A DNA stretch of 64,000 bases from Thelephora terrestris (Eukaryota > Basidiomycota > Agaricomycetes > Thelephorales > Thelephoraceae), in NCBI GenBank assembly GCA_015956445.1, contig WIUZ02000008.1, positions 806,001-870,000 of the forward strand, read 5' to 3'. The stretch's first letter is position 1. The number at the start of each line of letters is the position of its first letter. Shown in pieces: positions 1 to 64,000 of this stretch. The translations under genes and the position numbers were made by a program. Below the pieces are notes generated by a model. The model saw only the letters and a program-made list of their open reading frames with translations. It was not told the DNA's origin and made no database searches.

Positions 1-3000
1 AATCGAAGATATAGGGCACAGTTCCAGTGCAGAATGATAAATGTGGGTGGCAGAGACGCTGATGGGCTCGAAGAACCTGATCACAAAATAGGAACAGTCT
101 TTGGCGGTGTTCAGAAGGTCTTCGTCCTCGGAAACCTGCTTTATGTAATGTTGGCGTCGGACGACATGATAGACAGCGTGGGAGCAAACCTCCTGTAACC
201 AGGTCATCAACTTTTCCAATCCAACAGCGGCCCCCCTTACATCCCCAAGGACACTGAGTACCTCCAACCATGCCAGGAAATTCTCTTCCAGAAAACATCA
301 TAATTGGGAAATTAGACCGACGATATCTGACCTGTTCTCGGCAAGGTGGTTGTACCAGGACCGGCAGGCATATTGTAGAGCGGTCCTAACTCGATTATTG
401 ATTCTTGCCTGTAGATCCTTCACTTCAGAGTTCAAGGCATATTCAGGGAGCGAGAGGAGGTCCTGTTCCAACCCGTCGTTCATCACTCTAAGGCAGTTCG
501 TCAGGAGTTCCAAGTGCAGGTGTCCGAGGGAGATGTAAAACCTTGGATTGGGGCAACGTGAGGGATCGGTAATGAAGTCCGGAAACGACTTGTGGAATGG
601 TTTAATAGGCTTATTGAAATCTCCACCCATGGCAAACAGAGACTGAGTCAATGTGAGGAACAGCATGACCTCATCGGGGTCCAGACCCATGAGCTCGGCG
701 ATTGCCCGTGGTGGAAGGGGATTCACGACCAAGACGATGGTGCCAATGGTGGTTCGGACCCTAGAATCCACTTCGGGGTCCACCTCGCTGATAGCCGCTT
801 CGAGGATTGATGTGTACAGGGAGTCGAGTGTGGTGTTTGGGTTGTACCGCGTCTTGCCCTCAGGTGCTGTGCTTTCCGGAAGCTCCAAGATGACGCCCAG
901 TTGTTTTTTTGGGAGGTGGATGTTACTACTCAAGAACTTGACGGTCGCAACAGCATAGACAAAGAGGCCAGCGGCTCGATGACACAACAGGTCAACGTGT
1001 TCGTCACTTGGCCACCGCTCTAGTCGATGCCGCTGTGCGAGTTCAGCAAGTTCATGCCTTAGGAAAAGCCGTATGTCATTGTTGATTAGAGAGGGATGAA
1101 CGTCGTGAAGCACAAAGACATCGGTCGAGTCCACGAGGAGGGGAAGACGGAATCCGGTCCTGATTCTGGGCTCGGGCCTACCAGTGATGAAGAACTTGAC
1201 TTTGGGAATCTGCCCGACAAACCGTCCCAAAACGGATAGGATCGCAGACGATGGTTCGTCGTCTTTGCATTCGTCGAGGGCATCGATCACGATCACCGTC
1301 GAAACACCCGTTTTCCGAAGCGGCTCTGCGATCAACTTCTTCATCTGACTGTAGAGAGACTCGTGTACGACATCGGGATTCGACCGGAGGAGGGAGACGA
1401 GGTGGGATCGAAAGTCGGGGCATTTGTGTGCCAGCTGGAAGGCGAGGGTGGGGAATATGAAGCGGAGGTTGCTGCGGTCCTCGAAGTCGCGCGAGCAAAA
1501 GAAGGACGCTCCAAGGCGGGCTTCAGCGAAGACACGCTCGGAAATTGTTTGAGCGATTGTGGATTTCCCTGTTCCGGCAAGCCCGTTCAGCCAGAAGACA
1601 GGCGACTTGTCGAAGTCCTTGGTCCATGACTCAATCTCGGTGAGCACGGTATCTCGAGTTCCTTTGAGGCAACCACGGCGGTCACCGTGACAGTACTCGG
1701 CTCCTTGTGCACGACGACAATTGTTCAATACCTCCAGGTGGGCTGCAAAGACGTGAGGGAGTGTCAGCGAGAAACAGAGGCACAACATCTGACCTGCGTC
1801 CTAGAGATACATTTAGGTCGGTTGCATTTTTGGAGCAATGGTTGTGCAACTTACTATCAGCCCACAATTCTGATCATAGATTGCCTGTTGTTGCGTCATC
1901 TGTCCGATAGTTACCGTTTTAGTAATACAGTAGTTGTATCGGTTGCTGGATACTAACTTGGTACCCGAGGAGGACGCTCCGAAGGTCTTCCGCCACTCCA
2001 GATACAGCCACAATGTCGCCTTCCTCCTCCACGTAGCCCTCGGCCGTTACGCGCTGGTAGAGGCCCGTCGCCCTGTCCTTGATGGGTATGATATCACTGA
2101 GCAGGGGAGTTAGCATGCCCGCAGGTCGGTTATCTGGGCTCCTTACTCGAACAGCTCCGCCCACCGCTCGTGCTGGAGCTCTTTCCAGGGGGCATTCCTA
2201 AGTCTTTCCAACTGCGCCACGACGAATTCCAGCTTGACCCTTACTGCTGGAGGTTTCTGTACACTTATGATGAGCGGGTGCAGTGACGAGTAAGCTGCAG
2301 TGAGGTACCTCCTGAAGTTTCAAGAGCGCACCGAACGACGCCTTGGAAACGGGTCAGTTGCCGCCAGTTCCACGGACAAGATGGATAGCCCCACTGTGAG
2401 ATCAGTAATTTGACGGTAGATCGCTTGCTGTTGAGAGATCTGGCCCCGTCGTCAACAAAACTCGACCATGGGTAATAATAATAACCGACTTGATAGTAGA
2501 GGATGACTTCTCGGAATCGCTCGATGAGCCTTGCCACCGCTTTTGAATCCTCCCCTCTGTCGACGAATCGAGTGATGGCACCCTTTGCCGACAGTTTCTC
2601 GGATAATTCTTCGATCTGTTTGAATATCCTACAACAGCGAGTTGCGTGGTCATAGTCGGCATCGATTGCAGCACGTACTTACCTCGTCAAGCCGGTGCGC
2701 CGATTTGTCTCCTCAGGGTCTTCTTCAACCGTCGCAGTGGCGATGTATTGTTTGAACCTATCCAGCTGAGGTATCAGTTCTTCAACCTTCTCCTTGACAT
2801 CTTCAAATTGCTGCATGCAGACCTCGTCAGTTTCGGGCCATGATCATTGGCTCGATGAATACCTCGTAATGTTTGATGAGCGCGCTCACTCCACCAAGGG
2901 CGGCCTTGAGGGGAGGAAACCAATCCGCAGACTCTTTCGCAATATCCAGGAGCGTTTTCGCACAATCGACAGTTCTCTGTCTCTTGGCTAGGAGATCCGA

Positions 3001-3111
3001 ACCAGTCAGGTACCTGATATCTCAGCCGAGCATGATTAACTCACATCCACTGCCCGGATCATGAGTATTCCCAAAGGCCTCGGTATCCGTTTGACGTCGC
3101 CTTTTGAACAT
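1..3111 (-). pseudogene. NACHT-domain NLR-type NTPase (NLR1), 5' part, broken by a nonsense codon
   Basis: The gene reads right to left and runs off the window at position 1. The start ATG at 3111 is followed by short exons. These encode the usual fungal NLR N-terminal region, including AKESADWFPPLKAALGG (about 2890-2960) and DVKEKVEELIPQLDR (about 2750-2810). The long exon (about 298-1740) encodes the NACHT domain with Walker A GLAGTGKST and Walker B VIVIDALDECKD. The paralogue at 54078-58876 aligns codon for codon and shows that TGA at 298-300 replaces a CGA arginine codon. Downstream the frame continues, and a 54-bp intron matching one in the paralogue follows (about 113-166). The WD40 part lies outside the window. 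Family role: STAND NTPases implicated in fungal self/non-self recognition and cell death; the ligand is unknown. Classed as a pseudogene because of the stop, although readthrough or a truncated product cannot be excluded. Confidence 0.8.
298..300 (-). other. Nonsense codon CGA>TGA in NLR1
   Basis: On the minus strand the copy-1 codons run GGT CTA ATT TCC CAA TTA TGA TGT. The paralogue has a CGC arginine codon at the stop position. The open frame and the homology resume immediately after it (LEENFLAWLE). A single C-to-T change at a CpG explains the stop. Confidence 0.75.
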
Positions 3112-3515
3112 GGCTTTGCTTTAGCAAGTGTGAAGGCAACTGGTAAGTCAATGGCTCGATGAGAGATGGGGGGCAGTTATCCGCGAGGCAGTCACGAGGC
3201 CAGATAAGTACAGCCACGGCGGATGGGCGGCAGTATTCAGCGCTGGTTCTCATCCAGGTCGACGCGCCATGCGCGTCCCAGAAGTCTACCAGCATTCTCG
3301 TTCCCGGCAAAAGACCTGGCTTCAACTTTGAGGGATAATTCCCTTCGGGCACAATGGAAAATTACCCTTGGAATGGCGTGCGTGACCCCGGCGGTACTCA
3401 TAAACAATTTAAGGGACGCGAATTGGGTAGTTGAATGATGTGTAAACTGTGTACACCTGTCGTACACCGTCTGGCACTCAGACACGACAAATAGCGAAAC
3501 CCGCATAGTCGGGCC

Positions 3516-6500
3516 TCAGGATAGCGTGTAAATGAGCGTGACAAACAACGCAAAAGCCACAGGAAGACCTGGGAGCCCGCCGGTTGCCGCACCGCCGTTA
3601 TTCCCTCCATTGTTTCCACCACTACCATTGGTGCCACCTTGCAATACATCAGGAACGAGGAGCTAACCAAAAATCAACCATTGCACTCAGTCCCTGAGCA
3701 CGGGAAAACATCAAATGACGCACAAGAGTGAAATGACCGCCAACTACAGTGCGGTCCAAAAACGCGGCTGCTTGTCCGTTCTCACTATTGTACCTGTCTG
3801 GGAACGGCCCGATATTTATCCTCGAGCTGACATATTTTTCAACGAGGCTGATCATGGTGGTTCGAGCGGACAAGTTTGTAACGGTGGCGGCTGTCCAGAG
3901 CTGCCAATCTATTCAAGAACAGGATGAGCGAACCGAGATGGGCCTACAGCTTATCGATAGACACGGACCGGTTTTGGCATCTGAGGATCTGTCGCGATGA
4001 ATGATTAGCTGTTGGATGGAGTCCGAGATTGTTTCCTCACCTACTGTCCAACCGGATTCCGAACTGGTCGAGTTTGGTCGCATACCACTTTGTCTCTGCC
4101 AATGAGCCGGTTGAATCAAGTCGAAACTGCACGTGCGCGATACAAACAGAACAAAACCTACGAGTATTGTGTACCGATGGCGGGAACATGTTGAAACCGA
4201 GCAGTCTATCCGCATACAAGTTGTACAGCAGAGTCCATCTGATAGCTGCATCAGAACTGCGAAAACCACAGCGAATCCCCTAGAAACTCACGACGGATCG
4301 TCCTTATAAGACAATGTATAATGGGACTTGTCTGACGAGAGCGCGACATTCTGCCATTGTTCCCAGAAAGGAGGTGGCGACGCCCTGTGGCAAACCCATC
4401 AAAGCTATGTATAAAGAATTATAGGGTCACGCACGTCATAATACTGGCTCGACATGTACAAACAGTTCTCGGCGAGGTAAGTGCCAAACTGACCGCATAA
4501 CGATTGCTGTCCGCGCGTGGGGTGTGAGCGGATACTGAAGGGGGGGGGGGGGGGGGGGGGTAGAACAGTGCTTCTCTTACGTATTTTGTGATCAGCGAGT
4601 CGTCCGATGACTTCTGGGTATAACTCAGAGCCATGATCAATTGATGGCCACACGCTGGGTGCAATGCCTCAGTCACAATGAGGGCCAATCGACACCGCAG
4701 TCCTGACACATACCTTCAACGGGATAGGCTTCTGTACGGGCGAGACTAATTGTGAAGGTAGTGTACGTAATAGTCGAACAGCCGGAAACTTACCGTTCGA
4801 TGATACCGTCACATTTGGATACATTGAATCTCCTGTGGGTTACAAGTGTACTGACAGAGGCTATCGGAACTTGTGAATTGACTCACCGATGTCGTGGATG
4901 GCATACCCACCCTGAATGGGATTAGCGGCCTGATAGGCTAAGAGAGGTTCCAAGAGATATCCCCCGACGGCTGGATTTGTGTACAGGAATGCCGGCCACG
5001 CGGAGTATATTTTGTCAACCGCGTTTACGAACTTCGCGAGAAATTGTTAGTCGCCTCGTAAGGACCGAAACGACGAGTTTTCGTACCCCATCTACTTGGC
5101 AATGAGCTGCCGATCAGGGATTTATGAAATGAAGCCACATGCCGTTCAGAAAAGCCATGATGTCTGTCGAGACACATGACGTGCCGTCCCACCCACAGGT
5201 CAACTTGATATTGGCGAACGTTTGACGGACGGACAAAGCAAGGATATTTGCGTAGTCGCTGTCTTGCGGTGTGATGGCTAATGAATCTGACGCCAATTTG
5301 TTGTCGAAGTTCACCGCTCGGGCTAAAGCATTGGGGTAATCGTCGAGGAACGTAGTGACCTTGTGGAGGGTCACACCATCGCCGCAAGGATACGTAGTGC
5401 GCAATTGACCTACCATGTCAGGGATGCTGCTGTAGCGAGTAAGATAGTATGGACTACGCAGACGATTGACATTCGGGATGTTCGAGAGTTGAACCAGAGG
5501 GTCTCTGACATATCCGACGGCATACACGGTTGGGGCGGTCTTTGCCGTAACAACGGTCCCAAGGTCATGGGCGAACCCGAAGACAGGCCAGCTGTCTTGA
5601 ATTGCGCGGAAACTGTTGTCCACCGTGTTGTTTAAAATACCGCTCGACTGGAATGCAGGCCAAGGACCAGAATCAGCGTAGGCGACCTGGTATGTCACCC
5701 CGCTGACCTAGAGTGTGTTGATAAACGCCTCGAGAGAATTCGGCGCTATATGCGCTATATGTTCAAATACCTGCTTTGTGGAGTGGAAGACACTTCCGTA
5801 TCTGAGTCTGCCATTTACTTCGCCGAACTCTGTCTGGTTCTGCAACCAGTACTGATGGGTAACAGTGTCTCCAGTCGTGGTCTCCCATTGAATGAGCTGG
5901 TCACTTTGGGCGAGCCATTCTCCGTCAATCTCTGTGTAGAGCTGTTCCTTGTGGGGGTCCCCGTCGTTGGAGGCAACTTCCACAGCAAGATACGAGAAAG
6001 GGATTGATTGATTCACCAAGTCTGTTGGCTGCATTCTCATCAGATTATAATGTGGTCACTATGGTAACTGATCTGATACCAGCCTCGATCGGGTTCAGGA
6101 AAGTGGCAGTCAAGTCCACGCTTCCGCAAGTCATTGTAATAATCGTCCTTGTGGGGGTGAGCTCCAGGGGTTTCAGCATTCCTGATCATTTGGCGACAGA
6201 CAAAAGGCGAGAGGTACGCACAGTCATATCTTTCTGAACCGCTGCATTTTTGCCCAGAGGGTCACCCATCCAAACGAAGAATTGGTCGATGTCTACCCTG
6301 AGGAAACCCACCCACGCAATTTTCTGACGGCGTGTAGTCAGCGTCCGAATCCGTTGGGGAAGGCCAGGCTAGGAACCCACCGAGCCATCACGGTAGGACT
6401 GCCATCCATAGTTCAACGAACTGTTCACCCCTGCACGTTGGACCCATGTCTGAAGGTACGGTGTCTTGACGGCCAGCGGTAAAGCGGGAGGTATGAAAGG

Positions 6501-6575
6501 GTTCGCTGTCCAGTTTTGCGCGAGGGCAGAGGAAGCAACGAAGAGGAGCTGAAGGCACGATGACGGAAGTAGCAT
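3516..6575 (-). CDS. gtaA: GtaA-type glutaminase, secreted and probably GPI-anchored
   Basis: The protein begins at 6575 (MLLPSSCLQLLFVASSALA), a clear signal peptide. Next come the family N-terminus PALPLAVKTPYLQTW, then the DUF5127-type block (VDIDQFFVWMGDP; LTPTRTIITM; QSIPFSYLAVEVAS; YTEIDGEW) and the DUF4965-type block (5114-5698, PVFGFAHDLG). The DUF1793 region follows: YTNPAVGGYLLEPLLAYQ (about 4950), QLIMALSYTQKS (about 4620), WTLLYNLYADRLLGFNMFP (about 4190), PFPDRYNSENGQ and VVGGHF (about 3750). The last exon ends with a Gly/Asn-rich spacer and a hydrophobic tail (about 3516-3660), as in a GPI signal. At least eight short introns are needed, and one contains a 21-base G run at 4540-4560. 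Family role: extracellular hydrolysis of glutamine to glutamate. Exon borders were not all fixed. I saw no stop that introns cannot explain. Confidence 0.85.
4540..4560. repeat. Poly-G/poly-C homopolymer of 21 bases in a glutaminase intron
   Basis: An uninterrupted run of 21 G on the plus strand (C on the coding strand). It lies between the exon encoding QLIMALSYTQKS and the next exon, so it should be spliced out. It is close to a splice acceptor region and is length-unstable by nature. Confidence 0.95.
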
Positions 6576-7056
6576 CCAGGTAATGGCGAAAGTGGGATGG
6601 TCAGTCACTAGTCACTCGTTGCCTTCATCTGGTCGGATAAATGCGGAGGAAACGTGGTCATTTGTTGAGTGAGCGGAACAAGATAGAAACCTGAAGGGTT
6701 GGATGATGGCATGGATGGCCGTCGTACATGGAGATTCACACTCTTCGATCAGTCCGGTCGTCAGCCGAAACTTCCTCCTGGCAATGGTACACATCAGCAA
6801 ACTGGTCCCAGCCGGATCTGGCCGGACGGCGAATGCCGGGCCAGATCAGGCCAGCCGAAACAAGATCCTGCTTGCGCCTTGGAGATCTCGATCCGACGAG
6901 GGACCGGTTCGACCCTTGGTGTGACCCAGGTGTGACCGGAGGCTCTGCCAGCCCAGATCACGTGAAACATGGCCATATCTGGCGCACACCCTGCAGACCT
7001 TCCCAGTCGAGGGTGGTCGGGCCTCAACTGTCCGGTAGTATGTCACGCGTAGTCAC

Positions 7057-7070
7057 ATATATAATTAATA
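7057..7070 (+). promoter_or_regulatory. TATA-like element upstream of the 7128 gene
   Basis: TATATAATTAATA lies about 58-70 bp before the ATG at 7128. The 6576-7127 interval is the divergent promoter region between the glutaminase gene and this gene. No other clear element was seen there. Confidence 0.45.
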
Positions 7071-7127
7071 AAACATGAGATACCAACACAAGCCTGAGTG
7101 CAACCGCCTTCCCTTTCCCCTACAAAA

Positions 7128-7724
7128 ATGGCCGGACTCCCCTTCACCATTCATTTGCACCCTACCCGCGATTCTCCCTTCCAGTGGATGCCCCCCCGCC
7201 TGGAGGAAAAATACCTGGAGCAAGCGAGGCTTCAAGGCCAACACCAGTGAGTCTGCCATCAATTACTCAATTGAATGTCATACCTGACAGCGCTTCCCAT
7301 CAGGAACACTTATTTTGACGTGGTCTCCAGGGTTTGCACACCAAGAGTCCGGACCTTGATCTTGGAACATTGCCGAGAAAGCCTCAACACGCTCAACGCG
7401 GCGGCGGAAGCCGCCATCAAAGAGAATGTGGAAGATGCCGATCCAGAATACGCGATGATGATCAACACCTTCACTCAGCTCGAGCTGAGTTATTACTTAA
7501 GTGATCAGTACCTGTAAGTTCTTTTATTTATGTAAAGTTTGCCCAGACTGACTCAGCACGTTCCTAGGCGAGCGTATGAGGTGCTCATCAACGCCATTGG
7601 CATGCCATTCTTCGATGTCGCCGGAGACTGCCTCAACAAAAAAGACGACCGCAAGGCAACCGAAGAAGAGAGCGAGGCGGACATGTTCTTGTTCCTCGCT
7701 CAAGCAGCGGCCATGCACGCATGA
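7128..7724 (+). CDS. Small hypothetical protein, 161 aa, three exons
   Basis: Exons are 7128-7246, 7304-7513 and 7568-7724, with introns of 57 and 54 bp (GTGAGT..CAG and GTAAGT..TAG). The total of 486 nt gives 161 residues plus stop, and the frame is kept across both junctions. The protein starts MAGLPFTIHLHP and is largely predicted helical, rich in Ala, Glu and Leu, with no signal peptide and no motif I recognise. Blocks such as CTPRVRTLILEHCRESLNTL and YEVLINAIGMPFFDVAGDCL look like a packed helical domain. It is divergent from the glutaminase gene, with a TATA-like box just upstream. I do not recognise the family. The consistent splicing is the main support. Confidence 0.65.
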
Positions 7725-8226
7725 ACCGGGTATTTTGACTAGCCGAATTTTTTTTTGTATGTTTTTTGTATGTTTTTTTTTTCAATATAAATCAGTCGCC
7801 TGCAACCTCGACCTCAGGCCCCTGCCAGCCTCAGTAGTCCGACACGTAGTCACACGCGGTCACACAATAATATGTCACGAACACGTGACATAGTAGCCAA
7901 GATCATACAAATAGTTCAAGACATTGGTCTTATTTGCAGCAGTAAAATTACAAAGGCAACTAAAATAAACTACAAACTCAAACAAGAACAAACGGATCTA
8001 CATCACAAGCGCAATCCTGAGCAAAGGGGCAACAATGAGCGAAGTGATGAGGGTTGTGTACGCTCTGAGGGCAGTACGAATATACTCGAGTCACCGGATC
8101 TACCCAGCACTCTCTGCACCCCAATACATCGTGAAACATACTCTCATGCATCTCTCGCTTCACGTCCGACAAGGCCTCGCTCACTAATGCGAACCCATAA
8201 CGGTCTTGGAGACCCGCCACTTCCAC
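7725..8226 (-). other. Gene remnant or spacer; possible Cys/His-rich fragment
   Basis: No confident gene. A minus-strand open frame at 7978-8226 encodes a Cys/His-rich stretch (CRECWVDPV, HNPHHFAHCCPFAQDCACD) with no clear start. It stops abruptly at the terminus of the mobile element at 8227, so it could be the end of a gene cut by that element. It could equally be chance. Confidence 0.25.
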
Positions 8227-9149
8227 TGTCAGCGTGCTGAATTTTATTCCCTTTTTGAACCATTTTCACACCCAACTTTCGCCCACTTTCCTTACCCATA
8301 CCCCCCTTCTTATCTTATCTGTCCCCCTTATCACGAACTCACACGTCGTCAAAGAACACAGACAAAGGCACAGATAATATTACACACGACGCGTGCATAG
8401 CAAAGACACAAGACGACCAAACCGACAGAGTTGAATCCGCCCGGACTCTATGGACGAGGACCAAGGAGCACAAGCCCTAGCCATCAAGACCTGGTCTGCC
8501 AGTACTCCTCAGCACTGGCAATCTCCTCCTCCGTCCCCTCCGAGGCACTCTCGACGACTTCCTCGTCGACCATCTCGACGACCCGAGCATCCTCCAGACG
8601 ATGAGCTACGGCCAGCTGAACTTCGGCGCGCAGGCGGTTCCTCGCTGAATTGACCGTAGTCTGATCCAGAGTCCTCCGGACTGACCAACCCTCCACTCTC
8701 TCGGTCAGCTGAGCCACCAGGCGAACGGCCTCCGCTGCACGATGGACCAACAAGAGCGTAAGGTCGGTTAAGCCGTTCACGTCTACGGACTCCACCGGAA
8801 TCAGCTCGCCGCGATCCACGCGACACTGCAGCATCGTCGCATCGGAATAGGACGGTGGACTCGATGTCTCCACCCTGGCGGACAGCGTCTGGATTACTGG
8901 GACGCATGCGGTGCGCTGGACGAAGTGCCCCACGATAAGGAACCCAACGACGAGCACGGATAGAACGCTGCCCACGCACCGGCGAGATCGATGGAGGCGG
9001 AACAGGAATAGCCACCTCGTTCTCCCCGGCGTACTCCAACTCGGGAGAACTGCTAACCGGATTAACGGCCGTCTCCTCGGACGTCTCGCGAACGACCTCC
9101 TCCCCGCCATCAGTGTGCGCCGGTGTACGGTACGATCCATCGGAAGCTC
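8227..9149 (+). mobile_element. Truncated solo-LTR-type unit (copy 4)
   Basis: The unit starts TGTCAGCGTGCTGAATTTTA, the reverse complement of the 3' terminus of the complete unit at 36729-39650. It stays alignable to that unit up to 9146. Only the end holding the last two exons of the antisense gene survives. The rest is cut off where palindrome C begins at 9150, so the far terminus and target duplication are missing. Confidence 0.8.
8484..9146 (-). pseudogene. 3' fragment of an LTR-borne coiled-coil protein gene (copy 4)
   Basis: The last two exons are homologous to those of the gene at 37649-39399. One encodes a Pro/Arg-rich segment (VPVPPPSISP). The other encodes the acidic C-terminus ending EEIASAEEYWQTRS and stopping at 8484-8486. 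Upstream exons are absent because palindrome C starts 4 bp before the exon that opens at 9146. The sequence is close to copy 2 but differs by many substitutions, so the two are separate insertions. Confidence 0.8.
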
Positions 9150-11478
9150 AGCTGTGGTGGTTCACATCGTCAACTGAAACCTGATAACGTTGTCCACACG
9201 TTGTGTCAATAGCTGCAGCTGAGAAAATATATTTCTCCTAGTTAACAAGCTACCTCAGAAATAAATTTCTTCCAGTTAAGCCTAAGATTTACATTTGTTA
9301 TCTTGTGGCATGCCACAATTGTAAATGTGCAATCCCAACCCAACCTATAGCCCATCGTCTCGGTCCAGTGACTGAGGTGGATCCGTTGTTTTGGAGAGGG
9401 TAGTTCCAAATTGGGCTGGTGCCGACAGTATGGGTCTGCTGAGCATTGGGGGCTGCTTACATAATAATTGATGGCTTATATAAGGAGGTCATGTGACTTA
9501 CCAAAAAGGAGATTTTTGATGGCTTACATAAGCAGATCACATGACTGAAAAAAGTGGATGTTGCTTATATAATCAGATCATGTGACTGTCCAAAAAGGGA
9601 AAGTTTTGATGGCTTACATAAGCAACTCAAAAATGATTTTGGCATTGAATTTCCTTTTTGGGAAATTCTGATGGCTGACATAAGCAGGTCATGTGACTGA
9701 AAAAAGTGGGTATTGCTTATGTAATCAGGTCATGTGATTGACCAAAAAAGGAAAGTTTTGATGGCTTACATAAGCGTCTCAAAAATGCTTTTGGAGGGGT
9801 CTTTCCTAAAAAGGAAATTCCTTTTTAGGATATATTTGATGGATTACCAAAAAAGGAAAGTTTTGATGGCTTACATAAGCAGCACAAAAATGCTTTTGGC
9901 AAAAATTACCAAAAAGGGAAATTTCCTTTTTAGGAAAGACTTTCCAAAAAAGGAAATTTTGATGGCTTACATAAGCAACTCAAAATTGCTTTTCGAAAAA
10001 ATTACCAAAAAAGGAAATTTCCTAAAAAGGAAATTTTATGCTAAAAAGCTCGGAAAAATCCCAAAAAATAACAAGAAAATTCCCACAGGTCTAGAAAGTG
10101 CCCAAAATGGTCAATTAATTCCCAAAATATCGAAAAAATGGTTTTTCTGGCTGGATAAATCTGGAAAAATTCGAGTGAGGGGGGCCGAGCGAAGCGAGGC
10201 CTAGGGAGATGGGCGGGGGCAAAGGGTAGGTGGGGAGACCACCTTTCCGCCCTTTCGTCTCTTTATAGCCCAAGAGACTCATCAGTGCCGTTGCCAAGTA
10301 AGGGCGTAGGCGTGTTCCCACAACGGGAAGAACAATAGCAAGCCATAACCCCGCTTTGTTCTCCGCATTTGGTAACTTCTTCCTTACTTGGCAACGGCAC
10401 TGATGAGTCTCTTGGGCTATAAAGAGACGAAAGGGCGGAAAGGTGGTCTCCCCACCTACCCTTTGCCCCCGCCCATCTCCCTAGGCCTCGCTTCGCTCGG
10501 CCCCCCTCACTCGAATTTTTCCGGATTTATCCAGCCAGAAAAACCATTTTTTCGATATTTTGGGAATTAATTGACCATTTTGGGCACTTTCTAGACCTGT
10601 GGGAATTTTCTTGTTATTTTTTGGGATTTTTCCGAGCTTTTTAGCATAAAATTTCCTTTTTAGGAAATTTCCTTTTTTGGTAATTTTTTCGAAAAGCAAT
10701 TTTGAGTTGCTTATGTAAGCCATCAAAATTTCCTTTTTTGGAAAGTCTTTCCTAAAAAGGAAATTTCCCTTTTTGGTAATTTTTGCCAAAAGCATTTTTG
10801 TGCTGCTTATGTAAGCCATCAAAACTTTCCTTTTTGGTAATCCATCAAATATATCCTAAAAAGGAATTTCCTTTTTAGGAAAGACCCCTCCAAAAGCATT
10901 TTTGAGACGCTTATGTAAGCCATCAAAACTTTCCTTTTTTGGTCAATCACATGACCTGATTACATAAGCAATACCCACTTTTTTCAGTCACATGACCTGC
11001 TTATGTCAGCCATCAGAATTTCCCAAAAAGGAAATTCAATGCCAAAATCATTTTTGAGTTGCTTATGTAAGCCATCAAAACTTTCCCTTTTTGGACAGTC
11101 ACATGATCTGATTATATAAGCAACATCCACTTTTTTCAGTCATGTGATCTGCTTATGTAAGCCATCAAAAATCTCCTTTTTGGTAAGTCACATGACCTCC
11201 TTATATAAGCCATCAATTATTATGTAAGCAGCCCCCAATGCTCAGCAGACCCATACTGTCGGCACCAGCCCAATTTGGAACTACCCTCTCCAAAACAACG
11301 GATCCACCTCAGTCACTGGACCGAGACGATGGGCTATAGGTTGGGTTGGGATTGCACATTTACAATTGTGGCATGCCACAAGATAACAAATGTAAATCTT
11401 AGGCTTAACTGGAAGAAATTTATTTCTGAGGTAGCTTGTTAACTAGGAGAAATATATTTTCTCAGCTGCAGCTGCTGT
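9150..11478. mobile_element. Giant palindromic (foldback) element C, right terminus missing
   Basis: The arms are near-perfect inverted copies: about 9211-10303 mirrors about 10379-11475, around a spacer of about 75 bp. The left outer end AGCTGTGGTGGTTCACAT matches the terminus of element A (AGCTGTGGTAGTTACAT). The right arm stops at the inner CAGCTGCAGCTG and lacks the outer about 60 bp. The arms carry repeated AAAAAGGAAATTT-type motifs and GATGGCTTACATAAGC, also present in A, B and F. No transposase is encoded. The open frames in the arms are by-products of the mirror symmetry. Confidence 0.85.
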
Positions 11479-11844
11479 CCCTCAGGCGCCGGGATTAGAA
11501 TTGTCCACGCATACCGCTTCCTCCATGATCCCACGCTACAATTGGTCGACGGGAGTTCGTCCGTTTTCGACTCGCTCCCTCTCGCTCGAGTTGGTAATCC
11601 CCTTCCCCTCGTTCGTTGACTTTGCGCCGGTACCCAAATTGTTCGTCGGATTTGTGATCCGCCCTTCCGATCTATCCTCTTTGGTGATCCAGTTCCTCGT
11701 TGCTTCGTTCGCCACCCTATCGCTATTCACAGATGCTGCGCTTCCAATTGGTTGGCGGATCTCCAATCCGCCCGGTTCTTCCTCCCGCCTTTCACGTTCG
11801 TTCGCTTGTTCTCAACGGGTCGACCAATCTCTCCTCGCGCCCGG
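11479..11844. repeat. Degenerate CT-rich repeat tract, left part
   Basis: A pyrimidine-rich sequence with recurring ATTGGTCGACGGG-like motifs, continuous in style with 18570-20690. The LTR unit at 11845-18564 was inserted into this tract; the CCCGG target duplication is at 11840-11844. The open frames read through it are low-complexity and unsupported. Confidence 0.55.
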
Positions 11845-12287
11845 TGTCAGGGCCACTCTACCCCAACAACTACCAGTGCACTGAGCCGACTCCGCAGAGT
11901 ACTCACTAGTCCAACTAGCTTGTGAGAGAACGATCACGTCTCTATTCTTCCGGTAGGTTGTCCGAGGTCACTACAAGTCGATCGAAATCCCAAAGAGAAA
12001 CCCAACCTAAACCGTACTTCGTTCGGTTTAACCAATAAGGGTTTATCTCTACCGCGGGTTTGATGACTCCACCAGGTGTACGACTGGACGTCGAGGTGTT
12101 CTAATGTGAACGCTGGGGTTCTATAGTTACGATGCGCAGTTATAGCGCAGAGCGGGAGGGAGAGCAGATAAATGTCTTGGGCTTCCAACAAGAAACTCTG
12201 ACTTGACCTTAACTGCAACTGGGCTGAGAAGGGCAGAGGATTTCCTGAGGTAACAAAACTAAAGAACTACTCTACTACCAGACCGAC

Positions 12288-12295
12288 TATTTATA
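12288..12295 (-). promoter_or_regulatory. LTR-type TATA box of copy 1
   Basis: Minus-strand TATAAATA, preceded upstream by GGCCACTC. The same GGCCACTC-then-TATA arrangement occurs at equivalent places in copy 2 (37193-37200) and copy 3 (49820-49826). It faces the terminus at 11845, about 450 bp away. Confidence 0.55.
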
Positions 12296-13147
12296 CTACT
12301 ATGAGTGGCCTGACAGCGTGAGAAGTAATCTACCCTTAAACAGTAAGGTGAAACAGAGATAAGGAGTGTGGGAACGCTAAGTAAGGGGAGCGAACAAAGA
12401 GTGACGCGTGGGAGAATAAAGGACCAAGGGCCTTACTAGCGTGTGAAGGATTGCATAAAAGATAACGAATGTCTGCATGAAACATAGGGGTAAAGATAAC
12501 ACTAGTCCTAAAAGAAATAGGGGCATAGGGGTCATTAAAGTTCGTACCTGGGGATCACACCCAAGGGCTAGGTGAGAATCTTCTTGGATGCTTCCTTTGG
12601 AGAGGCCAAAGATAGAGACCATACAGCATCCCTTGTTGTCTGTAGGCGGTAACAGCATCACGGACTAGTGGCAACCTCAACGTAGGTCCGAACATGAGGA
12701 GCGCAGGCCTAGACTCATGGGACATGAGGGATTACAGATTCGCCGGCGTTTCACGCTAACGGCTACTTCCACATTCGCTTGGCTAACCAAAAGGAGTCTG
12801 AAGGCACTCTTTCCGAATAACGGCGATTCCTTCCTCCGGTTAGGAGACTGTGATGTGACTGTCCACGTGTGTGATCAGGGTCCAGGGTTGATCGTAATCA
12901 TAAAGTCATGAGGGGTCGTAAAAGGGGTTCGTGATGTCATAAAGGGGTCATCAGGGTCTTGAGACCTATTTTTAGTGCGCGCGCGTTCTAGGCGTTCCGG
13001 AACAAAGTTCTTCCAAGGCCGTCCCGCGGGCCGAGGCGTCAGCTTGATGTAGTAAGCCAACAATGATGGTACAGTGGCGGAAGTTGATGTGACCCGGACC
13101 AATGAGGTTCGTCGAGGTAGGTCACGTGAAGGATCACCGATCTAGGC

Positions 13148-13153
13148 TATAAG
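13148..13153 (+). promoter_or_regulatory. TATA box of the antisense gene in copy 1
   Basis: GGCTATAAGAAGG lies about 70 bp before the ATG at 13220. The same sequence is conserved before the ATG in copy 3 (50677-50682). Confidence 0.5.
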
Positions 13154-14644
13154 AAGGACGTCTTCTTGGAGCCATCCTTGATCAGCAACACCAGCAACTT
13201 CCCCATCATCTTACCAAACATGTCCTTCCCCAACAACCATACCTACAAGGTCGCCAATGGTATCTCCACCATCTCCCGTGTCGACCGCTGTGCCGCCAAC
13301 CGCAAGACCTACGCCAATGAGGCAGGGGTTCCCTATACCACCGATGAACAGGTGGGGGGGAGTTTGAAATAATTTGACATTTATCTCTAACTCTCTTCCA
13401 ATAGATCTTGGAGGTCGTCAAGCAGGTGGATGCCGAACGTCTCAGGGAGACGATCCCACACTTGATGGGGTTGACCTGGGATGACGAGCTCTGGGTCCGG
13501 TCCATGATCGCCGAGAAGGTGATCTTCCAGATGCGGGGTAGGTTCGGAGAACTGGAGCATCCAATCAAAAAGGAGCTCTGGTACACCCTGCAGAGGGGGA
13601 TCTACGATCAGGACCTGTTGGAGCACGGGGCAACTGTTCCTCGGGCCGTCCGCCACGCCACCGCTTCCACCACACTGTTGTGGTCGCTCGTTCGAGAGGG
13701 GGAGAGCTGGGTAGGTTCTCCGTTTGAATATTCGAGTATGACTCTCGACTAATCAAACTGCCTAGGTTGAACGTTTGGAGCGCGAGGTGAAGGAGGCGAA
13801 GGCCGACGTGCTTCGTCTGTCGGCGGAGGGTCTCATGATGAAGGAGATCACGGCCGAGTTTCAGCAGAAGACGAACGAGGCGTTGGAGGCGATGGTTGCC
13901 AACCATCAGGAGCTAGTGGTCGGGTTGAAGGTTCGGGACAACAACATTAGGGGTGCGTTGGATGCAAGGGACGATCGCCTGGATAGGCACTCGAAGAAGA
14001 TAGGAGAGGAGGGCAGCAAGGTAATGCCGCTTTCATCATTTTCTGTGTGAATGATGGAAGCTGACATTTCCTAGATCGAGGAACTCGAGGACTTGGTGTC
14101 GGTGTTGACGGCGCGGGTCGAGTCCTTACAGGACAAGACCTGTAACTGCAAGGAGGGTCCTGTGTTGGTCGGTCAGGGGACTGCTGACGTTCCGTTCGAG
14201 TTGGAGTACGCCGACGAGGTGGTACTCCCATCGCCTAACCCGTCGTCCTATGCGACGCCTCCGATCGAGAACGTGGTTCCCGTTCCAACTCCGGCTCCGG
14301 CTTCTACTATGGCCGAGTCCGACAAGGAGAACTGTGGGCGCTGCCAGCTGCAGCCGATCGGTCAGTTGGTGAAGATCGAGGACATGGCCGTGGATCGGAC
14401 CGAAGATGCTCCGAGGGCTGCCGAGGTAAGTCCGGTGACTACGGGTCAGCGTTGTAAACGCTCTAGACGCCATGCTGGTCATCGTATGGCACCCTCGTCT
14501 TACCCTTATCCCCGTCCAGTTGAATCGGATGGTGACCAGTCTGGTGGAACTGACCGACGACCATTCCGATACCGCGTCAATCGTCCATACCAGCTGTGGT
14601 AGTTACATTACTGAGTAAAGTGTGATAACTGGTCAGATTTCACC

Positions 14645-14670
14645 CTCAAAGTTATCATGATAACTTTGAG
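14645..14670. repeat. 26-bp perfect subterminal palindrome of element A
   Basis: CTCAAAGTTATCA followed directly by its reverse complement TGATAACTTTGAG. The same palindrome is found at 17929-17954, 34019-34044 and 40700-40725, always about 50-80 bp inside an A/B terminus. This is a likely protein-binding or cleavage site. Confidence 0.85.
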
Positions 14671-14932
14671 TACTGCTCAACCCATACTCACCCACTGTTT
14701 TGGGTTGATGGGAGAGGTCCCAATTAGGCAGGTGCCGAGGGTGTGGATTGCCTGGGAGTCTGGGTGGGTTTCCTTTTTGGGAATATCCCAGAAAGGAAAT
14801 ATTGATGGCTTATGTAAGCAATGATGGGAAACAGAATAGATGGAATGTCTATAAAAGGAAATACCATAAGAGGAAATTTGATGGATTACATAATGGGATC
14901 ATGTGACTTCCTAAAAAGGAAATTTGACCTGG

Positions 14933-15065
14933 TATGTTATTTTTATCAAATATGTTATTTTTACCAAATATGTTATTTTTACCAAATATGTTATTTTTAC
15001 CAAATATGTTATTTTACCAAATATGTTATTTTTACCAAATATGCTATTTTTACCAAATATTCTAT
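14933..15065. repeat. 18-bp tandem array, left arm of A
   Basis: About seven copies of TATGTTATTTTTACCAAA with small length variants, mirrored at about 17540-17655. The repeating peptides seen in several frames come from the array and are not genes. Confidence 0.9.
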
Positions 15066-15269
15066 TTTTTACCAGATTTGTTATTTTTCTAACTACAGCA
15101 ATTTCTAAGTATGAGAACTTCTAAATAGCATAATTTTCAAGGATAGTCACCTTTCAATAAGTTGATTTTCCAACATTACAATTGGAAGGTCTTCATTTCA
15201 ATGAGATTTATGTAAACTTTTCTTTGCCTTTTCTACCATATGATAGAATATGGTTCTGTTTGTAGTCAT

Positions 15270-16010
15270 GACCTAACCTAACCTAAACCGACCCTAACTC
15301 AACTTGATTTTGTTTTATCTTATCTCACCTAACCCCTAATCTAATCTAATCTACAAGTGTTTCATCTAATCTACCCAAAATAGTCCACCTGACCTAACCT
15401 AACCTACAGTAAATCCAACCCACTGTAAATGTAATCTACCATAAACATAATCTACGGTAAACATAGTCTACAGTAAACGTAGTCTACGGCAAACGTAGTC
15501 TACAGCAAACGTAGTCTACGGTAAACTTAATCTACTGTAAACGTACTCTACCGTAAATGTACTCTACCGTAAACGTACTCTACCGTAAACATAATCTACC
15601 GTAAACATAATCTACCTTAAACTTAACCTAAACCTAACCTAACCTAAACCTAACCTAACCTAAACCTAACCTAACCTAAACCTAACCTAACCTAAACCTA
15701 ACCTAACCTAACCTAACCTAAACCTAACCTAACCTAACCTACCGTCAACGTAAACCTAACCTGACCTAACCTACCCTAAACCTAACCTACTCTACACCTA
15801 ACCTACCCTAAACCTAACCTGTCCCAAACATAAACCTAACCTACCCTAAACCCCACCCTACAGTAGTCCACCTAACCTTACCTGACCCTGTTCTAAAGTA
15901 GCCTTACCCAACCCAATATGGTCTACTGGACCTAACCTAACTAAATCTATCTGGCCCTGACCTGACCTAACCTGATCTAACCCAGCCTAGCATAACCTAA
16001 CCTAATCTGC
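15270..16010. repeat. Telomere-like and related short tandem repeats, left arm of A
   Basis: A stretch of GTAAACATAATCTACGG-type 17-mers is followed by CCTAA and CCTAAA repeats (TTAGG/TTTAGG on the other strand). The mirror copy lies at about 16605-17350. Confidence 0.9.
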
Positions 16011-18569
16011 AAAAATGTGAACCTAGCTCAACCTATCCTCACCCAGCCCATTAGTATGTAACTTGGTTTATGGGAACACAGGATGAACCACACACTTCCA
16101 AACTACAAGCTGACAATTGCTCAAGTGCATCTACTTTGCTGGACCTACAAGCCAGTGGACCTATAAGCCTATATGCCCACAAACCCATGGGGACCTATAC
16201 TCAGTACATGTGACAAGCCATATTCTGTTCCAGACTGCAACCTGACTGCAACCCAAACTTGTCCACCTAGCTGGACCTATTAGCCAGTTGGTGTATTATG
16301 GGCCTACAGATCTGTAAGGGTTTGAGTTGATGAGTCCATTAGCCTGCAGGGTGAAAGGGCTTGGGTTGCAGCCAGGTTGCAGTCTGGAACAGAATATGGC
16401 TTGTCACATGTACTGAGTATAGGTCCCCATGGGTTTGTGGGCATATAGGCTTATAGGTCCACTGGCTTGTAGGTCCAGCAAAGTAGATGCACCTGAGCAA
16501 TTGTCAGCTTGTAGTTGGGAAGTGTGTGGTTCATCCTGTGTTCCCATAAACCAAGTTACATACTAATGGGCTGGGTGAGGATAGGTTGAGCTAGGTTCAC
16601 ATTTTTGCAGATTAGGTTAGGTTATGCTAGGCTGGGTTAGATCAGGTTAGGTCAGGTCAGGGCCAGATAGATTTAGTTAGGTTAGGTCCAGTAGACCATA
16701 TTGGGTTGGGTAAGGCTACTTTAGAACAGGGTCAGGTAAGGTTAGGTGGACTACTGTAGGGTGGGGTTTAGGGTAGGTTAGGTTTATGTTTGGGACAGGT
16801 TAGGTTTAGGGTAGGTTAGGTGTAGAGTAGGTTAGGTTTAGGGTAGGTTAGGTCAGGTTAGGTTTACGTTGACGGTAGGTTAGGTTAGGTTAGGTTTAGG
16901 TTAGGTTAGGTTAGGTTAGGTTTAGGTTAGGTTAGGTTTAGGTTAGGTTAGGTTTAGGTTAGGTTAGGTTTAGGTTAGGTTAGGTTTAGGTTAAGTTTAA
17001 GGTAGATTATGTTTACGGTAGATTATGTTTACGGTAGAGTACGTTTACGGTAGAGTACATTTACGGTAGAGTACGTTTACAGTAGATTAAGTTTACCGTA
17101 GACTACGTTTGCTGTAGACTACGTTTGCCGTAGACTACGTTTACTGTAGACTATGTTTACCGTAGATTATGTTTATGGTAGATTACATTTACAGTGGGTT
17201 GGATTTACTGTAGGTTAGGTTAGGTCAGGTGGACTATTTTGGGTAGATTAGATGAAACACTTGTAGATTAGATTAGATTAGGGGTTAGGTGAGATAAGAT
17301 AAAACAAAATCAAGTTGAGTTAGGGTCGGTTTAGGTTAGGTTAGGTCATGACTACAAACAGAACCATATTCTATCATATGGTAGAAAAGGCAAAGAAAAG
17401 TTTACATAAATCTCATTGAAATGAAGACCTTCCAATTGTAATGTTGGAAAATCAACTTATTGAAAGGTCACTATCCTTGAAAATTATGCTATTTAGAAGT
17501 TCTCATACTTAGAAATTGCTGTAGTTAGAAAAATAACAAATCTGGTAAAAAATAGAATATTTGGTAAAAATAGCATATTTGGTAAAAATAACATATTTGG
17601 TAAAAATAACATATTTGGTAAAAATAACATATTTGGTAAAAATAACATATTTGATAAAATAACATACCAGGTCAAATTTCCTTTTTAGGAAGTCACATGA
17701 TCCCATTATGTAATCCATCAAATTTCCTCTTATGGTATTTCCTTTTATAGACATTCCATCTATTCTGTTTCCCATCATTGCTTACATAAGCCATCAATAT
17801 TTCCTTTCTGGGATATTCCCAAAAAGGAAACCCACCCAGACTCCCAGGCAATCCACACCCTCGGCACCTGCCTAATTGGGACCTCTCCCATCAACCCAAA
17901 ACAGTGGGTGAGTATGGGTTGAGCAGTACTCAAAGTTATCATGATAACTTTGAGAGTGAAATCTGACCAGTTATCACACTTTACTCAGTAAAAGTTAACT
18001 ACCACTAGTGTCCATACCGACATGTCGCTTCCGAGGTCCAGCGACGGCACCTCACCAGACTCGCGGTTCAGGATTCCGCCCAGGGGTCCGATGAGGGAGA
18101 CGGAGGGTCGCTCGCCGACTACGTCGACAGCGTTGCCGAACAGTCACCCGGTGATGGAGATGTGGGATCAGGTGTTCCGCAGTTCGGTGACATCTGGGAG
18201 GCTGATCGGTCCGCTCGAAGGCATCTCTTCTTATCGGCTTGAACTAGTCGTTCAGCTGAGTGCCGAAGATGGTGACGCCATGTTCGGGGAGATCCTTGCT
18301 GGGAGGGGAGGTTGGTTGAACCGAGATGGACAGCTCGAGCATTGGGTGCCCGTTGAAGATACGATTGACTTCTGATAGCTGTGGACTTGATAGCACCGTA
18401 TATAGCTTGTTGTGGATTCGCTGGGAATAGTACGCGCGTGTGTGTGTTTCGAATGATGGGTGTGAAGGATAAGGAGTGTGAAGCATTCAAAACATAAGAA
18501 GTGGTAAGAAGAGTTCGAAGAAAGAGCGTGTTATAAAAAGTTTAAAAATACCATGTTCCTGACACCCGG

Positions 18570-20690
18570 CCGAACGATCCTCTCGCTTTTTGGATTTCTA
18601 CCCTCTTCGGGAGCTGTGCTCCCGTTTGCCAACCAGTCGACAGCCCGCCCACGTATCTCCTCGATCTGGTAAATCATTCTTCTCCTTTCAATGCACCTCT
18701 CCCGCCCCTCCCAGATGCCATGCTCCTCATTGGTTGACGAAATTCCACCCGCCAATGAACCGTGCTTCCTCGTTTCCCGTGTCGGAAATCTACCTCCTCC
18801 CTTTGTTGCTTATCGCGTCTTTGTTGATGAGCCTAGTTCCTTCAAGCCAGCTCTTACGCTTTTGATTGGTTGACTTACAGTTGTTCGTTCTTGACCCACT
18901 TCTTTCCATCTGCCTTGGTAATTCGCCCACTCTTATTTATCTCCTCACCCATTCCCTTCGTTCCGTTACTTCCCGATGCCGCACCCTCGATTGGTCGATG
19001 TATGCTATTCCCCCTCTGATCCGCCTCATATCCCGGTTTGGTTCACCTCCTTTTTTCAGACCTCCGTTTAGTTATCACGTCCTCCAGGAGCCGCACTCCT
19101 ATTCGTTGGTGGATTCTCACCCGTCAGCATGGAAAAACCGACTTGCCTCTCCCCTCATTCTCAACGCGCTCTCAGATCTCATATTCCATACTCTAATTGA
19201 TCGACGTATACCGATCGCTTCTTATCTGCATCCCGTGTTGGCAATCTACCTCCCCCTTAGCTCCTTTCCTTGCTTATCGCGTTCACTGTTGACAACCCCA
19301 CACCCTTTGACACAAGCTGTGTCTCTCGATTCCCACGGTTTTGATTGTTTGATGGGTACTTGCCCACTCTCGACTTGCTTCTCTGTATTCACCGTCGACC
19401 CTACATCCTCTGTCCACTCACATGACTCGCAATTCCCATAATTTACTTAGTCGACGGGTACTTACCCACTCTCGACCCACTTCCTTAGATCCCGCATCAA
19501 GCGCAGCAACCTGTGAAGCGTTGAAGTTTGAAGTGTTGAGGTCTAACGCGGAACTTGGCCTATGCGAGAGCCACGACAGTGGATCCACATCTGTTTATGA
19601 CCTGCCCTTTTCCTCCTCCTTTTTGATAACCCACCTCCCTCTCTCTGGTTCGCTCACTTACCGTAATTCTTGGGTTCGGCACTGCCAGTCAGTTGACGCA
19701 CACTCCTCCTGGCTCGGAAGTTCTCCTTTGCTCGTTTCCTTCCTTATCGCGTTCCACTATTGACCACTCACATTCTTTGATCCATCACGTGTCTCGCGAT
19801 TCTCGCAGTTTTGATTGGTCAATGGGTACTTACCCGTTGGGCGTTACCCTTCCAAGTGGCTGAGAGAAACCACGCCTTCCCTCTGATCCGCCTTCCTAGC
19901 TCGCTCGCCCACCTCCCCTTCTCGTCCGTTCACCCATTGCGTTCACCACAGAGTATCCTCGCCCTCTATGGCCCATCAGCGTCTCTTGGACGCCAAACTC
20001 TGATCTGTCTTGCTTCTTACTCGGTAGTTCACTTCTTCTGTTGCCCGTCTTCTCATTATCGCTCTCACCGTTTACCGTCCCACATCCTTTGGCCGATCGC
20101 ATGTCTGGGCCATACCACACTCCCATACTTTCAGTTGGCCAACAAACACCGGCCCGTTCTCGACTCGCCCCTCTCCACCTAGATGGGTAATTCACTTCCC
20201 ATTGTTCGTTCACTCATTCATAACGTCAAGATCTCCGTATTCAAACTGTTCAACGGATCACCACCTGTGTGTGACCTGCCCTTTCGCTCCTCCACCTTAG
20301 TAACCAACTTCCTCTCTACCCAATCCACTCCCTTATCCCACCTCTCAGATGCTACTCCACCTCTCACCTCCACGCTCGGTGGCCCTTCTCCGTTTCTTGT
20401 CCGTTCACCGCCCAGCACCCCCCCACTTTTTCGTTTGCGATCCGTGGTCCCATTCCCCCTGGGTAGTGTTCTCCCCAATTGGTTTATTCTCCCACCTACT
20501 GTGCGAATTCGCCCATCTTTACACGAGCCCATTCCCTCTGCGCTCGTCGATGATGTCCCATTATTCTCGACAACCACCCCCCTACGTGAAGATATTTCAA
20601 ATTTCAAATCTCCCTTATCACGTCCTCGGTGAGCACCCACTCACCAACCCTCACCTCTTCTGACGTGTCTCACGACTCCCCGATATTTCG
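18570..20690. repeat. Degenerate CT-rich tandem repeat tract, right part
   Basis: About ten or more diverged units of roughly 90-200 bp are marked by ATTGGTYGAYGGGTACTTACCC-like motifs followed by pyrimidine-rich spacers ending CTCGACTCGCTTCC-like. Examples start near 18728, 18863, 18990, 19195, 19344, 19443, 19813 and 20130. Open frames up to 191 codons run through it but are Ser/Leu/Pro-rich and have no support. Confidence 0.5.
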
Positions 20691-21681
20691 TTTTGTGTTT
20701 CGGTCTCACCTCTCCTTCAGGCAAGACAGATGCTCATCGTCATTTGATAGCCATATTTTTGCCAGTACCCACCCCTGAGATCGCTGTGTCCTGGAGTATG
20801 TAGATGAAGTTGTACTTCTTTAAGTCCATCATACGAAACGGTAGTTCACAGCAATTTGTTTGTATCGTCCTAATCAAAACCTATGTTTCACCAAAGTCGC
20901 TTCGGTTCCGCCACTACCAGGGCGCACTGCATCAAAGTGCCAGCGTTGCCGGGACAATATCCGACACGTGCCTCGTCCTGTTGTAATCTAGTGAACCCAT
21001 GGCAACCTTCCCTCCCCGTCACTGTCCTCCTGGTAAAGATATAGAGTGAGGCCGTTGCTTCTTTTCTTGATTTCGCCCAGCCTCTCTTCTCTCAATCCCC
21101 CTGCCCAACGCCGTACAACCACAACAACGCACAGTCACCCATCAGTCAGAGAATCTACTCGCCACTGACTTCTCATCGTGTGCGTGATCGACTGTTTCAG
21201 CGACCTTCCTGTGGTCCCCCTCCCCTCATACGCGCAAAATTCGCAAGTTTAACTGCACCCTATCAACGCACTATTCAAATTTCACTGCACAGCAGCCCGC
21301 ATTCGTCCATATCCGAAGATTGTACGCGGAATGCTGTAGGCATGCTGACCGCCACTCCGTGACAACAATTACCCATATCCTAGGACTTGATTCACAACAC
21401 CGACTGGCCTGAACGTCCATGGCCTCTTGATGGGTCACCCCAACATCTATCCCCCCCGACTCCCTTCTCCGATGTGTATCATCCATTGCGCCTTCCTCCG
21501 TTCGACTGCAGAAACTCGCTCAGCAATCGTTCACCCTCATGTAAGGTTCCCCAACAAAGTGATTCACAACTTGTCTGAATTCACGGTAAGTCAACTTTCA
21601 ATGCCATACGATGCACCACCAATGGTCTGACCCAACCCGTTGGCATTGTGCAATCTAACAGGTACCTTGCCTCGCCAGAGC
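20691..21681. other. Stretch without a recognised gene
   Basis: No gene, RNA or repeat could be supported between the degenerate repeat tract and palindrome D. The short open frames (60-71 codons) have no recognisable content. Confidence 0.5.
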
Positions 21682-21829
21682 GAGCCCCTTCAGCTATCTT
21701 TTCTCCATGGGTCATGGACCATACATCGTGACAATTCTCCATGGGTCATGGGCCATGCAACGTTGTACAACGCGTTGTACAACCCATGACCCATGGAGAA
21801 AAGATACCATTGTACAACCCATGACCCAT

Positions 21830-22815
21830 GGGTAATGGAATAGTATCCGTTGCCCATGCCCCATGGGTTGTACAATGGTATCTGTTGCCCATGCCCCATG
21901 GGTTGTACAACACTATCCATTTCCCATGGGTCATGGGTTGTACAACACTATCCAATTCCCATGCCCCATGGGTTGTACAACGCTATCCATTCTCCATGGG
22001 GCATGGGTTGTACAACGCTATCCGATTCCCATGCCCCATGGGTTGTACAACGCTATCCGATTCCCATGCCCCATGGGTTGTACAACGCTATCCATTTCCC
22101 ATGCCCCATGGGTTGTACAACACTATCCGTTCCCCATGGGTCATGGGTTGTACAACGCTATCCTTTCTCCATGGGGCATGGGTTGTACAACACTATCCAT
22201 TCTCCATGCCCCATGGGTTGTACAACACTATCCTTTCTCCATGGGGCATGGGTTGTACAACACTATCCAATTCCCATGCCCCATGGGTTGTACAACGCTA
22301 TCCTTTCTCCATGGGGCATGGGTTGTACAACGCTATCTGATTCCCATGCCCCATGGGTTGTACAACGCTATCCATTTCCCATGGGTCATGGGTTGTACAA
22401 CACTATCCAATTCCCATGCCCCATGGGTTGTACAACGCTATCCATTCTCCATGGGGCATGGGTTGTACAACACTATCTATTTCCCATGCCCCATGGGTTG
22501 TACAACACTATCCGATTCCCATGCCCCATGGGTTGTACAACGCTATCTGTTCCCCATGGGTCATGGGTTGTACAACACTATCCTTTCTCCATGGGGCATG
22601 GGTTGTACAACGCTATCCATTCTCCATGGGGCATGGCTTGTACAACGCTATCCATTTCCCATGGGTCATGGGTTGTACAACACTATCTGATTCCCATGCC
22701 CCATGGGTTGTACATCACTATCCAATTCCCATGCCCCATGGGTTGTACAACAGCATCTTGTGCCCATGGGGCATCAGTTGCAGAATGGTGTCCTTTCTCC
22801 ATGTCCCATGGATTA
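21830..22815. repeat. 35-bp tandem array, left arm of D
   Basis: About 28 units containing TTGTACAACGCTATCC and CCATGGGGCATGGG. Because 35 is not a multiple of 3 and the units lack stops, all three plus-strand frames are open for up to 332 codons. These are not genes. Confidence 0.95.
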
Positions 22816-23060
22816 TATCACTATTCCAGGAAAGGAGATGCTTTATAAGTCAACCATTAACTGTGTGAATTTGAAAAAAATAGACTCTGTTTGTATGCAT
22901 GATAGACCATATATCAGTTTGTGGCTCTAACCTAATGGAAACTAAACTTAACCTGATAATAGCCACAACCTAATCCTCAATCTAACCTGAGCCAATGTAA
23001 ACTTGACCCATGAACCTAAGCCTAACCTAATCCTAAACCTGGTCTAATCCCAAATCTAAC

Positions 23061-23130
23061 CCTGACCTGACCTGACCTAACCTAACCTAACCTAACCTAA
23101 CCTAACCTAACCTAACCTAACCTAACCTAT
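23061..23130. repeat. (CCTAA)n telomere-like array in D
   Basis: About a dozen consecutive CCTAA units (TTAGG on the other strand), with CCTAAAC/CCTATAC variants on either side. Mirrored at about 23875-23935. Confidence 0.9.
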
Positions 23131-24179
23131 ACCTAAACTAACCTATACCTATACTAACCTATACCTAATCTAACCTGGTATGGGCAAACCTAACCTACAT
23201 ATCATGACCTGTTTCAGCCTAATGTCATGTATGCCAGCCAAGACTAACTTCACCCAGTTGCAAACATATGACTTGGGTCACAGGACCATAAAGCAAACTG
23301 CAGTCCCCTCACTCTGTGCCCAACCATCCCATAAGCCCACAGATGCACATATATATCATCAGCAACCCAGCATCATGCTTATCACCCATGTTCAACCACA
23401 AACCACTCTCACCCTTTGTTCTGTGCTATCTCAAAGCCTAACCATAACTCTAGCTCACCCACCCATATTAATCCTTGTGTGGAATATGTTATAAGTCTAT
23501 AAACCATATGTTTGTAGGCCACTTGCTTGTGGGCCCAAGGAGGTGGATGAACTTGAGTTGTGGTTTGTCTGTGAGATGGCACAGAACAAAGGGTGAGAGT
23601 GGTTTGTGGTTGAACATGGGTGATAAGCATGATGCTGGGTTGCTGATGATATATATGTGCATCTGTGGGCTTATGGGATGGTTGGGCACAGAGTGAGGGG
23701 ACTGCAGTTTGCTTTATGGTCCTGTGACCCAAGTCATATGTTTGCAACTGGGTGAAGTTAGTCTTGGCTGGCATACATGACATTAGGCTGAAACAGGTCA
23801 TGATATGTAGGTTAGGTTTGCCCATACCAGGTTAGATTAGGTATAGGTTAGTATAGGTATAGGTTAGTTTAGGTATAGGTTAGGTTAGGTTAGGTTAGGT
23901 TAGGTTAGGTTAGGTTAGGTTAGGTCAGGTCAGGTCAGGGTTAGATTTGGGATTAGACCAGGTTTAGGATTAGGTTAGGCTTAGGTTCATGGGTCAAGTT
24001 TACATTGGCTCAGGTTAGATTGAGGATTAGGTTGTGGCTATTATCAGGTTAAGTTTAGTTTCCATTAGGTTAGAGCCACAAACTGATATATGGTCTATCA
24101 TGCATACAAACAGAGTCTATTTTTTTCAAATTCACACAGTTAATGGTTGACTTATAAAGCATCTCCTTTCCTGGAATAG

Positions 24180-25600
24180 TGATATAATCCATGGGACATG
24201 GAGAAAGGACACCATTCTGCAACTGATGCCCCATGGGCACAAGATGCTGTTGTACAACCCATGGGGCATGGGAATTGGATAGTGATGTACAACCCATGGG
24301 GCATGGGAATCAGATAGTGTTGTACAACCCATGACCCATGGGAAATGGATAGCGTTGTACAAGCCATGCCCCATGGAGAATGGATAGCGTTGTACAACCC
24401 ATGCCCCATGGAGAAAGGATAGTGTTGTACAACCCATGACCCATGGGGAACAGATAGCGTTGTACAACCCATGGGGCATGGGAATCGGATAGCGTTGTAC
24501 AACCCATGCCCCATGGAGAATGGATAGCGTTGTACAACCCATGGGGCATGGGAATTGGATAGTGTTGTACAACCCATGACCCATGGGAAATGGATAGTGT
24601 TGTACAACCCATGCCCCATTGGGAACAGATAGCGTTGTACAACCCATGGGGCATGGGAATCGGATAGCATTGTACAACCCATGCCCCATGGGGAAAGGAT
24701 AGCATTGTACAACCCATGGGGCATGGGAATTGGATAGTGTTGTACAACCCATGGGGCATGGAGAATGGATAGTGTTGTACAACCCATGCCCCATGGAGAA
24801 AGGATAGCGTTGTACAACCCATGACCCATGGGGAACGGATAGTGTTGTACAACCCATGGGGCATGGGAAATGGATAGCGTTGTACAACCCATGGGGCATG
24901 GGAATCGGATAGCGTTGTACAACCCATGCCCCATGGAGAATGGATAGTGTTGTACAACCCATGGGGCATGGGAATTGGATAGTGTTGTACAACCCATGAC
25001 CCATGGGAAATGGATAGTGTTGTACAACCCATGCCCCATTGGGAACAGATAGCGTTGTACAACCCATGGGGCATGGGAATCGGATAGCATTGTACAACCC
25101 ATGCCCCATGGGGAAAGGATAGCATTGTACAACCCATGGGGCATGGGAATTGGATAGTGTTGTACAACCCATGGGGCATGGAGAATGGATAGTGTTGTAC
25201 AACCCATGCCCCATGGAGAAAGGATAGCGTTGTACAACCCATGACCCATGGGGAACGGATAGTGTTGTACAACCCATGGGGCATGGGAAATGGATAGCGT
25301 TGTACAACCCATGGGGCATGGGAATCGGATAGCGTTGTACAACCCATGCCCCATGGAGAATGGATAGCGTTGTACAACCCATGGGGCATGGGAATTGGAT
25401 AGTGTTGTACAACCCATGACCCATGGGAAATGGATAGTGTTGTACAACCCATGCCCCATTGGGAACAGATAGCGTTGTACAACCCATGGGGCATGGGAAT
25501 CGGATAGCATTGTACAACCCATGCCCCATGGGGAAAGGATAGCATTGTACAACCCATGAGGCATGGGGAAGGGATAGTGTTGTACAACCCATGGGGTATG
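24180..25600. repeat. 35-bp tandem array with 420-bp higher-order repeats, right arm of D
   Basis: About 40 units of the same 35-bp repeat, inverted relative to the left arm. A rare variant with CCCCATTGGGAACAGATAG recurs at 24614, 25034 and 25454, giving an exact 420-bp (12-unit) higher-order period with three copies. The left arm lacks it. Confidence 0.9.
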
Positions 25601-26063
25601 GGTGTGATGATTTCGCCGTTTACCCCCTTTCATTTCCTTTATTTAACGCTTCATCACCACTAAGTCAGTTAGTGCCCTGCCCTAAACATGGCGGTAAACT
25701 GTTTATTATGCCATATGCCCTATGCCTAACGATTCAAAGTCCAATACGTGGAACGTGCTACTAGTCAAAATACCCCAGAAGACCCGAGGTATAATACGTG
25801 AACATGTACCGGCGAACCTTCATACGAAGATTCCCCCTACCTGGCCCTCCGTTGCCCCTGGACGACTAGTAGATATTCAGGCTACCGACAACAAGGGATG
25901 TATTAATAAGTGTCGCGCGTTGACCTCTCGCAGAAGTCAACCGGCTTATTAATCTGACCCTTGGATTGGACTTACGAAAACCATTATGTTTTACGACTCA
26001 TGGATCATATGCAATAAACAAGAAAGAAGATCAATTCCGGACGCCACAATACAAAAGAGTTAT

Positions 26064-27322
26064 CTAATCAATATCTCTGCGGATCCTTTGTATTGCCTCC
26101 AAGGCCGTCCTCACCAACTCCTCGTTCGCCCAGTTCTGCTCTCGAATCTCATTCGGGTCCACGTCTGACAGGTCCGCGTAATCTGGAAGTTCGCTATCAG
26201 AGTTTGGTTCCGAGTCAGGAACAAACTCGGCATACGGATCGAACTCCAGAGCCGGCCACCGGTTCCTCGGCAAAGTCGTATCCGTAACCGTGATCAGAGG
26301 AGTCATCCTCCTACGAGGAATGGGAGTGTCTCTACAAACAACTCCAACATTCCTGTAGAACTCCTCCTCCTGGATCTCAACGACTTCATCATCAATGGGA
26401 ACCAACCTGTTCTCATACTGGACCACGAGACGAGCAGGCGGAGACTCGGCCCGCTCCGGAACCTCCAACTCTCCCTCCTCAACTTGAACCTCCGGTTCGT
26501 TACACTTCCTCTGAAGATCCCGGACTTCTCCGGTCAACTCGGAGACACGACGAGTAAGGCGAACCTAAAAACGAATAGGGTTAGAAGATATCAAAAACCT
26601 TCAACCCCTACCCGTTACCTTATCGTCCTCCAATTCTCCGGTCTTCGTAACAAGACTCCGGACCAAGTCCTTCAACGTGATCACCTCTCCCTAGAAAGAA
26701 AGTTTGAGTTAGAAAGGTCAATTACTCCGGACCCAAACTTTCTTACGTTCAGCCTATTGATCGCCATACCATGTTGCTCCTGCTCATCTTCAATCTTCAA
26801 GATGCCCTCATGGCATCCAAGGAACTCCTTCTCCAACTTCTCGATCTCTTCTCGACGACCATCAACTCGCTCATTAACATGAGCAACCTCATCCATCAAC
26901 ATGGACCCAACGTTACCCGTATGGATAACGCTGGCCTCCAACACAGAGTTGAAGGTCTCATTGGTCTCAGTGACGAACTCGACACCCCTATTGAGGAGTT
27001 CGGTCGCATAAGGGTTCGTCTCAATACGCGCCAACTTGCGCCGAGACACCCTACGAGAAGCTTGGATGAAATCCCTGAAACCTAAAAGGAGTTAGCTTGG
27101 TTTCCTAAATCGGAATGCGCAAGCAGGGCCCCCACCTAAATCAGAGAACCCCTCATTAGGGTCGGCGGTGGCGGTCCGGTCCATGATGGCTCCCAAAGTG
27201 GGATAAGGGCGGGACGGATCACGACGGGCATGAGAGAAGCGGTCAACGTTGTAATTGTTCTCCTGAACAGGAGAGATAGAGGAAGAGCGACGGGTGGGAA
27301 TACGAGTAGAAGCACGAGGCAT
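26064..27322 (-). CDS. LTR-borne coiled-coil/acidic protein, 364 aa (unit E)
   Basis: Exons are 27322-27136, 27081-26747, 26690-26619 and 26564-26064. They total 1095 nt and all junctions keep frame. The N-terminus is basic (MPRASTRIPTRRSSS). The middle is a long helical, coiled-coil-like segment (HVNERVDGRREEIEKLEKEF; LVRSLVTKTGELEDDK; LTRRVSELTGEVRDLQRK). The C-terminus is acidic with PNSDSELPDYADLSDVDP. A TATA box near 27384 lies about 60 bp upstream. The layout (short basic start, coiled coil, acidic proline-containing tail) resembles the proteins of copies 1-3, though sequence identity is low. The function is unknown. It has no protease, RT, integrase or transposase motif. Confidence 0.7.
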
Positions 27323-27753
27323 GTTGGCTATGTGTGTAACAAAGGGAGGTTTGTTGGAAGACCAGTCATCCAACCCCCTTTGGTTATATACCAAATGCCA
27401 CGCCCCTTTCACGACTCAGGAGTTGAGTCATCCTTTCTATTGTTTACTGCGCATGACCCACATGACATCATATGCCCCTATCTTTAGTCATATGCTCCCC
27501 TTTTGCCATTGGCTGTTAGTCAGCCATACCCACATTCCTTCCGAACATTCTCAGGATACGTCATGCTTTGTAACTGCTTTGTAATGCTCTCAAATTGCTA
27601 TTGGCCGCCACACTTTCGTTTATCAGCTGATAATTTGTAGCATTAGTCACCACGTAACGCACAGACCATGCAGTGCTGTGCACGGACCATGTTTGTCTGT
27701 GTTTGTATCCATAGTGTAGTTACATGTCACTGTCACGTCACAAATCTAAGTAG

Positions 27754-27761
27754 TATATATA
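27754..27761 (+). promoter_or_regulatory. LTR-type TATA box of unit E
   Basis: TATATATA within AGTAGTATATATACTCAG, 262 bp before the CA terminus of the unit and facing it. It is symmetrical, so it could serve either strand. Confidence 0.5.
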
Positions 27762-28226
27762 CTCAGAGTAGTCTAGCCTGTACTCCTTAGATTTGTTATC
27801 ATCAGACTCTCCGTGACCTCTATTGCTGTGTGCTTAGAGCAAGAGTGCCTGAAGACCCTTGTCTCCTTCTTTCTCCTCTTCTCCAATCTAGTCTGTGAAG
27901 AGACTTCCGATATCCCTGGGTTTGCAGCAGGGTTATAACTGTGTGTTTGATCCCTGAAGCGATAGGTTTGGATAACAAGAGTGTTATTGAACTGTAGAGG
28001 TCGCGTCGGCCTGACAATGGGCAACAGATACCATTGTACAACCCATGGGGCATGGGCAACGGATACTATTCCATTACCCATGGGTCATGGGTTGTACAAT
28101 GGTATCTTTTCTCCATGGGTCATGGGTTGTACAACGCGTTGTACAACGTTGCATGGCCCATGACCCATGGAGAATTGTCACGATGTATGGTCCATGACCC
28201 ATGGAGAAAAGATAGCTGAACCCTGT

Positions 28227-29483
28227 GCCAGAGCAACGGGTTGTCTCTGTTCTTGGACACAAAAGCCCATCGCGTACCGGGATTATGGACTCGTAGTTTT
28301 TGAGTCTGCAACGTCCAAGCCACTCCCAACGGGCCCCTTATCCCCATCACACATTCCCTGTCATCCCTCAGTACGACAACCCGCAATTCATTCAGCAACT
28401 CCTACCGTGCCTCTCGGAATCAATCAAATTCTTCCAACTCTACACTCACAAGCTCCGCCGCCCTACTCAGGGCAACTCCGTGCCAACCGCCCACACCTTG
28501 TCGATGATCCACCATCGCTCAGGATTTTTCCTGATGTGCTGATGTCGTCGTCCAGTGCATCAAGAACCATTCAGGCGGTCTCTAGGCTCACCCCCAAAGA
28601 TACAAAGTTCCCGGATCACCGTTGTTCGCACCACCCAGACAGCAAAGTCGAAGGGTCTCAGGCAAATAGTGCGAGGAGCATGGGAGCCGGAATCTTGTCG
28701 AGGACCACCACCTGCGCTGCGTAGGTTGAATGTACTTTCCTCTGTAGAACCTCATACTTCTAAAAATATCGTGCATGAGAAAAAGAAAGCAACATCGTCA
28801 CGTGCCCACCCTCTCTTGAAATTTTTCTGACACCGGCCAACAAAACAAGGGTTGGAGTCTTGCCGTGGACCACCACTTATGCAGTGTGGGTTACTGTGCT
28901 TTTGTCTGTGTGAAACTAAACGCGATTGTAAAATTCTCGTGCGCGATAAACAGAAGAGACCATCGTCGCTTTGTTTCACCGCCCCTTCTGGAGCCTTGCT
29001 GGACACCGGTCAAAGAAGCGAATCTCTTCGAGGCACCCTGAATCGACCACATTGTCCAGCTCATGTGGCTAGCACACCCATGTGACCCAAGAGTCACGCG
29101 TCACGTTTTGTTTATTCCCACGTTGGTATGCAGTCATCAAAACAGATATATATTCGTGCGCAACATAACATTGGGGGATCACTTACGGCCAACGGAACTA
29201 GCAGCCCTCAGGACAAATACTCGTCATCATAATCGAAACCAATCTCAAGCCAATCACTATTCTCTTCGTCGTAGATTCCAGCCTCCTCATCAAGTTCCAG
29301 ATCAATCTCGTCATCGTTTTCATCCCCACTACCATGTCCCGGTTCGGTAACACCATCTCGTTTCTCGCTGGGAAAGGCCGTTTTCCGTAAGGAGCCAGAT
29401 GGGTTTGTAGGGACGCCCGAGGATTCCAGTGGGCGTCCCGCCGTAGGAGATATGATCTCTGTGGCCCAGGAGTAGTTCTTCGC
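28227..29483. other. Stretch without a recognised gene; diverged tandem duplication
   Basis: Two diverged copies of a roughly 165-bp unit occur at about 28680-28850 and 28851-29010. They share GGACCACCAC near the start, TCTTGTCG/TCTTGCCG, CGTGC..GA(T)AA(A)..AGA in the middle and GACACCGG at the end. The KDZ gene ends at 29484, so part of this may be its 3' flank. No gene was supported. Confidence 0.4.
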
Positions 29484-32400
29484 CTACGCAGTGTCCAGCT
29501 TTAATTTGATGAGGCCAGGGAGCCACTGGCTGGCAAGGGATACCGCGAGCTCGTGATATGAGTTCGCCTGTTTGCGGGCATAACTGTCAATTCCATGTTG
29601 GACGTCGGCTGTGACTGAGCATGAGCGAGATCCAACTCTTCCACACCACCAGGTTGACTTCCACTCGAGGAACATGACAATTTGACGCATTTCTTCTTGA
29701 AGCAGGTCGGACTCCTCCTCCCAACGATCGGCCCTTGCCCTGGATGTCATCCACTCGTGGCGGACGGTCTCATTCACTTCCCCCTCAGAAGGATCGGTTC
29801 CCTCCTGGGATTCACCTCCCGAAGGACCTCTCCAGATCCAAGACATCGTGTAAAAGCCATCCCCGACACCTCGTTCATCAAGTTCCTTCCCTGGCCCACG
29901 ATTGTCTTTGTCCGTCAGCTCCAGATAGTCCTCGCACCAACCACCCACGGGATCCAAGGAGAGGAGTGCAGCATAGGCAAGACAGTAGCGCTGTATCGCT
30001 CGGCGTATCCGAGCAGTGACCCCTGACTCAGCGGCCCTTGACTTTGTCTGGGTTTTCTGACCTTCTCCAGCCACGTTGGACTTGAAGTACATTCTCAGGC
30101 TTCGAAGGGTTCGTCTGAGGCGTCTCAAGTCCACCAAGTTGTCTTGCACTTGGGCCAGACGAAGGGTGTGTTCGATCTCGATGATACCCTGGTGACACGA
30201 TGACCGGTTGTCATGAGAGAGGTGGGAGGGAAGGAGGAGTGGCCAGAGTTCGGGCTTTGAATCGTCGAATTTGTATGGGTCGTCGGGGGCGAGAGGGTCT
30301 TGTTCGCCAACTAGATATCCGGATACTTGCGGCATGTAAACGACTTGAGCTGTCTTCCATAATTTGATCCGCCGTGCGAGAGCATTCCTTTGCTCTTGAA
30401 CTTCCACCTTCTGCGGGTCCATCCGTGGCACTTTGGTCTTCAGATGCGCCATCACTTGCTGCCTACAGGATGAGGAATTAGACCTGATATATGATACATG
30501 ATACATTGTGCGCACTGTTGGTCCTCGAGTTCAAGGCCCATGCGAATGAAGGAGAAGGGAGATAACTGGTGCGGGAATGTGCTGCTGGACGTGGGATCAA
30601 GTGCTTCAGCCTCCGAAAGTTTGCGTTTTGCAGAATTGAAGTTTGAGGCTGTGAGAATCCAGAGTCAGAACCGGTGGAGCTGCACAGACGGTTGACTTAC
30701 CCCTCTCGACCACTCGGTATGGGTCTGGTTGCGAAGGGTCTACCTCCCACTTAAGCTTCATCACCTTCCATTCACGGATCATACTGGGGGGTCTGTGTGC
30801 CTCAAACTCTCTACAGGCTTCCCCACACTTCCTCGCCATGTCAACGGCCTCGCATAGGTTCTTCAAAAGCAATGGCCCTGCACAACTGTAAGGATGATGT
30901 TGACTCAGGCAGTGTGTGAAGGCTCACCAAAACCAACGATTTTCCGCCAATTCCAACCGCCCCAATGTCCGTCGAGTGCCGAATGTCGTGCGCCAGAGCC
31001 CATCTCTCATGTTGAGATAGCTGCTGGGTTGGTGTGAGCCCACCCAGATTCAATATTCTCGCCATGAGTACGTCCAACGCCTGGCCGGTAATTGAACAAG
31101 TATTTTGTGTGACAGCTTGGCCCGTGCGCAGGGAGGTGGAACTTTGGGATGAAACACTCTAGGGCAAACTTGTTATCGGAGATCTGAAGCTCTTCTGAGT
31201 AGTTTTGTATCCTCTGGAACAACTTGATGGACCAACGGCAGGCAATATCGTAAGAAATCTTGATTGTTTTGACTTGCTCGTTCTTCAAAGTAGACAGAAA
31301 AATATAGTCCATGTTGACGAATCTTGCACGAGCCGGTCAAACACGAAGGGGTACAATTAAGGCACAAAGACTTACCTCTCTCCTTTTTGCAAGTCAACGA
31401 CACCGTTCTTGCGAACGAGACCATGGCAGCAAACCACTGCGCCCACACCAGATACGCTGAAATCTTTCGAGCGGCTCGAATTCGCCTGATTCACTGCATG
31501 GAACTCAGTCCCACATGTCTCGATCTTCCGGTAAGTGAGTATTTCATTCGGCGCCATAGAAGAAAAGCTAGAGACGCTCACATCAACCTCGTTGGTATGA
31601 CTCTTGAGATGAGCCTCAAACTTGTCGTTGTTCACGAAGTATGCTAACCCAGACCCAAGCTCTGGATCGGCGATCCCACGCGTCTTTAGCTTGAGTCGAA
31701 AGTTGGCGTCTATTGCAAGGAACAGACTATACAACCACCTATCATAAAAAGTCGTTAAGTTAAGTGACATTGAACAATGAAAATGGAATCCCTACGATTT
31801 GTCCTTGGACTCGTTCTCCCATCCTGGGGGCAAGTTTCGTCCTGGATGTGGGCATGCCGGACATTCCACCGCCAGTGCCCCGTCGCCAAGATCATCCACC
31901 GCTACAATGGAGTGGCCGGCTGCACCCCGCTTGATGTCCTTGAGATGACGCCATTGCCGGACGCACCGTGACATCTCGTGGTACCGATACTATCGAAGGG
32001 CGTGAGCGACGTAGTGATTACCCCGTTGACCCGGCATACCTTAATTTTTGAATGTCCGCGGTTGTCCGTTTTCTGCATGATCGCATTGTAGAAGTCGTAC
32101 AGATTCAACTTTCCTTGCATCGATATTTTGTGATAAGTGTCCAAGAGATCGAATGTGAAAACGGTTTTAGGCTGGAGGATTGACGCAGGGAACCAACGAA
32201 CTCTTAGTAGTTGACGAAAGGTCTCCAGAAACGAGGTGTGGGGACAAACACAAAATCGGACACGGACGAAATGGTATCCGGAAACATCAATAACAAAGAT
32301 ACACTTGGATTCTGTCACCATGGGGCACTTCTCGCCCGAGTGAGAGAGGTCAACAACAAGTCCAAGGGTTTCGAGGGAGGTATTTTCAAAGAAATCGCCG

Positions 32401-33079
32401 TTCCACAACTTGGGGTTGAGATCAACTCGAGTGGGCACTGTGCGAAGTACTGAACATACCTGAATTCTGTGGAGCGGGAGGCTCTTATGGGCTGAGACCA
32501 TACACCCCGAGCAGCGCAATACCCCCCCAAAACAATCACCGCATCTTAAACTCCCTGGGTGGTTCGCGCAGTCGGGACATGGTTTCAGGCCCTCTGACGC
32601 GTCACCCAAACCATCAAGACGAAGCAACTCGTCTAGGAAAACCGAACGATGCTGAATCCACTGCTCCATTTTGGTCTGAAAACACTGGTGAGTTCCAAGA
32701 GGAGAGGAGACAGTAGTTTACTTACACTGTCGTTTCCCTTCACACGTTTCCGCTTTGGGCGTCGCGTTCTAACAGTCTCGGAATCTGCAAGAGCTCCTGC
32801 TTCCTCCACGTCAATGGCCTCTTCTGTTTCTCCTGCGACCTCACTCGGTGAGGGTTCTTCAGGTGGCGATACCTTCGGAAAATGGTGTAGAGTTTTCCTG
32901 GTCCCTCTGATGCGACCGGTCTTCTCTGAAGTCGAGACATTCCAGACGCGAACATTCTCCACAACCTTCTTGTCATCGCGAACAGGGTCGAGGCTAGAGA
33001 ACGTGAACGTTGAATTACCTTTATTACCTCTCCTTTTCTTGCGGACAGGTCTAGAACCTGTTGCCTCACGTTTGGACAT
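29484..33079 (-). pseudogene. KDZ-family transposase with CxC2-type cysteine cluster, broken by a nonsense codon
   Basis: The start is ATG at 33079. Exons are 33079-32726 (basic, KRKRVKGND), 32675-32460 (cysteine cluster CPDCANHPGSLRCGDC..CSGC), 32408-32040, 31989-31796, 31738-31376 and 31322-about 30929, followed by more exons to the stop at 29484. The RNase-H-fold landmarks of KDZ enzymes are present: FVIDVSGYHFVRVRFC, YDIACRWS, IPKFHLPAHG, YRPGVGRTHGENIESGWAHTN and GHWGGWNWRKI. The C-terminal helical region ends near WLPGLIKL. TGA at 31007-31009 lies where the family has Arg in STREMG, so the enzyme is probably dead. KDZ elements are DNA transposons abundant in Agaricomycetes. I could not find the element's terminal repeats. 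Confidence 0.85.
31007..31009 (-). other. Nonsense codon (expected CGA) in the KDZ transposase
   Basis: Minus-strand codons read ATC TCA ACA TGA GAG ATG GGC, i.e. IST-stop-EMG, where KDZ proteins have STREMG. The homology continues in frame afterwards (SGARHSTLDGHWGGWNW), so the stop is a point change. Confidence 0.75.
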
Positions 33080-33963
33080 AATCTGGAGGACAGGGAACGC
33101 TGGGAGGGGGGGCAACAGCAGAATCGATGTGGCGATGTCGGACGTGACGCGCGAAGCTTGAAGCGTCACGGGTTGAAATTACAAAAAAAAAAGTGAAGTC
33201 CCTCAAAGTAATCGACGCTCTTCGGTTGGGGTTTCAGAAGTTTAATACAAGTTTTCTAAGTTCTGAAAGAATTTCCGCTTCCCCCTCGCATTCAACGGTG
33301 TTCCCTCTCTGCTGTTTGCCCCTCGGTGGTTCCGCAGGTACCACATCACTCGTGCGTGTTCCTGGACAGAACGGTTATTCCAGATGGTTCAAGATCGGAT
33401 ATCGCCCGTACTCCTTGGGAGGTACGTTGCTGTTGAGGTTATCTATGTGTTTCCTGATCTTAATTCTAACCATACTTCACGCAGCTAAGAATTTGGAGGT
33501 CCGGAACATATCCGCTCCAGGATGTCCAAGGTCATCGGGTGAGACATCCTTGGTTATACACATAACGCAATTGGGGGATGTCTAAAGGACATCTGCGGTT
33601 AGAGTTGTTGGACGTCCACGGTGTTTCTACCGCAGTATGATCCCTGGACCTCGTTGGCCATGTGTCCCCCCTTCTTATCGTTACGTTCTCCTGTACAGTT
33701 CTAACCACCCGAATCCAACCGGATTGTTCGGCGGGCACGAGTGTTTCCGCAACGTTTCCATGAGATCTCCTTCCCGAGGGACGCCAATCCGTTGGACCAC
33801 AGTGGATGTTATCATCCACTGCCCTCCGACTTTATGGGGAGTTCTGTTTTGATTTCACGCCCTTGTTTTCTCCCTGCCCGCGTGCGCGATTGGCGGTGTA
33901 TCGTGGCCTGCGAGGCATTCTTAGCGTTGGCCAACGTCTGGTTCGCACTGAACGTATTTCCAC
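33080..33963. other. Stretch without a recognised gene
   Basis: Lies between the KDZ start codon and palindrome B. A plus-strand segment around 33420-33486 looks like an intron (GTACGT..TTCTAACC..GCAG), but I could not assemble a convincing protein around it. Confidence 0.35.
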
Positions 33964-34321
33964 ACTAGTGGTAGCTAACTTTTACTGAGTAAAGTGTGAT
34001 AACTGGTCAGATTTCACCCTCAAAGTTATCATGATAACTTTGAGTACTGCTCAACCCATACTCACCCACTGTTTTGGGTTGATGGGAGAGGTCCCAATTA
34101 GGCAGGTGCCGAGGGTGTGGATTGCCTGGGAGTCTGGGTGGGTTTCCTTTTTGGGAATATCCCAGAAAGGAAATATTGATGGCTTATGTAAGCAATGATG
34201 GGAAACAGAATAGATGGAATGTCTATAAAAGGAAATACTATAAAAGGAAATACCATAAGAGGAAATTTGATGGATTACATAATGGGATCATGTGACTTCC
34301 TAAAAAGGAAATTTGACCTGG

Positions 34322-34770
34322 TATGTTATTTTTACCAAATATGTTATTTTTACCAAATATGTTATTTTTACCAAATATGTTATTTTTACCAAATATGTTA
34401 TTTTTACCAAATATGTTATTTTTACCAAATATGTTATTTTTACCAAATATGTTATTTTTACCAAATATGTTATTTTTACCAAATATGTTATTTTTACCAA
34501 ATATGTTATTTTTACCAAATATGTTATTTTTACCAAATATGTTATTTTTACCAAATATGTTATTTTTACCAAATATGTTATTTTTACCAAATATGTTATT
34601 TTTACCAAATATGTTATTTTTACCAAATATGTTATTTTTACCAAATATGTTATTTTTACCAAATATGTTATTTTTACCAAATATGTTATTTTTACCAAAT
34701 ATGTTATTTTTACCAAATATGTTATTTTTACCAAATATGTTATTTTTACCAAATATGTTATTTTTACCAA
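34322..34770. repeat. 18-bp tandem array, expanded, left arm of B
   Basis: About 25 nearly identical head-to-tail copies of TATGTTATTTTTACCAAA. The period is a multiple of 3 and the units lack stops, so several frames stay open for 150-200 codons (CYFYQI, TKYVIF and LPNMLF repeats). The matching place in the right arm (about 40390-40430) has only one or two copies. Confidence 0.95.
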
Positions 34771-35099
34771 ATATTCTATTTTTTACCAGATTTGTTATTT
34801 TTCTAACTACAGCAATTTCTAAGTGTGAGAACTTCTAAATAGCATAATTTTCAAGGATAGTGACCTTTCAATAAGTTGATTTTCCAACATTACAATTGGA
34901 AGGTCTTCATTTCAATGAGATTTATGTAAACTTTTCTTTGCCTTTTCTACCATATGATAGAATATGGTTCTGTTTGTAGTCATGACCTAACCTAACCTAA
35001 ACCGACCCTAACTCAACTTGATTTTGTTTTATCTTATCTCACCTAACCCCTAATCTAATCTAATCTACAAGTGTTTCATCTAATCTACCCAAAATAGTC

Positions 35100-35880
35100 C
35101 ACCTGACCTAACCTAACCTACAGTAAATCCAACCCACTGTAAATGTAATCTACCATAAACATAATCTGTGGTAAACATAATCTACGGTAAACATAATCTA
35201 CGGTAAACATAATCTACGGTAAACATAATCTACGGTAAACATAGTCTACAGCAAACATAGTCTACAGCAAACATAATCTACGGTAAACATAATCTACGGT
35301 AAACATAGTCTACAGCAAACATAGTCTACAGCAAACATAATCTACGGTAAACATAATCTACGGTAAACATAGTCTACAGCAAACGTAGTCTACGGTAAAT
35401 GTAGTCTACAGTAAACTTAATCTACCGTAAACGTACTCTACCGTAAACAAACTCTACCGTAAACATAATCTACCTTAAACATAATCTACCTTAAATTTAA
35501 CCTAAACCTAACCTAACCTAAACCTAACCTAACCTAAACCTAGCCTAACCTAACCTACCGTCAACGTAAACCTAACCTGACCTACCCTACCCTAAACCTA
35601 ACCTACTCTACACCTAACCTACTCTACACCTAACCTACCCTAAACCTAACCTGTCCCAAACCTAAACCTAACCTACCCTAAACCTAACCTGTCCCAAACC
35701 TAAACCTAACCTACCCTAAACCCCACCCTACAGTAGTCCACCTAACCTTACCTGACCCTGTTCTAAAGTAGCCTTACCCAACCCAATATGGTCTACTGGA
35801 CCTAACCTAACTAAATCTATCTGGCCCTGACCTGACCTAACCTGATCTAACCCAGCCTAGCATAACCTAACCTAATCTGC
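35100..35880. repeat. 17-mer and telomere-like arrays, left arm of B
   Basis: GTAAACATAATCTACGG-type repeats (about 35130-35480), then CCTAAA/CCTAA-type repeats (about 35490-35740), mirrored in the split right arm at about 36600-36728 and 39656-40070. The numbers of 17-mers differ from element A. Confidence 0.85.
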
Positions 35881-37192
35881 AAAAATGTGAACCTAGCTCA
35901 ACCTATCCTCACCCAGCCCATTAGTATGTAACTTGGTTTATGGGAACACAGGATGAACCACACACTTCCCAACTACAAGCTGACAATTGCTCAGGTGCAT
36001 CTACTTTGCTGGACCTACAAGCCAGTGGACCTATAAGCCTATATGCCCACAAACCCATGGGGACCTATACTCAGTACATGTGACAAGCCATATTCTGTTC
36101 CAGACTGCAACCTGGCTGCAACCCAAGCCCTTTCACCCTGCAGGCTAATGGACTCATCAACTCAAACCCTTACAGATCTGTAGGCCCATAATACACCAAC
36201 TGGCTAATAGGTCCAGCTAGGTGGACAAGTTTGGGTTGCAGTCAGGTTGCAGTCTGGAACAGAATATGGCTTGTCACATGTACTGAGTATAGGTCCCCAT
36301 GGGTTTGTGGGCATATAGGCTTATAGGTCCACTGGCTTGTAGGTCCAGCAAAGTAGATGCACTTGAGCAATTGTCAGCTTGTAGTTTGGAAGTGTGTGGT
36401 TCATCCTGTGTTCCCATAAACCAAGTTACATACTAATGGGCTGGGTGAGGATAGGTTGAGCTAGGTTCACATTTTTGCAGATTAGGTTAGGTTATGCTAG
36501 GCTGGGTTAGATCAGGTTAGGTCAGGTCAGGGCCAGATAGATTTAGTTAGGTTAGGTCCAGTAGACCATATTGGGTTGGGTAAGGCTACTTTAGAACAGG
36601 GTCAGGTAAGGTTAGGTGGACTACTGTAGGGTGGGGTTTAGGGTAGGTTAGGTTTAGGTTTGGGACAGGTTAGGTTTAGGGTAGGTTAGGTGTAGAGTAG
36701 GTTTGGGACAGGTTAGGTTTAGGGTAGGTGTCAGGGCCACTCTTCGCCCTTCAGGTACCAGTGCTGTTGGTGAGTCGCAACTCCAACCAACAAGAAACAA
36801 TGGGGCAAAGGGGGAACGACTTCCCTATATCCACCCAAAGTCTACGTGGTCCAAAACGCGATGGACGAGTGTTCTCCGGTAGGTTGTCCGAATTCACAGC
36901 AGGAGTGCCGAGCCTCTATCAGGTAAACCCCTATCGTCTTCTGAGGGCGGATACAAGAGCCCGAGGATGGCGCCTCAAACTGGTGCTTGATTAAGAGAGC
37001 GGCGAGGAACTCCTTTTCGTAAGCGCGTTCGCCGATTCTTAACGCAAGGCTGAGAGAGAGAGGAGAGCGAACGTGTTCAGAGAGTTACTCGATAAGCTCT
37101 TCAGTGGCCTACAGCAAATACACCGATGCTGCAAGGAGAAGAGGACTTCCCGAGATATCAAAGATAGGGAGTCCTCAGCTACTCTACTGGTA

Positions 37193-37200
37193 CCTATATA
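37193..37200 (-). promoter_or_regulatory. LTR-type TATA box of copy 2
   Basis: Minus-strand TATATAGG downstream of GGCCACTC, in the same arrangement as copies 1 and 3. Confidence 0.5.
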
Positions 37201-37648
37201 GGAGAGTGGCCGGGACATAGATAATCCCATCTAATAATAACTCGGAGCAGAGAAGGGCCGAGAGTAAACTAGAACAGTAAGCGGCCCGGGTCATAGAATA
37301 GAAATAATGAAGGAGTGGCTAAGGGGTCAGGGTTCGTGAGAGAATAAGAAAGGGGTCATGACGTCGTGTGGGAAAGGAATGACAAAGAACAATATCACAT
37401 GTGAGGACGAACCAATGAAAGAACGACGTGTCAGCTCATTCGATCGGGACAACAAAAGACCGAGTGGGGCTTGAATGTCGAGGGCGAATTGTATGGAGAG
37501 ACTGGACCGGTGAAACGATGGACCGATCCAATGGCGAATAGGACGCGAGCGCTGTCGAGGGTCGGATAAAGCGTAGCGCGAACCGGCCGTTGGATCCATC
37601 AAACTCCCTTCTTCCCACATCAACACTTCCACCAACCAACTACTCATT

Positions 37649-39399
37649 ATGCCTATGATCTCTGACCGTGTCTTCCGTGCTGAGAACAGCACTGCTACCA
37701 TCGAGTCCGCGGATCCTCGGTCCGTGCAGAACAAGAGCTACTTCTTGCCGAACGCCAATGTGGCGTACCCTAGTTATCGCGAGGTGCGACGTCACGTGTC
37801 GCTATTTGCTGGCAACAACTGACATCGCATTTGTAGATCTTCGCCGCGGCCGACAAGGTGGATGCTCGACAACTGGAGGCAACGATCGCTAAGCCCCCCA
37901 GCTACCTGACCATGGACGACGAGTTGTGGTATCACAACTTGATCGACCACAAGCTGCAAGAGTCGATGCGAGGGGTAACGTTCAACACCGAGCTGCGCAT
38001 GCCGTACGAGACTCCGGTGGCTTCGTCGTTGTGGGGGCTCCTGCGAATGGGGATCTACGATCTGGGGAACGGGGAAGGAAGATGGCCTGGAGCGACTCGC
38101 TCCCAACACTACACAGCAGCCGTTGGTCACCGCCTTTGGTTCCTTCTGAGGACGGAACAGAAAGCGGTGAGTCGGTCTGTGCATCCCGCTTGTGGGATAA
38201 CACTGACGGACTTATAGAATGAGCGACTGAAGCGTGAGGTGAAGGAAGCGAAGGACGATGCCCGTAGGATGTACTCGGAGGCATTGGACACGAAGAAGAC
38301 GCTTTTGCTGATGAACGACACGCTCCGAGTAACGTTCGAGAGCGAGATGCTGGCGCTGCGCGAAGAACACAATCGTTTGGTCGAGTCCTTGAAGGAACGG
38401 GACGACACCATCCAGCGGGACCTGGTCGAGGTCGACCGACGGCTCAACCGTCATAGAAGGGCTCTGAATGAGCTCGACACCAAGGTCGGTGCGACTTCTC
38501 CTGGTCTTTATCCAAGAAAGCCCACACCACTTCTAGGTTGATACGTTGGACGATGCCTTGCCGTTGCTGGGCGCTCGGGTCGAGTCCATGAGCGAGCGGT
38601 TGTGCCACTGCCGCACTCGTTCGGTGGCTGCGGTTCGCGACGAGTCCGAGGACGAGTCGATTCCGGATCGGATGGCTTCTCCCATAGGTGGGATGTCGGT
38701 TGACATATTTGACTTGTCCACTGACATCCTTTTTAGCTTCCGATGGATCGCATCGCACACCTGCGCATACCGATGGCGGGGAGGAGGTCGTTCGTGAGAC
38801 GTCCGAAGAGACGGCCGTGAACCCGGTTAGTAGTTCTCCCGAGTTGGAGTACGCGGGGGAGAACGAGGTAGCCGTTCCGGTTCCGCCTCCGTCGATCTCT
38901 CCGGTGCGTGGGCAGCGTTCCATCCGTGCTCGTCGATGGGTTCCTTATCGTGGGACACTCCGTCCAGCGCACCGCATGCGTCCCAGTAATCCAGACGCTA
39001 TCCGCCAGGGTGGAGACATTGAGTCCACCGTCCTATTCCGACGCGACGATGTTGCAGTGCCGCGTGGATCGCGGCGAGTTGATTCCGGTGGAGTCCGTCG
39101 ACGTGAACGGCTTAACCGACCTTACGCTCTTGTCGGTCCAGCGTGCAGCGGAGGCCGTTCGCCTGGTGGCTCAACTGACCGAGAGAGTGGAGGGCTGGTC
39201 AGTCCAGAGGACTCTGGATCAGACTACGGTCGATTCAGCGAGGAACCGCCTGCGCGCCGAGGTTCAGCTGGTCGCAGCTCATCGTCTGGAGGAAGCTCGG
39301 GTCGTCGAGATGGTCGACGAGGAAGTCGACGAGAATGCCTCGGAGGGGACGGAGGAGGAGATTGCCAGTGCTGAAGAGTACTGGCAGACCAGGTCTTGA
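37649..39399 (+). CDS. LTR-borne coiled-coil/acidic protein, 484 aa (copy 2)
   Basis: Exons are 37649-37783, 37837-38166, 38218-38484, 38537-38687, 38737-38903 and 38995-39399, totalling 1455 nt with frame kept throughout. The product starts MPMISDRVFRAENS. It shares with copies 1 and 3 the block KVDARQLEATI..LTMDDELWYHNLI, then a coiled coil (LKREVKEAKDDARRM; HNRLVESLKERDDTIQRDL), a CHC motif, an acidic/Pro-rich segment and a strongly acidic end (VEMVDEEVDENASEGTEEE). Introns are 50-91 bp. The last-exon acceptor is the least certain junction. No catalytic motif was recognised and the function is unknown. Confidence 0.72.
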
Positions 39400-40778
39400 T
39401 GGCTAGGGTTTGTACACCTTAGTCCTCGTCCATAGAGTCCGGGCGGATTTAACTCCGTCGGTTTGGTAGTCTCGTGTCTTCGCTGTGCGCGCGTGTGTAA
39501 TATCATCGGTGTCCTTGTCTGTGTTTCTTGATGACGTGTGAGTCGTGATAAGGGAGATGATAAGATAAGAAAGGGGGATAGGTAAGGAAAGTGGTCGAAA
39601 GTTGGGTGTAAAAGTGGTTCAAAAAGAAGTTAAAATTCAGCACGCTGACAGTAGGTTAGGTGTAGAGTAGGTTAGGTTTAGGGTAGGTTAGGTCAGGTTA
39701 GGTTTACGTTGACGGTAGGTTAGGTTAGGCTAGGTTTAGGTTAGGTTAGGTTTAGGTTAGGTTAGGTTTAGGTTAGGTTAGGTTTAGGTTAGGTTAGGTT
39801 TAGGTTAAGTTTAAGGTAGATTATGTTTAAGGTAGATTATGTTTACGGTAGAGTTTGTTTACGGTAGAGTACGTTTACGGTAGATTAAGTTTACCGTAGA
39901 CTACATTTACCGTAGACTACGTTTGCTGTAGACTATGTTTACCGTAGATTATGTTTACCGTAGATTATGTTTACCGTAGATTATGTTTACCGTAGATTAT
40001 GTTTACCACAGGTTATGTTTATGGTAGATTACATTTACAGTGGGTTGGATTTACTGTAGGTTAGGTTAGGTCAGGTGGACTATTTTGGGTAGATTAGATG
40101 AAACACTTGTAGATTAGATTAGATTAGGGGTTAGGTGAGATAAGATAAAACAAAATCAAGTTGAGTTAGGGTCGGTTTAGGTTAGGTTAGGTCATGACTA
40201 CAAACAGAACCATATTCTATCATATGGTAGAAAAGGCAAAGAAAAGTTTACATAAATCTCATTGAAATGAAGACCTTCCAATTGTAATGTTGGAAAATCA
40301 ACTTATTGAAAGGTCACTATCCTTGAAAATTATGCTATTTAGAAGTTCTCACACTTAGAAATTGCTGTAGTTAGAAAAATAACAAATCTGGTAAAAAATA
40401 GAATATTTGGTAAAAATAACATACCAGGTCAAATTTCCTTTTTAGGAAGTCACATGATCCCATTATGTAATCCATCAAATTTCCTCTTATGGTATTTCCT
40501 TTTATAGTATTTCCTTTTATAGACATTCCATCTATTCTGTTTCCCATCATTGCTTACATAAGCCATCAATATTTCCTTTCTGGGATATTCCCAAAAAGGA
40601 AACCCACCCAGACTCCCAGGCAATCCACACCCTCGGCACCTGCCTAATTGGGACCTCTCCCATCAACCCAAAACATGGGTGAGTATGGGTTGAGCAGTAC
40701 TCAAAGTTATCATGATAACTTTGAGGGTGAAATCTGACCAGTTATCACACTTTACTCAGTAATGTAACTACCACAGCT

Positions 40779-42739
40779 GATTTCCAGGGTGTTGCGATAG
40801 GTCGGAGGAAAGTGTAGCAAGTAGTTAGCATACTAGTGGGCATTATGCTAACGAGGGGTACCTCTAAGTCAATATAATATTTACACACTTCGGTGACACG
40901 GGGGGACAACATCAAACTACCCGGAAGTACGCTGGGAAAAGAACATCTTATTCTACAGTTTTATTGCAAATTGTAGCTCGTGTCACGGTATACGGCCGGA
41001 ATTGCCAAAGCATACGGTGGCGGCCTCAAGAAGATCTTGCAGTTCTCAGTCGGCATCCAGCAAGTAGATGCGGAGTATGGAGCTGCTGAACGCCTGCTAC
41101 TGCTCAGCAAGATGGGAAAGGGGGGAAACCTGGGACGCAGAGTAGAAATTTCAAGATATCTCATGCACCTGCAGAATTTCCACAGTATCCACAACAGGAC
41201 GCAAACGAAGGCACGATCGAAACCCGCAGTTGATCATGAAAGATGTGTTCAGAGAGTCGGGGGTGGACAGGATGCGCAAGCGCGTGATTTATAAATGCCT
41301 GGGTAACGACGAGGGCCGCTTGAATACCGTACACATTAATTTGAGTTACAAAAACACCTGCGCTGACCTCTGTCTGTGGATATCCACCGTTCATACGTAC
41401 ACCATTTGGAGTAAAGAAAGTTGTCATCTCGCAGTTGAGCGTCGCACGGTCACCCTGAAACTTTGTAGACATTCTCTGTGCACTCATAACAGTGCGTCCC
41501 TGTACTTATGGAGGTGCTTGTGACGCTAGGTAACGATGGAGACCAACAGAAATCTATAGTGGGCTCACAAAAGCTGGATGCGACCCAAGTCGATATCGAG
41601 CTGCCACGGACAAAGTGGGGGTCCACATCTATCCAAAAATGTTTGGTTGTACAGCACAAGCTACTGCCAAGGCACCTACCCCTAACGCTCAGATCTCTTA
41701 TCGAACCATGAACCGAACGAATGATATCTATATGTGATCGATCCCCCAGCTTTATCCGATCGTCTTTTCGTTTGAACCTGCACGTTCTCAACCTTCTATA
41801 CAGTCACTAGTCACACACTAGACTACTCCTGTAGTGCTCAAACGGGATAAGTGTTCTTCATGCTTGGAGAAACAGATGCTTACGGACTTTTAACGAAGGC
41901 GGAGGGTGGAAGCCGCCGCGAGCCGGCAACACTTAGAAACAGCGACGGACGGGACACCGGTATGGTGATAGTGGAGGCAGAGAGGTATACTAAGGCTAGA
42001 GAGGTTTCTGTTTGGTCATCAGGGGCACGAATCTCGGCTACTCGCACAATCCTACAACAGGTGTTATAACGTCAAGCGTTAGAGGCGGTCAACAATAAAT
42101 GCTCCACGAGAGCCCAAGGTTGGGATACTAGTAGTACTACGCTATGAGGTATAACAGGAGTAGATTAGATTGGCCCTATGGCTCCCAACAAACAAACATC
42201 CATCAGAGTACTCGATCTATTCGAGGCGACGGCAGTGACAAGGTCTCGCGGCGCCAGCAACATAGACAAGCGAGCTGACCCTGGGGTACTCTTGCAGGTT
42301 CGTGGCGGACAACACCTCGGGAACATCTTACAGGCTTAATTGTGCGTGCAGGCAAAGATATAAGCACTAGGCTCGAGGAAAGAATGTATATTTGCTGAGA
42401 ATACAAGCGGGGGAAACAAGAAGTGGAGGCAAGAAGTGAAAGCATTGACAACATTTACGTAGATTTCCGGACGAGATTGTAACGAGAGGCTAAGAACTGA
42501 GAACGGTTTATCATAGGCGGGAGCAGGTGAGGGAAACAGGACGGAAAAGGGAGAGGGGGGGGCTAAGACAAAACCTTAACGGCCCCGGCAGCGAGGCGAG
42601 AATTGTAGAGATCTCTTGCTTCCTCCCACGTTGTGGTCTTACGGAAGACACTTCCCGAAACACCAATAACCCAAGGTGCGACTTCGTCCCTGGTATGAAC
42701 AGCGTGAGAAAGGGCATCGCACGTATGGTCTACGGAAAC
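40779..42739. other. Stretch without a confident gene
   Basis: Open frames of 60-113 codons exist on both strands (for example 40980-41294 plus, and 41161-41791 minus in two frames), but none has recognisable motifs or clear splice support. I report no gene here. Confidence 0.4.
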
Positions 42740-43522
42740 CTACCAACTGTTGAACACACCCAGGTACAAACCCTTGCTGATGATATAATACGCGGGTTGA
42801 TCGGCGAGCCCAGAGTCAGTCGGGGGACGCAGGTAAGCACCTGGGATACCTAAAACTGAAATTAGGGGGCGGTACTCGAGGGGGACATAGCACAGACCTG
42901 GTCGAACAAAGTGGGGGTGGTTGGTGTAGTCGGGGATGCCGACATTATCCCTAGAGGAAATGACGAGAGGGAAAGGCCCATGCATTAAGGGAACCGTAGT
43001 TGGGGTTGGGACCGGAGTCGGGGGACGCGCTGAGGGCTGAGTTGTAGGGCCCGGGGTTGGGTATGGACATCCGGAGGCAGTAGCTGAGAGACGCACTTGA
43101 CCAGTAGCTCCACAGCGCGCACGGCGTGAAGAGGCGGTCGATCGGGTTTCCTCAGAGGTCGAGGATACGGTGGTCGAGATCAAAACTGCACCAAAGTCTT
43201 CGGGCCATGTATGGGACAGAGCATCTACAACAGGTGCGTCTTTGTGAGAGTCGAACGTAACGGCTGAGAAGAGACCCCGAAACTTACCCTGACTGATTGC
43301 CAGACCATTGAAATTCAACGAAATGTCGTAGTCGGCCGCATCCAAGAGGTGATCAGCCCTCGCTACCATGACGCTGAGAAGATAGCGGATGTCCCTCAAC
43401 TCCGGCTCCGGCAGTTCGACCATCAGGCTATGCGACATCCGGAGGAGGCCATCGCACATGGAGAAGGCGGAGTCGGTAGAAAGCCCGATGAAGGCTCTGG
43501 AAGCTTCAGTCGCACGAGGCAT
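42740..43522 (-). CDS. Hypothetical proline-rich protein, possibly another LTR-borne gene
   Basis: An uninterrupted frame from ATG at 43522 to 42740 gives 260 residues. It starts MPRATEASRAFIGL. It has a helical N-terminal half (ELRDIRYLLSVMVARADHLL), a Ser/Thr/Arg-rich middle, a TPGPTTQPSARPPTPVPTPT linker and a C-terminal block with PLVISSRDNVGIPDY and GLCYVPLEYRPL. Possible introns (for example GTAAGTTTCGG near 43287) mean the exact product is uncertain. The MPR start and the position relative to the LTR terminus at 47965, once palindrome F is discounted, resemble the antisense genes of copies 2 and E. I could not find the other LTR terminus. The family is not recognised. Confidence 0.45.
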   Translation of the reverse strand: MPRATEASRAFIGLSTDSAFSMCDGLLRMSHSLMVELPEPELRDIRYLLSVMVARADHLLDAADYDISLNFNGLAISQGKFRGLFSAVTFDSHKDAPVVDALSHTWPEDFGAVLISTTVSSTSEETRSTASSRRARCGATGQVRLSATASGCPYPTPGPTTQPSARPPTPVPTPTTVPLMHGPFPLVISSRDNVGIPDYTNHPHFVRPGLCYVPLEYRPLISVLGIPGAYLRPPTDSGLADQPAYYIISKGLYLGVFNSW

Positions 43523-44215
43523 TGAGAAAACGGGGGGTAGAAATAAAGAGTGAGTGGGGAGGACGCGCAGGGGGATGGGAGAAAAATGGCACCAGAGTTC
43601 CACGGTATTTAACAATTTGCGGAGGGTGGTGTTTTTGGTACTTGAACGTCTCAAAGGAGGAGGGGCAGGGAAAGAGCTCCGACGGGAACGTAACATGGCG
43701 ACGAGTGAAAAGTTATCATTGGAGTCGTTCAAAGAGGCGTGGGGATGCACATAGTGAGGGGCGCTTGAGCTTGCGTGAGAACCCCGTTCCTCTTCGTTTC
43801 AACCTCTACGGAAGCACGGACTGCTATAGCAGGTGTGTTGCATTTTCAGGCCTTTCTATCATATGATCACCGGTCTAGATTCTCTAGTTATCGAGTACCT
43901 GTCCTTCCAGAATCAATCATATTGACTGCCAGGTATCTCCTCTTGTGGTGCGATCGGCGTCCGCTGAGCCTTTCCCTTTTCGTTCCGAAGCCTCTGGGAC
44001 GTTGTGCTCGGTAGCGTCCCTTCTCATCTTCAGACCTTGGTGTGACTACATCTCACTAACCCAGAATTGGTAGGATGGACCGTGAATGTAGGATATGGGC
44101 GTTGGAAGCAACGTGGCTTTTGGCTGCACGTATACCTCCGCCATCTGTCCGTCAAGCCGACCCGACATCCTCCTCCTGTTCGCAACCGTTGCGGCACTCA
44201 GATGGCCATACTAAG
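43523..44215. other. 5' flank of the 42740-43522 gene up to palindrome F
   Basis: No gene supported. It may include part of the promoter/U3 of an LTR unit interrupted by F. Confidence 0.3.
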
Positions 44216-47200
44216 GCAGTAGTCCTTATTAAAAACATTAATGTTTTAGGAGTTTTTGTCGCAAATTTGAATGGCCTGAGGGGGGATATTTTACTCATAA
44301 AGTTTTAATGGAAATTATGGGGGGGACTGGGACCCAGCTTACTGGGCACTGGTGCTCCCAATTAGGCAGGTGCCGACAGTGTGGGTGGCCCGGGGGAGTG
44401 GATTGCTTATATAATAAAAATTGAAAAATTCAGGGAAATTCCAGAAAATTCTGAAAAAATTCTGAAAATTATTAGAAAATTCCCACGGGTGTCAGGGAGG
44501 GCAGAAAATAAAAAATGGACTGTGGGAATTTCCGATCAAAATTTCCCAAAAAGGAAATTTTTGATGGCTTACATAAGCAACTCAAAAATGATTTTGATAT
44601 TGAATTTCCTTTTTGGGAAATTTTGATGGCTGATATAAGCAGGTCATGTGACTGAAAAAAGTGGGTGTTGCTTATGTAATCAGGTCATGTGACCGACCAA
44701 AAAAGGAAAGTTTTGATGGCTTACATAAGTGTCTCAAAAATGCTTTTGGAGGGGTCTTTCCTAAAAAGGAAATTCCTTTTTAGGAAATATTTGATGGATT
44801 ACCAAAAAAGGAAATTTTGATGGCTTACATAAGCGGCTCAAAAACGCTTTTTGCAAAAATTACCAAAAAGGGAAATTTCCCTTTTAGGAAAGAGCTTCCA
44901 AAAAAGGAAATTTTGATGGCTTACATAAGCAACTCAAAAATTATTTTGGCAAAAATTACCAAAAAAGGAAATTTCCTAAAAAGGAAATTATATGCTAGAA
45001 AATTCGGAAAAATGCCAGAAAAATCCTAAAAAATACTGAAAAAATTCCCACATGTCTAGAAAGTGCCCAAAATGGTAAATTATTCCCAGAAATATTCAAA
45101 AAATTGTTTTTCTGGCTGGAAAAATCAGGAAAAAATTCCAAAAAAATTCCAAAAATTCCAGAGTATAGATAAATATTTTATAAAAATTATTTCAATTTTT
45201 TTGGTCCATTGAATAGCCCATAATTTCAATATTAATATATTTTTTGCCCAAAAAATTCAGAAAAATCCCAAAAAATTGATAAAAATAGGGAAATACAAAT
45301 ATATCTGTAATATTCATTATATCATGAAGTACAGACCAGTTTGTGGTCATAAACTAGCCCTAAACCTAGTCCTGGACCTAACCTAACCTAACCTAGCCTA
45401 ACCCTAACCCTAACCCTAACCCTAACCCTAACCTAGACCTAAACCTACACCTAACCTAAACCTAAACCTAACCTAACCTAACCTAACCCTGACTTAACCT
45501 AACCTAACCTAACCTAAACCTAACCTAACCTAACCTAACCTAACCTAACCCCAAACCTAACCTGCCCTAAACCCAGCCTGCCCCAAACCTATCCTAGCAC
45601 CAAACCTAAACCTAAACCTAAACCTAAACCTAACCTGCCCTAAACCTAACTCTGACCTGGCCTAGTTCAGCCTTATCTTATCTTATCTTATCTTATCTAT
45701 CTTATTCTGTCTTACCTACCCTAGACCCAACCTAACCTGACATAGTCAACTTAACCTGGTCCACCACAGATCACCCAACCTAACCTAAAGTGGTCTACCT
45801 GACCTAGACTGATGCAACTTGAGTTTATTCTTCTAATCAGCTGTTATCTGATCTGGCCTTAATCTAAATACCGTAGCTAACCAACATCTAACCCAACCTC
45901 ACCTGGCTCACCAGCAAGTAGCTGGGCTACAGGAACACACCCTGAGCTGCACCATCCCATATCCTGTATCCAACTGTCACTCAAACACAAGAACTGTGGT
46001 GGACCTACAAGTTAGTGGACCCATAAGCCCACAGACCCACAAGTATAGGCTGTTCACTCAGTGGAAACATCTGTTATCCACCCTCACCCACGCACCACCC
46101 TCACTCTGTGTTCTGTGCCAGACTGCAACTTCACCACAGCTCATGTTCAGCCACCTAGCTAAACCCATGTACAATCAGGTCTACAAATCCATGGATCCAT
46201 AACCAGTAGTCTATCACCCTGACTTGCAGGTTCAGCCAGGTGGCTGAACATAAGCTGTGGTGAAGTTGCAGTCTGGCACAGAACACAGAGTGAGGGTGGT
46301 GCGTGGGTGAGGGTGGATAACAGATGTTTCCACTGAGTGAACAGCCTATACTTGTGGGTCTGTGGGCTTATGGGTCCACTAACTTGTAGGTCCACCACAG
46401 TTCTTGTGTTTGAGTGACAGTTGGATACAGGATATGGGATGGTGCAGCTCAGGGTGTGTTCCTGTAGCCCAGCTACTTGCTGGTGAGCCAGGTGAGGTTG
46501 GGTTAGATGTTGGTTAGCTACGGTATTTAGATTAAGGCCAGATAAGATAACAGCTGATTAGAAGAATAAACTCAAGTTGCATCAGTCTAGGTCAGGTAGA
46601 CCACTTTAGGTTAGGTTGGGTGATCTGTGGTGGACCAGGTTAAGTTGACTATGTCAGGTTAGGTTGGGTCTAGGGTAGGTAAGACAGAATAAGATAGATA
46701 AGATAAGATAAGATAAGATAAGGCTGAACTAGGCCAGGTCAGAGTTAGGTTTAGGGCAGGTTAGGTTTAGGTTTAGGTTTAGGTTTAGGTTTGGTGCTAG
46801 GATAGGTTTGGGGCAGGCTGGGTTTAGGGCAGGTTAGGTTTGGGGTTAGGTTAGGTTAGGTTAGGTTAGGTTAGGTTTAGGTTAGGTTAGGTTAGGTTAA
46901 GTCAGGGTTAGGTTAGGTTAGGTTAGGTTTAGGTTTAGGTTAGGTGTAGGTTTAGGTCTAGGTTAGGGTTAGGGTTAGGGTTAGGGTTAGGGTTAGGCTA
47001 GGTTAGGTTAGGTTAGGTCCAGGACTAGGTTTAGGGCTAGTTTATGACCACAAACTGGTCTGTACTTCATGATATAATGAATATTACAGATATATTTGTA
47101 TTTCCCTATTTTTATCAATTTTTTGGGATTTTTCTGAATTTTTTGGGCAAAAAATATATTAATATTGAAATTATGGGCTATTCAATGGACCAAAAAAATT

Positions 47201-47825
47201 GAAATAATTTTTATAAAATATTTATCTATACTCTGGAATTTTTGGAATTTTTTTGGAATTTTTTCCTGATTTTTCCAGCCAGAAAAACAATTTTTTGAAT
47301 ATTTCTGGGAATAATTTACCATTTTGGGCACTTTCTAGACATGTGGGAATTTTTTCAGTATTTTTTAGGATTTTTCTGGCATTTTTCCGAATTTTCTAGC
47401 ATATAATTTCCTTTTTAGGAAATTTCCTTTTTTGGTAATTTTTGCCAAAATAATTTTTGAGTTGCTTATGTAAGCCATCAAAATTTCCTTTTTGGGAAAT
47501 TTTGATCGGAAATTCCCACAGTCCATTTTTTATTTTCTGCCCTCCCTGACACCCGTGGGAATTTTCTAATAATTTTCAGAATTTTTTCGGAATTTTCTGG
47601 AATTTCCCTGAATTTTTCAATTTTTATTATATAAGCAATCCACTCCCCCGGGCCACCCACACTGTCGGCACCTGCCTAATTGGGAGCACCAGTGCCCAGT
47701 AAGCTGGGTCCCAGTCCCCCCCATAATTTCCATTAAAACTTTATGAGTAAAATATCCCCCCTCAGGCCATTCAAATTTGCGACAAAAACTCCTAAAACAT
47801 TAATGTTTTTAATAAGGACTACTGC
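44216..47825. mobile_element. Giant palindromic (foldback) element F
   Basis: The arms are inverted copies from GCAGTAGTCCTTATTAAAAAC at the left end to its exact reverse complement at 47825, around a centre near 46200. Each arm holds GGTGCCGACAGTGTGGG, AAAAAGGAAATTT and GATGGCTTACATAAGC motifs (shared with C and with A/B), then telomere-like arrays including true CCCTAA repeats. The central region resembles those of A/B and D (GGACCTACAAG..AGTGGACC, CCAGACTGCAAC). No target duplication was found: left flank CATACTAAG, right flank TCGTCCATC. No protein is encoded. Confidence 0.85.
45380..45660. repeat. Telomere-like arrays, left arm of F
   Basis: CCTAACC repeats, then about five consecutive CCCTAA units (about 45402-45433, TTAGGG on the other strand), then CCTAAA/CCTAA repeats. 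The mirror copy is at about 46740-47025. Confidence 0.9.
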
Positions 47826-47965
47826 TCGTCCATCGCGTTTTGGACCACGTAGACTTTGGGTGGATATAGGGAAGTCGTTCCCCCTTTGCCCCATTGTTTC
47901 TTGTTGGTTGGAGTTGCGACTCACCAACAGCACTGGTACCTGAAGGGCGAAGAGTGGCCCTGACA
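47826..47965 (+). mobile_element. LTR terminal remnant (copy 5), cut by palindrome F
   Basis: 140 bp identical or nearly so, in reverse complement, to the first 140 bp of copy 2, ending AGAGTGGCCCTGACA at 47965. The copy-2 sequence that should follow beyond 47826 is replaced by palindrome F, and nothing matching it is found left of F. Confidence 0.8.
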
Positions 47966-49819
47966 GGCATCGTTTATGGGTGGGGGGCAACAAGACGTTG
48001 GACTGGGCGGTGAGATCAAGCAGTAGTATTCCTTCAACAAGGTGTCAGGGCAGCAGGAGAGAATGAAGGGTAGCTGAACCTACCCTTCCAACAACGTGGC
48101 TACATCCATTTGGTCCTCGGTGCCCTGACCATCCTCTTCTTCTAACATCTCAGCATCCTTGTTGTTAGCAGGATCTTCCAACGACTCCGCTTCCTTGTCA
48201 TTAGCAGGCGGGGCCTTGAGGTTAATCTCTGGTGCGGCTTCTTCTTCGTTGTTCTCATCCTCTGGTGGGGCTTCCCCTTCAGACCGTGAGACGTCCCTCA
48301 ATCGAGCAGGTTTAGATGGAGGGCGGGCATCCTCTTCTTCTTCTTCAGCCCCCTCGTTTGTGAGCTATTGGACAGCAAAGCTATCAATAACTAGAATAGG
48401 AGCTAATGCAAGACTTACACCGCGCAGAATGACGCCCTCGAATTGGCTCCAACCCAGGATCCCCTCCGTTCCGAGAACCGCTCTCTCTTTGGCAAAAAAT
48501 GCATCAGGATCTGGTGAGATTTCGGCCGGGTCATCCAGAAGATAGTCTTGGTTGTCCAACGTCTGTTTGAAGAACTCCGAGCTCTCCAGCTTTTGCTTTC
48601 CTAACAAGATGGCAAGATGCCATCGCATCTCCCGGATGTAGACGAGGTTGCGCACGTAGAACCTCTTGTTATCCGGATGGAGCGGGTCGCTGCCTAGGTA
48701 GAACTCTGTCACATCGGAGATGGTCAACTTGCCTTTGTTGCCGTTGCCGTTGTCGTCTTCGTCGTCGCTATCCTGCATACCTATTCCTGCCTCGAGACTG
48801 GGCGCGTAAGCATCGGGGACACCCTGGAGCTGACGTTGGAGGATGGGGGTAAGGACTTTGGATCGCCAAGCGCTTGCAACAGTGCCCTGTGAAGCGAGCT
48901 CCTTGTGTGCTTCAAGCTCCTCACCAAATGCCTCCATAACACATCGCGCGTAGCTTCCGCGCCGCTGGGCTTCATGGGCTGCGTTCTTATTGCCATGCCT
49001 CACCTCGGCATAGAGTTGCTGAAAGAGCCAATAGTATGGAATTTGAATGTATCGCGATTTCCAGGCCACCTTCGTGCCTCGCTTTTTGGGGATCTTCCTC
49101 ATCGTGCCAAATTGGATCAACTCGGTTTGACCCTCCCTCCAGAGCCAGAGGTTAGGAGCCCACACCTTCCACTCGTACTTGTAGCTGAGGAGAGCTTGAG
49201 CAATAAAAACACAAGTAAAACGACCCTTGTACTCACAGAACAAAAATCGGTTCATATGGCTTCAGCTCTTCATCGCCCTCATCCTCTGTAACGTAGAGGT
49301 CTTCTTTGGGATCAGGATCATACTTGGCGAACGCATTCTCAGGTTTGGCTCTGTCGTTGTATGGAACACCCCTGTCAGGGCCACTCTACCCCAACAACTA
49401 CCAGTGCACTGAGCCGACTCCGCAGAGTACTCACTAGTCCAACTAGCTTGTGAGAGAACGATCACGTCTCTATTCTTCCGGTAGGTTGTCTGAGGTCACT
49501 ACAAGTCAGGTCGAAATCCTAAAGAGAAACCCAACCTAAACCGTACTTCGTTCGGTTTAACAAGCAAGGGTTTATCCCTACAACAGGATTGATGACTCCA
49601 CCAGGTGATTGACTGGACGCTCGAGGTGTTCTAATATGAACGCTGGGGTTCTATAGTTACGAGGCGCAGTTGACGCGCAGAGCGGGAGGGAGAGCAGATG
49701 GGGGATGTCTTGGATCAAACAAGAAACTCTGACTTGTCCTTAACTGCAACTGGGGTGAGAAGGGCAGAGGATTTCCTGAGGTAACAAAACTAAGGTACTA
49801 CGATACAGCCACAGATGCT

Positions 49820-49826
49820 ACTTATA
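49820..49826 (-). promoter_or_regulatory. LTR-type TATA box of copy 3
   Basis: Minus-strand TATAAGT preceded by GGCCACTCCTTTAG, at the same distance from the terminus as in copy 1. Confidence 0.5.
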
Positions 49827-50676
49827 CTAAAGGAGTGGCCATGACGTCAATACCCTAATATACCCTTATCAAGCCAGAACAAAGGGAGATAAGGAGTGTG
49901 AGAACGCTAAGTAAGGGAAGCGAACAAATGTGACGTGTGGGAGAATAAAGGACAAAGGGCCTTACTAGCGTGTGAAGGATTGCATAAAAGATAACGAATG
50001 TCCGCATGAAACATAGGGGTAAAGATAACACTAGTCCTAAAAGAAAGAGGGGCATGGGGTCATTAAAGTTCGTACCTGGGGATCACACCCAAGGGTCAGG
50101 TGAGAATCTTCTTGGATGCTTCCTTTGGAGAGGCCAAAGATAGAGACCATACAACATCCCTTGTTGTCTGTAGGCGGTAACAGCATCACGGACTAGTGGC
50201 AACCTCAACGTGCGTCCAAACATGAGGAGCACAGGCCTAGACTCATGGGACATGAGGGATTACAGGTTCACCGGCGTTTCACGCTTACGGCTACTTCCAC
50301 ATTCGCTTGGCTAGCCAAAAGGAGTCTAAGGCACTCCTTTCGAATAAAGGCGATTCCTTCCTCCGGTTAGGAGACTGTGATGTGACTGTCCACGTGTGTG
50401 ATCAGGGTCCAGGGTTGATCATAAGCGTAAAGTCATGAGGGGTCGTAAAAAGGGGGTTCGTAATGTCATAAAGGGGTCATCAGGGTCTTGAGACCTATTT
50501 TTAGTGCGCACGCGTTCTAGGCGTTCCGGAACGAAGTTCTTCCAAGGCCGTCCCGCGGGCCGAGGTGTCAGCTTGATGTAGTAAGCCAACGATGATGGTA
50601 CAGGGGCGGAAGTTGATGTGACCCGGACCAATGAGGTTCGTCGAGGTAGGTCACGTGAAGGATCACCGATCTAGGC

Positions 50677-50682
50677 TATAAG
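50677..50682 (+). promoter_or_regulatory. TATA box of the antisense gene in copy 3
   Basis: GGCTATAAGAAGG about 70 bp before the ATG at 50750, conserved with copy 1. Confidence 0.5.
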
Positions 50683-50749
50683 AAGGACGTCTTCTTGGAG
50701 CCATCCTTGATCAGCAACACCAGCAACTTCCCCATCATCTTACCAAAAC

Positions 50750-52488
50750 ATGTCTTTCCCCAACAACCATACTTACAAAGTCGCCAACGGTATTTCCACC
50801 ATCTCCCGTATCGACCGACGTGCCGCCGCTCGCAAGACCTATGCCTGTGCGGCAGGGACTCCTTATACCACTGATGATCAGGTATGGGGGAGACCTAGAG
50901 CTTCGTGTATTTGCACTAACGCCTTCCTCTAGGTAGAGGTCGTGCGTTCTTTGACGTTGATGTCAGGCTAACGGCTTCTAGATCTTGAAGGTCGTCACGG
51001 AGGTGGACGCCGAACGTCTCAGGGAGACGATCCCACACTTGATGGGGTTGACCTGGGACGATGAGCTCTGGGTCCGGTCCATGATCGCCGAGAAGGTGCT
51101 CTTCCGTATGCGGGGTAGGTTCGGAGAGTTGGAGCATCCGATCAAGAAGGAGCTCTGGTACACCCTGCAGTGGGGGATCTACGATCAGGACCTGTTGGAG
51201 CACGGGGCAACCGTTCCTCGGGCAGTCCGTCATGCCACCGCTTCCACCACGCTGTTGTGGTCGCTCGTTTGGGAGGGGGAGAGCAAGGTAGGTTCTCCGT
51301 TTGGATATTCAAGTATGACTCTCGACTAACCAAACTGCCTAGGTTGAACGATTAGAGCGCGAGGTGAAGGAGGCGAAGGCAGACGTCCTTCGTCTATCTG
51401 CGGAGGGTCTTCTGATGAAGGAGACTCTGGCCGCCTTCCAGCAAGGAACAAACGAGGCGTTGGAGGCGATGGTGGCTAACCATCAAGAGTTGGTCGCCGG
51501 GCTGAAGGTCAGGGACAACAACATTAAGGGAGCGTTGGCCAGGAGGGATGAAAAGGTTCTTTCAGCCTTTGCAGGTTTATGCAATGACTGAGAGACTTCC
51601 TTTAGACTGAACAGCTCGAAGACGTGGTGGCCGTGTTGACCGCGCAGGTCGCGTCCTTGCAGGATAAGACCTGCAACTGCAAGGAGGGTCCGAAGTTGGT
51701 TGGTCAGGGGACTGCCGATGTTCCGTTCGAGCTGGAGTACGCCGACGAGGTGGTACTCCCTTCGCCTAACCCATCGTCCTACGCGACTCCTCCGATCGAG
51801 AATGCGGTTCCCGTCCCGACTCCGGCTCCAGCTTCTACGTTGGCCGAGTCCGACAAGGAGAACTGTCGGCGTTGCCCGTTGCAGCCGATCAGTCAGCTGG
51901 TCAAGATCGAGGATGAGGTCATGGAGGTTGACCGGGCCGAAGATGTTCCGAGGGCCATTGAGGTACGTCCGGTGACAACAGGGCAGCGTTGCAAACGCTC
52001 TTGACGCCGTGTTGCTCATCGCATGGCTCCTTCGGCTAACCCATACCCGCGTCCAGTTGAGTCGGATGGTGACCAGTCTGGTCGAGATAGGGGACGAGAG
52101 TTCTGTTATCGGGTCAACCGTCCCTACCGACAGGTCGAGTCGGAGATCCAGCTTCACCACCAGCTTCGACTCGCAAGACAGGATTCCGCCCAGGGGTCCG
52201 ACGAGGGAGACGGAAGGTCGCTCGTCGACTACGTCGATAGTGCTGCCAAGCAGTCACCCGGTGATGGAGATGTGGGACCAAGTGTTCCAGAGTTCGGTGA
52301 CATCTGGGAGGCTGATCGGTCCGCTCGAAGGCATCTCTTCCTATCGGCTTGAACTAGTCGTTCAGCTGAGTGCCGAGGATGGTGACGCCATGTTCGGGGA
52401 GGTCCTTGCGAGGAGGGGCCAGCACTACGATCTCCGGGATGGAAGGTTGATGACCATGAGGCCTGCCGTAGATAGGGTCGACTTTTGA
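50750..52488 (+). CDS. LTR-borne coiled-coil/acidic protein, 479 aa (copy 3, intact)
   Basis: Exons are 50750-50881, 50982-51287, 51343-51555, 51606-51962 and 52057-52488, totalling 1440 nt. Every intron is phase 0 with GT/AG ends. Domains in order: N-terminal segment (MSFPNNHTYKVANG), a conserved globular block (EVDAERLRETIPHLMGLTWD; ELEHPIKKELWYTLQWGIYD), a coiled coil (VERLEREVKEAKADVLRLSA; MVANHQELVAGLKVRDNN), a CNCKEG motif, an acidic Pro-rich part (ADEVVLPSPNP), and a C-terminal block (MVTSLVEIGDES; VMEMWDQVFQSSVTSGR; LVVQLSAEDGDAMFGE). No known enzyme motif. Similarity to copy 1 is high through all exons, with changes mostly tolerated by the frame, suggesting selection on the protein. 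The role is unknown. Confidence 0.78.
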
Positions 52489-52832
52489 GGACGTTGTATA
52501 AGCATTAGTATAGCCATGTTGTTTCGTATTGCCGTGAATGTATGCGCGTTTGTGTGTTTTGAATGATTGGTGTGAAGGATAAGGATAGTGAAGCATTCAA
52601 ACACAAGAAATGGTAAGAAGCGTTCGAAGAAAGAGTGTGCTATAAAAAGTTTAAAAATACCATGTTCCTGACAACCCCGCTGAAACTGCCTGACAGGATT
52701 GACTGCGTCGAATATGATCGCCATCCGGTTGTCGTTGTGGATGCTCCATGCTTTCACCAAAGCAGGATCAACCAGTTCCAGGACAGGGCCAGTGACATCC
52801 TTGGGGTCAGTTGTCTCCCGGTAATCAGCGCT

Positions 52833-52858
52833 GGGGGGGGGGGGGGGGGGGGTGGGGG
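52833..52858. repeat. Poly-G tract in coding sequence of the interrupted host gene
   Basis: G20, then T, then G5 on the plus strand. On the coding strand it encodes a proline run in frame between SPT and SADY. A length change here would shift the frame. Confidence 0.9.
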
Positions 52859-53009
52859 AATCGTCTTGCCGCTGAGCTGACTTGCCTCTGCCTTTCCCTC
52901 TGCCTTTCCCTCTCACCGGCTCATCCCCATGGCCACGTGCATTTGAACCTCGGGTACCGCCCTGTCCCCTGCCTCTGTTTGGATCATCCCCGCGGCCACA
53001 GTTCGAACC

Positions 53010-53012
53010 TCA
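53010..53012 (-). other. Nonsense codon CGA>TGA in the RG-rich host gene
   Basis: Coding codons GGT ACA TGA GGT TCG. A near-copy further along the same exon reads GGT ACC CGA GGT TCA, so Arg was replaced by stop through a C-to-T change at a CpG. Confidence 0.7.
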
Positions 53013-53081
53013 TGTACCGCCTCTGGCCCTCGCCCGAGCTGTTCCACCTTGAGAGGTCAACTGAGTTGCCTTCCGAGGCAT

Positions 53082-54077
53082 GGGAGGGATGTTGTCGCAG
53101 GGAGCGTGGAGGTGGGAGACCAGGAAAAGTGTGGAGATAGAATCGTGGCCTAGGACGCCCTTATCATTGATAATCAGTAATCGGCGATAATCAGTCACCT
53201 GATGTCTTGATAATCAATGATTGACATGACCAAGGCGCACTAACCTGATTTCTAATCTCAAGGTTGTAGTTTTTCGTCGCACTTATAGTTTAATATCGGA
53301 TTTGAATCACTGGTATTGAGTTTATAATGTGTGATTTAATTTATAATGCCGACGTCGAAATTACAACGCCTGACTGCCATTTGCAATTCGAGTCACTCGA
53401 ATTGCAACCAAGTTCCAATCGCATGACCAAATCACAACCAGTTACAATACCCGATCGGCATTGTGACTTTCCGGGTGTCTGGGTGATGTATCCAATTCAT
53501 ATTCTTTGAAGTTATTTTGAATCCACCTAACCTAGGTCAATGAAGATTATTGTAGGAGAGCCTTTGAATGTGAGTTCCAATAAGACGGGGGATCCGATGG
53601 TGAACGTATTTTAAATAATATTTAAAACATGTTTTCGATAATTTCCAGGAAACTATCCTTTCCTGCACCCAGTGCGATAGTACTGGGTTTTATCGACCTT
53701 TATTCTCAAAACCACGATTTTACGGTAAGAGTTTGATGGCGCATCAGATCAGCACATGACCAATTTTATTGTCTCATGTTTTGACCGTGGGCCCGTATCC
53801 AGTACCCAGTAAAACATTTGCACGATGCCCACTAAGTAGAGCTGGTTGCAAAATATTTAACTAGATGTATATGACCCTCATGATTCGAGAGCAGATCGTC
53901 CCGGGCTTTGCCGCTAGCCGGCCCTATACCTTATGTCCTACGTTGCGCACTCCCAGTACATTCGAGACAAAGTGGGTTTCTAGCCCCAACTCGTGAAAAA
54001 TAATAGGCAGTCTTGATGCCTAAGACAGAAAAATTGTGTCAGCTGAGTGGGAATGAAACAAGGTGGAGGGATTCTGA
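53082..54077. other. Stretch without a recognised gene
   Basis: AT-richer sequence with many diverged GATAATCA and TTGCAATT-like words. It contains one 27-bp palindrome at 53381-53407. No gene supported. Confidence 0.45.
53381..53407. repeat. 27-bp perfect palindrome
   Basis: TTGCAATTCGAGT, a single central C, then ACTCGAATTGCAA: two perfect 13-bp arms. No associated gene. Confidence 0.85.
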
Positions 54078-57000
54078 CTAGAACTTGACGACCACAGGTC
54101 CGCCGGCAATAATGCTAAACTGTGTAACAATATCGCGGCGCCAATCCCGGTGATCCCAGGATGCCCTCCACTCAACCGGTAACCATAACCTATGTTTCCC
54201 TTCTGGGTCCTTTACCCACCCATCACGTACTGTGTCTTTGGTGGTTTGCCAACCGCCTTCGGGGCGAGCATTACACTGAGAAAGATCGTGAAGAGCGAGA
54301 TATTGCCGACCACAAAGTGTCCGTCCGAGAGAATGCCAAAAATAGCCGCGAGATTCGGGTGCTTGGTCAGGCTGGAGGGTATCCCCGGTGTTGGTATCGT
54401 AGATGAAACGTGTACCGAGCGCAATTATCCCGACGCAGCCTTCAACCGTGAACGTCGGGACGACCTTGAGATGCGGCAGTGAGATGGCCCAAACACTGTC
54501 GCCATGCCCAGCCTTCCTATCACTGAAAACCTTGTCTACCACCCCTCCTTCTTTGAGCAGCCAGCCCACAACTTTCCCCGAACCCAACACCAAAAGGATG
54601 TTGCCGGTGAGGGCCAGACCCTCTATCTTCACACACGTGTCGATCAACTGAGGGGGGGCCCGTGAATTGAGGTCGATGATCGTGACGGTCGCCTCAGACT
54701 CGTAGGCGGTTGCGATGTAGCTCCCGGAACGGGAAAGTCCTATTCGCTGCAGACGACTGATTTTGGGAGTGGAGGGAATGTCATCCAAACGCAACGCACG
54801 GACAGTAGCCCCATGCATACACAGGATCGACAATTTGGATGGGGAAAATTGGGTAATTTGGTGCAGATCCCGAGACCTGATATTTTTCCACTGTATCCAA
54901 TTTCCGGAAGCGTATTTCCAAATAAGTGTTTCACCGCGATCCTTGACGGCGGCGAGAAGACTTCCGTCTGGAGAGAGGAGGGGGGAAAGATCTGAGTTAC
55001 TGGACGACTCCACCATGTAACAAGAATTCCGATCGTCGAAGATGCGGAGCTCGCCACAAAAGGAAAAAGCAAAACGAAGAGTGGCTGGAGAGTAGGAAAC
55101 CTCCATGGGACGACGGTCCTTATTGGCCTCGGCTATGTCAACATCAAACCAGAGGTGAAATGAGCAGACTGTGGTGAAAGTGTGTCCAAACTCGAAGACT
55201 TCGACTGTGGCGGAATCGGAATCGTGAGGAAATAGTGGGGCCACGAGGATCTGGAAAGACTTTTCGTGTGCCACAAGGCGCAGTGCTTCTCTATCCGAGA
55301 ACCTCCCTGGGGACGATGTTGTATCTGAGGTAAAGTCATGCCTATGCACAACCCCACCATCCTGGATGAGCCCAACTGTCGTCCCATCCAGTGACCATAC
55401 CATTGAGACGGTTTTGAAACCGCCGCATATCTCTCCGGCGACTCCGCCTGTCTGGATATCCCAGATTAGAATCGATGTATCAGATGCACAGGCGAGCGAA
55501 CGCCCATCAGGTGAATATGCAAGTGGGCCCGTGAGCTCACGTCCGATTTCGGGGGGTTGGAGGGTGGTGAGTAGTTCGGCGGTGAGCTGATCCCGGATCT
55601 CGACCGTTATTGGTGTCTGCGCCGCAATAAACCGACCACATGGTGACCAAATGCAGGAGAAGTATTGATCCTTGTTGTAAAATGATACCGCCTGGTCCCA
55701 TGAATCCGGGGCTCCGACCACAACTCTTGGCAAGCAGGTGTCGCCACGGCACCGTTTGTAATACAACCCTCGGACGATCGACGATGTAGGGCACAGTTCC
55801 AGCGCAGAGTGATAAATATGGGTGGCGGAGACATTGATGGGTTCGAAGAACTTGGTCACAAAATTGAAGCAGTCTCTGGCGGTGTCCAGAAGGCTACCGT
55901 CCTGGGAGACCTAATTTGAGCCACGTTAGCGCCGGGCGGCACGATGTAGAGCACAGAAGCGAACCTCTTCTAGCCAGCTCATCAGTTGATCCAGTCCAAC
56001 GACGGCCCCCCCCAGATCCCCGAGGACACTGAGTACCTCCAGCCATGCTAGGAAATTTTCTTCCAGTAAGGTGCGTAGGTAGGTGGTAACATCGGTAAAA
56101 TCTCTCCTGGACGCGGTGAGGTGGTTGTGCCAGGACCGGCAGGCATATTGCAACGCGCGACTAACTCGCTTATCAATCCTCGATTGTAGATCCTTGACCT
56201 CCGAGTTTAAGGCATATTCAGGGAGCGATAGAAGGTTTTGTTCCAGCCCGTCGTTCATCACTCTCAGGCAGTTCGTTACGATTTCGCAGTGTAGGTGTTC
56301 GGGGGAGATGTAAAATCTTGAGTTGGTGCAGCGAGAGGAATCGGTGATGAAGTCTGGAAACGACTTGTGGAACGGTTTGACAGGCTGGCTGGAATCTTCG
56401 CTCATTACAAGCAGTGACTGAACCAATGTAAGAATTAGTATGATCTCCTCGAAGTCCAGGCCGATCAGCTCAGCAATTGCCGTTGGCGGAAGGGGATTTA
56501 CGAGCAACACGATGATACCGATGATAGTCCGGGCCTTGGAATCCGTATCGGGGTCTTCATCGTCAAGGGCCGCCTGGAGGATCGACATGTACAGCGAATT
56601 AAGTGTCGTCTTCTTTTGGTCGAATTTCGTCTTTCCCTCGAAGGCTGTGCTTCCCGGAAGCTTCAGGATGTCACCCAATCGACCCCTGGGAAGGTGGGCT
56701 TTGCTGTCCAAAAACTTGACTGTCGCGACGGCATATACGAAGAGTCCACCCGCTCTGCGACACAATATATCGATGTGTTCGTCGCTCGGCCATCCCTCCA
56801 GTTGACGTCGTTGTGAGAGTTCGGAAAGTTCGTGTTTCAGGAAGAGTCGGATGTCACTGTCGATTAAAGAGGCGTGGACATTGTGAAGCACAAAGACCTC
56901 GGTCGAGTCCACGAGGAGAGGGAGACGGAATCCGGTTTCGATCCGTGGCTCGGGTCTTCCGGTGATGAAGAACTTGACCCTGGGAATCTGCTCGACGAAC

Positions 57001-58876
57001 CGCCCTAAAACAGAGAGGATAGCAGAGGACGGTTCATGATCCTTGCATTCGTCAAGAGCATCGATCACGATGACCGTTGAAACGCCCGTTATCCTGAGTG
57101 GCTCTGCGATTAGCTTCTGCATCTGGCTGTACGGGGACTCGTCTATGACATCGGGATTCATCTGGAGGAGGGACACGAAGTGGGATCTAAAGTCGGGGTA
57201 TTTGTGTGCCAGCTGGAATGCCAGGGTGGGGAGTATGAAGCGGAGATTGCTGCGGTCCTCAAAGTCGCGCGAGCAGAAGAAGGACGCTCCAAGGAGGTCT
57301 CCAGCGAAGAGCCGCTCAGCAATGGTTTGGGCGATTGTGGATTTCCCTGTTCCGGCAAGCCCATTGAGCCAGAAGACAGGTGACTTGTCGAAGTCCTTGG
57401 TCCATAGTTCGATTTCACTGAGCACAGTGTCTCGCGTCCCTTTGAGGCAACGACGGCGGTCGTCGTGACAGTACTCGGCTCCTTTTGCACGACGGCAGTT
57501 GTTCAACACCAACAAATCAGCTGGGGAGAGGTGAGTCAGGCGGTGAAAAACGGGGTAACAAAGTCTGACCTGCGTCCTAGAAGTACACATAGGTCAGTCG
57601 CATTGTTTGAGCACCAAATTCGTGACTCACTATCAGCCTACAGTTCTGGTCATGAATTGCCTGTTGTTGCGCCATCTGTCCAAGAACTAGTGCTTCAGCG
57701 ACTAAACGGTTGTTTTGGCGTTCTGGATGCTAACCCAGTACTCGAGGAGGATATCCCGGAGGTCGTCCGCCAATTTAGATACGGCCACAATGTCCCCTTC
57801 TTCACTCGTGTATCCATCGGCTGTTATCCGTTCGTAGAGCCCCTTCGCCTTTTCCTTGATGGGCCCGAGATGACTGAAAGGGATATCAGCACGCCCGCCG
57901 GTGGGTTTGTTTTAGTTGCTTACTCGAACAGCTTCGCCCACTGCTCGTGCTGGAGCGCTTTCCAGGGGGCATCTTCGAGTCTACCCAACTGTGCCACAAT
58001 TGATTCTAGCTTGACGGCCACTGCCGGACATTTCTAATCATTCGTGAGCGGATGCGATGACGAGGGGGCTACGGCAGGTTACCTCCTGGAGCTTCAAAAG
58101 TTTATCGAACGACGACTAGGAAATGGTCAGTTGCCAGCCATCCTATCGACAACGAGGGGTAGTCTTACTGTGAGATGGGTGATTTTACGGTAGATTGATT
58201 GCTGTTGAGACATCTGGTCCGGCCGTCAACCACACTCGATGGTGGGGAATGATGATAACTTACTTGATAGCAGGCTATGGCTTCTCGAAGTCGCTCGATG
58301 TGACCTGCCACCACTTTGGAGTCCTCCTCCTTGTCTGCGAAACGAGCGACGGCATTCTTTGCCAAAAGGTTCTCAGATTCTTCTTCGATCTGTTTCAATG
58401 CACTGAAACGACAGTTGGGAGGAGGCATAATTGGAATCAACGGATGCGCACCTGATCAATTCCTCGCGCCGATTGGTCTCCTCGGGATCTCCGTCCAGCG
58501 TTGCAGTGCTAAAATTTTGTTTGAGCCTATTCAACTGCGGCAAAAGTTCCTGGATCTTCTCCTTGACGTCTTTGAATTGCTGCGGGCGATCGCTTCAGTT
58601 GTGCGCGACGGCCACCGATCCAACAAATACCTCAAAATGTGCGATGAGCGCATTCACTCCTCCGAGGGCGGCCTTGAGGGGAGGGAACCAATCTGAAGAC
58701 TCTTTCGCGATATCGAGCAGCATCTTCACGCAATCGACGACTCTTTGCTTCTTTACTAGAAGATCCGGGCTCGTCGATTAGTCTCGCCGGGGATGAATAC
58801 TAGGCTTACCTCCAGTCGTACCATGATTATCCCCAGGGGTACCAGAAGCTGTTGGACGTGGCTTTCTAAGTGGCAT
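54078..58876 (-). CDS. NACHT-WD40 NLR-type protein (NLR2)
   Basis: The start is ATG at 58876 (MPLRKPRPTASGTPGDNHG), then small exons with AKESSDWFPPLKAALGG (about 58660-58720) and a DVKEKIQELLPQLNRLKQN-like segment (about 58505-58580). The NACHT exon is about 55980-57510, with Walker A GLAGTGKSTIAQ, CSRDFEDRSNLRFI, Walker B VIVIDALDECKDH, FFITGRPEPRI and PFHKSFPDFITD. A 54-bp in-frame intron (about 55913-55966, branch GCTAAC, acceptor AAATTAG) joins it to the WD40-like region at 54078-55912 (WSPCGRFIAAQ, YSPDGRSLACAS, LIWDIQTGG). The stop is at 54078. Family role: STAND ATPase sensor of the fungal NLR class, with beta-propeller repeats as probable ligand-sensing part. It is the paralogue of NLR1 at the left edge, but its corresponding codon is Arg, not stop. 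Confidence 0.85.
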
Positions 58877-59810
58877 GGCTCTGCTTCAGCAATTGTGGGG
58901 ATAGCTTGGTGAGAGATAGAGGACTGTTGCCCGTATGTTATATGATAAGCACTGCCGTAACAGGCCAGCTATACAGCCACGACATGTGACCAGCAGAAGT
59001 TGGCGCCGACCCTAACTGATCCAGGTGGACTCGGGGGTCTCGTTTTCCCGCTTTTCTTCCTCTCCCACTTCCTCTGGACAAGCACAAAACGTGGTTACGC
59101 GTGAAGGCGCGAGTGTGTGATTTTGTGAATGCCCTCGCGAACGAAACGCGTCCGTGGTGCAGTGAGTATCAAGCGGGTTGAGACGATTGTGAAGAGAGAA
59201 GAAAAGTTGTTGTTCCCAGAAAGTTCTCCTTCGCTGACCACTGATCCTGGTAGCTTGCTGCTCTGTCCCGTTGACGGCCTCAACGCCATGCCTAGTGTCG
59301 TTACAAGAATGCTGTCAAAATTCTCCCTGCGTGAGGTCGACACCCGTACTCACGGCGTGCGAGAACCACCGATGCAAGTGAATCATTGAAATCTTCATGT
59401 CCGCGAGAAATATACCTCACCGAACCGACAACCCCTTGTGCCCATCCGGAGCAAACTCAGTGCCCCCCCTTCAAGAATGATCCGCCAGGTTTGAACGTCG
59501 GGTTTATGAGTGGGAGGGAATCCGGATGACTTGTTGTACGATGTTCAGGCTCTGATGAGACAACCGAAGGGCTCAACTGATCGGTCGACTCCAAATCCAT
59601 CGCTCCTGGAGTCACTCGTCGACGTTCCGACACCACGGGAACCCTTCTCCAGTAGCACTAGGTGAGCCCTTTGCGAGGCTGTCAGAAGGACCGAGCGGTT
59701 TGATCCAAGCCTCAAAAGTCAGCCCAGCTCCCAACGGCGCCATCCCCGTACCCTCGCCCCAAAAACCTTTTCCTAACGCGACTCGCTATCTTCTTGAGGT
59801 TTTCTTGACA
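58877..59810. other. NLR2 upstream region without a confident gene
   Basis: Short open frames (59095-59343 minus, 59129-59389 plus) overlap each other and have no recognisable motif. The region probably holds the NLR2 promoter and that of the 59811 gene. Confidence 0.4.
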
Positions 59811-60594
59811 TGGTTCCTCGATCCCTCGCGACCTTGTTGGGTCTAGCTACCCTAGTGTCCGCCACCTCGTTTCCTATTGTGATGCAAACGAACCCTACTC
59901 GTTGGCGACTGGTGTGCTGGATTTGGAGGGAACGTCATTGATAGCCTTGATAATTTTACACTCTCCGCGTGGAACCCTTCTGGCAATAACCACAACGCCA
60001 CCGGTGTCCCTCTGGTCTTATCCATCACCGATTCCACGGCGGGTTCTGCAACTCACACCTGGGCCGTGAGTCTGGAGGGGAAATGGGTCTGGACCAAAAG
60101 CTGATATGCAGCAGACATGGGACTTATCGCCGTCCAACGATTGGCCGAGTTTTACGATGACGAATGAGGGAATCGAGGCAAACGGACCTGGGCGGTGTGT
60201 TGCTGTATCTGCCGCAGGTGGATCACCCGTCGTCTTTCTCACAAGAAGTACCCCTCCTCAGAAGGTTCCTGCTGGAATATTTTGTGCCGCTGTGGGTGGC
60301 TCACCAAATGTTACGAGGCCCCCCCTGATCGTCAACTCTTCCTAGCCCAGCAATGAAATATCCGGCAAACATCCTGTAAGTGCGCACCGCTCGTTCTTCT
60401 ATTCCACCTTCTTACATTAATCACTGTGACTCCAGTATTCTTACCTCGCCGTTCATGGACACCATGACAAGTGGTTCCTCTGCGCGAAGGTTTACCGACC
60501 CGATTTGATCACCTGGAGGGTCGTGTATGATGTTACCCCAGGAGTCCAATCGTACGACTACTCTGTGGACACGTGCTATACAGCCTGCTGCTGA
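59811..60594 (+). pseudogene. Secreted hypothetical protein gene, apparently decayed
   Basis: ATG at 59811 opens a good signal peptide (MVPRSLATLLGLATLVSATS). Recognisable secreted-protein segments follow in different frames: NFTLSAWNPSGNNHNATGVP (about 59945-60005), THTWAVS, SNDWPSFTMTNEGIEANGPG, GGSPVVFLTRS and PPLIVNSS (about 60340). After a plausible intron (about 60372-60434) come YSYLAVHGHHDKWFLC and DYSVDTCYTACC-stop at 60594. At least two frame changes, after SFPIV and after VNSS, are not explained by visible introns. I class it as decayed, though missed introns or sequencing indels are possible. Family uncertain. Confidence 0.45.
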
Positions 60595-61549
60595 ACATCG
60601 TGATCCAAACAGACATCGAGCTTATGGTGAAAGTCACTTCTCGGTCACGATGTCTGCTCCAACATGCTGACCACATTACCACAGCTCGACCCCCGTTTCC
60701 TCCACAACATAACCTACTCAGTTGGCGCCGCGGACCGCAGAAATCTCGCTTTCTCGTTCGGATTATTTGGAACTTACCATGCCTCAGCACGCGAGGGCCG
60801 GATATGGGGGAGAGTACACGAATCACCATTCTTGTGATGGTGTTTTGCGACGTGGCTGCATTGAACATCGGCAATCTCTGTGGAGCGCTGCCATCCGCAT
60901 ACACCAGCATCTATGTTTTCTGTTTGCTAGTTCGTTGTGCGACGGTTCAGAAATTTGCGCTTGCTATGAGATTTGGGATGAGTCAATCATCGTACTACCT
61001 GGGGCCCGATAAGTCATCTAGTGGCAACGCGAGCGATTTCCTACGGTGGAAGTGGGTGCACGGAGTTTGAGACCTTGGGCTAGAAGGTGGGGGGTGATGG
61101 AATGATTTCGTACGTCGGGTCACTTGTGTCTCGTGTCAATCCGGCCTCGAATTCAGAGGCGAGGAGGACGCGATTTGCAAGGGAACGATACCTAGGGAGA
61201 CGAAGCCTCACCTAGTGACCTGCTATTCGCTTAACTCAAAGACCTCTCTTCTTTCTCGCGCTCGTCCCCTTAGCACGACCACTTCCTGCCTCGAACAGGT
61301 AGTAGAGAACTGGTGCATAGAAGTCCATCGTTGAGGGTGCTTTACCCGACTCAGCTGCGAGCCGGCTATTTCCGGGTCCTACAACCTCACCCGCGAGCCA
61401 CACATGACTACTTGATGCTGTCCGCTGTCTTCCCACTAGCAAGCAAACCGCCATCCTTCTAGGTACATCTCTGGCGTTGATCGAAGCTGGGCAGTACGGC
61501 GTTTCGCGGTTGCTTTTCGTCTCGTGCTTTAACTTGCTCCCGTGCGCAG
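60595..61549. other. Stretch without a confident gene
   Basis: Several overlapping open frames under 170 codons (60573-61070 plus, 60533-60910 minus) have no recognisable motif. The 5' exon of the F-box-type gene may lie near 61410-61460 but could not be fixed. Confidence 0.35.
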
Positions 61550-63662
61550 ATATGGACCCAAAGTCGAAGAATTTCTCGAAGTTTATCTCAACACGCCGGG
61601 GTTACTGCAAGAGGATGTGACGAAGGCCCTGCTGGCTCGGGGTGCTGCGAGGCGAGCGGCAGCGGAAACCCTGATGGCCAAGGCTCAGCAAGGTAAGGAC
61701 ACCACTACACGCACCCTCTTCCGGGCTGATCGAAGGTGCACAGACATTCACGTTCTGGCCAGGCTCGATCCGTCTAACCGGCAAGTGAAGTCTCTCCTCC
61801 AGCTCAGTAAGCAGGTTCGTCCTTCCTGGCCCATCTTTGGTCTTTTCTCACCCGCTCCCAGCCCCACTTTGGGGAAGAACCAGTCTATCATCGCGTTCCT
61901 TTGGAGATATGGGACAGAGTCGCTTCGTACATTCCTAGGCATTTCCTCAGAACCTGGTTGTTCGTCTCAACTTTCTACCGCGATATCGCCCAGCGACACA
62001 TCTTCTCCGCCGTCGACCTTCACCTCGGAGAAGATCACGAACACCGGAATAGGGCCCTCGATTTCTTCGATAGGGTCAGAGAAGATTCCACCTTTGCAAG
62101 AAAGATCAAGAAGCTAAGGCTACATTGGTCGTGTGAGGAGGGCGATACTTTCGATCTCATGGCTCGTGAGTCGTGCTCTTGCCGCGCTATGGCTTCGTAT
62201 TGATCATCAAGTCAGGGATATTCCGCACGGTACTTCCAGAGTTCAGTACCCTTCGAGAGTTCCAGTGGATCGGGTATCCGGAGCTACGGGCTGACATGGT
62301 TCAAGCAGTCTTTGCACACCACCCGAACGTCCAGTCTCTGGGTTTGATGTGCGTTTTTACTCTATTCACACACCCCCGGCAGGCTGACCTCATTGCACGA
62401 ACAGCGGGTGGCACTTCGATGCGATAGGGATATCCTCGCTCAACAACCTCCACTCCTTGACGCTGAGAGCAGAAGACGACGATGGCTTGGCAGACATGGC
62501 TGAGCTCCTGACCACACTCAACGCCAACTCGTCAACTCTCACTCATCTCTGCCTCTCTGCCTACCTCGCTCGACCGCATTCTTGGGATTCAGCATTCCAA
62601 TCTCCGACCATTGACAATCTCACCAGGCTCGACCTCGTGGATACGGAGATCAGCCACTACGTGCTGAGGAGGGTAGTGACGTGTTCAGAACGATTGACCC
62701 ATTTGACTCTTCACGGGACGTTCGAGGATCCTCGCGGTGCTGAGGTTCTGTTCGGGGCGGACCATCTGTTGGAGGGTCGCCACACCTTTCTCCGTACCTC
62801 GAATCCTTCAGGTTCCTGGTTGTGGGTCACGATGATGACATGCCCCTCCATCGAGCTGTTGTACAGTTTGTAGGTCAGAGGAAACGGCTACGAAGGCTTG
62901 ACTTGGGACGATGTCCTTGGGAACTCGTCGCCATGGTATTGCCGGAACTGGATGGGCTGCGAGCAGTGAGAGTGAGGATCGGGAGAGTTGTCGAAAGCGT
63001 CATTGACGCGCTGACGGAGGCGTTGAGTGAGCATCTCGTCGCACTTCACCTATGCGCAGTCGTTGCGGATAAGCCTGTTGTGAGTTCCCCGATCTCTCCG
63101 GCTGGTGTAACCCACAGACCGACTCTCTGCTTCTCAGGAATCCTACGTGAGCTACTTCAAGAAGTTCCACTCACTTTCAGTCCTCCATCTGGACACGATA
63201 AGCATTGGCACAGAAACCATGAAGCGACCACAACCAACCATATTGAACGAGAAAGAGTTGCGGAGGGAGACCGATAAGTGGATGAACGCGGCAAAGAAGG
63301 TCGCAGCTGCCCTCCAGAGCGTGGACTTCTTAGGGTGGCAGGGGGAACGCTACGTCGTCGCCCGACGCGACAATAATTCGGATGTTGCTCACCCTACATC
63401 GCACTCTCATCATCACTCATCCACCCACCCGCCGAGCAACACGCACTTGACCCACTCTCATGGACGTTCGGGCTCGATCCAAGGGTCTATCGGTAGGCGC
63501 AGTCAGGCGTCGGCTGACACGGATATTGAGTTGAAGGAACTCCCACCTCGTCGCAGGTTGGATACTGGATTCGGAGTGGACCTAGGAGGGCCGGATGGGT
63601 GTTGGCTAGAGAGGATAGATGTTCCCATCGACTATGAGTTAGTCGGTGGAGACGATACGTGA
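61550..63662 (+). CDS. F-box/LRR-like protein, with an apparent frameshift
   Basis: The first recognised exon begins at 61550 after a CAG acceptor (YGPKVEEFLEVYLNTPGLLQ), so the true start lies upstream and was not found. A later exon encodes IHVLARLDPSNRQVKSLLQL. From about 61885 the F-box-like segment reads YHRVPLEIWDRVASYIP with TWLFVSTFYRDIAQRHIF. Leucine-rich repeat-like parts follow: LPEFSTLREFQWIGYPELRA, SSLNNLHSLTLRAEDDDG, LTHLCLSAYLARPHSWDSAF, LTRLDLVDTEISHYVL and LDLGRCPWELVAMVLPEL. The protein ends LERIDVPIDYELVGGDDT at 63662. Between HTF (about 62790) and YLESFRFLVVGHDDD the frame changes by one base with no room for an intron. F-box proteins usually give substrate specificity to SCF ubiquitin ligases; that role is inferred. 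Confidence 0.65.
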
Positions 63663-64000
63663 AATGTGTTTGGGGCCATCCTGTTTCAATACCTCCATAG
63701 TGATACCCGTGTTCACATTTTTGTATGGATTAGTGAGGTACACATTGTAAAAACACGCGATCTTCTGGCTTCGCAAGGTGTGAAAGCAATAGCTGAGGCA
63801 CTTTGGTTCAGCCGGGTTCTGCATACTGGGATCATATTCAAACCCGCACATGGCCTACTTTAAATGAACAAACTCATCCAGTGCTACGACAGGAAACAGC
63901 ACGAGTGCTACACGTCTTTCAATGAAAAGCCATCGCTACAGAATCGAGGCCTAGAGAGACGATTGGTGAAGACAGCTATAGATACCTACAACCCTCCACT
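63663..64000. other. 3' flank of the F-box-type gene
   Basis: No gene was recognised in the last about 340 bp. Confidence 0.4.

Follow-up and report, generated by a model that had tools for sequence, protein, structure and literature searches.

Long terminal repeats in Thelephora terrestris carry complete antisense genes under purifying selection

The genome of the basidiomycete Thelephora terrestris carries hundreds of copies of long terminal repeats (LTRs) that hold a complete spliced gene on the opposite strand. Single LTRs are usually regarded as inert promoters; those described here indicate that a whole protein gene, selected in the source lineages, can reside in one. Four such units, U1 to U4, lie in the window, the 64,000-nucleotide stretch of contig WIUZ02000008.1 that was analysed. 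All four are probably LTRs of long-LTR retrotransposons in which the antisense gene encodes a trans-acting accessory protein.

The first-pass annotation described units with TG...CA ends and perfect but differing 5-bp flanks, and this holds for all four: U1 (11845..18564, element sense on the minus strand, flanks CCCGG) and U4 (49373..52673, minus, ACCCC) are single LTRs of family A, the unit U3 (36729..39650, minus, GTAGG) is a single LTR of family B, and U2 (25603..28016, plus, ATGGG) is a probable single LTR of family C. Perfect 5-bp repeats flank 36 of 38 excised loci (the 8 best matches to U4 and the 30 best to U2, counting both units of the window itself; the exceptions are L003 and L020), so the repeats exceed chance. 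The termini match in inversion over 7 bp in family A, 6 bp in family B and 3 bp in family C; a DNA transposon with terminal inverted repeats was rejected for A and B because the inverted ends span only a few bases and the units flank pol. Neither set of scored reverse transcriptase (RT) matches places an RT in the window, in agreement with the description of the units as lacking pol. A TATA box facing the near end is present in U4 (49818..49827, minus), the unit U3 (37193..37201, minus) and U2 (27753..27762, plus); in U1, where one was also claimed, there is no match to the exact strings tried.

Identification of the units as LTRs is borne out for families A and B, copies of which flank the pol of Ty3/gypsy elements at eight and three loci, respectively. 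In one family B element (L039), gag and a chromodomain-bearing pol are enclosed by a pair of 2931-bp LTRs with two differences between them and ATGTC at both outer flanks; the outer repeat of a second element is GTTTT, and in a third both LTR edges are present. Family A was assigned from LTR edges at pol loci, gag and pol between LTRs being documented for B: one family A LTR (L040), which lies between two pol loci on a single contig (C23), is 90–93% identical to U4 across two main blocks, and the remaining pol junction windows have an LTR edge in 6/7 cases at the 5′ side and 7/7 at the 3′ side. The family B element encodes gag, protease, RT, RNase H, integrase (the rve match scores under the curated cut-off but passes on its E value, 1.7e-05), a Tf2-1-like SH3 domain and a C-terminal chromodomain. 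By the order RT–RNase H–integrase–chromodomain, it is a Ty3/gypsy chromovirus of the Tf1/sushi type. The RTs of families A and B are 71% identical.

In both families, a primer-binding site (PBS) and a purine tract adjoin the LTRs. The site just inside the LTR is complementary to the predicted start of the element RNA, over 12 nt in family A and 11 nt in family B, and the R-start motif that it matches lies about 34 nt downstream of the TATA box; in only 4 of 1,000 (A) and 6 of 1,000 (B) shuffles was that length matched anywhere in the LTR. The motif, a candidate self-primer, lies at 49781..49792 in U4 and at 37155..37165 in the unit U3 (both minus). Paired units around pol with a primer site inside are thus present in the genome for families A and B; for U2 we infer LTR identity from its hallmarks, because it has no demonstrated gag–pol partner.

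The antisense gene lies wholly within the LTR, in its U3 region, on the strand opposite to the element. Spliced antisense genes had been proposed for three of the units as intact, and the gene models agree. Exon models of U4 and the unit U3 were set from NCBI models of relatives together with substitution periodicity. The U4 gene (50750..52488, plus; 479 amino acids) is supported by those relatives and has exons at 50750-50881, 50982-51287, 51343-51555, 51606-51962 and 52057-52488. A TATA-like box lies upstream (50676..50685, plus), and positions 50573-50722 rank among the best conserved stretches of the family A LTR. The gene of the unit U3 (37649..39399, plus; 493 amino acids; P0081) has exons at 37649-37783, 37837-38166, 38218-38484, 38537-38687, 38737-38903 and 38968-39399, and that of U2 (26064..27322, minus; 364 amino acids; BJ322DRAFT_1021270) has exons at 27322-27136, 27081-26747, 26690-26619 and 26564-26064. 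The remaining gene, in U1, is broken by a later 3.4-kb fold-back insertion (14592..18009) with a 9-bp repeat, GTCCATACC, as had also been noted.

The antisense genes of all three families are under purifying selection to stay intact. The dN/dS estimates pool pairwise comparisons, carry no confidence limits and are uncorrected for shared ancestry or recombination; they stand at 0.11 for exons 1–4 of family A, 0.06 for one family B exon (21 copies) and 0.17 for the family C gene, which is open in 27 of 29 copies (the truncated locus L020 was left out of family C counts). Substitution periodicity tracks the exon frames in 10 rows of family A and 29 of family C. A point that weighs against this reading is that non-coding parts of the LTR are less divergent than synonymous sites. 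Divergence in family C is 0.28 at third codon positions and 0.035 in the non-coding LTR, with a weak pairwise correlation (r = 0.36), as expected if genes were exchanged among LTR frames or if their diversity were maintained. CpG decay receives no support as the source of the high third-position divergence: CpG transitions make up 19% (C) and 29% (A) of the differences at those positions.

An observation new to this analysis is that, in the A and B genes, the last intron evolves like coding sequence yet keeps its splice sites. It spans 51963..52056 in U4 (plus; 94 nt, GTACGT...CCAG) and 38904..38967 in the unit U3 (plus; 64 nt, GTGCGT...CCAG). Read through, it leads to a stop at 52002-52004 in U4 and to a 506-amino-acid protein ending at 39374 in the unit U3. 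Retention or splicing therefore probably yields different C termini from two overlapping frames. An alternative last intron for the family A gene was tried and dropped. The alternative that the intron is never spliced, with the spliced frame an artefact of annotation and a single C terminus in all, would account for its coding-like evolution in both families (retained-frame dN/dS of 0.16 in A and 0.18 in 21 copies of B, against 1.5–2.1 in other frames) and for an annotated protein, P0001, that retains it. We consider this unlikely, because the splice sites are conserved in 10/10 A rows and 21/21 B rows and because the spliced frame itself appears constrained. In family B, where both overlapping frames look constrained, the spliced frame has few stops and a dN/dS of 0.36, against 1.01 in the unused frame. 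In family A, the constraint on both frames is weak: the two-frame region gives 0.63 and 0.66, with 0.89 in the third frame, and 3/10 rows have breaks in the retained frame. The spliced frame is open in all ten, and past the retained stop its dN/dS is 0.42, against 0.91 and 1.02. Low divergence of this region was rejected as evidence by itself; the non-coding LTR is equally low, and only between-frame contrasts count there.

For family C, a non-LTR transposable unit that generates a 5-bp repeat has to be weighed. Neither a paired copy nor a PBS partner occurs among the matches listed: the self-priming PBS pattern has no match, the PBS core alone occurs at 214 places (among those listed, mostly the R motif of the C units themselves), and the purine-tract pattern occurs at 7 places with 2–3 mismatches, none near any listed RT. 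In two cases a pair of C ends lies close together on one strand, with no gag–pol in between, and no convincing PBS emerged among the patterns searched. The partner was sought only among the matches listed and could therefore have been missed. Against a non-LTR unit stand the TG...CA ends, 5-bp repeats at 29 of 30 loci, termini that match in inversion over only 3 bp, an antisense gene in the same layout, and a TATA box followed by a motif resembling the family A R-start (27788..27799, plus) at about the spacing seen in A. We regard such a unit as quite unlikely. The abundance of single copies raises a related question of origin. There are 409 (A), 167 (B) and 222 (C) LTR ends, against 8, 3 and 0 assigned pol loci, or about 800 ends in total compared with 11 pol loci for A and B together; the end counts include truncated and nested copies. 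So large a surplus could suggest that many single copies are direct integrations of LTR-only DNA from reverse transcription. Single LTRs with repeats ordinarily arise by LTR–LTR recombination, which should be frequent between 3-kb repeats; the present data are compatible with either origin, and we give direct integration very little credence.

The antisense gene could also be a captured host gene that rides along and is useless to the element. The family B protein has no similarity to family B Gag, and Pfam and PDB sequence searches with the A, B and C proteins recognized no domain, only weak coiled-coil-type matches; an outside origin is therefore possible. A rider should decay, yet selection is strong in three families, and the A and B proteins preserve 34% identity over 277 amino acids (E = 1e-31) as well as a common last-intron arrangement; profile comparison detected no relation of the C protein to either. 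Protein searches, which had limited sensitivity, returned no host gene from elsewhere, with relatives only in T. terrestris and among unnamed environmental proteins. A useless passenger is thus highly doubtful, and we hypothesize that the antisense protein is most likely an element-encoded accessory that acts in trans, above all on element expression.

Under this accessory-protein model, element RNA would begin about 30 nt beyond the sense TATA box, and its 5′ end, judging from the complementarity, would anneal to the PBS next to the LTR, priming reverse transcription as in Tf1. Integration would yield the 5-bp repeat, and LTR–LTR recombination would leave single LTRs. The U3 region of the LTR would be long because a complete intron-containing gene and its own promoter sit on the other strand. 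Because the gene is antisense to the genomic RNA, its introns would not be removed from that RNA and would survive the RNA stage, which suggests how an intron-rich gene persists in a retrotransposon. The predicted product is a coiled-coil protein, probably made in two forms in A and B through retention or splicing of the last intron, and it could also be made from single LTRs. A tentative extension, possible although we would not favour it, is that the LTR carries a self-recognition gene: hundreds of single LTRs would make up a scattered reserve of a two-isoform regulator that restrains or licenses related full-length copies, and subfamilies would keep old, divergent versions of it within otherwise near-uniform LTR sequence.

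The role of the antisense genes is testable in this system, which comprises hundreds of copies in three families, shows clear selection and, in two of the families, has a conserved pair of predicted C termini. The genes also bear on annotation: 141 protein clusters labelled Thelephora terrestris are relatives of these LTR genes, and many ‘hypothetical proteins’ of this mushroom are thus related to genes in retrotransposon LTRs.

Known elements share parts of this arrangement. Tf1/sushi chromoviruses have the same gag, pol, Tf2-1-like SH3 domain and chromodomain (here in family B). In Tf1, the PBS is complementary to the start of the RNA, which primes itself, and the A and B sites are likewise complementary to the predicted RNA start; Tf1 LTRs are short, whereas those described here are about 2.9–3.3 kb and carry an antisense gene. 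The chromodomain element crapaud of Podospora anserina similarly has numerous single LTRs and diverges mainly in the U3 region, but its LTRs measure 339–443 bp, and the portion of that report considered here mentions no gene within them (PMC10787394). Another fungal Ty3/gypsy element, Boty of Botrytis cinerea, has an extra antisense gene, brtn, for which the part of the source consulted reports neither introns nor a location inside the LTR (PMC8365987). Among plant Ty3/gypsy elements, Grande, RIRE2, Retand and PvRetro13 are described, in the material available from one account, as having a conserved antisense gene of undetermined function; some of these extra open reading frames have their own promoter and a nuclear location, and they sit between pol and the 3′ LTR and so vanish when a single LTR forms (PMC7264820). 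The Thelephora terrestris gene, in contrast, lies entirely inside the LTR. A protein-coding antisense gene has been proposed for the HIV-1 LTR, according to the part of that proposal considered (PMC1654176). Here the genes are multi-exon, and selection was tested across many copies. HBZ of HTLV-1, as far as the accounts drawn on describe it, arises from LTR-derived antisense transcripts and is a coiled-coil regulator with spliced and unspliced forms, a likeness that here concerns the genes only. Most HBZ coding sequence lies outside the LTR; it belongs to a human retrovirus, the protein is unrelated, and we claim no homology. The gene layout and the two constrained C termini are consistent with an HBZ-like antisense regulator.

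The four units that carry antisense genes (U1, 11845-18564; U2, 25603-28016; U3, 36729-39650; U4, 49373-52673) have the TG...CA ends and 5-bp repeats described in the first-pass annotation. We searched the source genome (G000; 40.6 Mb in 60 contigs, with the window at C59:806001-870000) and found that U1 and U4 belong to one family (A), whereas U3 (B) and U2 (C) represent separate families. The DNA shared by A and B is limited to pieces of 35-39 bp, and DNA comparison of U2 with the other three units found no shared piece. Perfect repeats flank 36 of the 38 best-matching loci (8 for U4 and 30 for U2; the exceptions are L003 and L020). End patterns with at most two mismatches occur at 409 (A), 167 (B) and 222 (C) places, 798 in total, counts that take in the ends of truncated or nested copies; reversed patterns gave 0, 0 and 1.

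Paired copies around gag-pol, which the LTR reading of the first-pass annotation called for, exist in this genome. Searching with U3 returned two same-strand copy pairs, with members approximately 8.76 kb apart. One pair encloses a locus (L039) with a 577-amino-acid gag frame that includes a zinc knuckle and a 1,301-amino-acid pol frame encoding protease, reverse transcriptase, RNase H, integrase and a chromodomain, both on the strand opposite to the antisense gene. Its LTRs are 2,931 bp each, differ at two sites and have ATGTC on both flanks. GTTTT borders the second pair on both sides, and both LTR edges are visible in a third B copy, on C5. A genome search for reverse transcriptase gave 90 matches, of which 3 (B) have 99-100% identity, 8 have 71% and the others no more than 44%. 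The DNA between two of the eight loci at 71% (L040) is a 3,293-bp LTR that is 90.5% identical to U4 over 2,221 bp and 93.0% over 816 bp. Among the remaining A copies, an LTR edge lies at the expected junction in 6 of 7 cases at the 5′ side and 7 of 7 at the 3′ side; at the sole miss, L051, the window examined fell within LTR-like sequence. Because their copies are paired around gag-pol or edge pol loci, the A and B units are LTRs, A being judged from the LTR edges at pol loci, and their units in the window are single LTRs. At G000:C23:1035620-1046345, a single LTR (L040) is common to two family-A pol loci that lie 9.31 kb apart, in the arrangement LTR-internal-LTR-internal.

A primer site just inside the LTR is also present in both families. 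The sequence directly after the 5′ LTR is GAGTAACAAAACTACC in A and TTATATCAAAGATACC in B (one B copy has an ATATATC variant), and is complementary over 12 nt (A) or 11 nt (B) to a motif approximately 34 nt past the sense TATA box. In shuffled controls, an equally long complement arose anywhere in the LTR in 4 (A) and 6 (B) of 1,000 trials. Tf1 has a self-priming arrangement of this type, and the A and B arrangement resembles it, as judged from complementarity. U2 has a near-identical motif at the same spacing from its TATA box, and pattern searches found no primer-binding partner for it among the places listed; U2 is a probable LTR.

The window also holds other repeats. Fold-back elements whose long inverted arms contain many AACCTAACCT-type repeats lie at 14592-18009, where one interrupts the U1 gene and has a 9-bp repeat, and at 33968-40780, where a member of the same family is itself split by U3. 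An inverted repeat at 44896-47498 has 1,270-bp arms, 100% complementary, around a 63-nt gap. A 35-bp tandem repeat forms two inverted arrays (21818-25603) that extend to the left end of U2, truncated family-B LTR pieces at 8227-9148 and 47825-47965 match parts of U3 at 92% and 100% identity, and a run of approximately 20 G bases (about 52833-52853) lies immediately outside U4.

The antisense gene is under selection in all three families. The most variable codon position tracks the exon frames in A (10 aligned copies, with the U1 insertion skipped) and C (29 copies, with L020 left out). The pooled dN/dS of A exons 1-4 is 0.11 and that of C is 0.17; 27 of the 29 C genes have an open frame, the exceptions being L017 and L023. 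In B, one exon compared across 21 copies has a dN/dS of 0.06, and its two other frames give 2.7 and 3.8. Over 277 amino acids the A and B proteins have 34% identity; both comprise an N-terminal region, a coiled-coil-like stretch with a CxC at its end and a variable C terminus. No known domain was recognized in searches of the antisense proteins, the B protein has no resemblance to Gag, and profile comparison of A/B with C gave no match. Protein searches returned 80, 6 and 71 rows, every one from T. terrestris or unnamed environmental sources; two environmental proteins (64% and 68%) suggest that other species have relatives. The C gene is least constrained at codons 151-175 and 276-300 (dN/dS 0.38 and 0.70). 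The first intron of the U4 gene (50882-50981) is 100 nt long, compared with 99 nt in L040 and 53 nt in U1, and holds an internal CTAG|GTAGAG doublet; because NCBI models of relatives (P0001 and P0003) place residues within this region, the intron may instead be a pair of short introns lying side by side.

The last intron of the A and B genes, read through, evolves as coding sequence: dN/dS is 0.16 in A (other frames, 1.5 and 2.1) and 0.18 in B (2.0 and 1.9). All 10 A copies and all 21 B copies nevertheless keep its splice sites. NCBI models splice it in A (94 nt; P0003, P0004 and P0018, with P0001 retaining it) and in B (64 nt; P0081), and because neither length is divisible by three, splicing changes the frame. 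Translations of the intron and downstream sequence resemble each other in A and B at 36% over 76 amino acids (E = 3e-4), a single comparison involving basic low-complexity stretches. In the 0.4 kb after the B intron, dN/dS is 0.40 in the retained, 0.36 in the spliced and 1.01 in the unused frame, with stops in 119 of 28,140, 20 of 27,930 and 1,519 of 27,930 alignment cells, respectively. The contrast is weaker in A (0.63, 0.66 and 0.89), in which the spliced tail past the retained stop has a dN/dS of 0.42 (other frames, 0.91 and 1.02); all 10 copies keep the spliced form open and 7 the retained form, which has stops in U4, L003 and L008. The retained tails have a net charge of +11 (A) and +12 (B) across their first 70 residues and of +3 (A) and +14 (B) in full; spliced tails carry −3 and −13, the difference in A being small beyond those 70 residues. 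The simplest reading of these sequences is one protein with two forms, differing in a basic or an acidic C terminus.

Differences between C copies are 0.282 at third positions, 0.127 in introns and 0.035 in non-coding LTR (A: 0.199, 0.185 and 0.061); CpG transitions make up 19% (C) and 29% (A) of the third-position differences. Because third positions have diverged far more than non-coding LTR, old gene versions seem to sit within young, homogenized or constrained LTR frames.

The antisense orientation would allow the introns to survive the RNA stage, both isoforms would be made and the protein would serve the element in trans. Our preferred role is regulation of the element's expression, given that the gene adjoins the sense promoter, seemingly has two forms and is still found in isolated LTRs. 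Alternatively, the protein may act in the particle or in integration.

Among titles and the openings of abstracts, largely from outside subscription journals, we found none describing a fungal element whose LTR contains an entire spliced gene in antisense orientation. The closest cases are brtn of Boty (a cited title and a methods passage in PMC8365987), HBZ, the antisense gene proposed in the HIV-1 LTR (PMC1654176) and the antisense extra open reading frames of plant elements, which are sited between pol and the 3′ LTR (PMC7264820).
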